Shown: in pieces, positions 1-64,000 of the stretch | Position numbering within the stretch: position 1 is the first letter of the stretch | Layout of the letters: every line of letters begins with the position of its first letter | DNA from: Diospyros lotus | Taxonomy: Eukaryota; Streptophyta; Magnoliopsida; Ericales; Ebenaceae | NCBI RefSeq assembly: GCF_014633365.1 | Contig: NC_068341.1 | Location: 7,626,001 to 7,690,000, forward strand | Length of the DNA: 64,000 nt | Reading direction: 5' to 3' | The notes under the pieces: model-generated | What the model saw: the letters and a program-made list of their open reading frames with translations, nothing else | Database searches by the model: none | What the model was told of the DNA's origin: nothing | Translations under genes and position numbers: made by a program

Positions 1-337
1 AAATCTTCTTTTGAAAGAATAATCCTCCGTCTATCATTCCCTTGAGAATGCCACAAATATATACACAGTGGATTCTAAGAATTCTCCTAAATTTTAGAGA
101 TTAGATTCCTACTTTTTAGGACTAGATTACAACAACCTTAAATACAAACAAATCTAATAAAAGGGAAAGATAAGATATAATAGCAATATAAATCAAGATA
201 AATCACAGAGAATAAATCAGATGATAACGAGCTTAGTAGCTTGGTAACTCGGCCATTAGCTTGACAGCTCGATCTTCCCTCAGCTCAGCAGCTTGGCCTC
301 ATTAGCTTGGCAGCTCGGCCTCCCAACAATTTCCACA
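1..337 (-). repeat. 3' LTR of the leftmost copia element (left end truncated)
   Basis: It aligns with 3728-4085 apart from scattered substitutions and a length difference in a run of AGCTCGGCAGCTCGACC-like short repeats near 240-325. It ends in CCACA next to the polypurine tract. The first five bases of the LTR (TGAAG in the partner copy) lie outside the window. Confidence 0.92.
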
Positions 338-344
338 CTCCCCC

Positions 345-1989
345 TCAAGCTGGGCTGAATATGTTATTCAAGCCAAGCTTGGAACTCAATTCATCGAATA
401 TTCTTCTAGATAGAGCTTTAGTGAAAATGTCAGCCACTTGGTTACTAATAGGAGTGTAGATCAGCTTGAATACTCCCTCTTCCAGTTTTTCTTTGATAAA
501 ATGTTTGTCAATTTCCACATGTTTAGTTCGGTCATGATGAATCGGATTTTTAACAATGCTGATGGCAGATTGATTGTCACACAACACCTGTACTGGTTCT
601 GTTGTATCTATTTTCAGCTCTTGGAGTAGTCTTTTCAGCCATATTCCTTCACAAAATCCACGAGCCATTGCTCTAAATTCGGCCTCTGCACTACTTCTAG
701 ATACAATTGACTGCTTCTTGTTGCGCCAAGTCACTAGATTTCCCCATACAAATGAACAATACCCTGAAGTTGACCTTCTATCAAGAATTGAACCAGCCCA
801 ATCAACATCTGTATAGACTGTGATTCCTCGATTTGTTGTTTTTCTAAACGTTAACCCCTTGCTTGGAGTTGATTTCAAGTACCTTAGGATGCGGTAAACT
901 GCTTCAAGTGCTCCTCTTTGGGATCATTCATGAATTGACTTACAACACTATTAGAATATCCAACTTGGTATGTGATAGATATTTAAGCTTTTCTACTAAC
1001 CTTTGATACCTTCCTTTGTCAACTGGATTACTTTCTTTGCCAATGTCCAATTTTGCTTTAGATTCCATAGGAGTTTCAGCTGGTTTACAACCCAACATTC
1101 TTGTTTCCTTAAGGAGATCTAGGATATACCTCCTTTGTCTAACTGAAATTGCCTCTTTGGACCTTGCAACCTCCATGCCTACAAAGTATCTTAACTTCCC
1201 TAGGTCTTTGATCTCAAATTCTCTTGCAAGTACTTCTTTAAGGCTTTTGATTTCAATAATGTCATCCCCTGTAACAATGATATCATCCACATATACAATG
1301 AGAATAGTCAATTTACCTTTCAAGGACCGTTTGATGAATAAAGTGTGGTTAGTTTGGTACTGATTAAATCCATGCTTCTTGATTACCCTTGTAAACCTCT
1401 CAAACCAAGCTCTTGGGGATTGTTTAAGTCAATAGAGTGATCTCCTTAGCTTGCAAACTTTGTTCTTTGTAAGTTTAGTCTCAAATCCATGGGGAATCTC
1501 CATGTAAACTTCCTCTTCTAGATCTCCATTTAAGAAAGCATTCTTCACATCTAACTGATGTAGAGGCCAATCCAAATTTATTGCTAGGGACAACAGAACT
1601 CTGATGGTATTCAACTTTGTCACAGGAGCAAATGTTTATTGGTAGTCAATTCCATAAACTTGGGTGAAGCTCTTTGCCACTAACCGAGCCTTGAATCTGT
1701 CAATCTCTCCATCCTCCCTATATTTTACCGTGAAAACCCACTTGCAGCCCACAAGGTTTTTTCCGAGAGGCAAATCAATGATTTCCCACTTTTCATTCTT
1801 TTCCATGGCCTTGATTTCCTCAAGAACAGCCTCCTTCCATCTAGGGTGCTGAAGAGCCTCTTGGATATTGTTAGGAACCTGCACTTTGTCTACATTTGAA
1901 ACAAACACACTGAATTTTGGTGAGAGACCCTTGTATGAGATATAATTTTGTAGAGGATGTTTTGTGCATGCTCTCACACCCTTCCTCAA
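345..1989 (-). pseudogene. copia reverse transcriptase and RNase H fragments
   Basis: Read on the minus strand, the order is the N-terminal RT segment (LVGCKWVFTVKYREDG), the palm with an intact YVDD catalytic motif near 1280, and RNase H ([49 protein letters not shown]). It ends in NNIFSPA just before the polypurine tract. The pieces at 1636-1989, 1429-1623, 940-1323 and 345-878 are separated by stops or frameshifts. This is the region that would copy element RNA into DNA. It is dead here, although the YVDD residues themselves survive. Confidence 0.9.
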
Positions 1990-2280
1990 GGCAATAGGCT
2001 AATGTAAATCCTCATCGTCAATAGAAACAATAATAGTATTCTCACCAGTTGTATTTCTACCTCTTTCTATCAGTGATTTCGGCTCAGCCTCTTGAACAGT
2101 CCCGAGGCATGTTGGAGCCTCATTCTCCTTAGGTTTGGACTGTCTTCTAAAGTAAACCTGCAGTTCAGTGACAGTAGAGGCAGGAAATTCCTTGGTAGGA
2201 GAAGGAGAATGACTGGTAGAGGTGTTAGATTCAGGTTCCTCAATCTCCTTAGGTTTTTAGCAGTCAATAGAATCCCAAAA

Positions 2281-3210
2281 CTAATATTCTAAGGAAGTAT
2301 CTTGAGTGTTCTCCCCCTGAATATCAGTTTTGTGATAATAGGGTTGATTTTCAATAAATGTGACATCCATGGAGGTAAAGAATTTTTGAAGTTCAGGAGA
2401 GTAGCATTTATACCCTTTTTGATGAGGAGAGTAGCCTCGAAATATGCATTTGAGAGGCCGAGGCTCAAGCTTGCTTCTCATATGATTATGCACATGAAAA
2501 AATGCACAACAACCGAAAATTTTGAGGGGAAGATGTGAAAGGATCCGTGTGTGAGGAAAGGAAGTAAGAAGAAGTTGATTAGGGGTTTGATGCTTTAGGA
2601 TGTGTAAGGGCATTCTATTGATTAGATAGGTGACCGTTAGAATAGTTTCACCCCAAAAATGAGAAGGAACATTAGTAGAAAACAATAGGGATCTCGCAAC
2701 TTCCAATAAGTGTCGGTTCTTTTGTTCTGTAACCCCATTTTGTTGGGGGGTATCAACACAAGTGCTTTGGTGTACTATGCTTTGTTGGGAAAGATAACGA
2801 CCAAGGATAAAATTGAAGTATTCTTTGCTATTATCTGTTCTCAAGATCTGAATTTTGGCATTGAATTGTCTTTGCACCATTGAATGAAAAGTTTGAAAGA
2901 TAGAACCAACTTTAGATTTTTCTTTCATAAGAAATACTCACGTTAAGCGAGTATGATCATCAATAAATGATATGAACCAACGAACCCTAGTAATGTTTCT
3001 AACCCTAGAAGGCCCCCACACATTGCTATGAATCAAGGAGAAAGGCAAAGTTGGAGTATAAACTTGGCTGGGATAAGTGTTTCGTATATGTTTAGAGAAT
3101 TGATAGATTTCACATTGTAACAAATGGGGATCTTTATTCTTGAACAATGAGGGAAACAATTTCTGAAGATAAATAAAATTAGGATGACCTAATCTATAGT
3201 GCCATAACAT
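2281..3210 (-). pseudogene. copia GAG-pre-integrase and integrase fragments
   Basis: The minus-strand peptides contain [12 protein letters not shown] (GAG-pre-integrase zinc-binding region), SNVWGPSRV and FIDDHTRLT, then LRTDNSKEYF and PQQNGVTEQKNRHLLE. The catalytic Asp of TDN and the Glu of TEQKN are both present. The region ends with [20 protein letters not shown] and [12 protein letters not shown], typical of the copia integrase C-terminus. A frameshift separates 2938-3210 from 2281-2928. A more degenerate linker region at about 2000-2280 follows. Confidence 0.88.
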
Positions 3211-3279
3211 GATAGCACCATTATTGGAATGAAAATTAGATAAATAAACAACTGGTTTAAGAGAAGAACAGTTGTTGGA

Positions 3280-3604
3280 TTAAACAACTTTACTGCCAGA
3301 AGAAGTCTTTTTAAGGATGTAAAGGCCCAAACATGCTTCAGCATTGCCAATCGTCCTCCCTGAACTCCGGTCTTGAAATTCACACAAATTTTGTGAGAAT
3401 TTAACCACACAATTACAATCAGTTGATAACTTGCTCACTGATATTAAGTTGCAATCTAAATTTAGCACCAAGAGAATTGATTTTAGGGTTAAATCATCTG
3501 AAACTATCACCATTCTAATTCCAGCCACCTTTGATAGTGAACCATTAGCAATCCTTACCACCCAATCTTGCTTGCAGGGTTGACTTACTGTCGTTGCTGG
3601 CCAT
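3280..3604 (-). pseudogene. fused gag start and protease remnant
   Basis: A minus-strand ATG at 3604-3602 opens MASNDSK, which matches the start of gag in the relative at 18733 (MADRGSK). It then jumps directly into QARLGGKDC, which in the adjacent frame reads QPCKQDWVVRIANGS, the sequence just after the protease domain in the relative (about 17590). Nearly all of gag, the zinc knuckle and the protease DSGA motif are therefore missing, about 1.1 kb by comparison with the relative. The rest ([28 protein letters not shown]) is the usual segment before the GAG-pre-integrase region. The deletion is inferred from this comparison. Confidence 0.8.
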
Positions 3605-3727
3605 TGTAGAAGAATTCTGGTACTATCGAGTAGAAAGAAGAAAGGAGATTAAGAGGTGGATGGTCGCTATAGCAACTGGCTGCTTAGGGTTTGATAACAG
3701 GAGGAAATAATTCCTGCTCTGATACCA

Positions 3728-4085
3728 TGAAGAAATATTCTTTTGAAAGAATAATCTTCCGTCTATAATTCCCTTGAGAATGCCACAAATATATACACAG
3801 TGGATCCTAAGAATTCTCCTAAATTTTAGAGATTAAATTCATACTTTTTAGGACTAGATTACAACAACCTTAAATACAAACAAATCTAATAAAAGAGAAA
3901 GATAAGATATAATAGCAATATAAATTAAGATAAATCACAAAAAATAAATCAGATGATAATGAGCTTAGTAGCTTGGTAACTCAACCATTAGCTCGATAGC
4001 TCAACCTTCCCTCAGCTCGGCAGCTCAACCTTATCAGCTCGGCAGCTCTACCTTCCATCAGCTCGGCCTGCCAAAAATTTCCACA
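3728..4085 (-). repeat. 5' LTR of the leftmost copia element
   Basis: The LTR begins TGAAGAAATATTC directly after the primer-binding site and ends TTTCCACA, so it has the canonical TG...CA ends. At 358 bp it is longer than the partner LTR because it has extra AGCTCGGC-type repeat units near 4000-4070. The number of substitutions relative to the partner suggests an older insertion than the copia element at 35618-40713. Confidence 0.92.
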
Positions 4086-4440
4086 CCTTTATTTTTTGTT
4101 AACAGGGAACAACAACCACAACCATGGATTCCGAGTGGAGATTCGAACACTGGGCAACATCCGACATCGAAAAATCATGAAGCTGCTGGCGGATCTACAG
4201 AAATAAGAATAGAACATGGTTGGAAATCTTACCGTGGAAGAAGATGAAGATGCACTAGTGGTTTGAAACTCGAAATCGGAGCTGGTCTTCTACAGAAATG
4301 GCGACGAAGCCCAAGACAGAGCTTGTCTTCAGCGATGGATGGCGACTCATAGGAAGTCGGAGATGGCTACGAAGCCTAAGTCGGAGCTCGACTTCAGCAG
4401 TGGAGGTGACAAACAGTCATAACACAAAAAGTTATAAAAA
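4086..4440. other. unassigned segment with a 65-bp direct repeat
   Basis: The minus-strand polyprotein of the second copia element reads up to an ALRKG-STRNPHPFYNFL-like segment around 4420-4480, which is normal for the linker before reverse transcriptase. Beyond about 4400 the expected RT sequence is not found. Instead there are two imperfect direct copies, starting at 4298 and 4363 (ATGGCGACGAAGCCC and ATGGCTACGAAGCCT), with a 65-bp period. The segment may be a rearranged part of the element or captured sequence. No gene is recognised. Confidence 0.4.
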
Positions 4441-6974
4441 GGATGTGGATTGCGAGTAGACCATGTACCTTTGCGGAGTGCAATAGAAAGGTTGTCGGGC
4501 TCAAGATCCATGGCAAGAGCGACCACTGACGGAGAGAGTTAGTTAGGAGAGTCGCAGTCAAGAGGAATGTCGGTGCCAGGAGCAGGATGAGGATGATGGT
4601 GATAAGTAAGTTTAGGATCCGGAGAGTGTGGACCGAAAGATGGAAGTAGAGGGTCCACTAAGGAGGAGATAGACGGATCTGATAAGGGCAACGTAAGAGA
4701 AGGAATGGGCAATACCTAGTCAAGACGCCGTGAATCAGGCTAAGCAACTGCGAAGGATTATCGTTCAAAGAATGTGACATCAGCAGACATAAGAAAACAG
4801 TTCAACTCAGGAGAGTAACACTTATAGCATTTTTGTAACTGAGAGTAACCGAGGAAAATACACTTGAGGGATTTGGCAGCAAGTTTATCCTATCCTGGTG
4901 AAAAGGAATGCACAAGATAGATACATCCAAATACACAAAAGGGAACAGAATAAAGGGGCTGGGAGGGGAACAAAAGAGAGTGAGGAATATTGTCCTTTAA
5001 CACTGAAGATGGCATGCGATTGATCAAATAACACGCAATAAGAACAACATCTCCCCAGAATTTGGTGGGAAGATCAGCATGTAAAAGTAGTGTTCATGCA
5101 GTTTTAATGAGATGACGATTTTTATGCTCAGTAATACCATTTTGTTGAGGTGTACAAGGACAAGAAGATTGATGCAGAATGCCACGAGTAGTCATGAAAG
5201 TAGTAAATTGAGAAGAAAAGTACTCAGAGGCATTATTTCAGCAGTGAATGTTTGAAAGACAGAAAACAACTCAGACTGACTCTTCATGAGAAATAACCAA
5301 GTGCAGCTAGAAAAGTCATCAATGAAAGTAACAAAATATGAGAAACCAAGAGTAGAATTGACATGACTGGGCCCCCATACATCAGAGTGCACAAGAGAAA
5401 AGGGAGCCTCAGCCCTATTATTGACACAATTGGAAAAAGAACTATGTGCGTGTTTACCACGCTGACATGACTCACAATCAAAAAGAGACAACAATGACAA
5501 ACTAGGAACTAATTTCTTCAATTTGGAGAGGCTAGGATGACCAAGACGAGAGTGGAGAAGATCTGGGGAAGCAGCACTAGTGCAAGCCATTGGCACAGTA
5601 AGATGATAGTGACCTTTTGACTCATGCCCGACGCCAATCGTCTGCCCTGTACGTTTGTCATGTACACAAACAGAGGTAGGAGTGAAAGTGACTGAGCAGT
5701 TAAGGGTTTTAGTAAGCTGGCTAACTAAAATCAAATTGAAATGACTGCTAGGGACATATAAAATTGAATTAAAGATAAAGACAAAGTGGGTGTGGTTTGG
5801 CCTATCCCTTTAACTGCAGTTTTGGTGCCATCAGTCAGGGTAACTGTAGGCAAGGTATCAGAATAAGTAAGTGAAGAGAAAAGAAGTTCATTACCTCACA
5901 TATGATCAGTGGTGCCAGAATCTATAATCCAAGGACTAAGAGATGGGCTTTTATCAACGCAAGCAACAAGATTATCAGGATGAGACTACTAGGTGGCTTG
6001 AAACTTCAAAAAGACATCATACTCAGCTGCAAACATAGGTATCAATTGTGAACCCGATGCAGATTGGGCAGAACTAGGATCACTCTGGAATGCATGAGCT
6101 GCACTGGTAGATGATGTAGGCGGAGCAGCTGGTTATCATGTTTCTTCCAACACTTGTCCTCAAGATGACCCAGTTTCTTACAAAAGGTACACTGTGGACG
6201 TGGCCGATTATTATTACGGCCTTTATTTCCTCCTGAGTGAGAAGTTTGAGACACAAGGGTTGAAGATTCAGCTAGAAGAACAACATGGGAAGAAGATGAC
6301 ATACCATGTGCACCGGTCATGTTCAATAACCTTTTAAAAAAGTCCTTCATGGTAGGATTAGTGGAGCTGGTCAAGATTTGATGCCTAATGGGATCAAATT
6401 CTGGTTTTAGATCGGAAAAAGCAATAACCATAAAAAACTTCTCTCTTTGAGCAAGTTGTTCGGTCTTGGTCGTAGTAATGGGAAGAAGAGCATCAAATTC
6501 TTGCATGAGAGCCCGAATCTGTCCCAAATAAGATTCCATGGACGACGCATGCTTCAAATTCTTGATATTAGAGACCACAATGTACAAACGTTGGATGTCA
6601 TTCGTATAACATTCTTCAGCTTCCTTCCACAAGTCAACACAAGTTTCAAATGGGCAAAAGAGCTGCATGATGGATGGATCAATAGACTGCCATAGGAGGC
6701 TGCATAACTGGGCATCAACTTAATCCCATCTAGCCCGATTGGCTTCCGGCACACTTTCAACCTTTGTGGTAAGATGATCGGCTTGGCCTTGCCCTTTGAA
6801 CCACATTTTGACAGAGGCTTTCCATGAGAGATAATTGGCAAATCTTATCAACTTGACAGTGGTGATATTGGTTGTTCCGAGATTGGAGATAGTAAAGGAC
6901 TAAAAGGCAGTAGGGGCAACAGGTGCGGTTGCGGGAGTAGCACCAACAGAAACTGCGTCACTGAGGTTAGACAT
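4440..6974 (-). pseudogene. gag and integrase remnants of the second copia element
   Basis: The probable gag start is the minus-strand ATG at 6974-6972 (MSNLSDAVSVGATP), followed after 24 codons by an in-frame TAG. Further along are a UBN2-type gag body (YLSWKASVKMWFKGQGQ; CVDLWKEAEECYTNDIQRLY; SMESYLGQIRALMQEFDALL) and a zinc knuckle CTFCKKLGHLEDKCWKKH near 6150-6200. The 5192-5734 part holds LLHSRLGHPSLSKLKKL and SLVHSDVWGPSHV plus FVTFIDDFSSCTWLF, the GAG-pre-integrase region and start of integrase. The integrase C-terminus and linker are highly degenerate (4440-5190). This element belongs to a different copia lineage from its left neighbour, judging by gag. Confidence 0.8.
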
Positions 6975-7296
6975 AGCGAGGATTTGACACCAAGAATAGG
7001 CCTAGGGAAGGGAGGTGAGTTGATTTGGAGAAGCCAGGAGAAAACAACCGGCGGACGCGCCGGTGAGTAGGGGTGGATGGCGGTGCGTGGGAGCTTCGGC
7101 GGCTGCAATTTTTCAGCGGCAACTTAGCCTGAAGGCAGCGAACCCTAGGATGGGGTCGGTTCCAACAAACGACGGTTGGACAGTGATGTTCTGGCATAAA
7201 CAGTGACGATGAAGAGAGAAAACTAGGGTTTGAAAGCCGCTGGAAAAAGATACATAGCGGTGGATAGGGTTTTTCTCACCGGTGGCTCTGATACCA

Positions 7297-7490
7297 TGTG
7301 AAAAAACAATTATGAGAGAAAAACTTAAGAGATTAGTCTCTTAGTGTGTTATTTATAATAGGCACAACGGGTTTAATAATTTACGGGTTTAGCCTAATTA
7401 CACATAGTTACAACAAATAAATAAATAAATAAAAACACATACAACAATATGCAATATATCTAATTATACTAATAATTCTATTACTTTTGG
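7297..7490 (-). repeat. 5' LTR of the second copia element (outer end uncertain)
   Basis: The inner boundary is firm: the LTR begins TGTGAAAAAAC immediately after the primer-binding site at 7281-7296. The outer boundary cannot be fixed from a single copy. Several CA dinucleotides between 7390 and 7460 are possible ends. Confidence 0.6.
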
Positions 7491-9166
7491 TTCCCCTCCC
7501 TAAAGATATTGTGTGTGTCAATTTCCAAGCTAGAAGAAACAAGAACCTGAATTACATTTGTGGTAGAAGCACTGCTATTTTAAATCAAGTCAAGATTTTA
7601 TTAATGGGACAAAATCACCATGTTTCAACTTATCAAAAAATAAGTAAATGAATCACTTAATTAAAGCAAATAGTAATAATAATAAAAAGATGAAAATGAA
7701 TCACTAACTTGCTCCCTTCTTGTTATTAGCATCAACCATCCACTGTTTGGAGGCTTGCTCTCACGTTCTTTATCCAGCATACTTGAGGTAGTGGTCTTGC
7801 AGAAGATGGAGCAGTGTTAATTGTTTGTCCCAACAAGAAATAGCAGTACTGTGACCTCCATGGGAACTCAACTCTCATTAATAAGGTTCACTATACCCCC
7901 AAAGCCAAGGTGAAAGGATAAGGTTCACTATACCCCAAAACCAAGGTGAAAGAATTAAGGGTCATAATAAGAAGCTTCGATTTCTATGTAATTCCCTGTG
8001 TGAGTGAGCCTACTCTTGTTACAAGTAAAGGTTATCATGATCTAAAGTAATATCCACATGCCCAGCCAAAAAGCTTAGTCTTCATTTGTCCGAAGTCCAA
8101 ATGGCGCATAGTAGCTTTGAAGAAATTTGTCCGCACCAGAGTACTAGAAAACTCTTTCTGCTTCATTTGAATTCTAGGATACCATATGCTGAGTGTTCTT
8201 AAGGTTTCTTTATGGCTTTCCAAGAAGATTTGAATGCTGCTTAATCTGCCAGAAAACAAAATAAAAATCCATTATTAAGGGTCAGTACCTCAGTTCAACC
8301 ATTTATTTTCTGCCCAAATTTTGTAACATAATGGAAAGCCAATCTTGTATGGAAATGCTCCATTCCTGTTGGGACCTCCCTCTTGTTGAAATGGTACACA
8401 GGACTTGAACTTTAGATATTGAAAATTGAAATTCTCATGTTTCTAGTTACACACTGAAACTAATCAAAACTCTGTAAATATGTTCGGAACAATGAGTTGT
8501 TTGGACATCATTGGTAATATCTAACAATATTCATATTTATCTACACGTGCTATAAAAGCAAATTATTAGAGAACACGAGATATAAAATTTATTTCGAAAG
8601 GGAGAAATAGTCAAATAATATTGACCCAATCAAAGTCACGTATTCTGTTGTTTTGATTCAATAGCTACCTTCTTTATATAAATATCTTTACTATTGGCGT
8701 GTTCCTTTACTCCATTCCTATTTATATGAGCTCCTACCCTAAGTAATTGTTTAATTTAATCAGTTCTTGCTCTTGCTGTTATGGGGGAAAAGATTTTAGC
8801 ATCTTTACAGGAAGGATCTCCTGAACTTTTAGAAACATCTTGACCTTTATTTTAATATTACTGTTTCTGGTGATTTGGTAAATTTTATTTTATTGGATCA
8901 TGTAATATATACTAGTGCATGATAAAACAGATTTATTTCATCTTGCTTCTATTTTTTGGCCTCCTTTGAAGAGATTATTAGACTTCTTTTAGGTAATTTT
9001 TTTAATATACTAGTGCTTGATATAACATTTTTTGCTTCTTTGAACTGATTTATTATATTAATTTTTTTAATATTACTGCTTCCTTTATTTTTTGCTCCTA
9101 ATACTTCTTTTAGGTTTTGCACTTTATTTCCCTTGACAATGCTAAGTAAGAAATTTCCTTTTGCAG
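7491..9166. other. non-coding, probable intron or flank of TOP3B, with a 37-bp tandem repeat
   Basis: No further TOP3B exon was found on the plus strand here. A 37-bp unit is tandemly duplicated at 7881-7917 and 7918-7954 (each starts ATAAGGTTCACTATACCCC). A possible minus-strand exon lies at 8035-8245. The sequence from 8750 to 9160 is T-rich and ends in the acceptor of the TOP3B exon, TTTTGCAG at 9166. Confidence 0.5.
8035..8245 (-). pseudogene. possible orphan terminal exon of unknown product
   Basis: On the minus strand a very good splice acceptor (pyrimidine-rich TTTTGTTTTCTGGCAG) ends at 8246. It opens 69 codons reading LSSIQIFLESHKETLRTLSIW... and ending ...LFGWACGYYFRS before a stop at 8035. 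The acceptor phase fits the frame. I do not recognise the family, although the LSSIQ/LRTLSIW start has a leucine-rich-repeat-like rhythm. No upstream partner exon was found between here and the TOP3B exon, so it may be a gene relic, transposon-carried gene fragment or chance ORF. Confidence 0.3.
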
Positions 9167-9817
9167 TTGTACAAAGAACATACTTGCCCTTTGGATAACT
9201 TTGAGCTTCTGATGTTCTCATTGCCTGGCCCAGAAGGCAAGACATTTCCTTTCTGCCCTTACTGCTATAACAGTCCCCCATTTGAAGGTATAAGCACAAT
9301 TTATGGTGCATCTAAAGCCGGTGTTTCGGGAAAGTTGGGAAAAGGAGCTGGAATGCCATGTTTCCTCTGTCCACATCCCACGTGCCGGCATTCTCTCATA
9401 GCCCAAGGTGTTTGTGCCTGTCCTGAATGCAACGGGACACTTGTGCTTGATCCAGTTAGTGCTCCCAAATGGAGGCTTTTCTGCAACATGTGCAACTGTC
9501 TTGTTTTCCTTCCTGAAGGCGCTCACCGGATTTCCACAACGAAGGAACGTTGTCCTGAATGTGATTCCACCATCATCGAAGTCGACTTCAACAAGAAAAC
9601 GACACCCTTGGAGGATGGAGCCACCTTGCATATTGGTTGCATCCTATGTGATGAATTGCTGCAATCGCTGGTTCAGATGAAGTATGGAAGATCTTTTTCT
9701 AGGCGCGGGGGAGGAAGGGGAAGGGGGAGAGTAAGAGGCAGAGGATATGGAGGAAGAGGAAGAGGTAGAGGTGGAAGGAAACCAGAAGACCCTAGAATGA
9801 GTTTTAGAGGTTTCTAG
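9167..9817 (+). CDS. TOP3B: DNA topoisomerase 3-beta, C-terminal exon
   Basis: This is the final 216 codons of a type IA topoisomerase, starting at a TTTTGCAG acceptor and ending in TAG at 9815-9817. The opening LYKEHTCPLDNFELLMFS matches, from my recall of the family, the segment after the catalytic core in TOP3-beta. Paired-cysteine zinc-finger motifs follow: CPYC, CFLCPHPTC, CACPEC, CNMCNC, CPEC and CILC. The last 40 or so residues form an RGG box (RGGGRGRGRVRGRGYGGRG), a feature of TOP3-beta that fits its known activity on RNA as well as DNA. The Tyr active site and toprim domain are encoded in exons not visible here. The region upstream is occupied by nested retrotransposons, so the preceding intron may be very long, or the gene may be broken. 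Confidence 0.92.
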   Translation: MYKEHTCPLDNFELLMFSLPGPEGKTFPFCPYCYNSPPFEGISTIYGASKAGVSGKLGKGAGMPCFLCPHPTCRHSLIAQGVCACPECNGTLVLDPVSAPKWRLFCNMCNCLVFLPEGAHRISTTKERCPECDSTIIEVDFNKKTTPLEDGATLHIGCILCDELLQSLVQMKYGRSFSRRGGGRGRGRVRGRGYGGRGRGRGGRKPEDPRMSFRGF

Positions 9818-10999
9818 TGTACTTTTAGAACTAAATTTTCGTCTGTGTGTTTGAGAGTGCCGAAGTCTGTCTACAACTGAAGAAACAGATGTTTGCCAAA
9901 TTTGTGACTTGTGCGTATAGGGGTCCAAGGATAAAATTAATGAGGAATCTTTAAACACTCAAGATAGTAGGTAGCTTAGTGATAAGTGTAAGGTTTGGAA
10001 CATCACCTTAGGAGTCCATTTTACCGGTTTAGGGGTTGTGTCTGATTTGTGGTTCTACTCCTATTTGGATGGTCTCATTGAGTTCTAAGGACTATAAATG
10101 TCTTGTCTTCTTCTTCTGATGGTATATGAGATTAGCCAAGTACAATTAGAGTGATGATACGTGGGATAGGATTAGAATAGAACTGGTTAATCATTTACTC
10201 TTTGAACTGTAAGCAAACAAAAATAAGTTCTCCTAACGGCCACTACAAATGGGCATTACTCGAACCTTATAGTTGTATGATTGTGCTAGTGTTGTCTCTC
10301 TTTTTATTTTTGGCCAAGTGATGCCTGCCTTTATTGAAGTTACGTACTCCCGTCGCTCAAAACATTTGTAAGTAATTTTATCTGTCTTTTTGACAATTAA
10401 CATAATTTTGCCTCGGGGTGACGCTGCTATCTTTTCTCAGGGTACATCCTTAAATTTAGCATTGATTATCAAAAAATTATTGAATTTGAGTCAGTGTCTC
10501 AACACTACAATAAATTGTAAGATTTATTAATTTTGTATCAATCTTGCAATATTGTTAAAATTTAAATAATTAAAAGTCTTATGATTTTTTTTTCTTATTT
10601 TCTAATTTAATCACGTTTATAATTAGAGTTTGTTATTATTTGAATGGATAAGTTTAATAATAATTTGTAAAAATTAACTAATTATTTTGTGAAATAATAT
10701 TTATAATTAATTTATTGAAGATACAAAAAAGAGTGTATAAATAGCATTATAATGGTAAATATTATCAATTTGGGTTAAAAAAAAGAAAAGAAAACGGATA
10801 AGACGTGGGCACGGTGATGACACGTGGATGGGATGGTCCCCACCCTTGACATCTCACTGATCAGTTCATCCCAAGTCCATAACCAAAGCCAACCCAACTA
10901 CATCCTTTCATTTGATGATCTTCTTCTTCCCACACAAGTCGCAAACCCCAATCTTCTCTTCCATCTCCGTTCCCATTCCCATTCCCATTCCCAACCAAG
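9818..10999. other. intergenic region between TOP3B and the S1-domain gene
   Basis: It holds the TOP3B 3' untranslated region (start) and an AT-rich spacer. The promoter and 5' untranslated region of the S1-domain gene occupy the end. No ORF with recognisable similarity was seen. Confidence 0.6.
10736..10826 (+). promoter_or_regulatory. TATA box and G-box upstream of the S1-domain gene
   Basis: TATAAATA at 10736-10743 lies 257 bp before the start codon. A G-box, ACACGTGG, with core CACGTG at 10821-10826, lies between it and the ATG at 11000. G-boxes bind bZIP and bHLH factors and are common in light-regulated plastid genes. Transcription start was not determined, so the G-box may fall in the leader. 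Confidence 0.4.
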
Positions 11000-12580
11000 A
11001 TGCCCATTTTCTCTGCCGCTTTGGGCTCAGTTTCAGGAGGCCTTGCCTTTCTCTCCCACCTCTTCACCACTGACACCTCCTCTCCGCCCACTCATCATCA
11101 CTGCGTTTCCGTCAACTTCCCCGTTTCTTGCCGGAATTCATCCGCCGGAAGACACCCACTTCACCCCGCCAAGGTCTCCGTGTCCGGCGATGCCAAGACT
11201 GAAGCCATCGACCAGGCTGCGGGGCAGGTTGAAGACTCGGCTGAGAGTTTCAGACAAGCTCGGGTGTGTTTCCTTCTCTCATTTTCTTCGACATCTTTTA
11301 CAACTTGGTTGCTGGCTGAGTAAACCTAGAAAATCGATAATAGAAGGTCACCATCGAGTCTGGGTTTTTCTTTGCTTTACGACCCGTTCGAGGATGAGAC
11401 GTTTCTATAAAGTTTCTATGATGTCATTCGGAGATCTGTTGACTGTGGATTGAACCAAGATGTTCCTGTTATTGGCCTAGATATAGGTATACAATCAGCT
11501 GAATCATGGTGATGATGAAACATTGTTAGGATGAACGTGAGTGTGCCTTTTCTAGGAGAATTGACGGTGAAATTACTGACGTGTTTTCAATTTTTTTTTC
11601 TTTTTAATTATTTTTTTTATCTTTATGCATTGTGCATTCGTTTGTGTATAAGAATGCTAAGGGTCTGAAATGGAAGGGTTTCGGGATAGTTATTAATTAA
11701 ATTGGAATTCTCTTAAGCTTTAAGGTACGGATCGTGCTTTGACAAACCCTGTTATGTTATGACCATGATTAATCCCATATTACAATCTTCCTTCTATTTT
11801 ATTTCTTTTAGTTTTTGGGTAAGGTAGGTCTCCAGCTGAAATCATCATTAAGAAGTTCTTATTCACACAGCATGGGTGCTGCTGATTTATCCAGAATGTT
11901 GTATATTTGAGGTCAAATTGAGTTTATTAAAACCCAGTAACTTGGAACCAAACTAATTCACCCTGGAATTACGCAATTACAATCCAGAATTTTATTCATT
12001 TCAATCTTATATCGGCTATTTCCCTTGCATTTGTGTACACTTAGAAACTGTTGCTTGTGCAGTGTCACGTGCTATTCTATGCACACTTGCATGGGCTACA
12101 AATTTGCTTTATTAATGTATAAGCTAAAATGTGCTTAATGAACCTAAATCGTGTGTGATATTTGGATGTGATTTCTAGCTTCCCCTTGCCGTTAAAGGTC
12201 CTTCATGAGGGAGGGAATTTGATTATTTGCAGTAGTGCAGGATAATTCAAGGCACAAAAACTTTTAAGAAGAAAAATCTCTCAAATTTCTGTTCCTTGCT
12301 GTCCTTTTTTACAATTGGAGCTGAATGCTTTTGATGAATCATGTGATCTAACACTTACACTCTACAAAGGAGTAGAGATCTGCTGATTGGAAAGCAGCCA
12401 AGGCTTATCATGAAAGGGGATTCATCTATGAGGGCAGAATTGAAGGTTGTAATGGAGGTGGTTTGCTGGTTCGGTTTTATTCGCTAGTTGGTTTTCTTCC
12501 TTATCCCCAATTGAGTCCATCTCATTCATGCAAAGGTACAAAATTCTTCTTTTTATCTAATGTCAATATTTCGGATTGTG

Positions 12581-12626
<46 letters not shown>

Positions 12627-15600
12627 GCTTGTGTGCACGCTCACGCACGTGTTGCGTGTTGTTTTACTGCTACAATTTTTTCCTTGATGTATTTGTCCCT
12701 GTACACACGTATCATGCTAAACCTTCTAGAAGATTTCTGTTTTCCTTTCTCAAAAGGATAATTCTTTTCAATTTTCTTTAAAAAAAACTCCTTTCAATTT
12801 TTTTTAATGTGATCTGTTAGATGCATAAAATTACACTTTTAAGGCAATATATTTATCTTATGAAATTATGCTTCACCTATGCAAGGTGGTGTTTGCTAAG
12901 AGTTAGTGCAACCTACTTTTCCATAGCATTGTATTTGTTAACTCATTGTTTTTTAGCATTTAATGTAGAACCAAACAAGGGCATCCGAGAGATTGCAAAA
13001 GCTCTAACTGGTTCACTTATTTCTGTGAAGGTATTATCTTTTATTCCTCTTGTATTAATCAATGTTATTGTGTCAGATTTTGTTGAATACATCATGTCAA
13101 ATTTTGAATACTGACACTACCTTGAAAAGCCATCCCTATATTTAGCATTTCTATAAAGTCAGTAAGGACCTGTCACCCCTATTTTCAATTTCAACTGTGC
13201 AAGTTTGCCCTAAAATGCATGATTGTGAATACCAATATCTCTTGGTCAGGTAGGATTTTACGGAAAAATTTGACGTCAACATATTAGTATATGTCATTTA
13301 GGCATAAAGGTTTGCAATATAAATTTGATAGATCCAGAAGTTGATTTAATAGGAGGTGGGGATTTTTATTGAAGGTCAACGGGAAGCAAGATCAGAATAT
13401 GTTAAGATTCAGGGGAGCAAATGTATTGAAATTTCCAAAGTTCAGTTCAACTCCTTTAAGATTGAGATAATTAAAATTCACTACAAGGATGACAGGTTAG
13501 AAAGGAGGGAATAAATTTAAAACTTGATAGAGAAGGTCAGTGCTGGGTTTTGGTCCTGGGGGTTCTGTGTTGGTCTATTCAGAAGATATTAGTTGGAAGT
13601 TTTCAAAGAGATATCCTTATTCATATGACAATGCAAGTTGATTTTCTGTTATTAAAAAAACTGGTAGATTTTGAAAATAGTTCTTTACCTAGAAAGATGA
13701 CCAAATTATGGGTTTTAGTTGATTGCTTCTTGTGCAGCAGCTGCTGCTTCTCTTTGTAATGCTAATTTTCTAACCTGTTAACGCATGTGTTGCTCTTTAG
13801 TTCTTACCACTAAATATGTTAAGTAAATCTTCATACTTTTAACCACTGATCATCTTTTTTAGGAAGGAACAATTAAAAACAAAACTTGGAATGTGTTCTT
13901 AGTGGGTTGGTGAATTCAGGAAGAGGATATATACAACTCTTTGTTTCATACAGTTACTAAAATCCTTGAAAGGTTATAGAAAGCATCTATCTATCTAAGA
14001 AGACAAGTAACAAAGATAAAAATGAAACCTCTTAACATTTGGTAATAAAAAAAAAAAAATAGGTCTTTAACCGAAGAAATCGATTCTAAAACTGGAATAA
14101 AAAAAAAATTAACCGAAACAAAGGGAAATAAATATACAAGTCTTCTACCTTAGGTTGGAGTCTATTCTATGTACAACATATCTGATAAATTTAAATATAA
14201 ACTAGCTATCTCTAGATAAACTAAATCAGCTTTATCTTATCTCTTAAATATTCGGTATTTTATCTATGTGGCAACCAATCTTCAAATCTTCTTATCTTAT
14301 CTTTAATCTCGGCTTATCAGCTTTAATCCTTCATTATCTCCACGCTCCCCCTCAAGCTGGGCTGAATATGTTGTTCAGGCCAAGCTTGCAGCTCAATTTG
14401 TCAAATATTCTTTTTGGTAAGGCTTTAGTGAGAATATTCGCCACTTGATTGTTAGTAGGAGTATAGTTTAGCTTGAAAACTCCTTCTTCCAATTTTTATT
14501 TGATAAAGTGTCTATCAATCTCCACATGTTTCTTCCGGTCGTGATGAACTAGATTTTTAGCAATACTGATGGCCAACTGGTTATCACACAACATCTGTAC
14601 TGGCTCTGTCATATTCACTTGTAATTCTTGTAGTAGTCTTCTCAACCATATTCCTTCACAAAATCCATGTGCCAAAGCTCTAAATTTAGCCTCTGCACTA
14701 CTTCTGGAAACAATTGATTGCTTCTTGCTACGCCAAGTAACTAGGTTTCCCCATACAAATAAACAATACCCAGAAGTTGATCTTCTATCCAGGATTGATC
14801 CGGTCCAATCTGCGTCACTGTAGACTTTGATTCCTCGGTCTTCTATTTTTCTAAACATTAATCCTTTGCCAAGAGTTAATTTCAAATACCTTAGGATCCG
14901 ATAAACTGCTTGCAAATGCTCTTCTTTGGGGTCATTCATAAATTGGCTTACAATGCTTACAGAGAAACCAATATCAGGTCTAGTGTGAGATAGGTATATG
15001 AGTTTTCCCACTAGTCTTTGATATCTCCCTTTGTCAACTAGAGTACTTTCTTTGCCAATATCAAGCTTTGTCATAGATTCCATAGGAGTCTTTGCTGGTT
15101 TGCAACCCAACATTCCTGTTTCATCAAGGAGATCCAGAATATATTTCCTTTGAGAGACTGAAATTCCTTCTTTGGATCTAGCCACTTCCATGCCTAGGAA
15201 ATATCTTAGACCCCCAAGATCTTTGATCTCAAATTCCCTTGCAAGTATCTTTTTGAGGCTTTCGATTTCAATAATATCATCCCCTATAACAATGATATCA
15301 TTAACATATACAATAAGAATGGATATTTTACCTTTTGAGGAGTGTTTGATAAATAGAGTATGGTCGGTTTGGCATTGGTTATATCCATGCTTCTTGACTG
15401 CCCTTGTAAATCTCTCAAACCAGGCTCTTGGGGATTGTTTAAGCCCATATAATGATCTCTTTAGCTTGCATACCTTGTTTCTTGTTTGGTGAGATTCAAA
15501 TCTATGAGGGATTTCCATGCAAACTTCCTCTTCTAGATCTCCATTTAGAAAAGCATTCTTCACATCTAACTGATGTAAAGGCTAATCCAAATTTGCTGTT

Positions 15601-18600
15601 AAGGACAGTAGGACCCTGATAGTATTTAGCTTTGCCACGGGGGCAAATGTCTCTTAATAGTCAATACCATAGGATTGGGTGAAGCCTTTTGCAACTAACC
15701 TGGCCTTGAATCTGTCAATATTTCCATCCTCCTTGTATTTTACTGTAAAGACTCATTTGCATCCCACTGGGCTTTTTCCGAGAGGTAAGTCAGTGATATC
15801 CCATGTCTCATTTTTTTTCAAAGCCCTGATTTCCTCAAGAACAACCTCTTTCCATCTAGGGTGTTTGAACGCCTCTTTAACATTGTTAGGAACCTGCACT
15901 TTGTTCAAATTAGAAACAAATCCACTGAATTTTGGTGAAAGCCCCTTGTAAGAGATGTAGTTTTGTATGGGATGTTGTGTACATGATCTTACACCCTTTC
16001 TCAAGGTAATAGGCCAATGTAAATCCTCATCATCAATAGATACAATATCAATATTCTCACCAGTCATTTTCTTTCCTCCATCTGTCGGAAGAATCGGTTC
16101 AGCCTCTTGGACAGTCCTAGAACATGTTGGGGCCTCATTCTCCTTAGATCGGGGCTGTCCTCTAGAGTAAACTTGAAGTTTAGTGGTAGAATTAGGAGGT
16201 TCCTTGGTAAGAGGAGCAAAATGGTCGTTAGAGGAGATAGAGGTAGGTTCAGGGGGCTGCTCATATTGCTGGCTATCAGTAGAATTTTTCCAAAATTGAT
16301 ATTCTGAAGAGAAATCTTGAGTATTCTCCCCCTGAATATTAGTTTTGGGGTAATATGGCTGATGTTCAAAAAATGTGACATCCATGGAAATAAAGAATTT
16401 TTGAAGCAATGGAGAGTAGCATTTATAGCCCTTTTGATGAGGAGAATAGCCGAGGAAAATACATTTGAGTGACCGGGGCTCAAGCTTGCTTCTCATATGG
16501 TTATGTACATGAACAAATGCACAACAACCAAAAACTTTGAGAGGAACATAGGATAGAATCCGAGAGTGAGGAAAGAGATCGATTAGAAGTTGGCTAGGGG
16601 TTTGATATTTTAGGATGCGTGAGGGCATTCTATTGATTAGATAGGCAGCCGTTAGGATAGCCTCACCCCAAAATTTGGAAGGGACACTAGTAGAGAACAA
16701 CAACGATCACTTCTAATAGGTATCGGTTCTTTCTTTCAGCGACCCCATTTTGTTGGGGGGTATTAACACATGAGCTTTGATGTATAATGCCTTGTTGGGA
16801 TAGGTAATGACCAAGAATAATATTGAAGTATTCTTTGCCATTATCTGTTCTCAGAATCTGAATTTTGGTATGAAATTGCCTTTGCACCATTGAATGAAAG
16901 GTTTGGAAAATGGTACCAGCTTTAGATTTGTCTTTCATAAGGAATACCTATGTGAGCCGAGTATGATCATCAATAAAAGATATGAAACAACGTGCCTCAG
17001 TAATGTTTCTAACCCTAGAAGCCCCCCCCACATCACTATGAATTAGGGAGAAAGGTGAAGTTGGAGTATAGAGTTGGCTAGGATAAGTGTTTCGTATATG
17101 TTTAGAGAATTGACAGATTTCACATTATAGAATATGGGAATCTTTATTCTCAAATAATGCGGGAAATATTTTATGAAGATAAACAAAATTAGGATGGCCT
17201 AATCTATAGTGCCATAACATGATAGCACTGTTATTGTTGGAATGAGATAAACAAACTGATGGTTTAAAAAAGGCATAATTGCTGGATTGAATAAGTTTAT
17301 TGCTAGAATGAGGAGTCCCTTTAAGTATGTAGAGGCCGGAACATGTTTCAGCACTGCCAATCGTCTTCCCCGAACTCCGGTCCTGAAATTCACACAAATT
17401 TTGTGAGAATTTAACCACACAATCACAGTCAACAGCTAATTTGCTTACTGATATTAAATTGCAATCTAAACTTGGCACTAAAAGAACTGATTTTAATATC
17501 AGATTTCCATAAATTTCCATTGAACCTATTCCAACAACCTTTGACTGTGAACCATCAGCTATCCTTACCATCCAATCTTGTTTGCAAGGTTGAAAATTAG
17601 TTAGTAGATCAATGTCTCCGGTCATATGATCCGAAGCCCCTGAATCAACAATCCATACAGCAGGAAATTCACTTTTTGCAGTCAAAAGATGTAGAGATTT
17701 ACCTTTAAAAGCTATTGAGGCGGATGCCAGGTTAGAAGGCTGAGAGATCTGGGTTTTCCCAAACATATTTTGGAGCCATTCCATCTATTCTTTACTGAAC
17801 AGATTTGGTGCTATGGTTGCTGTAGTTTCCTCCATTGAAGCTAGTGTCCCTCTACTCCTTTTTTCATAGGCTGGCTTCCAGTCATGAGGCTTTCCGTGAA
17901 TTTCCCAGCAAGTGTCCTTAGTGTATCCACTCTTCCGGCAATGCTCACACCATGGCCGATTCTTCGTTTGTTTAAACGGAACTTGCTAGCTGTTGCGGGT
18001 GACCTGATTGTTCTATAGTTGGATTTGTAGATTTGAGCATGACTTTCATATGACTCTCCTCCCTTCTAACTTCAACAAAAGCCTCTCTTAGGTTTGGCAA
18101 AGGCTTTGTTCCAAGGATTCTTCCACGAACTCCATCTAGGTTCTTGTTTAAACTTATAAGAAATTTGTACAGCCTCCTCTTTTCTACAATCTGTTTGTAT
18201 GTAGCTGCATCTTCTGTACACTTACATTGCATAGTGTCACACTTATCCAATTGAAGCCAATATTTGTTGAGAGAGTTAAAATAATGAGTAACATGGGAAT
18301 CACCTTGCCTAAGGTCATCTAACTTGCTCTCAATTTCAAATAATTCTGAGGTGTTTTCAGCATGTGAGTAGGCTTCTTTAGCCGCCTCCCAAATCTCTTG
18401 TGCAGAATTATAAAGTAGAAAATTCTCACCGATTTTATTGGTCATTGAGTTGATGAGCCAAGACATCACCATGTTATTTTCTGTCTTCCAAACCCTGTAA
18501 CCGGGCTCCTCTTCTCCTGGCTTGGTTGTGGCGCTGGTTAGGTAGTCATCTTTTCCCTTGCCACAAATAAACATCAACACTGATTGTGACCACTGAAGGT

Positions 18601-21600
18601 AGTTCTGACCATTGAGCTTGTGCTCGATAATTGTGAACATGTTATTATCAGTGGTTACAGCATTGGTATTTGGATAGGGGATAATCTCAGTGGTCTTGCC
18701 TGCATCGGTGGACTTGCTGCCTCTGTCAGCCATCTTGATAGGAGATTCTGGTGTCTACGGGTCAAAGAAAGATGTTGGTGGCTAGTAGTTTGAACGCTGA
18801 TGGTTTTGCAATGCCGAGAACCTGATAGCGGCGGCGTTGATAATTAGGAGGGAAAAAAAACAATTCCTACTCTGATACCATGAAGAAATCGATTCTAAAA
18901 TTGGAATAAAAAAAAAATTAACCGAAACAAAGGGAAATAAATATACAAGTCTTCTACCTTAGGTTGGAGTCTATTCTATATATAACATATCTAATAAATT
19001 TAAATATAAACTAGCTATCTCTAGATAAACTAAATCAGCTTTATCTTATCTCCTAAATATTTGGTATTTTATCTATGCAGCAACCAATCTTCAAATCTTC
19101 TTATCTTATCTTTAATCTCGGCTTATCAGCTTTAATCCTTCATTATCTCCACATTAACATTTGTAACATCTTATACTGCTTTGGTAGATATTGTAATTCT
19201 TATTTTATTAAGCTTATACTGCTTTGGTTATTTTCTTAAGATTTTAGGTCTCTTGTGTAGCTGCTCATTCTTTGAATAAGATTGGCAGCTTATAAATGTT
19301 AAGAAAGAATTATACAGGTCACATCATACTCTTCAAATTAGTTCATCACAGACTGGAGATCTTTCCATATTTTGATAAGTTTATTTACAAATAGTGGGTG
19401 CATTTCATGGTGGTGTGTTTGGGTTAAATATTCTAGATAGCTCCTAAGTTTCCTTTATCGTGTTCTGAAGAAGTATTACTGTTACTTTACCACAAAAACC
19501 ACCTAAGCGTCAGGATGAAGGTGGAACTTACATCTTTCTAAATGATTGTAGGTAATCCAAGCAGATCAAGAGAACAGGAAATTGATATTCTCTGAAAAGG
19601 AAGCTGTGTGGTCAAAGTTTTCTCAACAAATTAATGTAGGGGATATTTTTGAAGGAAGAGTGGCCTCCGTCGAGGATTTTGGTGCTTTTGTTCATTTACG
19701 TTTCCCAGATGGTACTTCTTTATAATTAAGATTTTTTTGGATATATATTCCACACAATGACAAAGTTATTAGCAGTATTTTGAAACTATGATGCAGGTTG
19801 CTATTATCTCACTGGACTTGTGCATGTCTCAGAAGTGTCGTGGGATTTAGTTCAAGACGTAAGAGACATCCTTACTGAGGGTGATGAAGTGAGGGTGAAA
19901 ATTATTAAAATAGATAGGTGATTTGACATGCTCTATTACATATAATATCTGCTGATCTTGTTAATGTCATATGGTAACATCCAGGGACTAATTTTATTGA
20001 GACCTTAAACTCTCTTTGGGATTAGATGACCTGGTTATGACTAACAAATCGAACTACTGGATGAACCTTTTAGGGCCCACTTTTTATATAAAATAACTTT
20101 ATGTTGTTTACACTATGCTACCTGGTATTCATGCCATTCTGGTACATGGAAGGAGAATGTGCTATGCCACACTATCTAAAATGTGGTACATTAGGTGTAG
20201 GTTTGTAAAGATTACTGTTAAAATCTAGGGTGCTTTTGGAGACATTTTCTTCAAAAGATTATATATTTCAATAAATGATACCAAATCATTTATTTTTCTT
20301 CAATTTAATCATGTAAAAACACATTTATCAGAATATGATTGCCAATTTATATATTTTAATGTACCAAAACTCTACACCCCTAAATTTCAGTTTATTACAT
20401 TTATTTTTTCTTCCTAAAGAAAACCTTTAAGGAAATGAATATAAAAAAAACCTGGAATTTCAGTAACATTTCTAAATTCAATGTCCTGGAATGCAAGTAT
20501 TCCATGTTTTAGAATAACCATTTAGCAAATTGGTAGCAAGATTTATGATCCTGATGATGTATTTGAGGCCCATAAAAGTAATTGTCGATAAAAATTGTTG
20601 GAAACTATGCCAGTACTTTGTTTAAGGAGTAACAATCTTAATTTAATGCAATTGACGTGCTCATTCTTTCATTGGTAAGCTTCAAGCAGGGCATCCTGGA
20701 TAATGTTTGAACTGTAAGGACGGGCAGGAAGTTGGATATGCCTGATCATGCCTAAGCAATGCCCTTCATGATAAACTATGACCTTTTTTTGGCAACTAGG
20801 AGGAAAATGCATATTGTTAGTTCCCTTCAAAAAAATGACATCACCCTTTTGTCTAATCTCATATTTTGTTAGAAAGACTCCTATCTAAAAGGAATGGAGG
20901 TTCTAGATTTATATGTATGTGGGAATGGAGGTTCTAGATTTATATGTATGTGCTACTTGCTTTATTGGGATGTATGCATTTTTCTGGTTGTTCAAGTGAA
21001 TAACTACATTGTTGACTTATATTTAATAATGTTAAGCGTTTGTAACTGTGTAGTTTGAAGTGTTAATTTTGGTTTCATGAGATGCCAAGCTTTATTCCAA
21101 ATTTCTATCCCACTCTGATATTTTTTTGCTTCCTCTAAGCTTTAGTCTTTCCTTTATGGAATGTAATGAGGGTTTTCTCCATTTTAAAAGTAAAGGCCAT
21201 AAATTGATAACTAATTGCAGGGAAAAGTCAAGAGTTACATTGTCAATCAAACAATTAGAAGAAGACCCACTATTTGAAACCTTGGAAAAAGTCATTCCTC
21301 AGGTAAGAAAAGGGTGTGCAGTTTCTTATTGTAATTTTCTAATGTTTATACTGCATGTCTCATTCTTACTGTAATTAATTCAGTTACTAATGCAAATACG
21401 TTTATAGGATGGCTCAAGCATTCCTGGTTCTTCTGGCACAAGCACTGCATTCAATATTGAACCTCTTCCAGGGCTTGAAGCAATATTAGAAGAGCTATTA
21501 AAGGAAGCAGGGTATGACTTCATTTTGTATTTGTGCCGGAAATTTGTTTGAGGAATTTTATGGGTGTTGAACTGCATATTGAACTTTACTCATAGCATCT

Positions 21601-23478
21601 TTTTTTTACTTTTTTTTCTTTTTTCAGTTTAGAACCTTTAGTGTTTGACAGGAATTTCTGTAATGAACGTGTTTATCTTCATATTTTTGTTCGTACGTGT
21701 CTTTTCCTCCAATTAATGTTTTATGTTATTTTCGTAGTCAGGTCTATCTTAAAGGTAATGTTAAATGTGTTCTATTTCTCTAAAATTCATGTTAGCATTA
21801 TTTCCAGCTGCTTTATCTATACAACCTATGTTCTTTTTCTATGTGATGTAAATGAGTGTTTTCTCCATATTAAAGGTAAGGGCCTTAAATTGAAAACTAA
21901 TAATTTCTGGGTTTTCCCAAGTGCTTTCTGATAGGTCAATAGTCCAATCTGGGTTGCTTATGGCGTAATTATTTTAGATGCCTCTTCTCAGTGTGCTACT
22001 ATACTTATATTATACCATTTGCTTTTCTTTTAAGAGATACAATTTTGTCCTCTAGATTTTTGGTTTTTCATCTCTTTCTTTGGTTTGTCCTTTTAAGTCT
22101 CGGGTAGGGGCAATTTCAACAACTTCTTGTTGGGTCAATCACTCGCTATGCAGGCCCATTAAGTTTAAGACTCCATTGGAGGATGCTATAGTAAATGTGG
22201 TAATTATTCTGATTTAAAAAATTTGTGGTTCTACATGTGCACATGTAAAAGATGGGAAGTTAGAACCTAGAGGTAGAAAATGCATTTTTTTTGGATCATG
22301 CTATTGGGGTGAAGGGAAACAAATTATAGTATTTAAATAATAAATCACCTAAATGCATCATTAGCAGAGATGAAAATTGTTACGAGTTTACCATGTCTCA
22401 CTCAAAGGAGGAGTTCATTAGTTTAGTTGATGCAACAAAAAACAAGAAATATCCCTTGATTAGCAAGAGTTGGAGGTTTCAACCCTGTGCAAATTTGGTT
22501 TCTTTATCTTAGTACTACTACTCACTGTGACTATATATAGAAGAAGAGAAAAAATTGCATCGCATGCAACAGTGGTACTTGGGACCTAGTGAAGCTACCT
22601 AAGGGAAACAAGATCGTTGACTATATGGATTCAGATTATTTAATGGAGATATTTCCATAAGAGAAAGGTTCTCATAGGCATTTGACCAGTGCCCTTCTTG
22701 GGGCATATTGGAGAAGATGAAAATTTTAATTTTTCTTCATTGTGCTTATGATATTCAAAGCTGAAGAACCCCTTGACATTGTAAACTATGAGAGATTTAA
22801 GTGTAGTGTGTGTTGAGTGTTGAGTATAACATCTGTGATTTTCCCATTTTTCTGCTTTTGGTACAACATAGAACCATTAGATGGGTTCCCCTCGTTATCA
22901 ATGTTATGGGTTTGTTCAGAATAAATGACGTAAGAATCAGCCGGCAAGGATTTGAGAAGAGGGTGGTTTCACAAGATCTACAACTTTGGCTTTCTAATGT
23001 AAGTTTCTTCAGTTTCATTCTGTACCGTCTACTGGTTATGGTGTCTTCTTTCCTACCCATTTGAAAGTTTCATCTTGCGTTATTACCACAGGCTCCAGCC
23101 ATTGGCAATCTGTTCACCCTCCTTGCTCGTGCTGGAAGACAGGTTCTCTCTCTTTCTCTCTCTCAATGTTTTTTTAAATTACAAAGCAATGGTTATTCAA
23201 GAAAGCATCTAAGTAAAATTTTGCCACGCTGTCGCCGTTCTTTTGCATGGATTTATATTGTCAATGTGAATCTTAAAAACCAATCAATAAGCCAGCCTAA
23301 CATAGGACAAAGTAACAGCTGTAAGCTATAGAACTGGCAACATCTCTTGGTGAAGAATTCTGAGATGAATTTTTTTTTTTTTTTTGTGAATAAGGTGCAG
23401 GAAATACAGCTGACAACATCACTTGATCAGGAAGGAATCAAAAGGGCACTGCAGCGGGTGCTGGAACGTGTGCCATGA
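11000..23478 (+). CDS. SRRP1: chloroplast two-S1-domain RNA-binding protein, SRRP1-like
   Basis: Ten exons keep one frame: 11000-11263, 12376-12535, 12969-13030, 19552-19711, 19797-19917, 21221-21302, 21408-21511, 22920-22998, 23092-23142 and 23395-23478. They encode about 388 residues. All introns are GT-AG. The first 60 or so residues are rich in Ser, Thr, His and Pro, like a plastid transit peptide. S1 domain 1 spans roughly residues 90-160 ([30 protein letters not shown]). S1 domain 2 spans about 175-250 ([53 protein letters not shown]). The C-terminus ([33 protein letters not shown]) recalls the Arabidopsis plastid protein SRRP1 (At3g23700), an RNA-binding protein linked to chloroplast RNA processing. 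That assignment is from memory. Intron 3 (6.5 kb) holds a full-length antisense copia element. Confidence 0.88.
12581..12626. repeat. compound (CT)n(TA)n microsatellite
   Basis: About twelve CT units are followed by about eleven TA units. It lies in intron 2 of the S1-domain gene, 46 bp after the splice donor. It is likely to vary in length between individuals. Confidence 0.9.
14072..14344 (-). repeat. 3' LTR of the intronic copia element
   Basis: It is 273 bp long and matches 18881-19153. Both terminal dinucleotides have changed: it begins CG instead of TG and ends CG instead of CA. The true ends are shown by the partner LTR and the flanking TTAAC duplication. Confidence 0.95.
14355..15640 (-). 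pseudogene. copia reverse transcriptase and RNase H
   Basis: A 355-codon open stretch (15563-14496) carries the RT palm ([18 protein letters not shown] start; [15 protein letters not shown]) and RNase H ([45 protein letters not shown]). The catalytic box reads YVND instead of YVDD, with the first catalytic aspartate replaced by asparagine. That change alone should abolish polymerase activity. A stop at 14496 cuts off the last 50 or so RNase H codons, which continue in frame to about 14355. An upstream frameshift near 15600 separates the RT fingers. Confidence 0.92.
15753..16938 (-). pseudogene. copia integrase C-terminal half and start of RT
   Basis: Minus-strand peptides at 16687-16938 and 15753-16703 contain [66 protein letters not shown] and [12 protein letters not shown]. 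They continue through a Ser/Pro-rich linker to [23 protein letters not shown], the first RT motif. A frameshift lies at about 16690. Integrase joins element DNA to the host chromosome. The TDN aspartate and the glutamate of AERKN are intact. Confidence 0.9.
17125..17784 (-). pseudogene. copia protease and GAG-pre-integrase
   Basis: The 219-codon open stretch contains [13 protein letters not shown], with the Asp-Ser-Gly active site of the retroviral-type aspartic protease. It continues to [18 protein letters not shown], the GAG-pre-integrase region. The frame breaks near 17125, so the first catalytic Asp of integrase lies in a separate, degenerate stretch (16939-17124). Confidence 0.9.
17800..18733 (-). 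pseudogene. copia gag with zinc knuckle
   Basis: The start is the minus-strand ATG at 18733 ([15 protein letters not shown]), which sits about 140 bp after the primer-binding site. The gag body ([67 protein letters not shown]) runs for 253 codons to a stop at 17972. The zinc knuckle (C..C....H....[16 protein letters not shown]) lies just beyond at about 17900-17955 in a shifted frame. Gag would package the element RNA. Confidence 0.9.
18881..19153 (-). repeat. 5' LTR of the intronic copia element
   Basis: It is 273 bp, begins TGAAGAAATCG directly after the primer-binding site and ends CTCCACA, followed by the target duplication TTAAC. It has the canonical ends that the partner LTR has lost. 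Confidence 0.96.
20891..20952. repeat. 31-bp perfect tandem duplication in intron 5 of the S1-domain gene
   Basis: The 31-bp unit starting GGAATGGAGGTTCTAG occurs twice in a row (20891-20921 and 20922-20952) with no differences. This suggests a recent duplication. It does not touch a splice site. Confidence 0.93.
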
Positions 23479-24353
23479 GAGTTGAACTGAATCTCCAATC
23501 TGTCGAAGAAACTATCATCCAAGTCTTACCATAAAAAACTAAAAGGAAGAATAAACATGTCTTACTGTAAGAACTTTTGTATGTTTTTATGTTCTGCAGC
23601 TACTGTACAGGGGGAAAAAAAACATGATTTATCTGTATATTCTAATAGTAGTAACTGCATAATCCTTGCGCAGAATTTTTTGTATAACTACTGATAGTGA
23701 ATCCAGCAGAGAAAAAAAAAAAAAAAACCATGATTTTTATTTTCCCGTCTCTAGTGCTACTTTCAGGCCATTTTCTTTCCTTCATTACTGGTACAGGAAT
23801 TTCTTTTTCTTTGTAATTAGGTCACAAGTTCATATTGTGAAAAGTGAAAAGATGCAATATTTTACGCAAAGAACAAGAAAAGTTACATACAAATATGATT
23901 CTTTCTGGCTCATTTATAACTAGAACACCACAAATTCAGACAAATTCAGACCCTTCTGTGATTGAACGATGACAAATTCAAAGTGTAAAACCAGCTGTTT
24001 GACCAATAAAAGAGGGGGGGGGGGGGGGGGGGGGGGGAAAGATACCAATGTTACGGAAGGCAAAATTCTCAGAAGAGCTGAAAACAACCCTCTTCAAAAC
24101 ACGTGATGATTCAAGACCAAAATCTGCCATGCATCTTAAGAGAGTTGAAGACCCAAAATTTGATACTGAACACGACACATATATACCTATGAAGATATAT
24201 ATATATATATATTAATTTCCAAACAAACATGCGACACCTAGGAGTTTACCAGCAACAATGCACAAACCATATATATATATATACTATGTAACCATACTCC
24301 ACGGGCATAAACTTTTGGACGTGGACTTTGGGAAAACATGAGCCCAATAGCTC
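23479..24353. other. intergenic region between convergent genes, with a 24-base G run
   Basis: This region separates the stop of the S1-domain gene from the stop of the minus-strand oil-body gene. It contains a homopolymer of 24 G at 24014-24037 and short TA tracts near 24199-24215 and 24271-24284. Both 3' untranslated regions should lie here. No coding sequence was recognised. Confidence 0.6.
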
Positions 24354-25327
24354 TCAAACGACGACCCTGGGCACGGCATCCACCGGCTTGCAATCTGTCT
24401 CCCTTAGCACTGTCTTCAACCCTTTTCCTGCTGCATTTGCTAGTGGGTGAATTCCGTTTGCCAGCCCTGTCATATAGGCCCGATTCTCCCTCTCCTTCAC
24501 GAACGAAACCCCAAACTCCTTCTGAACATCTGAATACACACACAACACAATTTACTTAATTATCAGTATCCATAATTCTAACTCGTTGCTCCCTCATTTC
24601 TATCCATATATAGTCTTATCCTCTCACGTGCATACCTTGAGCCAAGTTGTCGTAGAGCTGGCCGTCTCGGGTGAAGGCCATCATCACCTGGGGCAGGCCG
24701 AGCGGGAGCGTGTCTCCCCGGTCAATCTGCCAGAAGTGGATCGTCTTGCCGTACGTCTTGCACACCTTCTCGAGATCCTTGCGCTCCACCGGCCCCGGCA
24801 CCCCCGGCATGAACAGCATGCCGCTCTTCACCTCGTACTGGTGGCTGTGCCACAGCGGCTTCTCCTCGTCCGGCACCGTCAGGAACAGCTCCTCCGAGAT
24901 TATGTACTCCAGTCCGATCAGATTGGCGTCGGGCTTCGGGCTGTCGTAGATCAGGCACTGCCTCATCTCCTCGTTCTGGTGGCCGCAATAGTGGTGCGCC
25001 TCCACTTGCCTCGTCATGTCGTCGGCGTAGAAATGGAATCTTAAATTTCCATTTCAACAACCCAAATAATCATCATCATCACCATCACCATCAAAAAACA
25101 ACAGAAGCAAACAGAAAAACTAAAGCAGAAGAAAAGGGGAATATATAAATATATATATGTATGCATGCATGCATGTATGTATGTACGTACGCGCAAAGAT
25201 GTTGGTGGATCTTGTTGATGGGGCCGAAGCTCTGAATGGTGCTGGTGGCCTTCTCGACGAGGGACGTCTTGGTGTGGGTGGGCTCGCCGGGGACGCTGAC
25301 GTGAGTCGATCGGTTCTCTCCTTCCAT
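24354..25327 (-). CDS. OBAP1A: oil body-associated protein (DUF1264 family)
   Basis: Three exons on the minus strand (25327-25191, 25039-24636 and 24529-24354) join in frame to 238 codons, the usual size for this family. Exon 1 reads [22 protein letters not shown] and ends [12 protein letters not shown]. Exon 2 carries the conserved core: [61 protein letters not shown] and [20 protein letters not shown]. Exon 3 ends with [20 protein letters not shown] proteins sit on seed lipid droplets and help keep oil bodies stable. Exon 2 is GC-rich compared with its surroundings, as is common in this family. Splice phases (2, then 1) fit at both junctions. Choice of 1A over 1B or 2A paralogues is uncertain. 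Confidence 0.93.
25149..25194. repeat. alternating purine-pyrimidine repeat at the OBAP intron 1 donor
   Basis: A run of ATAT, GTATGCATGCATGC, ATGTATGT and ACGTACGCGC abuts the first intron donor. On the minus strand the exon ends ...TTTGCGC and the intron starts GTACGTACATACATACATGCATGC. The tract contains overlapping CATGCA elements, the core of the RY motif bound by ABI3/FUS3-type seed regulators. Confidence 0.75.
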
Positions 25328-25460
25328 CTCCGGGGACTCGATTATTGTTTCTTCTTCTTTCTTGCTGGTTCGGATCAGAGATCAGATCACAATGATGATA
25401 AGATGATGGGGCTCTTCGGGCCTATAGCAGAAATTAAGGAGGCTTGCGTGGCCAATTGGG

Positions 25461-25478
25461 CGTGCACGTGGCACGTCC
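25461..25478 (-). promoter_or_regulatory. G-box/ABRE cluster upstream of OBAP
   Basis: The palindromic CACGTG (25465-25470) overlaps ACGTGGC, the core of an ABA-responsive element, and a second ACGT core follows at 25474. They lie about 140 bp upstream of the OBAP start codon, with a CCAAT sequence beside them at about 25452. ABREs together with RY motifs are typical of seed-maturation genes, which fits an oil-body protein. This is motif evidence only. Confidence 0.5.
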
Positions 25479-25547
25479 CGGTGACTTCTTCTCTTAACAG
25501 CTGTCGCAATTTAGTGCTCCCATCCCACGTCAATGATTCAAACTAAC

Positions 25548-27339
25548 GACTAGAAGTAGTGTTTTGCACCGTTGCAAACTCAAGCAAGCGACATGATTTT
25601 CGATATGAAGTTATCGATGCATAATTAATTTGAATTATCGCATTAACGTTACTTAATATAAATTAAGTACTGTTACTTAGATTAAAATTATATATATATA
25701 TAGATAGATAAATTAAGTATGATAGTCCCTAAATTTTAACTATTTGACATGAAAACTCATTAAATTTTAAAATTTGCCTAACTAACAGTCCTTCAACTTT
25801 TAAATTATTCATGAAAACCCCTAAATTAGATTCAAAACCCCTTGAGCTTTGATCTTTTAAGAGATTGTTATGAGTAATTTTAAAAAATTCACAATTTGAT
25901 TAAGTAATTTTTGAAATTCTATACATATTCAAGTCAAAGGGTCAAATTTTTATGATGTGTAGGAAAATGTTTTTACAAATTAATTGTGTACTCCATAAAT
26001 TTTAGATTTTTTATCTGGACAGCTCTGAAATTTATATTTAATTAGATAAATTTTCAAGTTTTTCAAAATGGCTCTTTCATAATTGACGATATTAAATAAA
26101 TTGAAACAAATTGCACGAAAATGAATATCGAAAATGTTTTTTATACGAAATAGAAACAAAAAAATGACATTTTTCTTAAAAAAATAGAAAACAAAAATGC
26201 ACGATAAAATGTAAATTTAAAAAATATAAAAAAAATTATAAATATAATTTATAAATATATTATTTATTATATATACATACAGACATCATATTCCTCTTCT
26301 TTTCAATAATCTATATATACATATATGTATATCAAATATTTATATTCTTCTTTTCAACTTCTAATAAATTATTTTCTTTCTTTCTTCTCTCTCTCATTTC
26401 TTTGTTGTTGCCTGCCTATTCATCTTCTTCTCCAACAATTGTTTCTCATCGTTGCCCTAACCCTCATTGTCAATCGTCGCTGCATTATCTCTTTTTGTTA
26501 CTACACATCATTTCCCTTATTGTCGTTGCCAACTACTAATGTATTATCCATCTTCGTTGCCTTTTGCATCATTTGCATACCCTCCATTCATTGTTGTATC
26601 TTCTCTTTGTTACCTTTCATCTTCAGAAACGCATTTTTGACTATTTTATGTAATTTGTGAAACAATTAAGAGTATTTCACAAGTTACAAAATGGTCTAAC
26701 AAAATTTTAAACTATTTTTTCTAGTTTTGAAATTGGAAATGGTTTGAAAATGTCAAAAGGCGACCCATTGGAAGCTTTAGGCTTTTAGTTTGGAGACCCT
26801 TTAAACTTTATTATTTTGTTACTAAATCAATCTCTGAACTTTTTTTTTTTTTTTTTTAAGTGGCTAGATAACTAATTCATAAAGAACAAGGTTAATTAAA
26901 TTAAGTAGAGAGTTGAGATAATTTTAAAAGAGGCGGGGAAGGCGGGGGTCATCGTAATAGGAACAGTAGTCAACGCGTTCAACTTCAAGCAAAAAGCGGC
27001 CGCTCCACCAGTCAACCTCCCTCTCCCCAGCCAGGACTGGTCTCCGCTCAGCTCACAAACCAATCCTATGAAATGAGGAAACCATTCCTCCTCTGTTTGT
27101 AGAACCGGTGACATCACCCCCAGTCGCCGCAGCCCAATTCAATTCAAACTCTCCCACCAGACGGAAACGAATCGTCTGGTCAAAAACACTGACCTTCCTG
27201 ATTTGTCTGTTCCCCGTACGCTTTGATAAATCATAAACCCTAACTTTACGATTACGTGGTCTCTCCAGTTTCAGCCGTGCCCTTGTTTTCAATCTCCAAC
27301 CGATCGTGAAGAATAAATTCAGTTTGATTTCTTGGCGTA
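25548..27339. other. divergent intergenic region between OBAP and MACPF genes
   Basis: The region is very AT-rich. It includes phrases like 'agtccctaaattttaa' at 25720-25860 and near 26760-26840, which often occur near transposon remnants in plants. No TIRs or target duplication could be fixed. The MACPF promoter and 5' leader must lie in the last few hundred bases; no clear TATA box was identified. Confidence 0.5.
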
Positions 27340-30300
27340 ATGGCGGGACTCCATTCCCCGATTGAGATCAAAGCCTTGGAGGCGCTGGGATCGGGGTTCG
27401 ATATGGCGAGCGATTTCAGGGTAAAGTTCGCCAAGAGCCGGCCCGGAGGGGGGCGGCTGGTGGCGTTGGACGAGGATAACAAGAGGGATATTTTGATTCC
27501 TGGTGGGGCTGTGATTCGGGGCGTTTCGGAGGATATTCGTTGCGATAAAGGAGATCGGATTCGGTTCAAGTCCGACATGCTCGAGTTCAATCAGGTGAAG
27601 GTTTATTTAGCATCTACCGGGTTGTGTTTGAATTGTTGATTTCTATGGGAATTGTGTTCCGTCCAGGCAATGGTGGTTTTTCGGATTGGCAGTTGAACAT
27701 GGTGAATTGCATAATCGACTGGCATGCTATGTTTCCTATTTAATTACTTGCTTGAAAATCTGTTCACTGTGAAATGAATGGAACAAGAAGGAATACTCGT
27801 ATAACTTTCATTTTCTTTTGGTAAAGGCATTACAACTCAAAATTCTTTTTCGAAGTTACTTATGTAGGAAAGGGGTCTCGGTTCTGTGCTATTTAAATCC
27901 CAATAATCTATTTTCAAATATGATGAATCAATTGCCTACGTGAATGTGATTAAATCTTTATCACCCTCCAGAAATGATAACTACTTCAGTGTTTTTTACA
28001 CATCTTGTTAAAACAAACTACCACCAAACCCCTAAACCTCCGGCTCGCTGAAAAAGGGAAAATAAATACAAAATAAAACCCATATCAAGAATTAAAAAAA
28101 AAAAAAAAAGGCAAAGGAGGGAAGAATAATGAAAAACGAAAAAAAATACTAGCATTGCCTCTTAGTTTGAGTTACATGAGGGACTATCCTTTCCGGATGA
28201 AGATTATTTTTCTTTTTCTTTTCTTTTTAATTAATACTGTGATTTAGCTACTTCTTTTCCATGCTGGGCATTTTTATGACAACTACGAGGTGCATAAAAT
28301 GTTTGTGACACCTCCTAGTAATGTTGTCCATAAACACTAATTAAGTAATATCTTGATGTACACTAGCTTGATCTTATTGACATGGCAATTGGATACCCAC
28401 TGTAGTAGATCACTTTTACCTTGCTGGTGACTGAGATTTTTGAATTTCCATGGACGCAGTTGGTCTAATAGTTAATAAGGTCCTTTCTTCCTCAATTGGC
28501 ACATGCAGTCATGTGTAGACAAGGAATGAGTATGAGAAAGTTTCTGTTGCTACCTAATGGTGAAGCAGGATGGAATTTTGTCCCCATGTGTGCTAGAGTT
28601 CATGTTTTCCTCATATTCATTTTCTTTGTATGCTGTCCATGGTCAAGATCGCTACAAAAGTTCCCGCTTCCTTCTGCGAACTGTCAACTGTGGTAGCATA
28701 AGGAGCAATGCAATGTTTGATTTGTGTGCATTTGGGTGGACTACATGATAAAGTTTCAAGGAGTAATATATAAAAGCATGTAACCAAGCCAGGGGCTGAC
28801 TTCAGTTATGGGAAGTTTAGAAGGACCAGAGTGCATGCTCTATCATCTTACTTGGTCAATTTTAATGGGTTTTGCTTTGCCTACTCAGTCTGAGCTTATG
28901 GTCTGGTATGGATATAAGTACCTTCATTCTTGCTATAGTTGGCATAAAATGGTGTAATCACAGTCTCAAGGAGGGAGAAGTAGCCAGACATTCTTGGGGT
29001 TGAGCCATAAAACCACTGTGTTTTTTCATATCATGGCTGTAAAATTCTCCCAGTTTTGGGGTTTTTGAATTTTATTAGTCATCTTTTGTAATAAAGAATG
29101 TGTTGTGGTCAGAATGTAAGTATACAAAAGCCTTACTCTACACAGAACATCCATGTCTAATCCTGACTTTAGGAAGGGGGATAAGAAGGCCATACAAGTA
29201 GGTATGATTATTTTTTATTAAGAAAAGGAATATAGCTGGCTATGGATTATTCTGCTGTAATACCTTGTCACTGTAGATCTCATGGGAGGGAGGTCTCAAA
29301 CATGAAAGCAACTTAATTAATGGCATGAGAATGTCAATTAAGAGGAAAAGAATGTGAATTAGTTTGAGCTTTTAACTGGCTGAGTAATCTCTCTCTCTCC
29401 ACCCCTCCCCCCTTCTCTTATTTATTTCCCTTCTATCTCCTAAGTTCTCCCTCACTACTTTGTGCTTGGCTATTGATTTATATGATTTGAGGAGTTGGCA
29501 GTCTATTTATGGAGAAAAAGGTCCTAGCTGTATGCATCCACTGATGTGTAGAGTTTGGTGCATTAGTTCTGGAGATATTAAGTTTCATTATTTCCTTTGA
29601 CATTCTACAATCTTGGAGGTTGATACCAATATGAGCAAGTATCTACAGTTGAGTGCCATGTGAAATTCAACTGTATTCATTTATGGATGATTATTGAGTG
29701 ATTAGTATTCAATAATAATTACCAGGTATATATATATATATATATATTTCTCCTTTTTGCAATAAGAAACATATAAATGGAACAAAAGAAAGAATGGCTT
29801 CAGGCAGCAAACCCCATATAAAAGATCCGGGCCACTCAGAGATGAACAAAAGAACTATATCCATACAGCCCCATTGAAGCTCATCCAAGAAACTGAACTG
29901 GGAGTCAGGATAGAAGGAAAGATCCTTAGTCAACCATCAAAAAAGGGAAACAAGATTTGTTCTCTTTGAAACTGTCACAAAATGTGGAAAACCCTCAAAA
30001 GCCCTAATATTGCATCCCTTATATAATGACCATGTTACCTACAAATGAACAACTCAAGGGAAGGGCCCCCCTACGCCAAGTGTGTACACCCATCACAAGT
30101 CCTGACATGACACAATGTACCCAAAAGATAGAAAAGATGAGACCCCACACATCATTCGTGTGGAAGAGTTAAATAGTTAGTGTTGTCAGTTTGTTTGTTA
30201 ATTCTATTATGTTTAAGTTAGCATGCTTTACTCAGCTATTTGTCTAGCTGATATGCAGTATTATGCACCTATATAAGGAGAGCAACTATATTCGTTTAGT

Positions 30301-33300
30301 ATGTATGTTTTGATCCTTGTGATCTGTTTTTCTGTAATTCAAGTTTCTTTCTTCTTCGTAATTCAGTTCTGCCCTAGATCTAATTCTCACATGGTATCAG
30401 AGCCATTCTGGTATGTTCCAATGGCCTCAGATCGAGTTGTCAGTTCTGCCTCCGCTTCTCCTCCTCGTCAATCCTCATCGAATAATTCTATCTCCTCGCA
30501 ATCAGATTTCTCAGCTGTTGCGAAGGCTTTTAGCTATATTCCTCTAAAGTTAGACACGAGGAATTATATTTTCTGGAAGGGGCAAATTCTTGCCACGATT
30601 CATGCATTTGATCTTGTTCCGTTTTTGAGCAAGACATCTCCTCCTAAGTGTGTGACCGATTCTAATGGTGATTCAGTAGTGAATCCAGAATACTTGAGCT
30701 GGATTCGTTCAGATCAAATACTCTTTGGCTGGTTATTCTCTACGATCAGCGAGGAAGTGCTTGCTCAGGTGATTCACTTGGAATCATCAGCTGAGATATA
30801 GATTCTGTTAGAGAATTTATATGCAAGGCAGACATTAGCTAAATCGTTTCAACTCAAGCAGCAGTTGAGATCTATTAAAAAGGATGGAATGTCTGTCAAC
30901 GATTATATTCTGAAGATTAAAACTATCTGTCACTCGCTTGCTGCTATAAGAGAACCTTTAAGTGACAATGAGTTGTTATTGGCAATTCTAAATGGCTTAG
31001 ATCAGGATTATGATACGGTTGTAAGTCTTGTCACTTATCAGATGGATGAAATCGATTTGGAGAAAGTCCAGTATCTACTTTTAATGCATGAACAACGTCT
31101 GTCTACTAAGAATCAGGCACTGACTGCTCTAAGCCTTGATCAAGTCACTTCTCCTTTACAAGCAAATGTAGCATCGTCTTCGTCTGCTCAGAATAATGGA
31201 GACTCAAGTTTTGCTAGAGGAGGATTCAATCAACGAGGAAATGGTAATGGATTCAGAGGAGGTAGAGGTCGTGGTAGAAATTCAAATAGGCGAGTTTACT
31301 GTCAACTTTGTGGCAAACCTGGTCACTTTGTAGATCGATGTTATTATCGATTTGATCGAAGCTTTCAGAGGACACCTAATGGCAAATCACAAGGAGGTCA
31401 CAGTGGTTATCCTAGTTCTCAATTGGATACTCGAGCTTATATGGCCTCCCTAAATGAATCTAACGGAGCCTACATGACTGATTACGGCTCATATCAGAGT
31501 TCTCACTGTGGTAATTTTTCAAAACCAAATTTGTATCTTCCTGATCAGTTTGTTTCATCACCTAATCTTCCAGATCAGTCCTGGTTCGTGGATTCTGGAG
31601 CCACGAATCACATTACTTCAAATTTGAATAACCTGTCTTTACATACGCCTTATCATGGTGCAGATAAAGTCACTATTGGTAATGGTAAGCCACTACCTAT
31701 AACTCACATTGGTACTAGTTCTTTACAAACCTTACCTCAATCCAATTTTGTTTTGTATGTGCCAAATATTCTTCATGTTCCTAGTATGACCAAAAATTTA
31801 CTCAATGTATCTCAACTTACACGAGAACACAATGTTATTGCCGAGTTTTAGGGGTGTGCAGGGGTTCGGTTAAACCGAACTAACCGAACCGAACCGACCG
31901 AACCGGTCAGTTCGGTTCGGTTAAATACCAGTTACCCCCGGGTTGGTTCGGTTATGTGTTCGGTTAGAAAGGTTCGGTTCAGTTATACGGTTCGGTTAGT
32001 TAAATATAAGCTCGGTTTGGTGGTCGGTTAACCGATTAATCAAAGCCGACCAATGATCAAACGACGTCGTTTTGTGATGGCTTCGGTTAACCGTGTGAGG
32101 GGACTTCGAGTGCATTCTCGAGCCTTCTCCAGATTTCTAATCGACGAGAGAGAAAGAGAGAGAGAGAGGGGCTCGAAATTGAAACCCTAACCCCCTACCA
32201 AAACCCTATTGTCGCCGTCGTCGTCGCTGTCTACCATCGTCGTCGATTGCTTTCGGCCGTCCTTCGTCACCACCGCCATCCAACAGGTTAGTTCTACTTC
32301 TATTATCGACTCATCGCGCGATCTCTTTCTCTCTCTCGCGATCTCTTTCTCCCTCTCTTTCTCTCTCTCTCTTTCTTTTTTAGTTGCTCTAGCCTCTATG
32401 CGGCTATTATGCCTTTATCTCTTTGTATTTATTTAGTTCTTTTGTTTTGCAAATATCACTAGCGTCCGTCCACGGTCCACCATCCACTCTTAAAGCGATT
32501 TAGTCGTCCGTCCGTCCACTCCTAAAGGTTAAAGGTAACTTACCTTAGTTTGTTCTTTGTTGACTGTTTAACATTTTCGTGTAAATGCTTTTATTTTGTT
32601 CTTTGTTGACTGTTTAACATTTTCGTGTAAATGCTTTTATTTTGTTCTTTGTTGACTGTTCTCTTTTGTCTGTTCACTAATCTGAAATTGTTCTGATGAG
32701 TCAATGGAACATTCGATTATTTTTTAAGTATCTTTTTGGTCGGATGTCACTGTTGTGTTGAATCTGTTTTGTTGATGTTCACTAATCTGACAAAATTTCG
32801 TGTAAATGATTTTGTACTGTATGTGGTTGGATGTCATCATGTAATTGTTGTGTTGAATCTGTTGATGTCCACTAATTTGAGCAATAACTAATAAGCGTGT
32901 AAATGATTTTATACTGTATATATGTGGTTGGATGCACTATTGTGTTGAATATGTTGATGTCCACTAATTTGAAAATTTTTTGTGTAAATGATTTTATATT
33001 GTATGTGGTTGGTTAGATGTCACTCTTAAAAATAATTACCACAACCAATGCATTGTTCTTATGTTGTGATCTTGAAATTTTTGCAGTTAAACAATAATAA
33101 AATCTTATCTTATAATGTCATGTCACATGCATTAACAACTTTAAAAAAAATGTCAAAATATGAATAAAGTAGTAATCCAACAAATTTAATAATAATTTAG
33201 TTATTTCTTTCCCCTTTTACTTTTTCATAAACACCATAAGTTTTCAAACTGCATGTCTCTTATTGTGTGCATTTATAAAAATGATATAGTTGGCTGATAC

Positions 33301-36300
33301 TTTTTACATCAACTGTATAGTTTTTATTACCTTCTTTAACAGTGTGTATGTTTATTAAAATAATGTATGTTGTATGTAAGGGAACAATACAAATTATACA
33401 ATTAGAATATAATATATGATTATTTTTCCATGCTTGATTTTTAATATGAAGGCTTTACCAAAAGATAGCACAACAAACACCAATAACAGAATAAAATAAA
33501 CACACGTATTAGAACAACCAAAGCTTTCCTAAATAAAGAAAATACCTTCATTGGGCTCAAATTAAACCACATACAGTATACAGAATAAAAAACAATCTGT
33601 CAACAGATTGTCAAATTAAAGAAAATACCTTTATCGAGCTCAAATTATTAAATTAAACCACATAATGCCTCAATCCAGGAATCCACTGAAACTGAAATCA
33701 AAATGAAAGGAAAAAAAAAAACAAAAGCAAAAAACAATCTGCCAATAGATTGCATAATTCCTCAATTGTTTTACTTATAAATGATGTGAGATCTTTTCAT
33801 TCCCTAAGACACAAATCAAATGACAACAACTAGAATATATTTAAAATCACTCTTTAAATACAATACATATTAATTACAAATTTACAATTGTATTAATTTT
33901 AGATGGCAAGAGAAGAAGACACCAGTCACACAACAAATATCCCTAGTATGGATGATAGTTCAAGACCTACACCAATAGTACCAAGTCAAGGTAGTCAATC
34001 TGAAGCTGATAGAGGTGCAACATCACTAGGAAAGGCAAAGAGAAAAACATTAAGAGCTAGGTCAGATGTGTGGGATCATTTTACAAAGTTTACAAATTCA
34101 GAGGGTCAAATTAAAGCGAGCTGCAACTATTGTTCTAGGGAGTTCCATTGTGATCCCAAAAAAAATGGGACTACGGCTCTAAGGAATCATATGGGAACAT
34201 GTAAAAAACACTCTCATGCTTTGGAAACCCACCAAATGCAATTAAACTTGCAACCAACTTCAACGGGGGTTGAGAGAGAGGGGGATAGTATGGGATTGGT
34301 GAATTGGAGATTTGATCAAGTGCTTGCTAGAAAGGCTTTAGCTCGCATGGTGATAGTGGATGAGATTGCCTTTCAAATTTGTCCAAAATGAGGGGTTTAG
34401 GCACTTCATAATGTGATTTGTCCAAAATTTCGGATTCCTTCACGTTGGACAATTTCTTGTGATTGTTTTGAATTATTCAATGAAGAGAGGTTAAAATTGA
34501 TGAATGAGGTAAAAAATTCATGTCAAAGAATTTGCTTAACCACTGACACATGGATCTCCATTCAAAGGATTAATTATATTTAATTATATGTGCTTGACGG
34601 CACACTATATTGACAACAATTGGACATTGAAGAAAAAAAATTTAAATTTTTGTCCAATATATAGTCACAAGGGTGATGCCATTGCTATGGCAATTGAGAA
34701 GTGTTTAATGGGATGGAAACTTGATAGAGTTTTGAGTTTGACAGTAGATAATGCTAGTTCAAATGATGTTGTTGTGGGTAACTTCAAGAAAAAAATGGCA
34801 AAATGGGATGCTAGCATTATGAGTGGTCATTATTTGCATATTAGGGGTGTGGCTCATATAATAAATCTGGTTGTGCAACATGGGTTGAAAGAGCTAGATG
34901 ATTCAATAACAAGAGTTAGGGATGCAGTCAGATATATTAGGCAATCTCCAGCAAGACTAAGAAAATTCAAAAAATGTGTGGAAACGGAAAAAATAGAGTG
35001 TTAAGGGCTTATTGTTGTTAGATGTTGCAACTAGATGGAACTCCACATACTTGATGTTAGAGACTGCTCAAAAGTTTGAGAGGGCTTTTGAGAGGTTCGA
35101 TGAGGAAGAGCCATGTTTTATGCTTGATCTTGGTACAAGTAGTTGGAATAATAACTTGCAACAAGTTATTACTATTGATGGGAGACCCAAGCCTGAGGAT
35201 TGGACAAGGGTCAGAATGTTTGTTACAGTGTTGCAACAGTTTTATGAGCTTACTTTGCGGGTTTCGGGTACTTCATATGTCACCTCCAATACTTTTTTCC
35301 ATGAGATTAGTACCGTTCATTGTCTTTTACATGAGTGGCAGGAGGGTGATGATCTTGAGTTGAGTGAGATGGCTGGAAAAATGAAAGAAAAGTTTGATAA
35401 ATATTGGGGGGATAAAAAAAAAATAAATCACTTGCTTTACATGGCTGTGGTACTTGATCCTAGGCACAAGTTAGAGTTTATGGAGTATGCACTTCAGGAG
35501 ATGTATCCATGTGAGAAAGGGGTTGCTGCAGTTTTGTCCTTAAAAGATGCCGTATATGTTTTGTATGAAGAATATAAGAAAAAATTGACGCCTCAAGGTG
35601 AAGCAGGAGAACAGTCTTGTTGGACGAGAAAAGAAGATTCAAATAAATTAAATGATAAAGAAAATTATCCTTGTAGATTATCTTGTTGTTATATTATTGT
35701 ATTTAAATTAGTTTAAGTTTGTTTTTATTTGTTTTATCTCCTAAAGTTTAGGAGATAGTCTTTCCTAGTTTTTAGGATTAGATTATTCCAATCCTTTCCT
35801 ACTCTATAGGAAAGAGATAGAGTTGTATCCTATATATATTTCCTATCCCTCTCAGTTAATGAATTAGATCAAGAATTCTGTTTTGCTCGTTTCATGGTAT
35901 CAGAGCATCAGGCTTGATCAAAAACTGTGTAGTTATTTTTTTTCTCATCTCTCAAGATCATGGCTGATGTTCCCCAAAACCCTACCCTAACGGAGGCATC
36001 CGCTACCAGCTCTCTAGGCCGTCTTCCTTCATCTAGTCGGTTTCCTCTTTTCCAAATCTACCAACTACTTCAATCGATAATCATCCTCTACAAATTACTC
36101 ACCATAAATTGAATGGTAGTAATTTTAGAGAGTGGTTCCAATCTGTGCTACTAGTGATTAAAGGGAAAGGAAAATCCGGCTATTTAACCGGTGCAGTTCC
36201 TGCTCCTTCTGCTACAGCCACTACCTATTGAACTTGGAAGGCCGAAAACTCAACCATAATGGCATGGTTAATCAATTCTATGGAGCCTCGGATTGGGAGA

Positions 36301-39300
36301 ACTTATCTATTCCACAAAACAGCCAAGGAGATTTGGGATTCTGTTCAGGAGATGTATTCCGACTTGGAGAATTCATCTCAAAACTTTGAAACAAAGTCAG
36401 CCATTAGAACAACCAAACAAGGTAACTTAAGTGTTACAGAATATTTTAATGTTTTGGTTGAGTTATGGCATGAAATAGATTTGTTTCAGACCATTAGTTG
36501 GGAATGTACTGCTGATAACATGAAGTATAACAAGATGATTGAAAAGGATAGGATATTTGACTTTCTCTATGGGCTTAATACTGATTTGGATGAAGTAAGA
36601 GGTAGGATTTTGGGCACTAAACCCTTGCCATCTCTCAAGGAAGTGTTTGTTGAAGTAAGAAGAGAAGAAAGCCGACGAAAGGTAATGCTCAACCAACTCG
36701 ATAATCCAAATCTAACCTATCAGAATTCTGCTCTTGCAACTGTTAAACAGGGGGACAATTTTTCAAAAGGGGTAGGAAAGGAGAAGCAGTGGTGTGACCA
36801 CTGTAACAGACCCTACCATACAAAAGACACCTGTTGGAAGATCCATGGCAAACCTGCCAATTGGAAGCCTAAAAACAAGAGAGAAAACACCCGCACAACA
36901 TATGTAGCTGAAACAACTGGAGAAATTGGAAGCAAAACTGATCTGAATCTGACAGAAGAACAGATCCAGGTCCTTTACAGACTGATAAATCAAGGTATTA
37001 CCCCTGCCAGTCCTTCTACTCATCAACCCACTGCATCAACAGTCCAGAAAGGTACATCTCATTTTTCTCTGATATCACAAAAACTTCCTAAGGATGTTTG
37101 GATAATAGACACGGGTGCATCTGATCATATGTCCAGTTCCAAAAGACATATGACTGAATACAAGCTGTGTGATACATTAATTGAGGTTACAATGGCCGAT
37201 GGAACAACCTCTCCTGCTCTAGGATGTGGAACTATTCGTCTTTCGAAACTACAACTTAAATCAGTATTATATGTCCCTGGATTGAGTTACAATCTATTGT
37301 CAGTTAGCCAGCTCACAAATGACATGAACTGTAGAGTGATATTCTTTCCTTCCTACTGTTTATTTCAGGACCAAGCTTCGGGGATGATGATTGGCAGTGC
37401 TGAAGCTAAGGATGGACTTTACTGGTTGACTGGAAACATTTCAGCTTCTTCCTCTTTGAATAAATCTGTTCTAACTGTTACAACCAATGCCAAAGCCATG
37501 TTATGGCATAAACGGTTGGGACATCCAAGTTTTCCTTATCTTAGATTATTGTATCCTCACATTTTTATCAATAAAGACCAAAGTTTTTTTGTGAACAATG
37601 CACTCTTGCAAAACAGTCCAAAACTCATCATTCTATTCACCCTTACAAGCCCTCAACACCATTTCATTTGATCCATAATGATATTTGGGGACCCTCTAAA
37701 CACCCTAATATATCTGGTTCTAGATGGTTTATTACCTTCATTGATGATCATTTTAGGGCATGTTGGGTGTATCTTATGAAGGATAAATCTGAAGCTAGCT
37801 GCCTATTCAAACGTTTCCATAAATTTGTTTTGAATATGTTTCAAGCTCATATTCATATTTTGCGTACCGATAATGGTCGCGAATATTTTTCTCATGACTT
37901 GACTAATTATTTGAATGAACATGGTATTTTGCATCAAAGTTCTTGCCCCTACACACCACAACAAAATGGTGTGGCTAAAAGAAAAAATAGACATCTATTA
38001 GAGGTGGCTCGGGCTATGATGTTTACCTCCCATGTTCCACATTCATATTGGGGAGAGGCTATTCTTACAGCCACTTATTCGATAAATCATCTTCCCTCTA
38101 AACCTCTACGATTTAGAACCCCTCTTGAGACTCTTTGTGACATCTACCCTCATGCACCGTTTCTACAATCTCTTGATCCTAAAATTTTTGGATGTGTGGT
38201 GTATGTTCATAACTACAATGTATCCCGCACAAAATTAGATCCCAAAGCCCTCAAGTGTGTTTTTGTTGGGTACTCTCCTTTTCAAAAGGGATACAAGTGT
38301 TATTGTCCTATTACCCGTTGATTCTATGTGTCTACCGATGTCACATTCTATTAGAACCTCTCTTATTATTCAGGACCAGCTCCTTCTTCCAACCTACATG
38401 ACCTTGTGCCTCTCTCTTTGCCTCTTCCTACTTCTCTGCCAGCATCTTGTCAAGGGGGAGAAGTATCTATCTTTGACAATGTACTGGCAGCATCAACTCC
38501 TAAGCACAAAAATCAAAATCCCCCACTATTTGTGTATTCTAGGAGACCTAAAGAACCTCCACAGACTCAGCATGGTCAATCATCCACCCTTGAAGCTAGT
38601 CCAACGGAAGGTGACAATTCTTTAGGGGATGCATCAGCAGAAGATAACAGTGGAGGCAGGGAGGAGACTGAAAATAACAATGAAGGCAGGGAGGAAATTG
38701 AAAATAGCACTGAAAACAACAGCACGGACAGTTATGCTCCTCAAGGAGATGGTCTCGATTGGGCAGTTCTTATAGCTCTAAGAAAAGGGGTAAGGTCATG
38801 CGTTAAATATCCTATGTCAAACCATCTATCTTATGCAAAATTGTCTCCCAAATTCAGAGATTTTATTGTCGGACTTGATAGTACAGAAATTCCAAAACAT
38901 ATCCAAGGAGCTTTGGATGATCCTAAGTGGAAAGATGCAGTTATGGAAGAAATGAAGGCTTTAATTGGGAATCATACTTGGGAGATGGTTGAGCTGCCCC
39001 CAGGTAAGAAAACAGTTGGATGTAAGTGGGTTTTTACTATCAAACACAATTCCGATGGGAGTATTGAAAGGTACAAGGCTCGATTGGTGGCCCAAGGGTT
39101 TACTCAAACCTATGGGATAGACTATGAAGAGACTTTTGCTCCTGTAGCTAAACTCAACTCTATTCGGGTACTTCTTTCTATAGCTGTTAATCTTGATTGG
39201 CCCTTGTTTCAATTTGATATTAAAAATGCATTCCTCAATGGGGATCTAGATGAAGAAATCTACATGAGAATTCCACCCGGTTTTGAAAAAGAGGTGAACA

Positions 39301-42300
39301 ATGGAAAGGTTTGTAGACTCAAGAAAACTTTATATGGGTTAAAACAGTCTCCTAGAGCTTGGTTCCAAAAATTCAGCATGTCTTTAATCCAGCTAGGATA
39401 TGAACAAGGGAAATCTGAGCATACTTTGTTTATTAAATCCACTAAAGAAGAAGGAAGTCTATATTAATCGTCTATGTTGATGATATAATTGTGACAGGGG
39501 ATGATATGCAAGGAATTGAGGAATTAAAGAAACAACTGAGGGCTGAATTTGAGGTTAAAGACCTAGGGTATATGCGATACTTCCTAGGAATGGAGGTGGC
39601 AAGGAGTAAAGCAGGCATGTTTATCTCTCAAAGGAAATATATTTTGAATTTACTCAAAGATACCGGGATGATGGCATGCAAACCAACTGGAACACCATTA
39701 GATAAAGGCTGGAAATATGAGGAGAAGGATGATGATATCCCAGTGGAAAAAGAAAGGTATCAAAGGCTAGTAGGAAGATTAATCTATTTATCTCTTACTA
39801 GGTCAGACATAGCCTATGCAGTAAGTTTAATTAGTCAGTATATGCATTCTCCTACAAAGAGACATATGAATGCTGTTTTTCATGTGTTAAGATACCTTAA
39901 AGGGACACCTGGGAAAGGGTTGATGTTTAAAAGGACCAAGGATCGAGGAATTGAAGGTTTTTTTGATGCAGATTGGGTAGGTTCTTTAGAGGACAGCAGG
40001 TCCACAACCGGCTATTGCACTAAACTGTGGGGAAATGTAGTAACATGGAGGAGTAAAAAGCAATCTGTGGTGGCTCGCAGCAGTGCCGAGGCCGAATTTC
40101 GGGCCATAGCCTAAAGAATTTGTGAGGTTATTTGGTTAGAAAGGCTAATGGAAGACCTAAGGATACCCTTGACTCAACCTACAAGGGTATACAGTGATAG
40201 TAAATCTGCAATCAGTATTGTAAGAAATCCAATCCAACATGATCGCATGAAGCATGTAAGGATAGACAGGAATTTTATAAAACGAGAAATTGATGAAGGA
40301 GGAATAATTCTATCCTATATTCCAACTGCTGATCAATTAGCAGATGTGCTCACAAAAGTCATGGTTAAACCAAGATTTGAATACTTGATTAGCAAGCTGG
40401 GAATGACCTGCATCTATTCCTCAGCTTGAGGGGGAGTGTTGGACGAAAAAAGAAGATTCAAATAAATTAAATGATAAAGAGAATTATCCTTGTAGATTAT
40501 CTTGTTGTTATATTATTGTATTTAAATTAGTTTAAGTTTGTTTTTATCTGTTTTATCTCCTAAAGTTTAGGAGATAGTCTTTCCTAGTTTTTAGGATTAG
40601 ATTATTCCAATCCTTTCCTACTCTATAGGAAAGAGATAGAGTTGTATCCTATATATATTTCCTATCCCTCTCAGTTAATGAATTAGATCAAGAATTCTGT
40701 TTTGCTCGTTTCAAGTCTCAAGTGTCTACTCCATCTATTGTGGAGAATGTTAAGGGGGGAAAATTTGGCAGACCAAATTTACTTAGTTCTCGTTTCAAAA
40801 AGTTTAAGTATGCTAGTGGTAGTGGGTCTACAACTATGCCATCGGAATGGGATAAGTATTTCAGTGAAGTGTGTGAGGAGGAAACTGATGATTTTGACAT
40901 TTTGAATTGGTGGAAAGTGAATTCTCATCGGTTTCCTATTCTATCTTCTATGGCTCGGGATGTGTTGGCAATTCTAGTTTCTACTGTTGCGTCTGAGTCT
41001 GCCTTCAGCACAGGGGGTCGAGTACTCGATCCATTTAGGAGTTTTCTTTCTCCTAAAGTGGTTGAAAGTTTGATTTGTACGCAAGATTGGATTCGGTCAT
41101 CTACCACCTCAATGAGTGTTGAAGAAGATTTGGATCATGTTGAACAACTTGAAGAAGGTAAACTAATTGTTACTCTTTTTTTTTTTTTTTTTTTTGCTTT
41201 TAGTTCAATACTTGTTGCTTTTAAATTATTTAATTAATTTTGTGTATTGTTTGTTTTAGAATTGGCAAAGGTTACCGTTGACAGCCCCGCACCAATGGAA
41301 ATTTAGATTTTAAAGACTCATGCATTTGTAAGTAAGAGAATTTGTGCCTCTCAATATTTCAATTTCAGTATCTGTTTTGATGTGTTTAATGCATTAGTTA
41401 ATATTTGTTTATTGTATTATTTTACAGATTTAGAATGAAGAATATATACAGCATTTTAGTTCATTTGACTTCTCCAATATGTGTTTTTAGAAGTATCTGG
41501 CCATTTTCTTATGTATTTTTAGAAGGTTAGACAGTTGACTTCTCCAATATAACATGTATTGTTATCTATTGGTTATTTGGTTTGCATTTTAGTTCATTTG
41601 TCTCAAGGATTTTGCATTCTGGTTCCAACAAGCTCTATGGTTGAGACCAATTTCACTTCGTCATCTTAGTTATTACCATAACCCTTCAACAAAAATATTT
41701 GATTACAGGATTTATGTCTTCTTGTTCTTGTTCTTCTTCTTCAAAAATATTTGATTACAGGCTTTATTTTTCACACCAAGAGGTGAAAATTTTAAAAATA
41801 TCGATTTCATTCACTTTTCACCTCCAACGTTGATTTACGTTGTTTTGCAAATGTTTGGACTAACACCATCCTTTTACTTTATAAGTTTATGTGGTATGTT
41901 AATTTTGTTGTGCGTTCTGTTCTGTTATTTTCTTAAACCTGGCAAAATTGATGGAATGAGCATTTTGGACTGAGGTAATGCTGCACTTTTTTTTTTCATT
42001 TTTGGTTCCCTATTTTTTACATGTACCTAATTTGCTTTTTGGTTCTCTAGGATGGGATTTCAATTATGACTTCTTATTTTGTACTGTATTATGCAATTAC
42101 CAAGGTTTTTCGCTAGTTGAGGTATGTAATTCACTTTTTTTACATGAGTTTGATTTGCTCACCCTTTTTTTTTTTTTTTTGTGAGAAGGTAATGCAGACC
42201 TTGTTAATCTTTACATTAGAGATTGTATTTCTTCAAGACCTTAATCTCTTAGTATCACCTCTTTCATTTATTAGATTTTAAGTTTTTTGTTGGTTTTATG

Positions 42301-45300
42301 TTTGTATATTGAATGTTGTGTTATAGAATTTGTTTTCTCCACATATATGCATGTTTATTTTCTGTCTATCTATGGTGTGATAATCATGGTTTTTGACACT
42401 CTCCCTCTTTCTCGTTCCCTACATTTCATCTTTGTCTTTCTCATCATTATCTTCCTACTACTCCACATAAAAAATGGTCACCGCTTAACAAAGTTTGAAC
42501 ATAAATCAGTCCAAACTTATGGAATAGACAATATTATTCATCCTCTTCTTGTTTGCTTTTTGATCCTTTATTCTCTCGAATCCCATAATACCTTAGGGTC
42601 ACTAAGTAGTTGACTTTTTGTATGTTACTTGACAATTCTTGGTGGATTACAGTTACAAAGTTGACACTGTAAATTTTTTGGTATTCCTTGAGCACATAGG
42701 AATTTACAATGTTCATTTTCTGCATCTAGTTTTCAATCCAAACCCATCCCCAAGTTCATCCTGAAAACCTCTACATTTTACCCTTGTGTTGCTTGGGTAC
42801 ACCCCTTCATGTTTGGGTTGTATATAAAAACGTTTTAGATAAAATAACTCAGTGTTGCTAATATTGGGCGCTTACATCAACTGTGGCCCAGTTTTAGTTA
42901 GTTATACATAATGCTTGCTAAAATAAGAAAAAAAAAAATGTTGATTCAATTGGAGTTGGTGCCTAATTTTGCCATCCGTCCAGAGGACAAACATGGAAGT
43001 AGAGTTGGAAAAATGGCTTGAACTTGTAGAGATCTAACCTTGCCCACACTGATTGGGTAAAGTCAAAGGCTATTTCACCACACTATAGTCAAGTCAAGTT
43101 CAAGAAATCCCTTATTTTTTTTTCAATTGGGGTCAAGGCAAGAATGATATTTAGAATCCTTGACCTAACCTAATTTATGCCTTGCCTCATCATACCCCAC
43201 TGTGCCCTCATCTTTTTAATCTAATCCTACTGACTTGATTGTGAACAAGCATTAGGGTTCCATATGTTTGATTTCAATTTGTTTATTTCCTTTCATAATT
43301 TGCGATGTTCACTTAATCCTGAAAATTATGGCATGGGATTTGCTAAAATGATAGTTGTTTCTTTCCATAGGTTTTCTTTGTTGAATTCCAATGATAGTGC
43401 ACGTGTTGTGTTAGTTTCTCATGCTATGAATTTTGGAACAGGAAATATATAGACAATCAATTTGATCAAGTTAATTAGTTTAAGTATGCTGCTAATAAGT
43501 GATTTTTCTCCATCAATACAATATATATATATATATTGTATTGGGTTTATTTTGCTTATTTTGGATGATGATAGAACATAGCACGTTGTCTTTTAAATTG
43601 ACAATAATTAGCACACTCATCACCTAGGATTGTGTATTTATTTTGATTATTTTGAAAAATCGTTAGCACACCCAGAGTTGTTGCCTCCAATCCGTTTACA
43701 TTAGTGCATTACTTGGATGAACTTGTACAACTACACAAAAATTTCTTGAAAAATGATGCATTGACATTGAGGTTGCTAAGACCAAGAGGCAAGAGCTGGT
43801 AAATTAACCACTCCATTTTCCACCACAACGGCACAACCTGCACAAATTATATCATAGTTTCAAAATAAAAAAAAACTAGTAAAAAATAATGAGTTCTGCT
43901 AACTAATGAATGCATTTTTGAAGCTTAATAAATAATAGAGAAGTTTTTGTGTAGTTGTACAAGTTCATCCAAGTAATGTACTAATGTAAATGAACTGGAG
44001 ACAACAACTCTGGGTGTGCTAACGATTTTTCAAAATAATCAAAATAAATACACAATCCTAGGTGATGAGTGTGCTAATTATTGTCAATTTAAAAGACAAC
44101 GTGCTATGTTCTATCATCATCCAAAATAAGCAAAATAAACCCAATACAATATATGTATTGTATTGATTGAGAAAAATCACTTATTAGCAGCATACTTAAA
44201 CTAATTAACTTGATCAAATTGATTGTCTATATATTTCCTGTTCCAAAATTCATAGCATGAGAAACTAACACAACACATGCACTATCATTGGAATTCAACA
44301 AAGAAAACCTATGGAAAGAAACAACTATCATTTTAGCAAATCCCATGCCATAATTTTCAGGATTAAGTGAACATTGCAAATTATGAAAGGAAATAAACAA
44401 ATTGAAATCAAACATATGGAACCCTAATGCTTGTTCACAACCAAGTCAGTAGGATTAGATTAAAAAGATGAGGGCACAGTGGGGTATGATGAGGCAAGGC
44501 ATAAATTAGGTTAGGTCAAGGATTCTAAATATCATCCTTGCCTTGACCCCAATTGAAAAAAAAAAAAGAGATTTCTTGAACTTGACTATAGTGTGGTGAA
44601 ATAGCCTTTGACTTTACCCAATCAGTGTGGGCAAGGTTAGATCTCTGCAAGTTCAAGCCATTTTTCCAACTCTACTTCCATGTTTGTCCTCTGGACGGAT
44701 GGCAAAATTAGGCACCAACTCCAATTGAATCAACATTTTTTTTTTCTTATTTTAGCAAGCATTATGTATAACTATGGTCAACTAACTAAAACTGGGCCAC
44801 AGTTGATGTAAGCACCCAATATTAGCAACACTGAGTTATTTTATCTAAAACGTTTTTATACACAACCCAAACATGAAGGGGTGTACCCAAGCAACACAAG
44901 GGTAAAATGTAGAGTTTTCAGGATGAACTTGGGGATGGGTTTGGATTGAAAACTAGATGCAGAAAATGAACATTGTAAATTCCTATGTGCTCAAGGAATA
45001 CCAAAAATTTTACAGTGTCAACTTTGTAACTGTAATCCACCAAGAATTGTCAAGTAACATACAAAAGTCAACTACTTAGTGACCCTAAGGTACTATGGGA
45101 TTAGAGAGAATAAAGGATCAAAAAGCAAACAAGAAGAGGATGAATAATATTGTCTATTCCATAAGTTTGGACTGATTTATGTTCAAACTTTGTTAAGCGG
45201 TGACCATTTTTTATGTGGAGTAGTAGGAAGATAATGATGAGAAAGACAAAGATGAAATGTAGGGAACGAGGAAGAGGGAGAGTGTCAAAAACCATGATTA

Positions 45301-48300
45301 TCACACCATAGATAGACAGAAAATAAACATGCATATATGTGGAGAAAACAAATTCTATAACACAACATTCAATATACAAACATAAAACCAACAAAAAACT
45401 TAAAATCTAATAAATGAAAGAGGTGATACTAAAAGATTAAGGTCTTGAAGAAATACAATCTCTAATGTAAAGATTAACAAGGTCTGCATTACCTTCTCAC
45501 AAAAAAAAAAAAAGGGTGAGCAAATCAAACTCATGTAAAAAAAGTGAATTACATACCTCAACTAGCAAAAAACCTTGGTAATTGCATAATACAGAACAAA
45601 ATAAGAAGTCATAATTGAAATCCCATCCTAGAGAACCAAAAAGCAAATTAGGTACATGTAAAAAATAGGGAACCAAAAATGAAAAAAAAAAGTGCAGCAT
45701 TACCTCAATCCAAAATGCTCATTCCATCAATTTTGCCAGGTTTAAGAAAGTAACAGAACAGAACGCACAACAAAATTAACATACCACAAAAACTTATAAC
45801 GTAAAAGGATGGTGCTAGTCCAAACATTTGTAGAACAACGTAAATCAACGTTGGAGGTGAAAAGTGAATGAAATCGATATTTTTAAAATTTTCACCTCTT
45901 GGTGTGAAAAATAAAGCCTGTAATCAAATATTTTTGAAGAAGAAGAACAAGAACAAGAAGACATAAATCCTATAATCAAATATTTTTGTTGAAGGGTCAT
46001 GGTAATAACTAAGATGACGAAGTGAAATTGGTCTCAACCATAGAGCTTGTTGGAACTAGAATGCAGAATCCTTGAGACAAATGAACTAAAATGCAAACCA
46101 AATAACCAATAGATAACAATACATGTCATATTGGAGAAGTCAACTGTCTAACCTTCTAAAAACACATAAGAAAATGGCCAGATACTTCTAAAAACACATA
46201 TTGGAGAAGTCAAATGAACTAAAATGCTGTATATATTCTTCATTCTAAATCTGTAAAATAATACAATAAACAAATATTAACTAATGCATTAAATACATCA
46301 AAACAGATACTGAAATTGAAATATTGAGAGGCACAAATTCTCTTACTTACAAATGCATGAGTCTTTAAAATCTAAATTTCCATTGGTGCAGGGCTGTCAA
46401 CAGTAACCTTTGCCAATTCTAAAACAAACAATATCCAAAATTAATTAAATAATTTAAGCAACAAGTATTGAACTAAAAGTAAAAAAAAGAGTAACAATTA
46501 GTTTACCTTCTTCAAGTTGTTCAACATGATCCAAATCTTCTTCAACACTCATTGAGGTGGTAGATGACCGAATCCAATCTTGCGTACAAATCGAACTTTC
46601 AACCACTTTAGGAGAAAGAGAACTCCTAAATGGATCAAGTACTCGATCCCCTATGCTGAAGGCAGACTCAGACGCAACAATAGAAACTATAATTGCCAAC
46701 ACATCCCGAGCCATAGAAGATAGAATAGGAAACCGATGAGAATTCACTTTCCACCAATTCAAAATGTCAAAATCATCAGTTTCCTCCTCACAGACTTCAC
46801 TGAAATACTTATCCCATTCCGAAGGCATAGTTGTAGACCCACTACCACTAGCATACTTAAACTTTTTGAAACGAGAACTAAGTAAATTTGGTCTGCCAGA
46901 TTTTCCCTTCTCAACATTCTCCACAATAGATGGAGTAGACACTTGAGACTGTTCTCCTGCTTCACCTTGAGGCGTCAATTTTTTCTTATATTCTTCATAC
47001 AAAACATATACGGCATCTTTTAAGGACAAAACTGCAGCAACCCCTTTCTCACCTGGATACATCTCCTGAAGTGCATACTCCATAAACTCTAACTTGTGCC
47101 TAGGATCAAGTACCACAGCAATGTAAAGCAAGTGATTTATTTTTTTTGGATCCCCCCAATATTTATCAAACTTTTCTTTCATTTTTCCAGCCATCTCACT
47201 CAACTCAAGATCATCACCCTCCTGCCACTCATGTAAAAGACAATGAACGGTACTAATTTCATGGAAAAAAGTGTTGGAGGTGACATATGAAGTACCTAAA
47301 ACCCGCAAAGTAAGCTCATAAAAGTGTTGCAACACTCTAACAAACATTCTGACCCTTGTCCAATCCTCTGGCTTGGGTCTCCCATCAATAGTAATAACCT
47401 GTTGCAAGTTATTATTCCAACTACTTGTACCAAGATCAAGCATAAAACATGGCTCTTTCTCATCAAACCTCTCAAAAGCCCTCTCAAACTTTTGAGCAGT
47501 CTCTAACATCAAGTATGTGGAGTTCCATCTAGTTGCAACATCCAACAACAATAAGCCCTTAACACTCTATTTTTTCCGTTTCCACACATTCTTTGAATTT
47601 TCTTAGTCTTGCTGGAGATTGCCTAATATATCTGACTGCATCCCTAACTCTTGTTATTGAATCATCTAGCTCTTTCAACCCATGTTACACAACCAAATTT
47701 ATTATATGAGCCACACACCTAATATGCAAATAATGACCACTCATAATGCTAGCATCCCATTTTGCCATTTTTTTCTTGAAGTTACCCACAACAACATCAT
47801 TTGAACTAGCATTATCTACTGTCAAACTCAAAACTCTATCAAGTTTCCATCCCATTAAACACTTCTCAATTGCCATAGCAATGGCATCACCCTTGTGACT
47901 ATATATTGGACAAAAATTTAAAATTTTTTTCTTCAATGTCCAATTGTTGTCAATATAGTGTGCCGTCAAGCACATATAATTAAATATAATTAATCCTTTG
48001 AATGGAGGTCCATGTGTCAGTGGTTAAGCAAACTCTTTGACATGAATTTTTTACCTCATTCATCAATTTTAACCTCTCTTCATTGAATAATTCAAATCAA
48101 TCACGAGAAATTGTCCAACGTGAAGGAATCCGAAATTTTGGACAAATCACATTATGAAGTGCCTAAACCTCTCATTTTGGACAAATTTGAAAGGCATCTC
48201 ATCCACTATCACCATGCGAGCTAAAGCCTTTCTAGCAAGCACTTGATCAAATCTCCAATTCACCAATCCCATACTATCCCCCTCTCTCTCAACCCCCGTT

Positions 48301-51300
48301 GAAGTTGGTTGCAAGTTTAATTGCATTTGGTGGGTTTCCAAAGCATGAGAGTGTTTTTTACATGTTCCCATATGATTCCTTAGAGCCGTAGTCATATTTT
48401 TTTTGGGATCACAATGGAACTCCCTAGAACAATAGTTGCAGCTCGCTTTAATTTGACCCTCTGAATTTGTAAACTTTGTAAAATGATCCCACACATCTGA
48501 CCTAGCTCTTAATGTTTTTCTCTTTGCCTTTCCTAGTGATGTTGCACCTCTATCAGCTTCAGATTGACTACCTTGACTTGGTACTATTGGTGTAGATCTT
48601 GAACTATCATCCATACTAGGGATATTTGTTGTGTGATTGGTGTTTTCTTCTCTTGCTATCTAAAATTAATACAATTGTAAATTTGTAATTAATATGTATT
48701 GTATTTAAAGAGTGATTTTAAATATATTCTAGTTGTTGTCATTTGATTTGTGTCCTAGGGAATGAAAAGATCTCACATCATTTATAAGTAAAACAATTGA
48801 GGAATTATGCAATCTATTGGCAGATTGTTTTTTGCTTTTGTTTTTTTTTTTTCCTTTCATTTTGATTTCAGTGGATTCCTGGATTGAGGCATTATGTGGT
48901 TTAATTTAATAATTTGAGCTCGATAAAGGTATTTTCTTTAATTTGACAATCTGTTGACAGATTGTTTTTTATTCTGTATACTGTATGTGGTTTAATTTGA
49001 GCCCAATGAAGGTATTTTCTTTATTTAGGAAAGCTTTGGTTGTTCTAATACGTGTGTTTATTTTATTCTGTTATTGGTGTTTGTTGTGCTATCTTTTGGT
49101 AAAGCCTTCATATTAAAAATCAAGCATGGAAAAATAATCATATATTATATTCTAATTGTATAATTTGTATTGTTCCCTTACATACAACATACATTATTTT
49201 AATAAACACACACACTGCTAAAGAAGGTAATAAAAACTATACAGTTGATGTAAAAAGTATCAGCCAACTATATCATTTTTATAAATGCACACAATAAGAG
49301 ACATGCAGTTTGAAAACTTATGGTGTTTATGAAAAAGTAAAAGGGGAAAGAAATAACTGAATTATTATTAAATTTGTTGGATTACTACTTTATTCATATT
49401 TTGACATTTTTTTTAAAGTTGTTAATGCATGTGACATGACATTATAAGATAAGATTTCATTATTGTTTAACTGTAAAAATTTCAAGATCACAACATAAGA
49501 ACAATGCATTGGTTGTGGTAATTATTTTTAAGAGTGACATCCAACCAACCACATACAATATAAAATCATTTACACAAAAAATTTTCAAATTAGTGGACAT
49601 CAACAGATTCAACACAATAGTGCATCCAACCACATATATACAGTATAAAATCATTTACACGCTTATTAGTTATTGCTCAAATTAGTGGACATCAACAGAT
49701 TCAACACAACAATTACATGATGACATCCAACCACATACAGTACAAAATCATTTACACGAAAATTTTTCAGATTAGTGAACATCAACAGAACAGATTCAAC
49801 ACAACAGTGACATCCGACCAAAAAGATACTTAAAAAATAATCGAATGTTCCATTGACTCATCAGAACAATTTCAGATTAGTGAACAGACAAAAGAGAACA
49901 GTCAACAAAGAACAAAATAAAAGCATTTACACGAAAATGTTAAACAGTCAACAAAGAACAAACTAAGGTAAGTTACCCTTAGGAGTGGACGGACGGACGA
50001 CTAAATCGCTTTAGGAGTGGATGGTGGACCGTGGACGGACGCTAGTGATATTTGCAAAACAAAAGAACTAAATAAATACAGAGAGATAAAGGCATAATAG
50101 CCGCATAGAGGCTAGAGCAACTAAAAAATAAAGAGATCGCTCGAGAGAGAAAGAGATCGCACGATGAGTCAATAATAGAAGTAGAACTAACCTGTTTGAT
50201 GGCGGTGGTGACGAAGGACGGCCGAAAGCAATCGATGACGATGGTAGACGGCGACAGTAGGGTTTTGGTAGGGGGTTAGGGTTTCAATTTCGAGCCTCTC
50301 TCGTCGATTAGAAATCTGGAGAAGGCTTGAGAATGCACTCGAAGTCCCCTCACGCACGATTAACCGAAGCCATCACAAAACGACGTCGTTTGATCATTGG
50401 TCAGCTTTGATTAATTGGTTAACCGACCACCAAACCGAGCTTATATTTAACTAACCGAATTGAACCTTTCTAACCGAACCGACCCGGGGGTAACCGAACC
50501 GGTTACCGAGCCATATTTAATCGAACCAACCGGTTCGGTCGGTTCGGTTTGACCGAACCCCTGCACACCCCTAGCTAGCTATGTGATTTATATGTTAGTC
50601 TATGTTGATGATATATTAATCACTGGTTCCAATTCAGCAGCTTTGCGTGCTTGCATAGCCGATCTAGATCGTTCCTTTGCTTTAAAAACTTTGGGAACTG
50701 TCAATTATTTTTTGGGGTTTGAAGCTTATCGTGATCACTCTGGTCTCTATCTCACTCAATTCAAATATGTTCGTGATTTGTTGGAAAAGGCCTCAATGCA
50801 GGATTGTAAACCTTGTAGTACTCCTATGGCTGCTAGTACTTCTCTTACTGTTGATGGAGAGCTGTTTTCCCAACCTAAGTTGTATCGTACTCTAATTGGT
50901 TCCTTGCAATATCTTACTTACACCTGGCCTGATATTGCTTTCACGGTAAATAAATTGAGTCAATTCATGGCTGCTCCTAAACTGCAACATTAGTTAGCTT
51001 GTAAACGGTTGTTGAGGTATATTAAAGGAACTGTTGGTTTGGGTCTAGTTTTCTCTTCCTCAGCTGAAACTTTGTCTATCATGGTCTACACGGATGCAGA
51101 TCATGCTGGCTGCTGAGTAACTCGTTGATCTACTACCAGGTTTTGTGTCTATCTTGGACAAAATCTTGTTGTATGGGGATCAAATAAGCAATTGGTTGTT
51201 GCTCGTTCAGTGGGTGAAGCTGAATACAGAGCTGTTGCCTTGGGAGTAACTAAAATTGTGTGGCTGAAGAATCTATTGCAAGAGCTGGGATATCCTTGTA

Positions 51301-54300
51301 AAGCTACTCCTATTGTGTGGTGTGACAATTTAGCTGCCAAAAGTATGGCAGAAAATCCTGTATATCACTCACGGACAAAACACATCGGTGTTGATGTTCA
51401 TTTTGTAAGGGAGAAAGTAGAAAATGGTGAGGTGGAGATCAGGTATGTTCCTATTGCTGAACAAGTTGCCGATGTTTTCACTAAGGGGCTGCCTAGAGAT
51501 TGGTTTCATTTGCTGTGCACTAAATTGGGCCTTACAGAGACACCTACAAGAATGTTTCAGCAACAGGAGTCTAAATTGAAGGGAAGTGTGGAAGAGTTAA
51601 ATAGTTAGTGTTGTCAGTTCGTTTGTTAACTCTGTTATGTTTAAGTTAGCATGGTTTACTCAGCTATTTGTCTAGCTGATATGCGGTATTATGCGCCTAT
51701 ATAAGGAGAGAAACTATATTCGTTTAGTATGTATGTTTTGATCCTTGTGATCTGTTTTTCTGTAATTCAAGTTCCTTTGCTCTTGGATAGTTTCTTTCTT
51801 CTTCGTAATTCAGTTCTGCCCTAGATCTAATTCTCACAATTCCAACTTCAAAAGTAATATTGATCAGTGCTCAACTATGCACGAGTATAGGGCACAGCTC
51901 ATTAGTACTGATCTCTGAGTGGGTACTGTGTGATGCGTCTGTTGTTCTGTGTCTGTGCATAAAGATTTGGTCTTAAAGATGGAAGCCCAAAACAAAGTCA
52001 TATACCTCTCCATATGTGGGATATATCCCCAAGCTGTAGTCCAATTTGAATGATGACTAATTTGTGTGATTTGGAAAATCAGTGGTGATGTATGCATGCT
52101 CATGTAGTAGCATTGAACAGATCTTGGAATTTCCTTTGTTCAACTGGTCCACTAAAGGGAAAAAATACTGAAGCCGTTCTGCAACAGGCTGTGATTGACC
52201 TTAACTTTCTATGTGTACACAGAGTTATGCCAGTTTGGTTACCTTGCTTCTTGACTAATTTGGATTGGGGCAAGGTGTTGGAAATATCACAAATTTACTC
52301 AAATGATAATTCGAATAACAGCTGAATTTCTCTCCTAATCTTATGACTGAAAAATAGGAGATAAAAAGATAAAGTGATAAGGTGATTTGGAGATTAGAAA
52401 ACTCGAAAAATAAAGGGATAAAGGCAGTAGATAATTCTAGATATCTCAACAGTTTTTTAAATTCTTCTTGTTGTATTTTATCTTCTAAACATTGAAATAT
52501 GTTCCTAGAATATAGGAGATAATCTAGATGTTGTGTATAAATATCCCATACTACCCGATAATAAATCAAGCAAGCAATATATAGTTCTTTCAGCTTGTTT
52601 CATCTTCTTCAACACAAGGTAGTACTCAACAGTTAGATTTTGTAGAAACTAGTATACATACTAAATGTTTGAGCTGTACGCAAGGAACTTGACTGGTTCA
52701 CATGTGGAGCAATATTAATCTCGTTGTTTGCTTAACATTTTATAATGCAATCTCATTTTTCAAAAGGGCATGAGCTTATATATCATTTTCAGTTCTTTAC
52801 TCTGCCAAGACATTGCTCATTCCCAATTTTTTTGCATTTTCTGTATTAGAGTTTTGTGGTTGGTTTTTTGCCTGACTATATGTGTTATTGTTATGGCTAA
52901 ATGATTTGGCCATAGTCTCTGGGTACTGATGCAAAGACTTTGGCTTCATTCTGATCTTAACTCCTAGTTCTTTTTAATTCTTTTCGCTGCAGATGTCTGA
53001 GTTGCTTAATCAGAGATCTTCAGTTCAAGGGAAAGTCCCTTCAGGCTATCTTAATGCTATCTTTGATTTAAGTGGAGACTGGTTGACAGATGCCTCAGAT
53101 GCAAAATATCTTGCTTTTGATGGTTGGTTCATCTCACTATACTATTTGCACCTGACTGCATCTCCCCTAGTACTCCGAGACACTGTGAAAAAATCTGTTC
53201 CATCTCATTGGAATCCAGCATCACTGTCTAGGTAATTTTTTTATTTTTTTCTGTATAATAATTTAGCATTTTACGAATCTTATTCTATCACACGTCAAGA
53301 GGAGCCAAGAATAGGTAAATCATCGCACTTGTATGAAGAGAAATGAAACAGAGTCACAGAGGATCATTAGTTTTTTGCAGTTCTTGATGACTTGAATAGG
53401 TTCATTTTGTTGTTTCTTCCTCTCTTTTTTTTTCCTGCTAACCCACAATGTGGGGAAAATATCATATATCAGCAAAATTACAAGCTTGGGAAAGACAGAT
53501 TAGAATGATAGAAAGACATAAACTGAAACAATCAAGCAAGATCAAATGAAATCTAAGAAACTGAAGAGAGAGCTTCTCTCTCAAATAAGCTAGCAATATG
53601 AGGTGGAAGACTATTAAACCCCAGCTTAGAAGAACAACTTTTAGCAAAGGAAATCAGAGCATGTGCAGCCTTATTAGTGGATCTATGAGAGTGGTGCAAG
53701 GACCAATCTGGATGTAACCCAATAAATGTTGAATGTCAGCAATTTGAGAGTGAATTGTTGTTTCTTCCTTTGCGTGCATAGGGTTTGGCCCTTTTTCACT
53801 TTTTTGTTTTGTGAACTATTTGCTTGTAAAAATTAGCCCAGGGTCAGAGGCAGAGAGAGCAAAACTTAGTAACTGACAGAAAGGAATAGGGTAACAAAAA
53901 ATTCACACTCCTCAGTAACTTAAGATGTTGAGTTTTGGGCATAAGGAGTAAGCACAAAGGAATGAGGGAGGACCTGGGATGTTCTTTTAATTTAGCTGTC
54001 TGTCTACTTATCACCTGCAAAGCCATCTCTCTCTCTCTCTCTCTCTCATTAGGCAAGCACATCTGTAGTTTTACAATCTGAAATGATCATGTTTAGTGAT
54101 GCTGATTAGGCTTCCTTTGGCAGGTTTATCCAGACCTATGGAACTCATATAATTGTAGGCATGGCTGTTGGAGGCCAAGATTTGCTTTGTCTAAAACAAA
54201 AACCATCATCAACAATTCCTCATGCTGAACTTAAGCAATGTTTGGAGGATCTTGGAGATTGTCTATTTTCAGATGGAATGAGTCCTCCTCTACTAGATAA

Positions 54301-56629
54301 GAAGACAAAAGACAGCAAACACAAAGTATTTATAATATATCTCCAATTGGTTTCTGTTGGAGCATGAATCAAGTATGTAATTAATTTTGTATTATTCTCT
54401 CGTATAATAGGTTCCAGAGGTCTTCAAACGTATGCTGCAGCCTCGCACCATGCAATTTACCAGCATTACAGAGACATCAGGCAAGGAGGTAAGAAGCTGC
54501 AAACTTTATGCAATCTGGCATGAAATGTGCAACTTGCTAATCCACAATTACTTCTGCACAGGGCCTGACTATCATCTGGTCAAAAAGAGGAGGTGATGTG
54601 TTCTCAAACATTCATTCAAAGTGGCTCCAGACAGTGCCTGCTAATCCTGAAGCCATTCTCTTTAGATTTGTGCCCATTACTTCTCTCCTTACTGGTGTCC
54701 CAGGAAGTGGTTACCTGAGTCATGCAATCAACTTGTATCTCCGCTGTAAGTGTTTTATCAGTTTTATTATCTGCATCCATATATTTTCTCTGGGCATTGT
54801 TATCATCCGAGTGCTTTTTTCATTCTATAAATCATTATGGATGGGAAAAATGTTCATGGAAGTGGTAAAAGACAATGGTTGTCATGGCTGGCGATGTGAT
54901 GGATGTCATGGAAGACACCAATCAATCTGTACCGATTGTCTTGGATAGAAATGATATTCCAAATTTCATTCTCCATTGCTGAAATGGGAGTTATGCACTG
55001 ACTTCTTCACTTTTTTAGGGTTTGTTTCTAGATGGACTCTTGGCCATCTTTAGCACCCTTTGAGAAATTAGATTCTTGGGCACTTTTTCATTCACGAACA
55101 AGCTATCTCTTACTTGCCGGAAAATATATATATAATAAAATAATGTATGTGTTAATTCATTGACAAGTAATCCTATTGTCAGATAAGCCTGCCCTAGAGG
55201 ATCTGCAGTACTTCTTAGAGTTCCAAGTTCCTAGGCAATGGGCACCTTTGTTCTGTGAGCTTCCTCTTAGGCATCAAAGAAGGAAGGATTCCTGTCCTAC
55301 ACTACAGTTCAGATTGATAGGTCCAAAGATTCATATGACTTCTACCCAGGTACACTCCCATCTCTTGTCTCTTATCACCTCTTATTTTGTGTATGTGTGC
55401 GTGTGTCTATGCACAAGCGGGGAATGAAAAACATGTGCATTTTAATTTTACAAATGCAGTTTAGTTGCTAGTTTATGTATTAATTGGTTATACAAAATAG
55501 TATTATTCTTCTATAGTGTTGTAAATGATTGGTAAGCTAAAATCTACATACTCAACCACACCTAGTGGAATTAGAGCTCGATATGGTGTTGCCGTGTTGG
55601 GGAGATAGGATAAATGCTAATGAAATGCTCACTCTCTCTAGCCTGTAGTCATCTTGTATCATCGTAACCTGAAGTTTTGGTTGTGGAGCCACATCTTTTT
55701 CCTAATAGATTGGCTTGGCAAGGATACTGTCCCAAAGAATATTTGTGGTAAGAAATGACTTTGCCTTACTGATCTTGTCGTCCAGTTTTGCACCAGTGTG
55801 TGGCAAAATTGTTCTCCATGCATATATATCTCCATTCCTTACAGTGTCTAATATACAAGTGCGCATCAATAAAATGTTTTAAATTCCCATTCTTTTTTAT
55901 CTTATTCAGGTTTCAACTGGGCAGAAGCCAGTTACAGGCCTGCGCTTGTATTTGGAAGGGAAGAAAAGCAACTGGTTGGCAATACATGTGCAGCATCTCT
56001 CTAGCATTCCAAATATTATGACATTAAAATTGGGCGATCCATCCACAAGCAGGCCATGTCAATGGCGAGGATCCGATGATTATGAGTTGAGTGACCAATA
56101 CCTAGAACCGGTTAGCTGGAAGAGATACTCGAATGTATGCTCATCAGCAGTTAAGCCTGATCCGAACTGGTTGCTGGGGGAGAAGCCTGGTGTTTTCATA
56201 GTAACTGGTGCACAACTCATCAGCAAGGGGAGGTGGCCGAGGTCCGTGCTTCACCTTCGCCTGCTCTACACCCACCTACCAAACTGCTCCATTCGGAAAA
56301 CAGAGTGGGCTGCAGCACCAGTACCTTCTCGCAAGTCAAGCATCCTTGTGAACCTAGGCAACACTTTCACATTCACTCAGCCGATAGCTACTCAGGGACC
56401 AAAGCAGCTTCCGGCTGCGTTGAACTCCGGCGTCTACCCGGATGGCCCGCCTGTGCCAGCTCGCTCCCGGAAGCTGCTTAAATATGTCGATACATCGGAG
56501 GTCATGCGGGGCCCTCATCATTCCCCAGGGCATTGGTTGGTAACCGCTGCTAAGCTGGTGACAGATGGTGGGAAGATTGGTTTGCAGGTAAAGTTTGCCC
56601 TGGTGGATTATGAAGAACAGGAACCATAG
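27340..56629 (+). CDS. MACPF domain-containing protein (CAD1/NSL1 family)
   Basis: Seven exons join in frame: 27340-27594, 52993-53231, 54124-54325, 54411-54488, 54562-54745, 55183-55349 and 55910-56629. They give about 614 residues, normal for plant MACPF proteins. All introns are GT-AG. Exon 1 (MAGLHSPIEIKALEALGSGFD; SRPGGGRLVALDEDNKRDI) and exon 2 (GYLNAIFDLSGDWLTDA; LAFDGWFISLYYLHL) lead into the MACPF signature RFIQTYGTHIIVGMAVGGQD near residues 165-184. The C-terminal part includes VSTGQKPVTGLRLYLEGKK, HLRLLYTHLPNC and WLVTAAKLVTDGGKIGLQVKFAL. In Arabidopsis, CAD1 and NSL1 restrain salicylate-dependent cell death; the pore-forming activity of the plant family is unproven. Intron 1 is 25,398 bp and holds four transposon insertions, three of them nested. 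Exon borders look intact, so the gene may still work. Confidence 0.93.
27595..30158. other. 5' part of MACPF intron 1, no gene recognised
   Basis: This is mostly AT-rich intron sequence. A (TA)n run at about 29727-29747 precedes a stretch (29750-30150) with an unusual high-complexity composition and a long minus-strand open frame. That stretch could be an old retroposon tail, but no domain was recognised and no boundaries were found. Confidence 0.4.
30159..30391 (+). repeat. 5' LTR of the intron-1 copia element
   Basis: The LTR is 233 bp. Compared with the 3' LTR it lacks 19 bp near 30342. The lost segment lies between two copies of an AGTT(T/C)CTTT sequence, so the gap looks like a slip or recombination between short direct repeats. 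Confidence 0.95.
30421..31848 (+). pseudogene. copia gag, zinc knuckle and protease, cut by the hAT end
   Basis: The ATG at 30421 opens MASDRVVSSASASPPRQ. The gag body contains LDTRNYIFWKGQILATIHAFDL and LKTICHSLAAI-type segments. One in-frame TAG at about 30799 interrupts it; the frame is the same on either side, so a single base change may explain it. The zinc knuckle is CQLCGKPGHFVDRCY, and the protease motif is WFVDSGATNHIT. The frame ends NVIAEF at 31848, where the first three bases of the hAT inverted repeat (TAG) supply a stop codon. Confidence 0.92.
31849..32110 (+). repeat. left hAT terminal and subterminal repeat zone
   Basis: About 16 bp of terminal repeat (TAGGGGTGTGCAGGGG) is followed by many direct and inverted copies of CGGTTCGGTT / AACCGAACC up to about 32100. 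There is also a perfect palindrome, AAACGACGTCGTTT, near 32062. Subterminal motif clusters of this kind are the usual binding sites of hAT transposases. Confidence 0.85.
35618..35894 (+). repeat. 5' LTR of the young copia element
   Basis: It begins TGTTGGACGAGAAAAG, ends CTCGTTTCA, and is followed immediately by the primer-binding site. A TATATATA run near 35830 may be its promoter TATA element. Confidence 0.97.
35960..37671 (+). pseudogene. copia gag, zinc knuckle and protease (young element)
   Basis: The probable start is the ATG at 35960 (MADVPQNPTLTEASATSS), but frame breaks occur before 36259. From there 470 codons stay open: gag body ([42 protein letters not shown]), zinc knuckle CDHCNRPYHTKDTCW, protease WIIDTGASDHMS with a Thr where relatives have Ser, and MLWHKRLGHPSFPYL of the pre-integrase region. 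The frame is lost after INKDQS at about 37580. Confidence 0.92.
37668..38321 (+). pseudogene. copia integrase (young element)
   Basis: The 217 codons run from IHNDIWGPSKHPN through LRTDNGREYFSHDL and [22 protein letters not shown] to GYSPFQKGYKCY. The two aspartates (NDIW and TDN) are present, but the residue that should be the catalytic glutamate (AERKN in the relatives in this window) is lysine here (AKRKN). That would inactivate strand transfer. The reading frame stops at 38321. Confidence 0.9.
38406..40429 (+). pseudogene. copia reverse transcriptase and RNase H (young element)
   Basis: Three consecutive open stretches are seen. 38406-39467 has the linker and RT fingers ([48 protein letters not shown]). 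39491-40114 has the palm and RNase H start (FFDADWVGSLEDSRSTTGYC). 40148-40429 has the RNase H end (YSDSKSAISIVRNPIQHDRMKH). The YVDD box survives but spans a frameshift near 39467. A TAA in the SSAEAEFRAIA region ends the second piece. About six changes separate this polyprotein from an open frame across the whole element. Confidence 0.92.
40437..40713 (+). repeat. 3' LTR of the young copia element
   Basis: It is 277 bp and identical to the 5' LTR except for three substitutions. It is followed by the duplicated target AGTCT at 40714-40718. Confidence 0.97.
43746..43937. other. central spacer of the palindrome
   Basis: About 190 bp between the two arms shows no mirror symmetry and no hAT terminal sequence. 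It would form the loop of any hairpin RNA. The exact edges could move by 10-20 bp, because homology fades near AAAAATTTCTT and its mirror AAAAACTTCTC. Confidence 0.75.
46372..48659 (-). pseudogene. hAT transposase, right copy
   Basis: Read on the minus strand, the order is BED finger (CNYCSREFHCDPKKNMTTALRNHMGTC), the middle domain in fragments (CLTAHYIDNNWTLKKK; LTVDNASSNDVVVGN) and a 365-codon open stretch, 47551-46454. The open stretch covers the catalytic C-half and dimerisation tail (DVATRWNSTYLMLE; AVVLDPRHKLEFM; WWKVNSHRFPILSSMARDVLAI). A last small exon ends at 46372. The position equivalent to the left start codon is ATA instead of ATG (48659-48657). The frameshifts near the end of the BED exon and before DVATRWN are shared with the left copy, so they existed before the duplication. 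Confidence 0.9.
50340..50573 (-). repeat. right hAT terminal and subterminal repeat zone
   Basis: It has the same TAGGGGTGTGCAGGGGTTCGG end and AACCGAACC motif clusters as the left end, in mirror orientation. It has more substitutions and small gaps than the transposase part, but the AAACGACGTCGTTT palindrome is intact (about 50380-50393). Confidence 0.85.
50580..51608 (+). pseudogene. C-terminal RT and RNase H of the intron-1 copia element
   Basis: The pol frame resumes at VIYMLVYVDDILITGSNSAAL, so only the YVDD palm onward is kept. It continues through YFLGFEAYRDHSGLYLTQFKY and SLQYLTYTWPDIAFTVNKLSQF to a stop at 50993. RNase H follows (SVGEAEYRAVALGVTKIVWL; CDNLAAKSMAENPVYHSRTKH; EQVADVFTKGLP). 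At least two stops lie between 50993 and 51192. The fragment sits directly against the right hAT end, with no matching flank. Confidence 0.92.
51587..51838 (+). repeat. 3' LTR of the intron-1 copia element
   Basis: At 252 bp it is 19 bp longer than the 5' copy. It is followed by ATTCC, which matches the left flank ATTCG at four of five bases. Confidence 0.95.
51839..52992. other. 3' part of MACPF intron 1
   Basis: Apart from the solo LTR at 52276-52614, this is ordinary T-rich intron sequence. It ends in the acceptor CGCTGCAG at 52992, just before MACPF exon 2. Confidence 0.6.
52276..52614. repeat. solo LTR with perfect target duplication
   Basis: A 339-bp segment begins TGTTGGAAATATCAC and ends CATCTTCTTCAACA. 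It is flanked on both sides by CAAGG (52271-52275 and 52615-52619). No internal retrotransposon sequence is attached, so it is probably what remained after recombination between two LTRs. Plus-strand orientation is suggested by a TATAAATA near 52537 and AATAAA near 52560. The family differs from the other LTRs in the window. Confidence 0.88.
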
Positions 56630-57450
56630 TAGTCATCGTGGATGTGGACCAAATACGGTTAGGTCAACCCATTGGGCATTTTTGTTGATATGTTTTCCTT
56701 TTTAGGCTCAGATAATTTTGTTTGTACAGGTGCAAGTACTTCTCCTCTACTGCATTGCATTACCCTCCTTTGGTTTTAAGTGTTTCATCATTGTTTCGCC
56801 CACTTCATTGCAATGTAGTAGTCCTTTCTTCTTTCTTTCTTCTCATTATCAATTCCATAACATTGTTGTGTTACGGTACAACTTAAGAACCAAAGGGGCA
56901 AAGTCTCAATAAGGCATCTGTAATTTCAAACCTGGGGTTAAATTGATTATTGCACTTTAAAAAGATATAAAAACAAATTATTGTATTTTTAGATCTTGGA
57001 GTCACATTAGTCCTTATGATAAGTTGTTATTTAAAATCATCCAATAACGTTTTAATTTTGTAAGTCATCTTCAATCAAAATAACCTAGCATTATTGCAAA
57101 TTTGCAAGCACCCAAATCGAACCTAAATTCACATTCGAACAACTCACATAATTATAATATATCTTTTTAAAATACAGTGACCAATTTGATTTTAAATTTT
57201 AAAATATAATAACTTATTTAACCTTTGTTAAAATAAAATGACCAATTTGATCCTTAAGTGCAAACCAAAATGGTTCAGGTTAAGAACATAATATTAAAAT
57301 AAAAGATGAATATCAAAAGTTCCATTTTTGAGGGCGGGTGTTAGCCCCTTGTAATATATTGGAGCATATATGTAGCATGAAAATGCACGAATACGTCCCC
57401 AAGTATCATTCTTATTTACCTATTGTAAAGGTCGTCCAGCCATAACTTCA
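56630..57450. other. region between the convergent MACPF and PWD genes
   Basis: This contains both 3' untranslated regions. From 56930 to 57250 it is AT-rich, with phrases such as 'gtcacattagtcctta' and 'gaccaatttgat' that recur in degenerate plant repeats. No boundaries or coding sequence were recognised. Confidence 0.55.
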
Positions 57451-60400
57451 TTAATTATTGGGGCTGGGCTGGGGGCGTGTCTGGACAATGTACACATCTT
57501 TGCCAACCACGCATCCTTCAACATCCTGAGGGCAGCCAAAGTTGCGCTCAAGGAAGGAACCTACGGCGCACAGACGCTGCCCAATCTGCTGCCGGAAAAT
57601 TGGGTCCACCGTCAACGGTTTTTTGCTATAGTCTACAGTCAAATGGATAACTTGTCCATCGGCCGGGCCCCCACCGCGCACCACTAACTCCTCGCTGAAA
57701 TTCGCAAAAGCCAATGTGCGTACCCGCCCATTAAACTTTCCACAGGATAAACGCCAGGGCGTGCCTCGCGTGCCTGAAGCTAGAGTTTCGCCAAGTCCAG
57801 AAGCGATCTCTGCTTCCACTGAACAATGATCATTGTCTGTTGGGCTGAGTGTGTGAAGCACAAAGGATAGATCCGGTGAAAGCATCTCTTGCACCAGCAC
57901 AGCCATTGCAGCCTCCTTCTGAGGGACCCCAGCAGTTCTGCGGCTTAAAACTGCTCTGCGAGTGTACAGCGAAGCCCACACTTGACAAACAGCATTTCTA
58001 AAAGTCGTTGGATCTGAGAGGCCCACATTAGGAATTGATTCATAGAGGCCAGCAGCCGACATACCGGCCAAGTCCTCCACATTAGCACTTGAACGGACAA
58101 TTAGACGTGAACTTCCAGTAAATATTTTCCCCAAGACTTCAATGATGCCTATTGGGAGCTGTAGGGAAGAAATAAGTCCCCGGAGTTGATGACATAGATT
58201 GTCAAGTTCTCCATCATCCATTTGGGCTGATTCAATCTTTTCCACAAGAGACGTGAAGGGCTCCATGGAGTTGCTCTGTTCCAATGCCAACTCCATAGAG
58301 CCGAAAGGTATTACCGCCCCCGCAGGGACATTAAATGAAGCTGGTACTCCATGGTCATTGCAAACTGCCATACCAAAAATCAACAATCAGAAGTAGTTAA
58401 AAATCACATTCGTAGATGCAACGATATATATTTTCCTACTACAGCAGTGTAGCCAGCTTAGAAATCTAGTCAACACATTATGCTGCTAATCACACCGTTT
58501 CCTGTTTTCCCCCACTCTTAAGTGGTACGAGTTATCTTATCGTGTACAAGAAAAGAAAAAAACCAAGAATAAATAGGTCAACAAAAGAAAAAATTAGAAA
58601 AAGAATAGAATAATTTGAATAAAATAAAAAAGATTGCATAAAGAATAGAATAACATAGAAAAAGTTTACATAGAAGGGCAACTGGAACATCTACTATAGA
58701 AATATTAAAAAGTTGGAATTTGAAGACTGTGAAGGACAGCAAAGATCAAGTCATTACTTAAATGAAAATCACTAGATTAACAGAAATTAACTTGTACTCC
58801 TCAGTAACATAGGGAATACTTTTCTTCTGGTTGAGGGGCATCCACTTGAGGAGTTTTGGTTTACAACTGCAAACCAATCAGAAGCATTTTCTAGTAATCA
58901 AGGTTCAAATATTATTTCCATGAAACCCAGTTGTAAAGTCTTGTAGATTTATTGTAATTGTGTTGGCATATTCTTGAGACAAAATATACTAGTTTACTTT
59001 AATTGTTTCAGCTATACTTATAATCTTAAATTTTTAGCCAAGAATGACCACATTGAGATAGTAGTTAACAACCAAATATTACATCAGACAAGCAAAGATC
59101 TTAAATTCAAACCTCACCACCAGCGTAATATTTGAATAGTTGCCTTATTTGCCATGGTAATGCAGTATTTATTCATTGTTTCAGCAGATTAGGATAAAGA
59201 AGAAAATACCACCACCACCAAACCTTAATCCCATTAGGAATGGTGTCGGCTACACAGATTCTGACTCGCCCATTATATAAAAGTAAGTTCGTAGTATGTA
59301 CATTTTTCACCAGAAATGCATCTAGAGGACATGCATTTTAGCAGTCCTCCAGCATGAAAGTGCTTTGAAGAAAATGATGACCAAGAGGACACATATTTCC
59401 TTGTACCTAAATTAATGTTTTAGCCCTTGGAAACTATAACTATGTAGCACATATTTCAATACAGAACAAGAAAACATTCAAAATTTCCAACATAGATTTA
59501 AAATAGAAAACTCAATTTCAGGAGGCAGTGGTATCAAATACTGAAGTTAACACGATTATCAAAATAAAGAAAAAAAAAATACTGAAGCTAATATAAATAA
59601 CCATGAAAGGGGCTAAAACTGTACACACCCATCCACGTGCACACAGAAAACTCAAAACTATACCGAGTCTTCTTTGAATTAGCTACCTTTATCAGAAACT
59701 GCTGCAAGAGAAGCTAATTGACCACAAGCAGCAGCTTTTGCACCAGAAGTTTGCACAACTGCATCACCAAGCAATATAACATCTCTAGCAGGAACGATCT
59801 GGATGAAAAGTTTCTTTAACAAGGTGAAGTTTTTAAAAGATGGTTGAAAGCCAGATGAATCTTAATGCAGCAGAAAAGAGTCAGTACACAATGAATTAAT
59901 ACCTGAATAGAGTGAGGGGTTTCGACAGGAGACCAAGATGAATTATTTTCTCCTGGGCTTGCAGTCATGGTTATCTCTTCACTTAAATGATTCTTTACAG
60001 GAAAATCACCAGTGCTACTATCCAAAAAGGATGGAATTATATTAACTCCAGTCGAGGAAGCTTCTAATCTGAAAATAAATTAATAAATAGATAATAAATA
60101 TTAACACAAAAACTAAGAACATAAAAGGACCTGCTAAGAATATACCACAGTAGTTGGCAATTCAATCATGCTAAGGAACCTTATCAAGACTTGTGTAGGA
60201 GAAAGCTAATTCTACAAAAGTAAGGTCCAAAAGATAACCTCACATATTTTCCCTCGAGCTTCTTTACATCAACAATTTTATCATCATCTTCACATGTCAC
60301 AAAAACAACCTTCTCCTGCAAATTAAGAGTAACAGTCACTTTACTGAATTTGTTATCACGTGAAAACAGGACATCTAAGAGGATAACCTATAACAATATA

Positions 60401-63400
60401 ATGCACCTGTCGAGCTCTAACACCAAGATGAGATAAGTGAGGCAGCTCCTGCAGAAGCACAACTCCAGCTATGTTACCACCAGCACCTGTTACCTGAAAA
60501 GCACAAAGTAGTGAAAATTAATCTCTTTTGAAGTTGCAATGCACAACAATTAATAAGTTATAGACATGGAGATAACATATACAACCTCTTCATCTCCATC
60601 AGCTTTGCTAACCACAAGAATAACAGGTCCTGTTACAGATGATGGCAGCATCCCAGGGCCAATGCTCTGAACCTGAACATGTCAATGCAATGTCGATTAA
60701 GCTAAATGTGTTTTCACCCAAGTTCATCAAGCCAAATGCACCTCATATATCTTCAGAAACTTTCTCATTTCTTGATATGAATCCTTGCAATAGAAAGTAA
60801 TGATCCAAGTAATTTTCTAAAAGAATAGTATAGGTTAATAGATAGCCAAGCAATTAGTAGTACTTGTTTCAGGAAAGAAAAGAAAAAACAAAAGATCAAA
60901 ATGTAAGTTTTCCTTGTCACAGATTCACAGCATCTCAAATTTATCAAAATTGGAGAGAGAAGATAAGAGTGTTAAAGAAAAAGAAACATTCTGAGGCATT
61001 CCAAGTTCAAGATTGTGATTGAATGGGTGATGCAGGTACATCCTAGTTGATACAAATGCAAGTCAGAAGCACATAATTTACAAGGTCATTACGAATATAA
61101 ATCCATATAAAGAAGCCCCAGTTATCATTGCATAAAAACTCACAAATCAGCCAGTGTACTGCTGAACACATCTGTTAAGAAGATGTAAGACCAAAATAAA
61201 TAAAACAAAGGAGGGTTTGCTAGGACTCATACAAGACAATTGACCATACAGAAATATATTCTTACTTGGAAGCATTGAGCCTTACAGCACGAACAAATTT
61301 GGACATACCTCTGCCTAGTTACAAGCAATGCATGTTTCCTCCGATTTATAGGAAACTGATACTATCTTTTATGCACATGCACCAGCCCATTAGCATATTA
61401 GCATTAGCTCTAATGTCATTTTTTTTTTCTTTTGGAAAAAACAGATCTTCATTCTATTTCTATTGGCCTATAACCAATGCTCCATATATAGTCACAAAGA
61501 AAATAGTCCTCGTTTATCTTTTCCATCATCAGCCTTCCAGCGCACACACTAGATGGATAGAGAGAGAGAGAGAATTACCTTTTACTATTTTTTCATTCAA
61601 ATACAAATTAGGGAGGAAGGTAGGACTATTACTCTGAATTTTCATTTTCTTTTTATTTCTGGTTCAATATTATTTTTTATGCGTTATCCAAAAATTAAAC
61701 TGAAATTACCTGTACTAGGATTCCTGAAGCAGCTCCTGGAACAAGAACATCCCAGCCTTGAGAACCAACTGAAGTTCTAACAGCTTTTAGGAGAAGGCTA
61801 CAAAGTTTTGAGACCTGAAAAATAACACTGACATTTAACAGGTTGTCAGACGACAGTAGTAATTGATAATCAGATATCCAAATTTATGGTCATTAGAACA
61901 GCATCAGAAGTTAGATTTCTGTTTACACTCGCAGATAAGTCATAAATGTAATTAAAACAGAAAAAGCCAGAACACAAAGTTTCTGCACTGCAGAGTTTGG
62001 GAAATGTCAGAAACACATAGCGTTCCCTCCCATATGAAAACGCTATATTTGAACCATGACCCCTAAGTTGCAATGACGCAACCTCTACCACTGCTCTAGA
62101 ACTATCTTTAAAAATTCAATTACGAAAATATAAAATCACCATACCCAGCACGGATCTCAGCTTCAGTATATGTTCTGACACTATGCTCAGGAATTCCAAA
62201 AGCCTTACCTAGGACCTGCAAGATCCAGGAAGAATTTCATATAAAAACCCAAAACACTACTAGACACTTCACCATGGAGGACTAGGACTGAGAAAGACAC
62301 GAGATTTTATATTTACAAGGCCGATAAGGACTTGAAAAGGTTCATCAATCCATGTATTATATTAAAATTCCAAGATATCTAAATCAAGAAGATTTTCTTA
62401 TTTTGGGTTTTAGGGATGTTAGAAGAAGGATTCAGATTCTACAGGATATGTATATCATGAAAGAACTACCTCAAAAAAACAGTCTGTAGAACCTTATAAG
62501 CCCCAAAAAAATATAGAAGGGGAATTAAAGTTGACCATTTGGAAGAGTCAATAGCATTTTTTGTGTTCTTTTTTTTTCCCTCCTACATCACATCACCAAG
62601 AAGGTTATGCCGCAAGAAAATGAAATTTTATCTAAAATCCATAATAAAAACATCCAGTGATTTTTACACAGGCTATCAGCTACTTAACACAACCCTATCC
62701 ATTCATCCAAGCTTGAAACTGGCTGTAATAAGCAGTAACTTTCTATTGAGCTTTATGTTGGGCCAGCTAGATAAAAGGACTCAATTTAGCTGTTTCCAAG
62801 AATTCAGATTAAGTCTTGTCATATTGAGTTGAAATCTTGAACACAGAATAACATATATTCTAATAACAAATCAAAAGAAAAGGAGAACGAAAACAAGATA
62901 AAGAGAGGACAAAAAGGAACAAAGAAATCATACCTCAACTTTTGGAGGGAATATTTGCAGAAGTGCCTCAGAGTACTCTTCAGTCAGCCTCCTAGATCTA
63001 TCAAGGGTTGCTTTGAGCCGTAATGCCCAAATCATCTTTCCATCTTCATTGCCTTTGCAAAGTAAATGAAAAGATGTTTAAGAAGCATTACCAAATTCAT
63101 CAGAGATGCTACTAAAAGAATTAATAAAGATTAGCAGGATACCTTCACGTTCCAAGAGACCTTTTTGCTTCCATGCAAGAAGCTCATTTCGAATTGCTCT
63201 GCACTCTTCTGGTCTCCAACCTGACAGCGCTAGCTGATGAATGCCACTGGTAAGAGCACTGAGTGGATCATTCCAACTGCTTACACTCTTGGACTCTGCA
63301 TTCTCTGCAAGCCAACAAGCTCCTCCAACAGCTTCAATAGCATTGAGAAACCTGTACAGATTAATAAATCCAAAGTGCATGAACCCGATATATATCCCCA

Positions 63401-63790
63401 AGATAGGTATTATGCATTGGCATTTTTGTTGGAATTGATCATGACATAAGGAATATATCAGGCGATATGCATGAAGCCCATCTGCTACAATGTTTCTCCT
63501 TGTTTGTATTGAGAACTGATTCAATTGAGACATTAATGAATTAAAATATCCAAGTGATACCCTTCTGAATGATAGTCATTCTTCGTCATCCTTTTGAACA
63601 ATTCCCCCTCCAAGGCAATTGATGCATTAATGACAAATCCCACTATAGGAAGCTTTTGTTTTTCTGTTTTTTTTTTGGGAGGGGTGGGGGATAAGTAACT
63701 GTAATATAGGAAGTTTTCCCGTTATAAAAGCACACCTTGAAAGCATCTCCAAATTGAAATAAAGCACTAATAGCTCTTGGGTCCATAGTT
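57451..63790 (-). CDS. PWD: phosphoglucan, water dikinase, C-terminal part (partial)
   Basis: At least ten exons on the minus strand keep one frame: 63351-63143, 63052-62934, 62215-62145, 61827-61710, 60672-60586, 60493-60407, 60315-60239, 60068-59903, 59798-59687 and 58364-57451. They encode 652 residues to the stop. A further exon ending at 63736 ([12 protein letters not shown]) is likely. The sequence includes [30 protein letters not shown], the phosphohistidine segment [17 protein letters not shown] (the His of LSH is the expected phosphorylated residue), [18 protein letters not shown], and the nucleotide-binding C-terminus ([53 protein letters not shown]). PWD moves the beta-phosphate of ATP to glucosyl C-3 of pre-phosphorylated starch in plastids. 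The carbohydrate-binding N-terminus lies beyond the right edge. The last exon (304 codons) is intact. Confidence 0.93.
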
Positions 63791-64000
63791 TTTAATTATA
63801 TTGGTAATTCATCTGTCAAGCATAAGATCCTACAACCCAATGCACATCCAAGATCTGATCCATTTTATATCATAGCCCCAGTTGATCTTGCTCTGACATC
63901 ATCATCATTGAAAAATGGGCAGTGCTACTTTGCCCGAGAGATTGGCAGAAGGGGTTACCTAAGGGAAAAAAAATACCAAAATGCCCTCGCCCACTTTGCA
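63791..64000. other. right edge of the window, probable PWD intron
   Basis: No exon with recognisable similarity was seen in this last stretch. The exact acceptor of the preceding PWD exon could not be fixed: the frame is closed by a TAA just upstream of KLWTQELL, and only weak AG sites are present. Confidence 0.4.

Follow-up and report, generated by a model that had tools for sequence, protein, structure and literature searches.

A TIR-to-TIR inverted duplication of a dead hAT element in the first intron of an intact MACPF gene of Diospyros lotus

Results

The window, a 64-kb stretch of Diospyros lotus DNA, carries a MACPF gene of seven exons that spans 27340-56629 on the + strand (Table 1). 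Its predicted product of 614 amino acids is encoded in a frame without interruption in which the exons flanking intron 1 join in one protein, and it matches an annotated D. lotus protein (P0001) identically over the full length. A Pfam MACPF domain was detected in this product (E=7.6e-25). An earlier note on this DNA had called the gene a cell-death regulator. The names among the relatives listed, where given, are mostly generic MACPF, At4g24290-like or At1g14780-like, with CAD1/NSL1 for a few; because the gene is At4g24290/At1g14780-like by name, the names appear to support that label at the level of the family only. In the 64-kb window, no tRNAs and no RNA families at the gathering threshold were found.

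Table 1. Features of the MACPF locus, in window coordinates
Feature	Position	Strand	Remarks
MACPF exon 1, gene start	27340..27594	+	Product identical to P0001
MACPF intron 1	27595..52992	+	25,398 bp; houses both copias and the palindrome
MACPF exons 2-7	52993-53231, 54124-54325, 54411-54488, 54562-54745, 55183-55349, 55910-56629	+	
Enclosing copia, 5' LTR	30159..30391	+	233 bp; 5-bp flank ATTCG; followed by PBS-like TGGTATCAGAGC
Enclosing copia, left remnant	30392..31848	+	gag and Pol_BBD (Retrotran_gag_2, Pol_BBD 1-79 of 81); broken at hAT end
Left hAT arm, outer part	31849..35617	+	5' TIR, CGGTT-rich subterminal region, zf-BED, most of the broken transposase
Nested copia	35618..40713	+	LTRs 277 bp (35618-35894, 40437-40713; 274/277 identical); TSD AGTCT
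Left hAT arm, inner part	40714..43746	+	Second TSD copy (40714-40718), transposase C-terminus, ~2.4 kb more
Spacer (hairpin loop)	43747..43938	no strand	192 bp
Right hAT arm	43939..50573	-	Unbroken; 98.2% identical to left arm; flush at same 5' TIR
Longest transposase ORF of right arm	46454..47566	-	hAT-like_RNase-H and Dimer_Tnp_hAT
Enclosing copia, right remnant	50574..51586	+	RVT_2 from profile position 163 on
Enclosing copia, 3' LTR	51587..51838	+	252 bp; 5-bp flank ATTCC (4/5 bases match left flank)

We confirmed that intron 1 contains a real inverted duplication of a hAT element. The near-identical, facing arms of about 6.7 kb and the spacer of about 190 bp described in the earlier note were recovered, with arms of ~6.80 kb (left) and ~6.64 kb (right). 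When the window was compared with itself by BLAST, the inverted arms aligned as three main segments (96.8%, 98.3% and 87.2% identity, gaps counted). In the core alignment (left 31995-43745 minus the nested copia, against right 43940-50455), 6385/6504 aligned bases are identical (98.17%), and the arms differ by 119 substitutions (89 transitions and 30 transversions) and 17 gap events comprising 158 gap bases. When the poorly aligning outermost stretch is included, identity is 97.83% (6477/6621) with 21 gap events. In the outermost 146 nt, a slippery short-repeat region, the 102-106 aligned bases contain 5 to 8 mismatches, and the alignment needs 5 to 11 gap events. Exact inverted matches reach 343 nt, compared with 16-20 nt in five 64-kb sequences simulated under a first-order Markov model. 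The outer and inner parts of the arms have diverged evenly (K of 0.0182 and 0.0190, respectively).

The assignment of the arms to the hAT superfamily, also proposed earlier, is borne out by zf-BED, hAT RNase-H and hAT dimerisation domains. The longest right-arm transposase ORF matches PF05699 (E=7.1e-29) and PF14372 (E=1.8e-28), zf-BED is present in both arms, and the dimerisation domain appears in a read-through translation of the inner part of the left arm. Among the closest full-length relatives, many bear the name RICESLEEPER 2-like. The arms resemble each other (344/360 residues identical) more than either resembles another D. lotus copy, P0241 (259/289 and 261/289), which is 90% identical over 78% of the query and probably lies on a chromosome other than that of P0001 (54.5-Mb versus 45.1-Mb sequences). 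Among the matches listed (120 of 1008), three relatives are at least 90% identical and all are fragments (P0241, 289 aa; P0242, 216 aa; P0300, 209 aa). Three frameshifts near left-arm positions 34410, 34580 and 35000, in frames read against relatives, are common to both arms. Read this way, they show that the ancestral copy from which both arms derive already had a broken transposase, and thus was dead before the duplication.

Both outer ends carry the terminal inverted repeat TAGGGGTGTGCA, at 31849 (+) and 50573 (-). These are the same transposase-proximal 5' end, with the arms flush to the TIR, and the tail-to-tail layout that had been proposed is supported. The arms are not half-copies in the literal sense: present in both are the 5' end, the complete but broken transposase gene and ~2.4 kb beyond. 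A scan of the window for the TIR, allowing 2 substitutions at most, hit six sites, the two outer ends and 20371, 21309, 25812 and 34842; none falls between 40714 and 46950, i.e. near the spacer, and no 3' TIR is recognisable in either arm. Around the palindrome, the flanks CCGAGTTT and GCTAGCTA do not match as an 8-bp target site duplication, an absence that loss of the 3' ends would explain. Although its parts are hAT, the palindrome, without this duplication, does not represent a simple hAT insertion; a single clean insertion was rejected for this reason and because part of the host copia is missing.

The inner arm and the spacer were also searched for a captured host gene. Eight of the 28 listed inner-arm peptides were compared with Pfam and none scored above the cut-off; two of the eight gave three sub-threshold matches between them (E 0.022-0.062). 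An ORF crossing the edge between arm and spacer (43656-43799) had no PDB match at E up to 10, and neither this ORF nor that at 43234-43449 matched NCBIfam.

The palindrome interrupts a copia in sense orientation, in agreement with the earlier note, and ~2.1 kb of this copia is absent between the palindrome ends (from Pol_BBD position 79 to RVT_2 position 163, as measured on the nested copia). A second copia (5.1 kb) splits the left arm, whose outer part terminates in the TSD copy AGTCT, and the right arm has the corresponding empty site. The nested copia is younger than the palindrome and entered the left arm later. Divergence decreases from the enclosing LTRs (0.031; 7/233 positions differ) to the arms (0.019) and the nested LTRs (0.011), an order that agrees with the nesting of the elements, with no significant pairwise difference (enclosing versus arms, P=0.21; enclosing versus nested, P=0.20; nested versus arms, P=0.49).

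We then considered the capacity of this structure to form double-stranded RNA. Since the arms are 98.2% alike and the loop is small, any transcript crossing them could form a long duplex. Palindrome RNA would be able to pair nearly perfectly over ~6.5 kb, interrupted on one side by an internal loop of 5.1 kb. The central 891 nt fold at a predicted -568 kcal/mol, compared with -169 (sd 7) for 20 shuffles (z = -58), and 4239/6775 24-mers and 4491/6778 21-mers of the left arm are matched exactly by the right arm. The capacity to form dsRNA claimed earlier is supported by the near-identical arms, the 192-bp loop and the strong predicted central fold. The accompanying claim that the dsRNA would cover the whole transposase and its ends fits the transposase gene, which lies within the arms, but of the ends only the 5' ones are present.

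C/T differences between the arms affect 19/316 CG, 20/448 CHG and 50/3656 CHH sites, an enrichment over CHH at both CG (P=9e-7) and CHG (P=3e-5). This pattern of decay suggests past methylation. Such a bias is expected for any silenced transposon, and it does not, for that reason, show siRNAs derived from a hairpin.

Discussion

At this locus, a single dead hAT lineage of the RICESLEEPER type is duplicated in inverted, TIR-to-TIR arrangement within a partly deleted copia. For its origin, we propose that transposase generated two 5' ends and that these joined one copia at points ~2.1 kb apart and in opposite orientation, through either local or alternative transposition. The 3' end on each side, together with the intervening copia, would then have been lost, leaving the 192-bp loop, and the later copia would have inserted into the left arm. 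The fate of the 3' end and the derivation of the spacer in this scheme are putative. A somewhat unlikely alternative, independent of any function, is that a single hAT had its 5' part copied twice by repair synthesis following a break, with no second insertion. The frameshifts shared between the arms, their even divergence and breakpoints at most 192 bp apart favour such copying in place. Repair alone, however, does not explain why the right arm stops exactly at the TIR at another copia position, why 2.1 kb of copia is gone or why there is no TSD, and the gap-rich outermost 146 nt, compared with 17 gap events in the 6504-base core, hint at two source ends. With two joined 5' ends, the locus would be a record of an unusual hAT reaction in which both ends are flush and the host sequence between them was deleted.

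The palindrome lies, as the earlier note had claimed, within a predicted transcription unit of annotated type, intron 1 of an intact MACPF gene. We favour the reading, with a probability of roughly 45%, that this palindrome of joined 5' ends acts as an intronic hairpin feeding siRNAs, mainly for methylation of itself and its family. Every full-length MACPF pre-mRNA would have to include the palindrome. Dicer-like enzymes would cut its dsRNA into siRNAs of 24 nt, with some of 21/22 nt, and these would chiefly maintain methylation of the intron and of related hAT copies, while intron 1 would be spliced out as other heterochromatic introns are. Arm identity, the exactly matching 21- and 24-mers, the predicted fold, the C/T enrichment at CG and CHG, the intact MACPF frame, the precedent of OGI and the existence of hAT relatives are consistent with this reading. 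Counting against it are the interrupted left arm and three sense LTRs before the spacer (the outer 5' LTR and both LTRs of the nested copia), which may terminate read-through.

It is quite possible instead that the palindrome is an inert relic, a passive heterochromatic structure under ordinary Pol IV methylation with neither hairpin-specific siRNAs nor any effect in trans. The CG/CHG decay is consistent with ordinary silencing, the element was dead before its duplication and a copia later entered one arm; moreover, long promoter-proximal introns filled with transposons are common in rice (PMC7145194). A relic fits less well with arms that are still 98.2% alike around a small loop, from which a crossing transcript could form long dsRNA, and with the intact frame of the host gene.

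A dominant trans-acting silencer, present or past, of active hAT family members is possible but improbable. In maize Mu killer (PMC3440606), as here, two transposase-proximal ends and facing transposase copies lie beside a gene, and the fact that all listed relatives at or above 90% identity are fragments would suit past silencing. Against this, intact copies may exist, the relatives considered here being protein-database sequences, and the duplicated copy already had three frameshifts. Furthermore, in Mu killer itself silencing tracked antisense RNA and not read-through RNA. More specifically, a hAT counterpart of Mu killer whose hairpin is driven by the promoter of a gene from an immune-type family, in a species already using trans-silencing by OGI, has a slim chance of being correct; if it were, transposon-silencing RNA would be made each time the MACPF gene is transcribed.

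Large palindromes are difficult to assemble, but we give hardly any credence to a spurious inverted copy, and a simple assembly duplication is rejected, given the private changes of each arm (119 substitutions and 17 gap events between the cores), a nested copia that has a clean TSD in one arm and is missing from the empty site of the other, and flanks that are halves of a single gene and a single copia with near-matching 5-bp flanks.

Comparison with known systems

The parent of Mu killer was active MuDR, whereas the D. lotus transposase was dead at duplication. In Antirrhinum niv-525, where the hAT element Tam3 rearranged the locus, an inverted duplication acts in trans; the part duplicated there is host gene, whereas the D. 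lotus palindrome duplicates a transposon. Among the matches listed in a literature search that covered titles, the opening lines of abstracts and few subscription journals, no described hAT hairpin of this kind was recognised.

Other systems share single aspects of the locus. Abnormal use of hAT ends in Ac/Ds alternative transposition (SCT, RET) yields flanking inverted duplications and deletions, and there too breakpoints lie at element termini (PMC3744419); each such reaction involves a 5' end and a 3' end, whereas the palindrome has two 5' ends and no matching 8-bp duplication. In rice, intronic heterochromatin occurs in more than 10% of genes and is skewed to the 5' end (PMC7145194). The D. 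lotus gene is similarly intact with a long, promoter-proximal, transposon-filled intron, although methylation was measured in rice and is suggested here by decay only. OGI of D. lotus itself is an inverted-repeat gene whose small RNA represses the related gene MeGI in trans (PMC7048303). OGI derives from this host gene and serves in sex determination, whereas the palindrome is an inverted repeat of transposon origin and any product of it is putative.

The closest likeness is to Mu killer. PMC3440606 describes a locus between amy4 and acm1 with ~1.3 kb of mudrA per side and both TIRs from the mudrA-adjacent end. Facing transposase copies, an internal deletion, two transposase-proximal ends and association with a gene are common to both inverted duplications, and the transposase-proximal origin of both ends brings the two closer than the earlier note had stated when it drew the comparison. 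The remainder of that comparison fared less well, with a dead parent and a mechanism that is disputed. The hairpin mechanism that the note took as known is in question because, in that paper, read-through transcripts from the flanking gene occur in non-silencing plants and antisense transcripts in silencing plants; the authors consider a read-through origin of the antisense RNA disproved, while minor longer transcripts may still form hairpins (PMC3440606). With hAT domains in place of a MuDR origin, the D. lotus palindrome is not a Mu killer and resembles it in layout only; its arms are 6.6-6.8 kb, it sits in an intron and any silencing by it is putative. Mu killer is a well-known natural transposon hairpin that starts heritable silencing, and the origin and action of such triggers are still argued. 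A further natural example, belonging to a different superfamily and located in the intron of an intact gene, would offer a direct test of whether dicing occurs when the hairpin lies in an intron that is spliced, and would also let action in cis versus trans, and the tolerance of a gene for a hairpin, be tested.

A hAT palindrome within the first intron of a MACPF gene

The MACPF host gene has seven exons (27340 to 56629) and an uninterrupted 614-aa product; an annotated Diospyros lotus protein, At4g24290-like by name, is identical to it from end to end. Exons on both sides of the palindrome give this one uninterrupted protein, confirming the earlier note's placement of the palindrome within intron 1 (25,398 bp). 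Neighbouring ORFs lie at 9146-9817, 24616-25069, and 57451-58386; they may resemble a topoisomerase zinc-finger end, an oil-body-associated protein, and a PPDK/dikinase-type protein, respectively.

The palindrome is real, well preserved, and structurally striking. It was examined by self-comparison of the window and then by arm-arm alignment with the left-arm insertion removed. As previously claimed, two near-identical hAT arms face each other around a spacer of about 190 bp (192 bp). Their core alignment (left 31995-43745 versus right 43940-50455) has 6385 identities in 6504 aligned bases, with 119 differences (89 transitions and 30 transversions) and 17 gap events. The core excludes a poorly aligning outermost stretch (146 nt of the left arm, 118 of the right); with this stretch counted, 6477/6621 bases are identical, with 21 gap events. 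Core divergence is uniform (outer part K 0.0182, inner part K 0.0190). The longest stretch that matches exactly in inverted orientation measures 343 nt, compared to 16–20 in five simulations, and the fold of the central 891 nt gave z = -58 against 20 shuffles. Across 31995-50455, 15 of the 17 gap events make the right arm the shorter (two-sided binomial P=0.002).

Coordinates of the palindrome and the copia elements associated with it
Feature	Position	Details
Left hAT arm	31849-35617 + 40719-43746	self-comparison, arm alignment
Right hAT arm	43939-50573	self-comparison, arm alignment
Spacer	between left and right arms	192 bp
Nested copia, sense	35618-40713, in left arm	LTRs 274/277 identical, TSD AGTCT
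Enclosing copia, sense, in intron 1	LTRs 30159-30391 and 51587-51838	flanks ATTCG and ATTCC

The arms and their transposase

The transposase contains zf-BED, hAT RNase-H fold, and hAT dimerisation domains, which identify the element as a hAT. Among the best 120 of 2979 relatives, the top full-length proteins are ~50–55% identical, many of them named RICESLEEPER 2-like, and a partial relative, P0132, reaches 76% identity across 56% of the query. Since the same TIR, TAGGGGTGTGCA, opens both arms and the transposase gene is then read inward, both outer ends are 5' ends. A scan allowing up to two substitutions found no TIR between 40714 and 46950.

Comparison of reading frames with P0132 and another relative, P0300, revealed three transposase frameshifts common to both arms (near left-arm 34410, 34580, and 35000), where the arms are identical to each other. 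The arms' common ancestor therefore already lacked a working transposase of its own. Private lesions comprise one additional frameshift in the left arm and stops in the right. The arms match each other at 344/360 residues, closer than either matches the D. lotus fragment P0241 (259/289 and 261/289). The arms agree against P0241 at 21 sites, are split at 14, and all three sequences differ at 1. Polarising the 21 sites with two outgroups left 8 callable, of which 3 changed in the lineage of the arms and 5 in that of P0241, so these sites alone are weak evidence for the arms' closer kinship; the distances and common frameshifts together point to it.

Order of events and origin of the palindrome

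The left remnant of the enclosing copia stops just past Pol_BBD and the right remnant restarts at RVT_2 position 163, with only ~36 bp of copia sequence between these points outside the palindrome. Because ~2.1 kb separates the equivalent points in the nested copia, the palindrome occupies a deletion. Its 8-bp flanks mismatch (CCGAGTTT versus GCTAGCTA). The right LTR of the enclosing copia holds a 19-nt segment absent from the left LTR. The right arm holds the empty site of the nested copia, and the nesting makes the sequence certain: enclosing copia, hAT palindrome, nested copia. The divergences rank in agreement (enclosing LTR 0.031 ± 0.011, arms 0.0186 ± 0.0017, nested LTR 0.011 ± 0.006), with all contrasts non-significant (enclosing versus arms P=0.21, enclosing versus nested P=0.20, nested versus arms P=0.49). 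Two further copia-type stretches, 1-4048 and 14073-19152, code on the minus strand; their LTR-like direct repeat pairs show 92.4% and 97.0% identity, and their interiors are ~81% alike.

We favour an origin in which two transposase-made 5' ends would have sat in one copia in opposite orientation, ~2.1 kb apart, after which both 3' ends and the intervening copia would have been lost. Alternative Ac/Ds transpositions are reported to produce inverted duplications and deletions of flanking sequence whose breakpoints coincide with the termini of the element; as described there, they pair a 5' with a 3' end (PMC3744419), whereas both outer ends here are 5'. The main rival is in-place copying during repair. 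The outermost 146 nt contain 5–11 gap events and 5–8 mismatches, depending on gap cost, in 102–106 aligned bases, compared to 17 gap events per 6504 in the core. This excess may mean that the two ends came from different sources, or that slippage occurred within the CGGTT-rich repeats; both outermost stretches (31849-31994 and 50456-50573) are mosaics of CGGTT/AACCG repeats. A 48-aa frame of protein-like composition (43656-43799) stays open across the junction between left arm and spacer and had no match in Pfam, NCBIfam, or PDB. It could be a captured exon, in which case the spacer would continue from the left arm.

Predicted transcription and silencing

Full-length MACPF pre-mRNA, whenever made, would include the palindrome. 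Exact right-arm partners exist for 4239 of 6775 left-arm 24-mers, so the transcript could form a long duplex, which would have a 5.1-kb loop-out at the nested copia. The three sense LTRs upstream of the spacer were counted against strong read-through. The earlier note had proposed that the hairpin could yield dsRNA that silences related hAT copies; its anatomy was mostly right, and its mechanism is plausible, unproven, and contradicted in places. Transcription, dicing, and silencing are predicted from the sequence.

Relative to CHH (50/3656), C/T arm differences are enriched at CG (19/316, odds ratio 4.6) and CHG (20/448, odds ratio 3.4), so the arms were probably methylated in the past, like silenced transposons. 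This bias fits hairpin siRNA and ordinary maintenance alike and does not separate them. The palindrome might also be an inert relic, passively carried in a heterochromatic long first intron; this reading is backed by rice, in which heterochromatin-bearing introns are described as common, long, and 5'-biased (PMC7145194).

Comparison with known systems

Among the papers listed by the literature searches, we recognised no described hAT hairpin like this one. A 2024 Arabidopsis paper is reported to regard transposon hairpins still as possible triggers and to have left the hairpin found there untested (PMC11624286). In D. lotus itself, the OGI inverted repeat reportedly gives rise to small RNA that represses MeGI (PMC7048303). 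In Mu killer, the maize MuDR inverted duplication, both TIRs are said to derive from the end next to mudrA and to accompany inverted partial mudrA copies, and its hairpin was proposed to stem from flanking-gene read-through (PMC3440606). The same account reports antisense transcripts in silencing plants and flanking-gene read-through sense transcripts in non-silencing plants, still allowing for minor longer hairpin transcripts (PMC3440606). The D. lotus palindrome shares the Mu killer layout but belongs to another superfamily, is of a different size, comes from a dead parent, and lies in an intron; given these differences, and since silencing is only predicted, we do not class it as a Mu killer.
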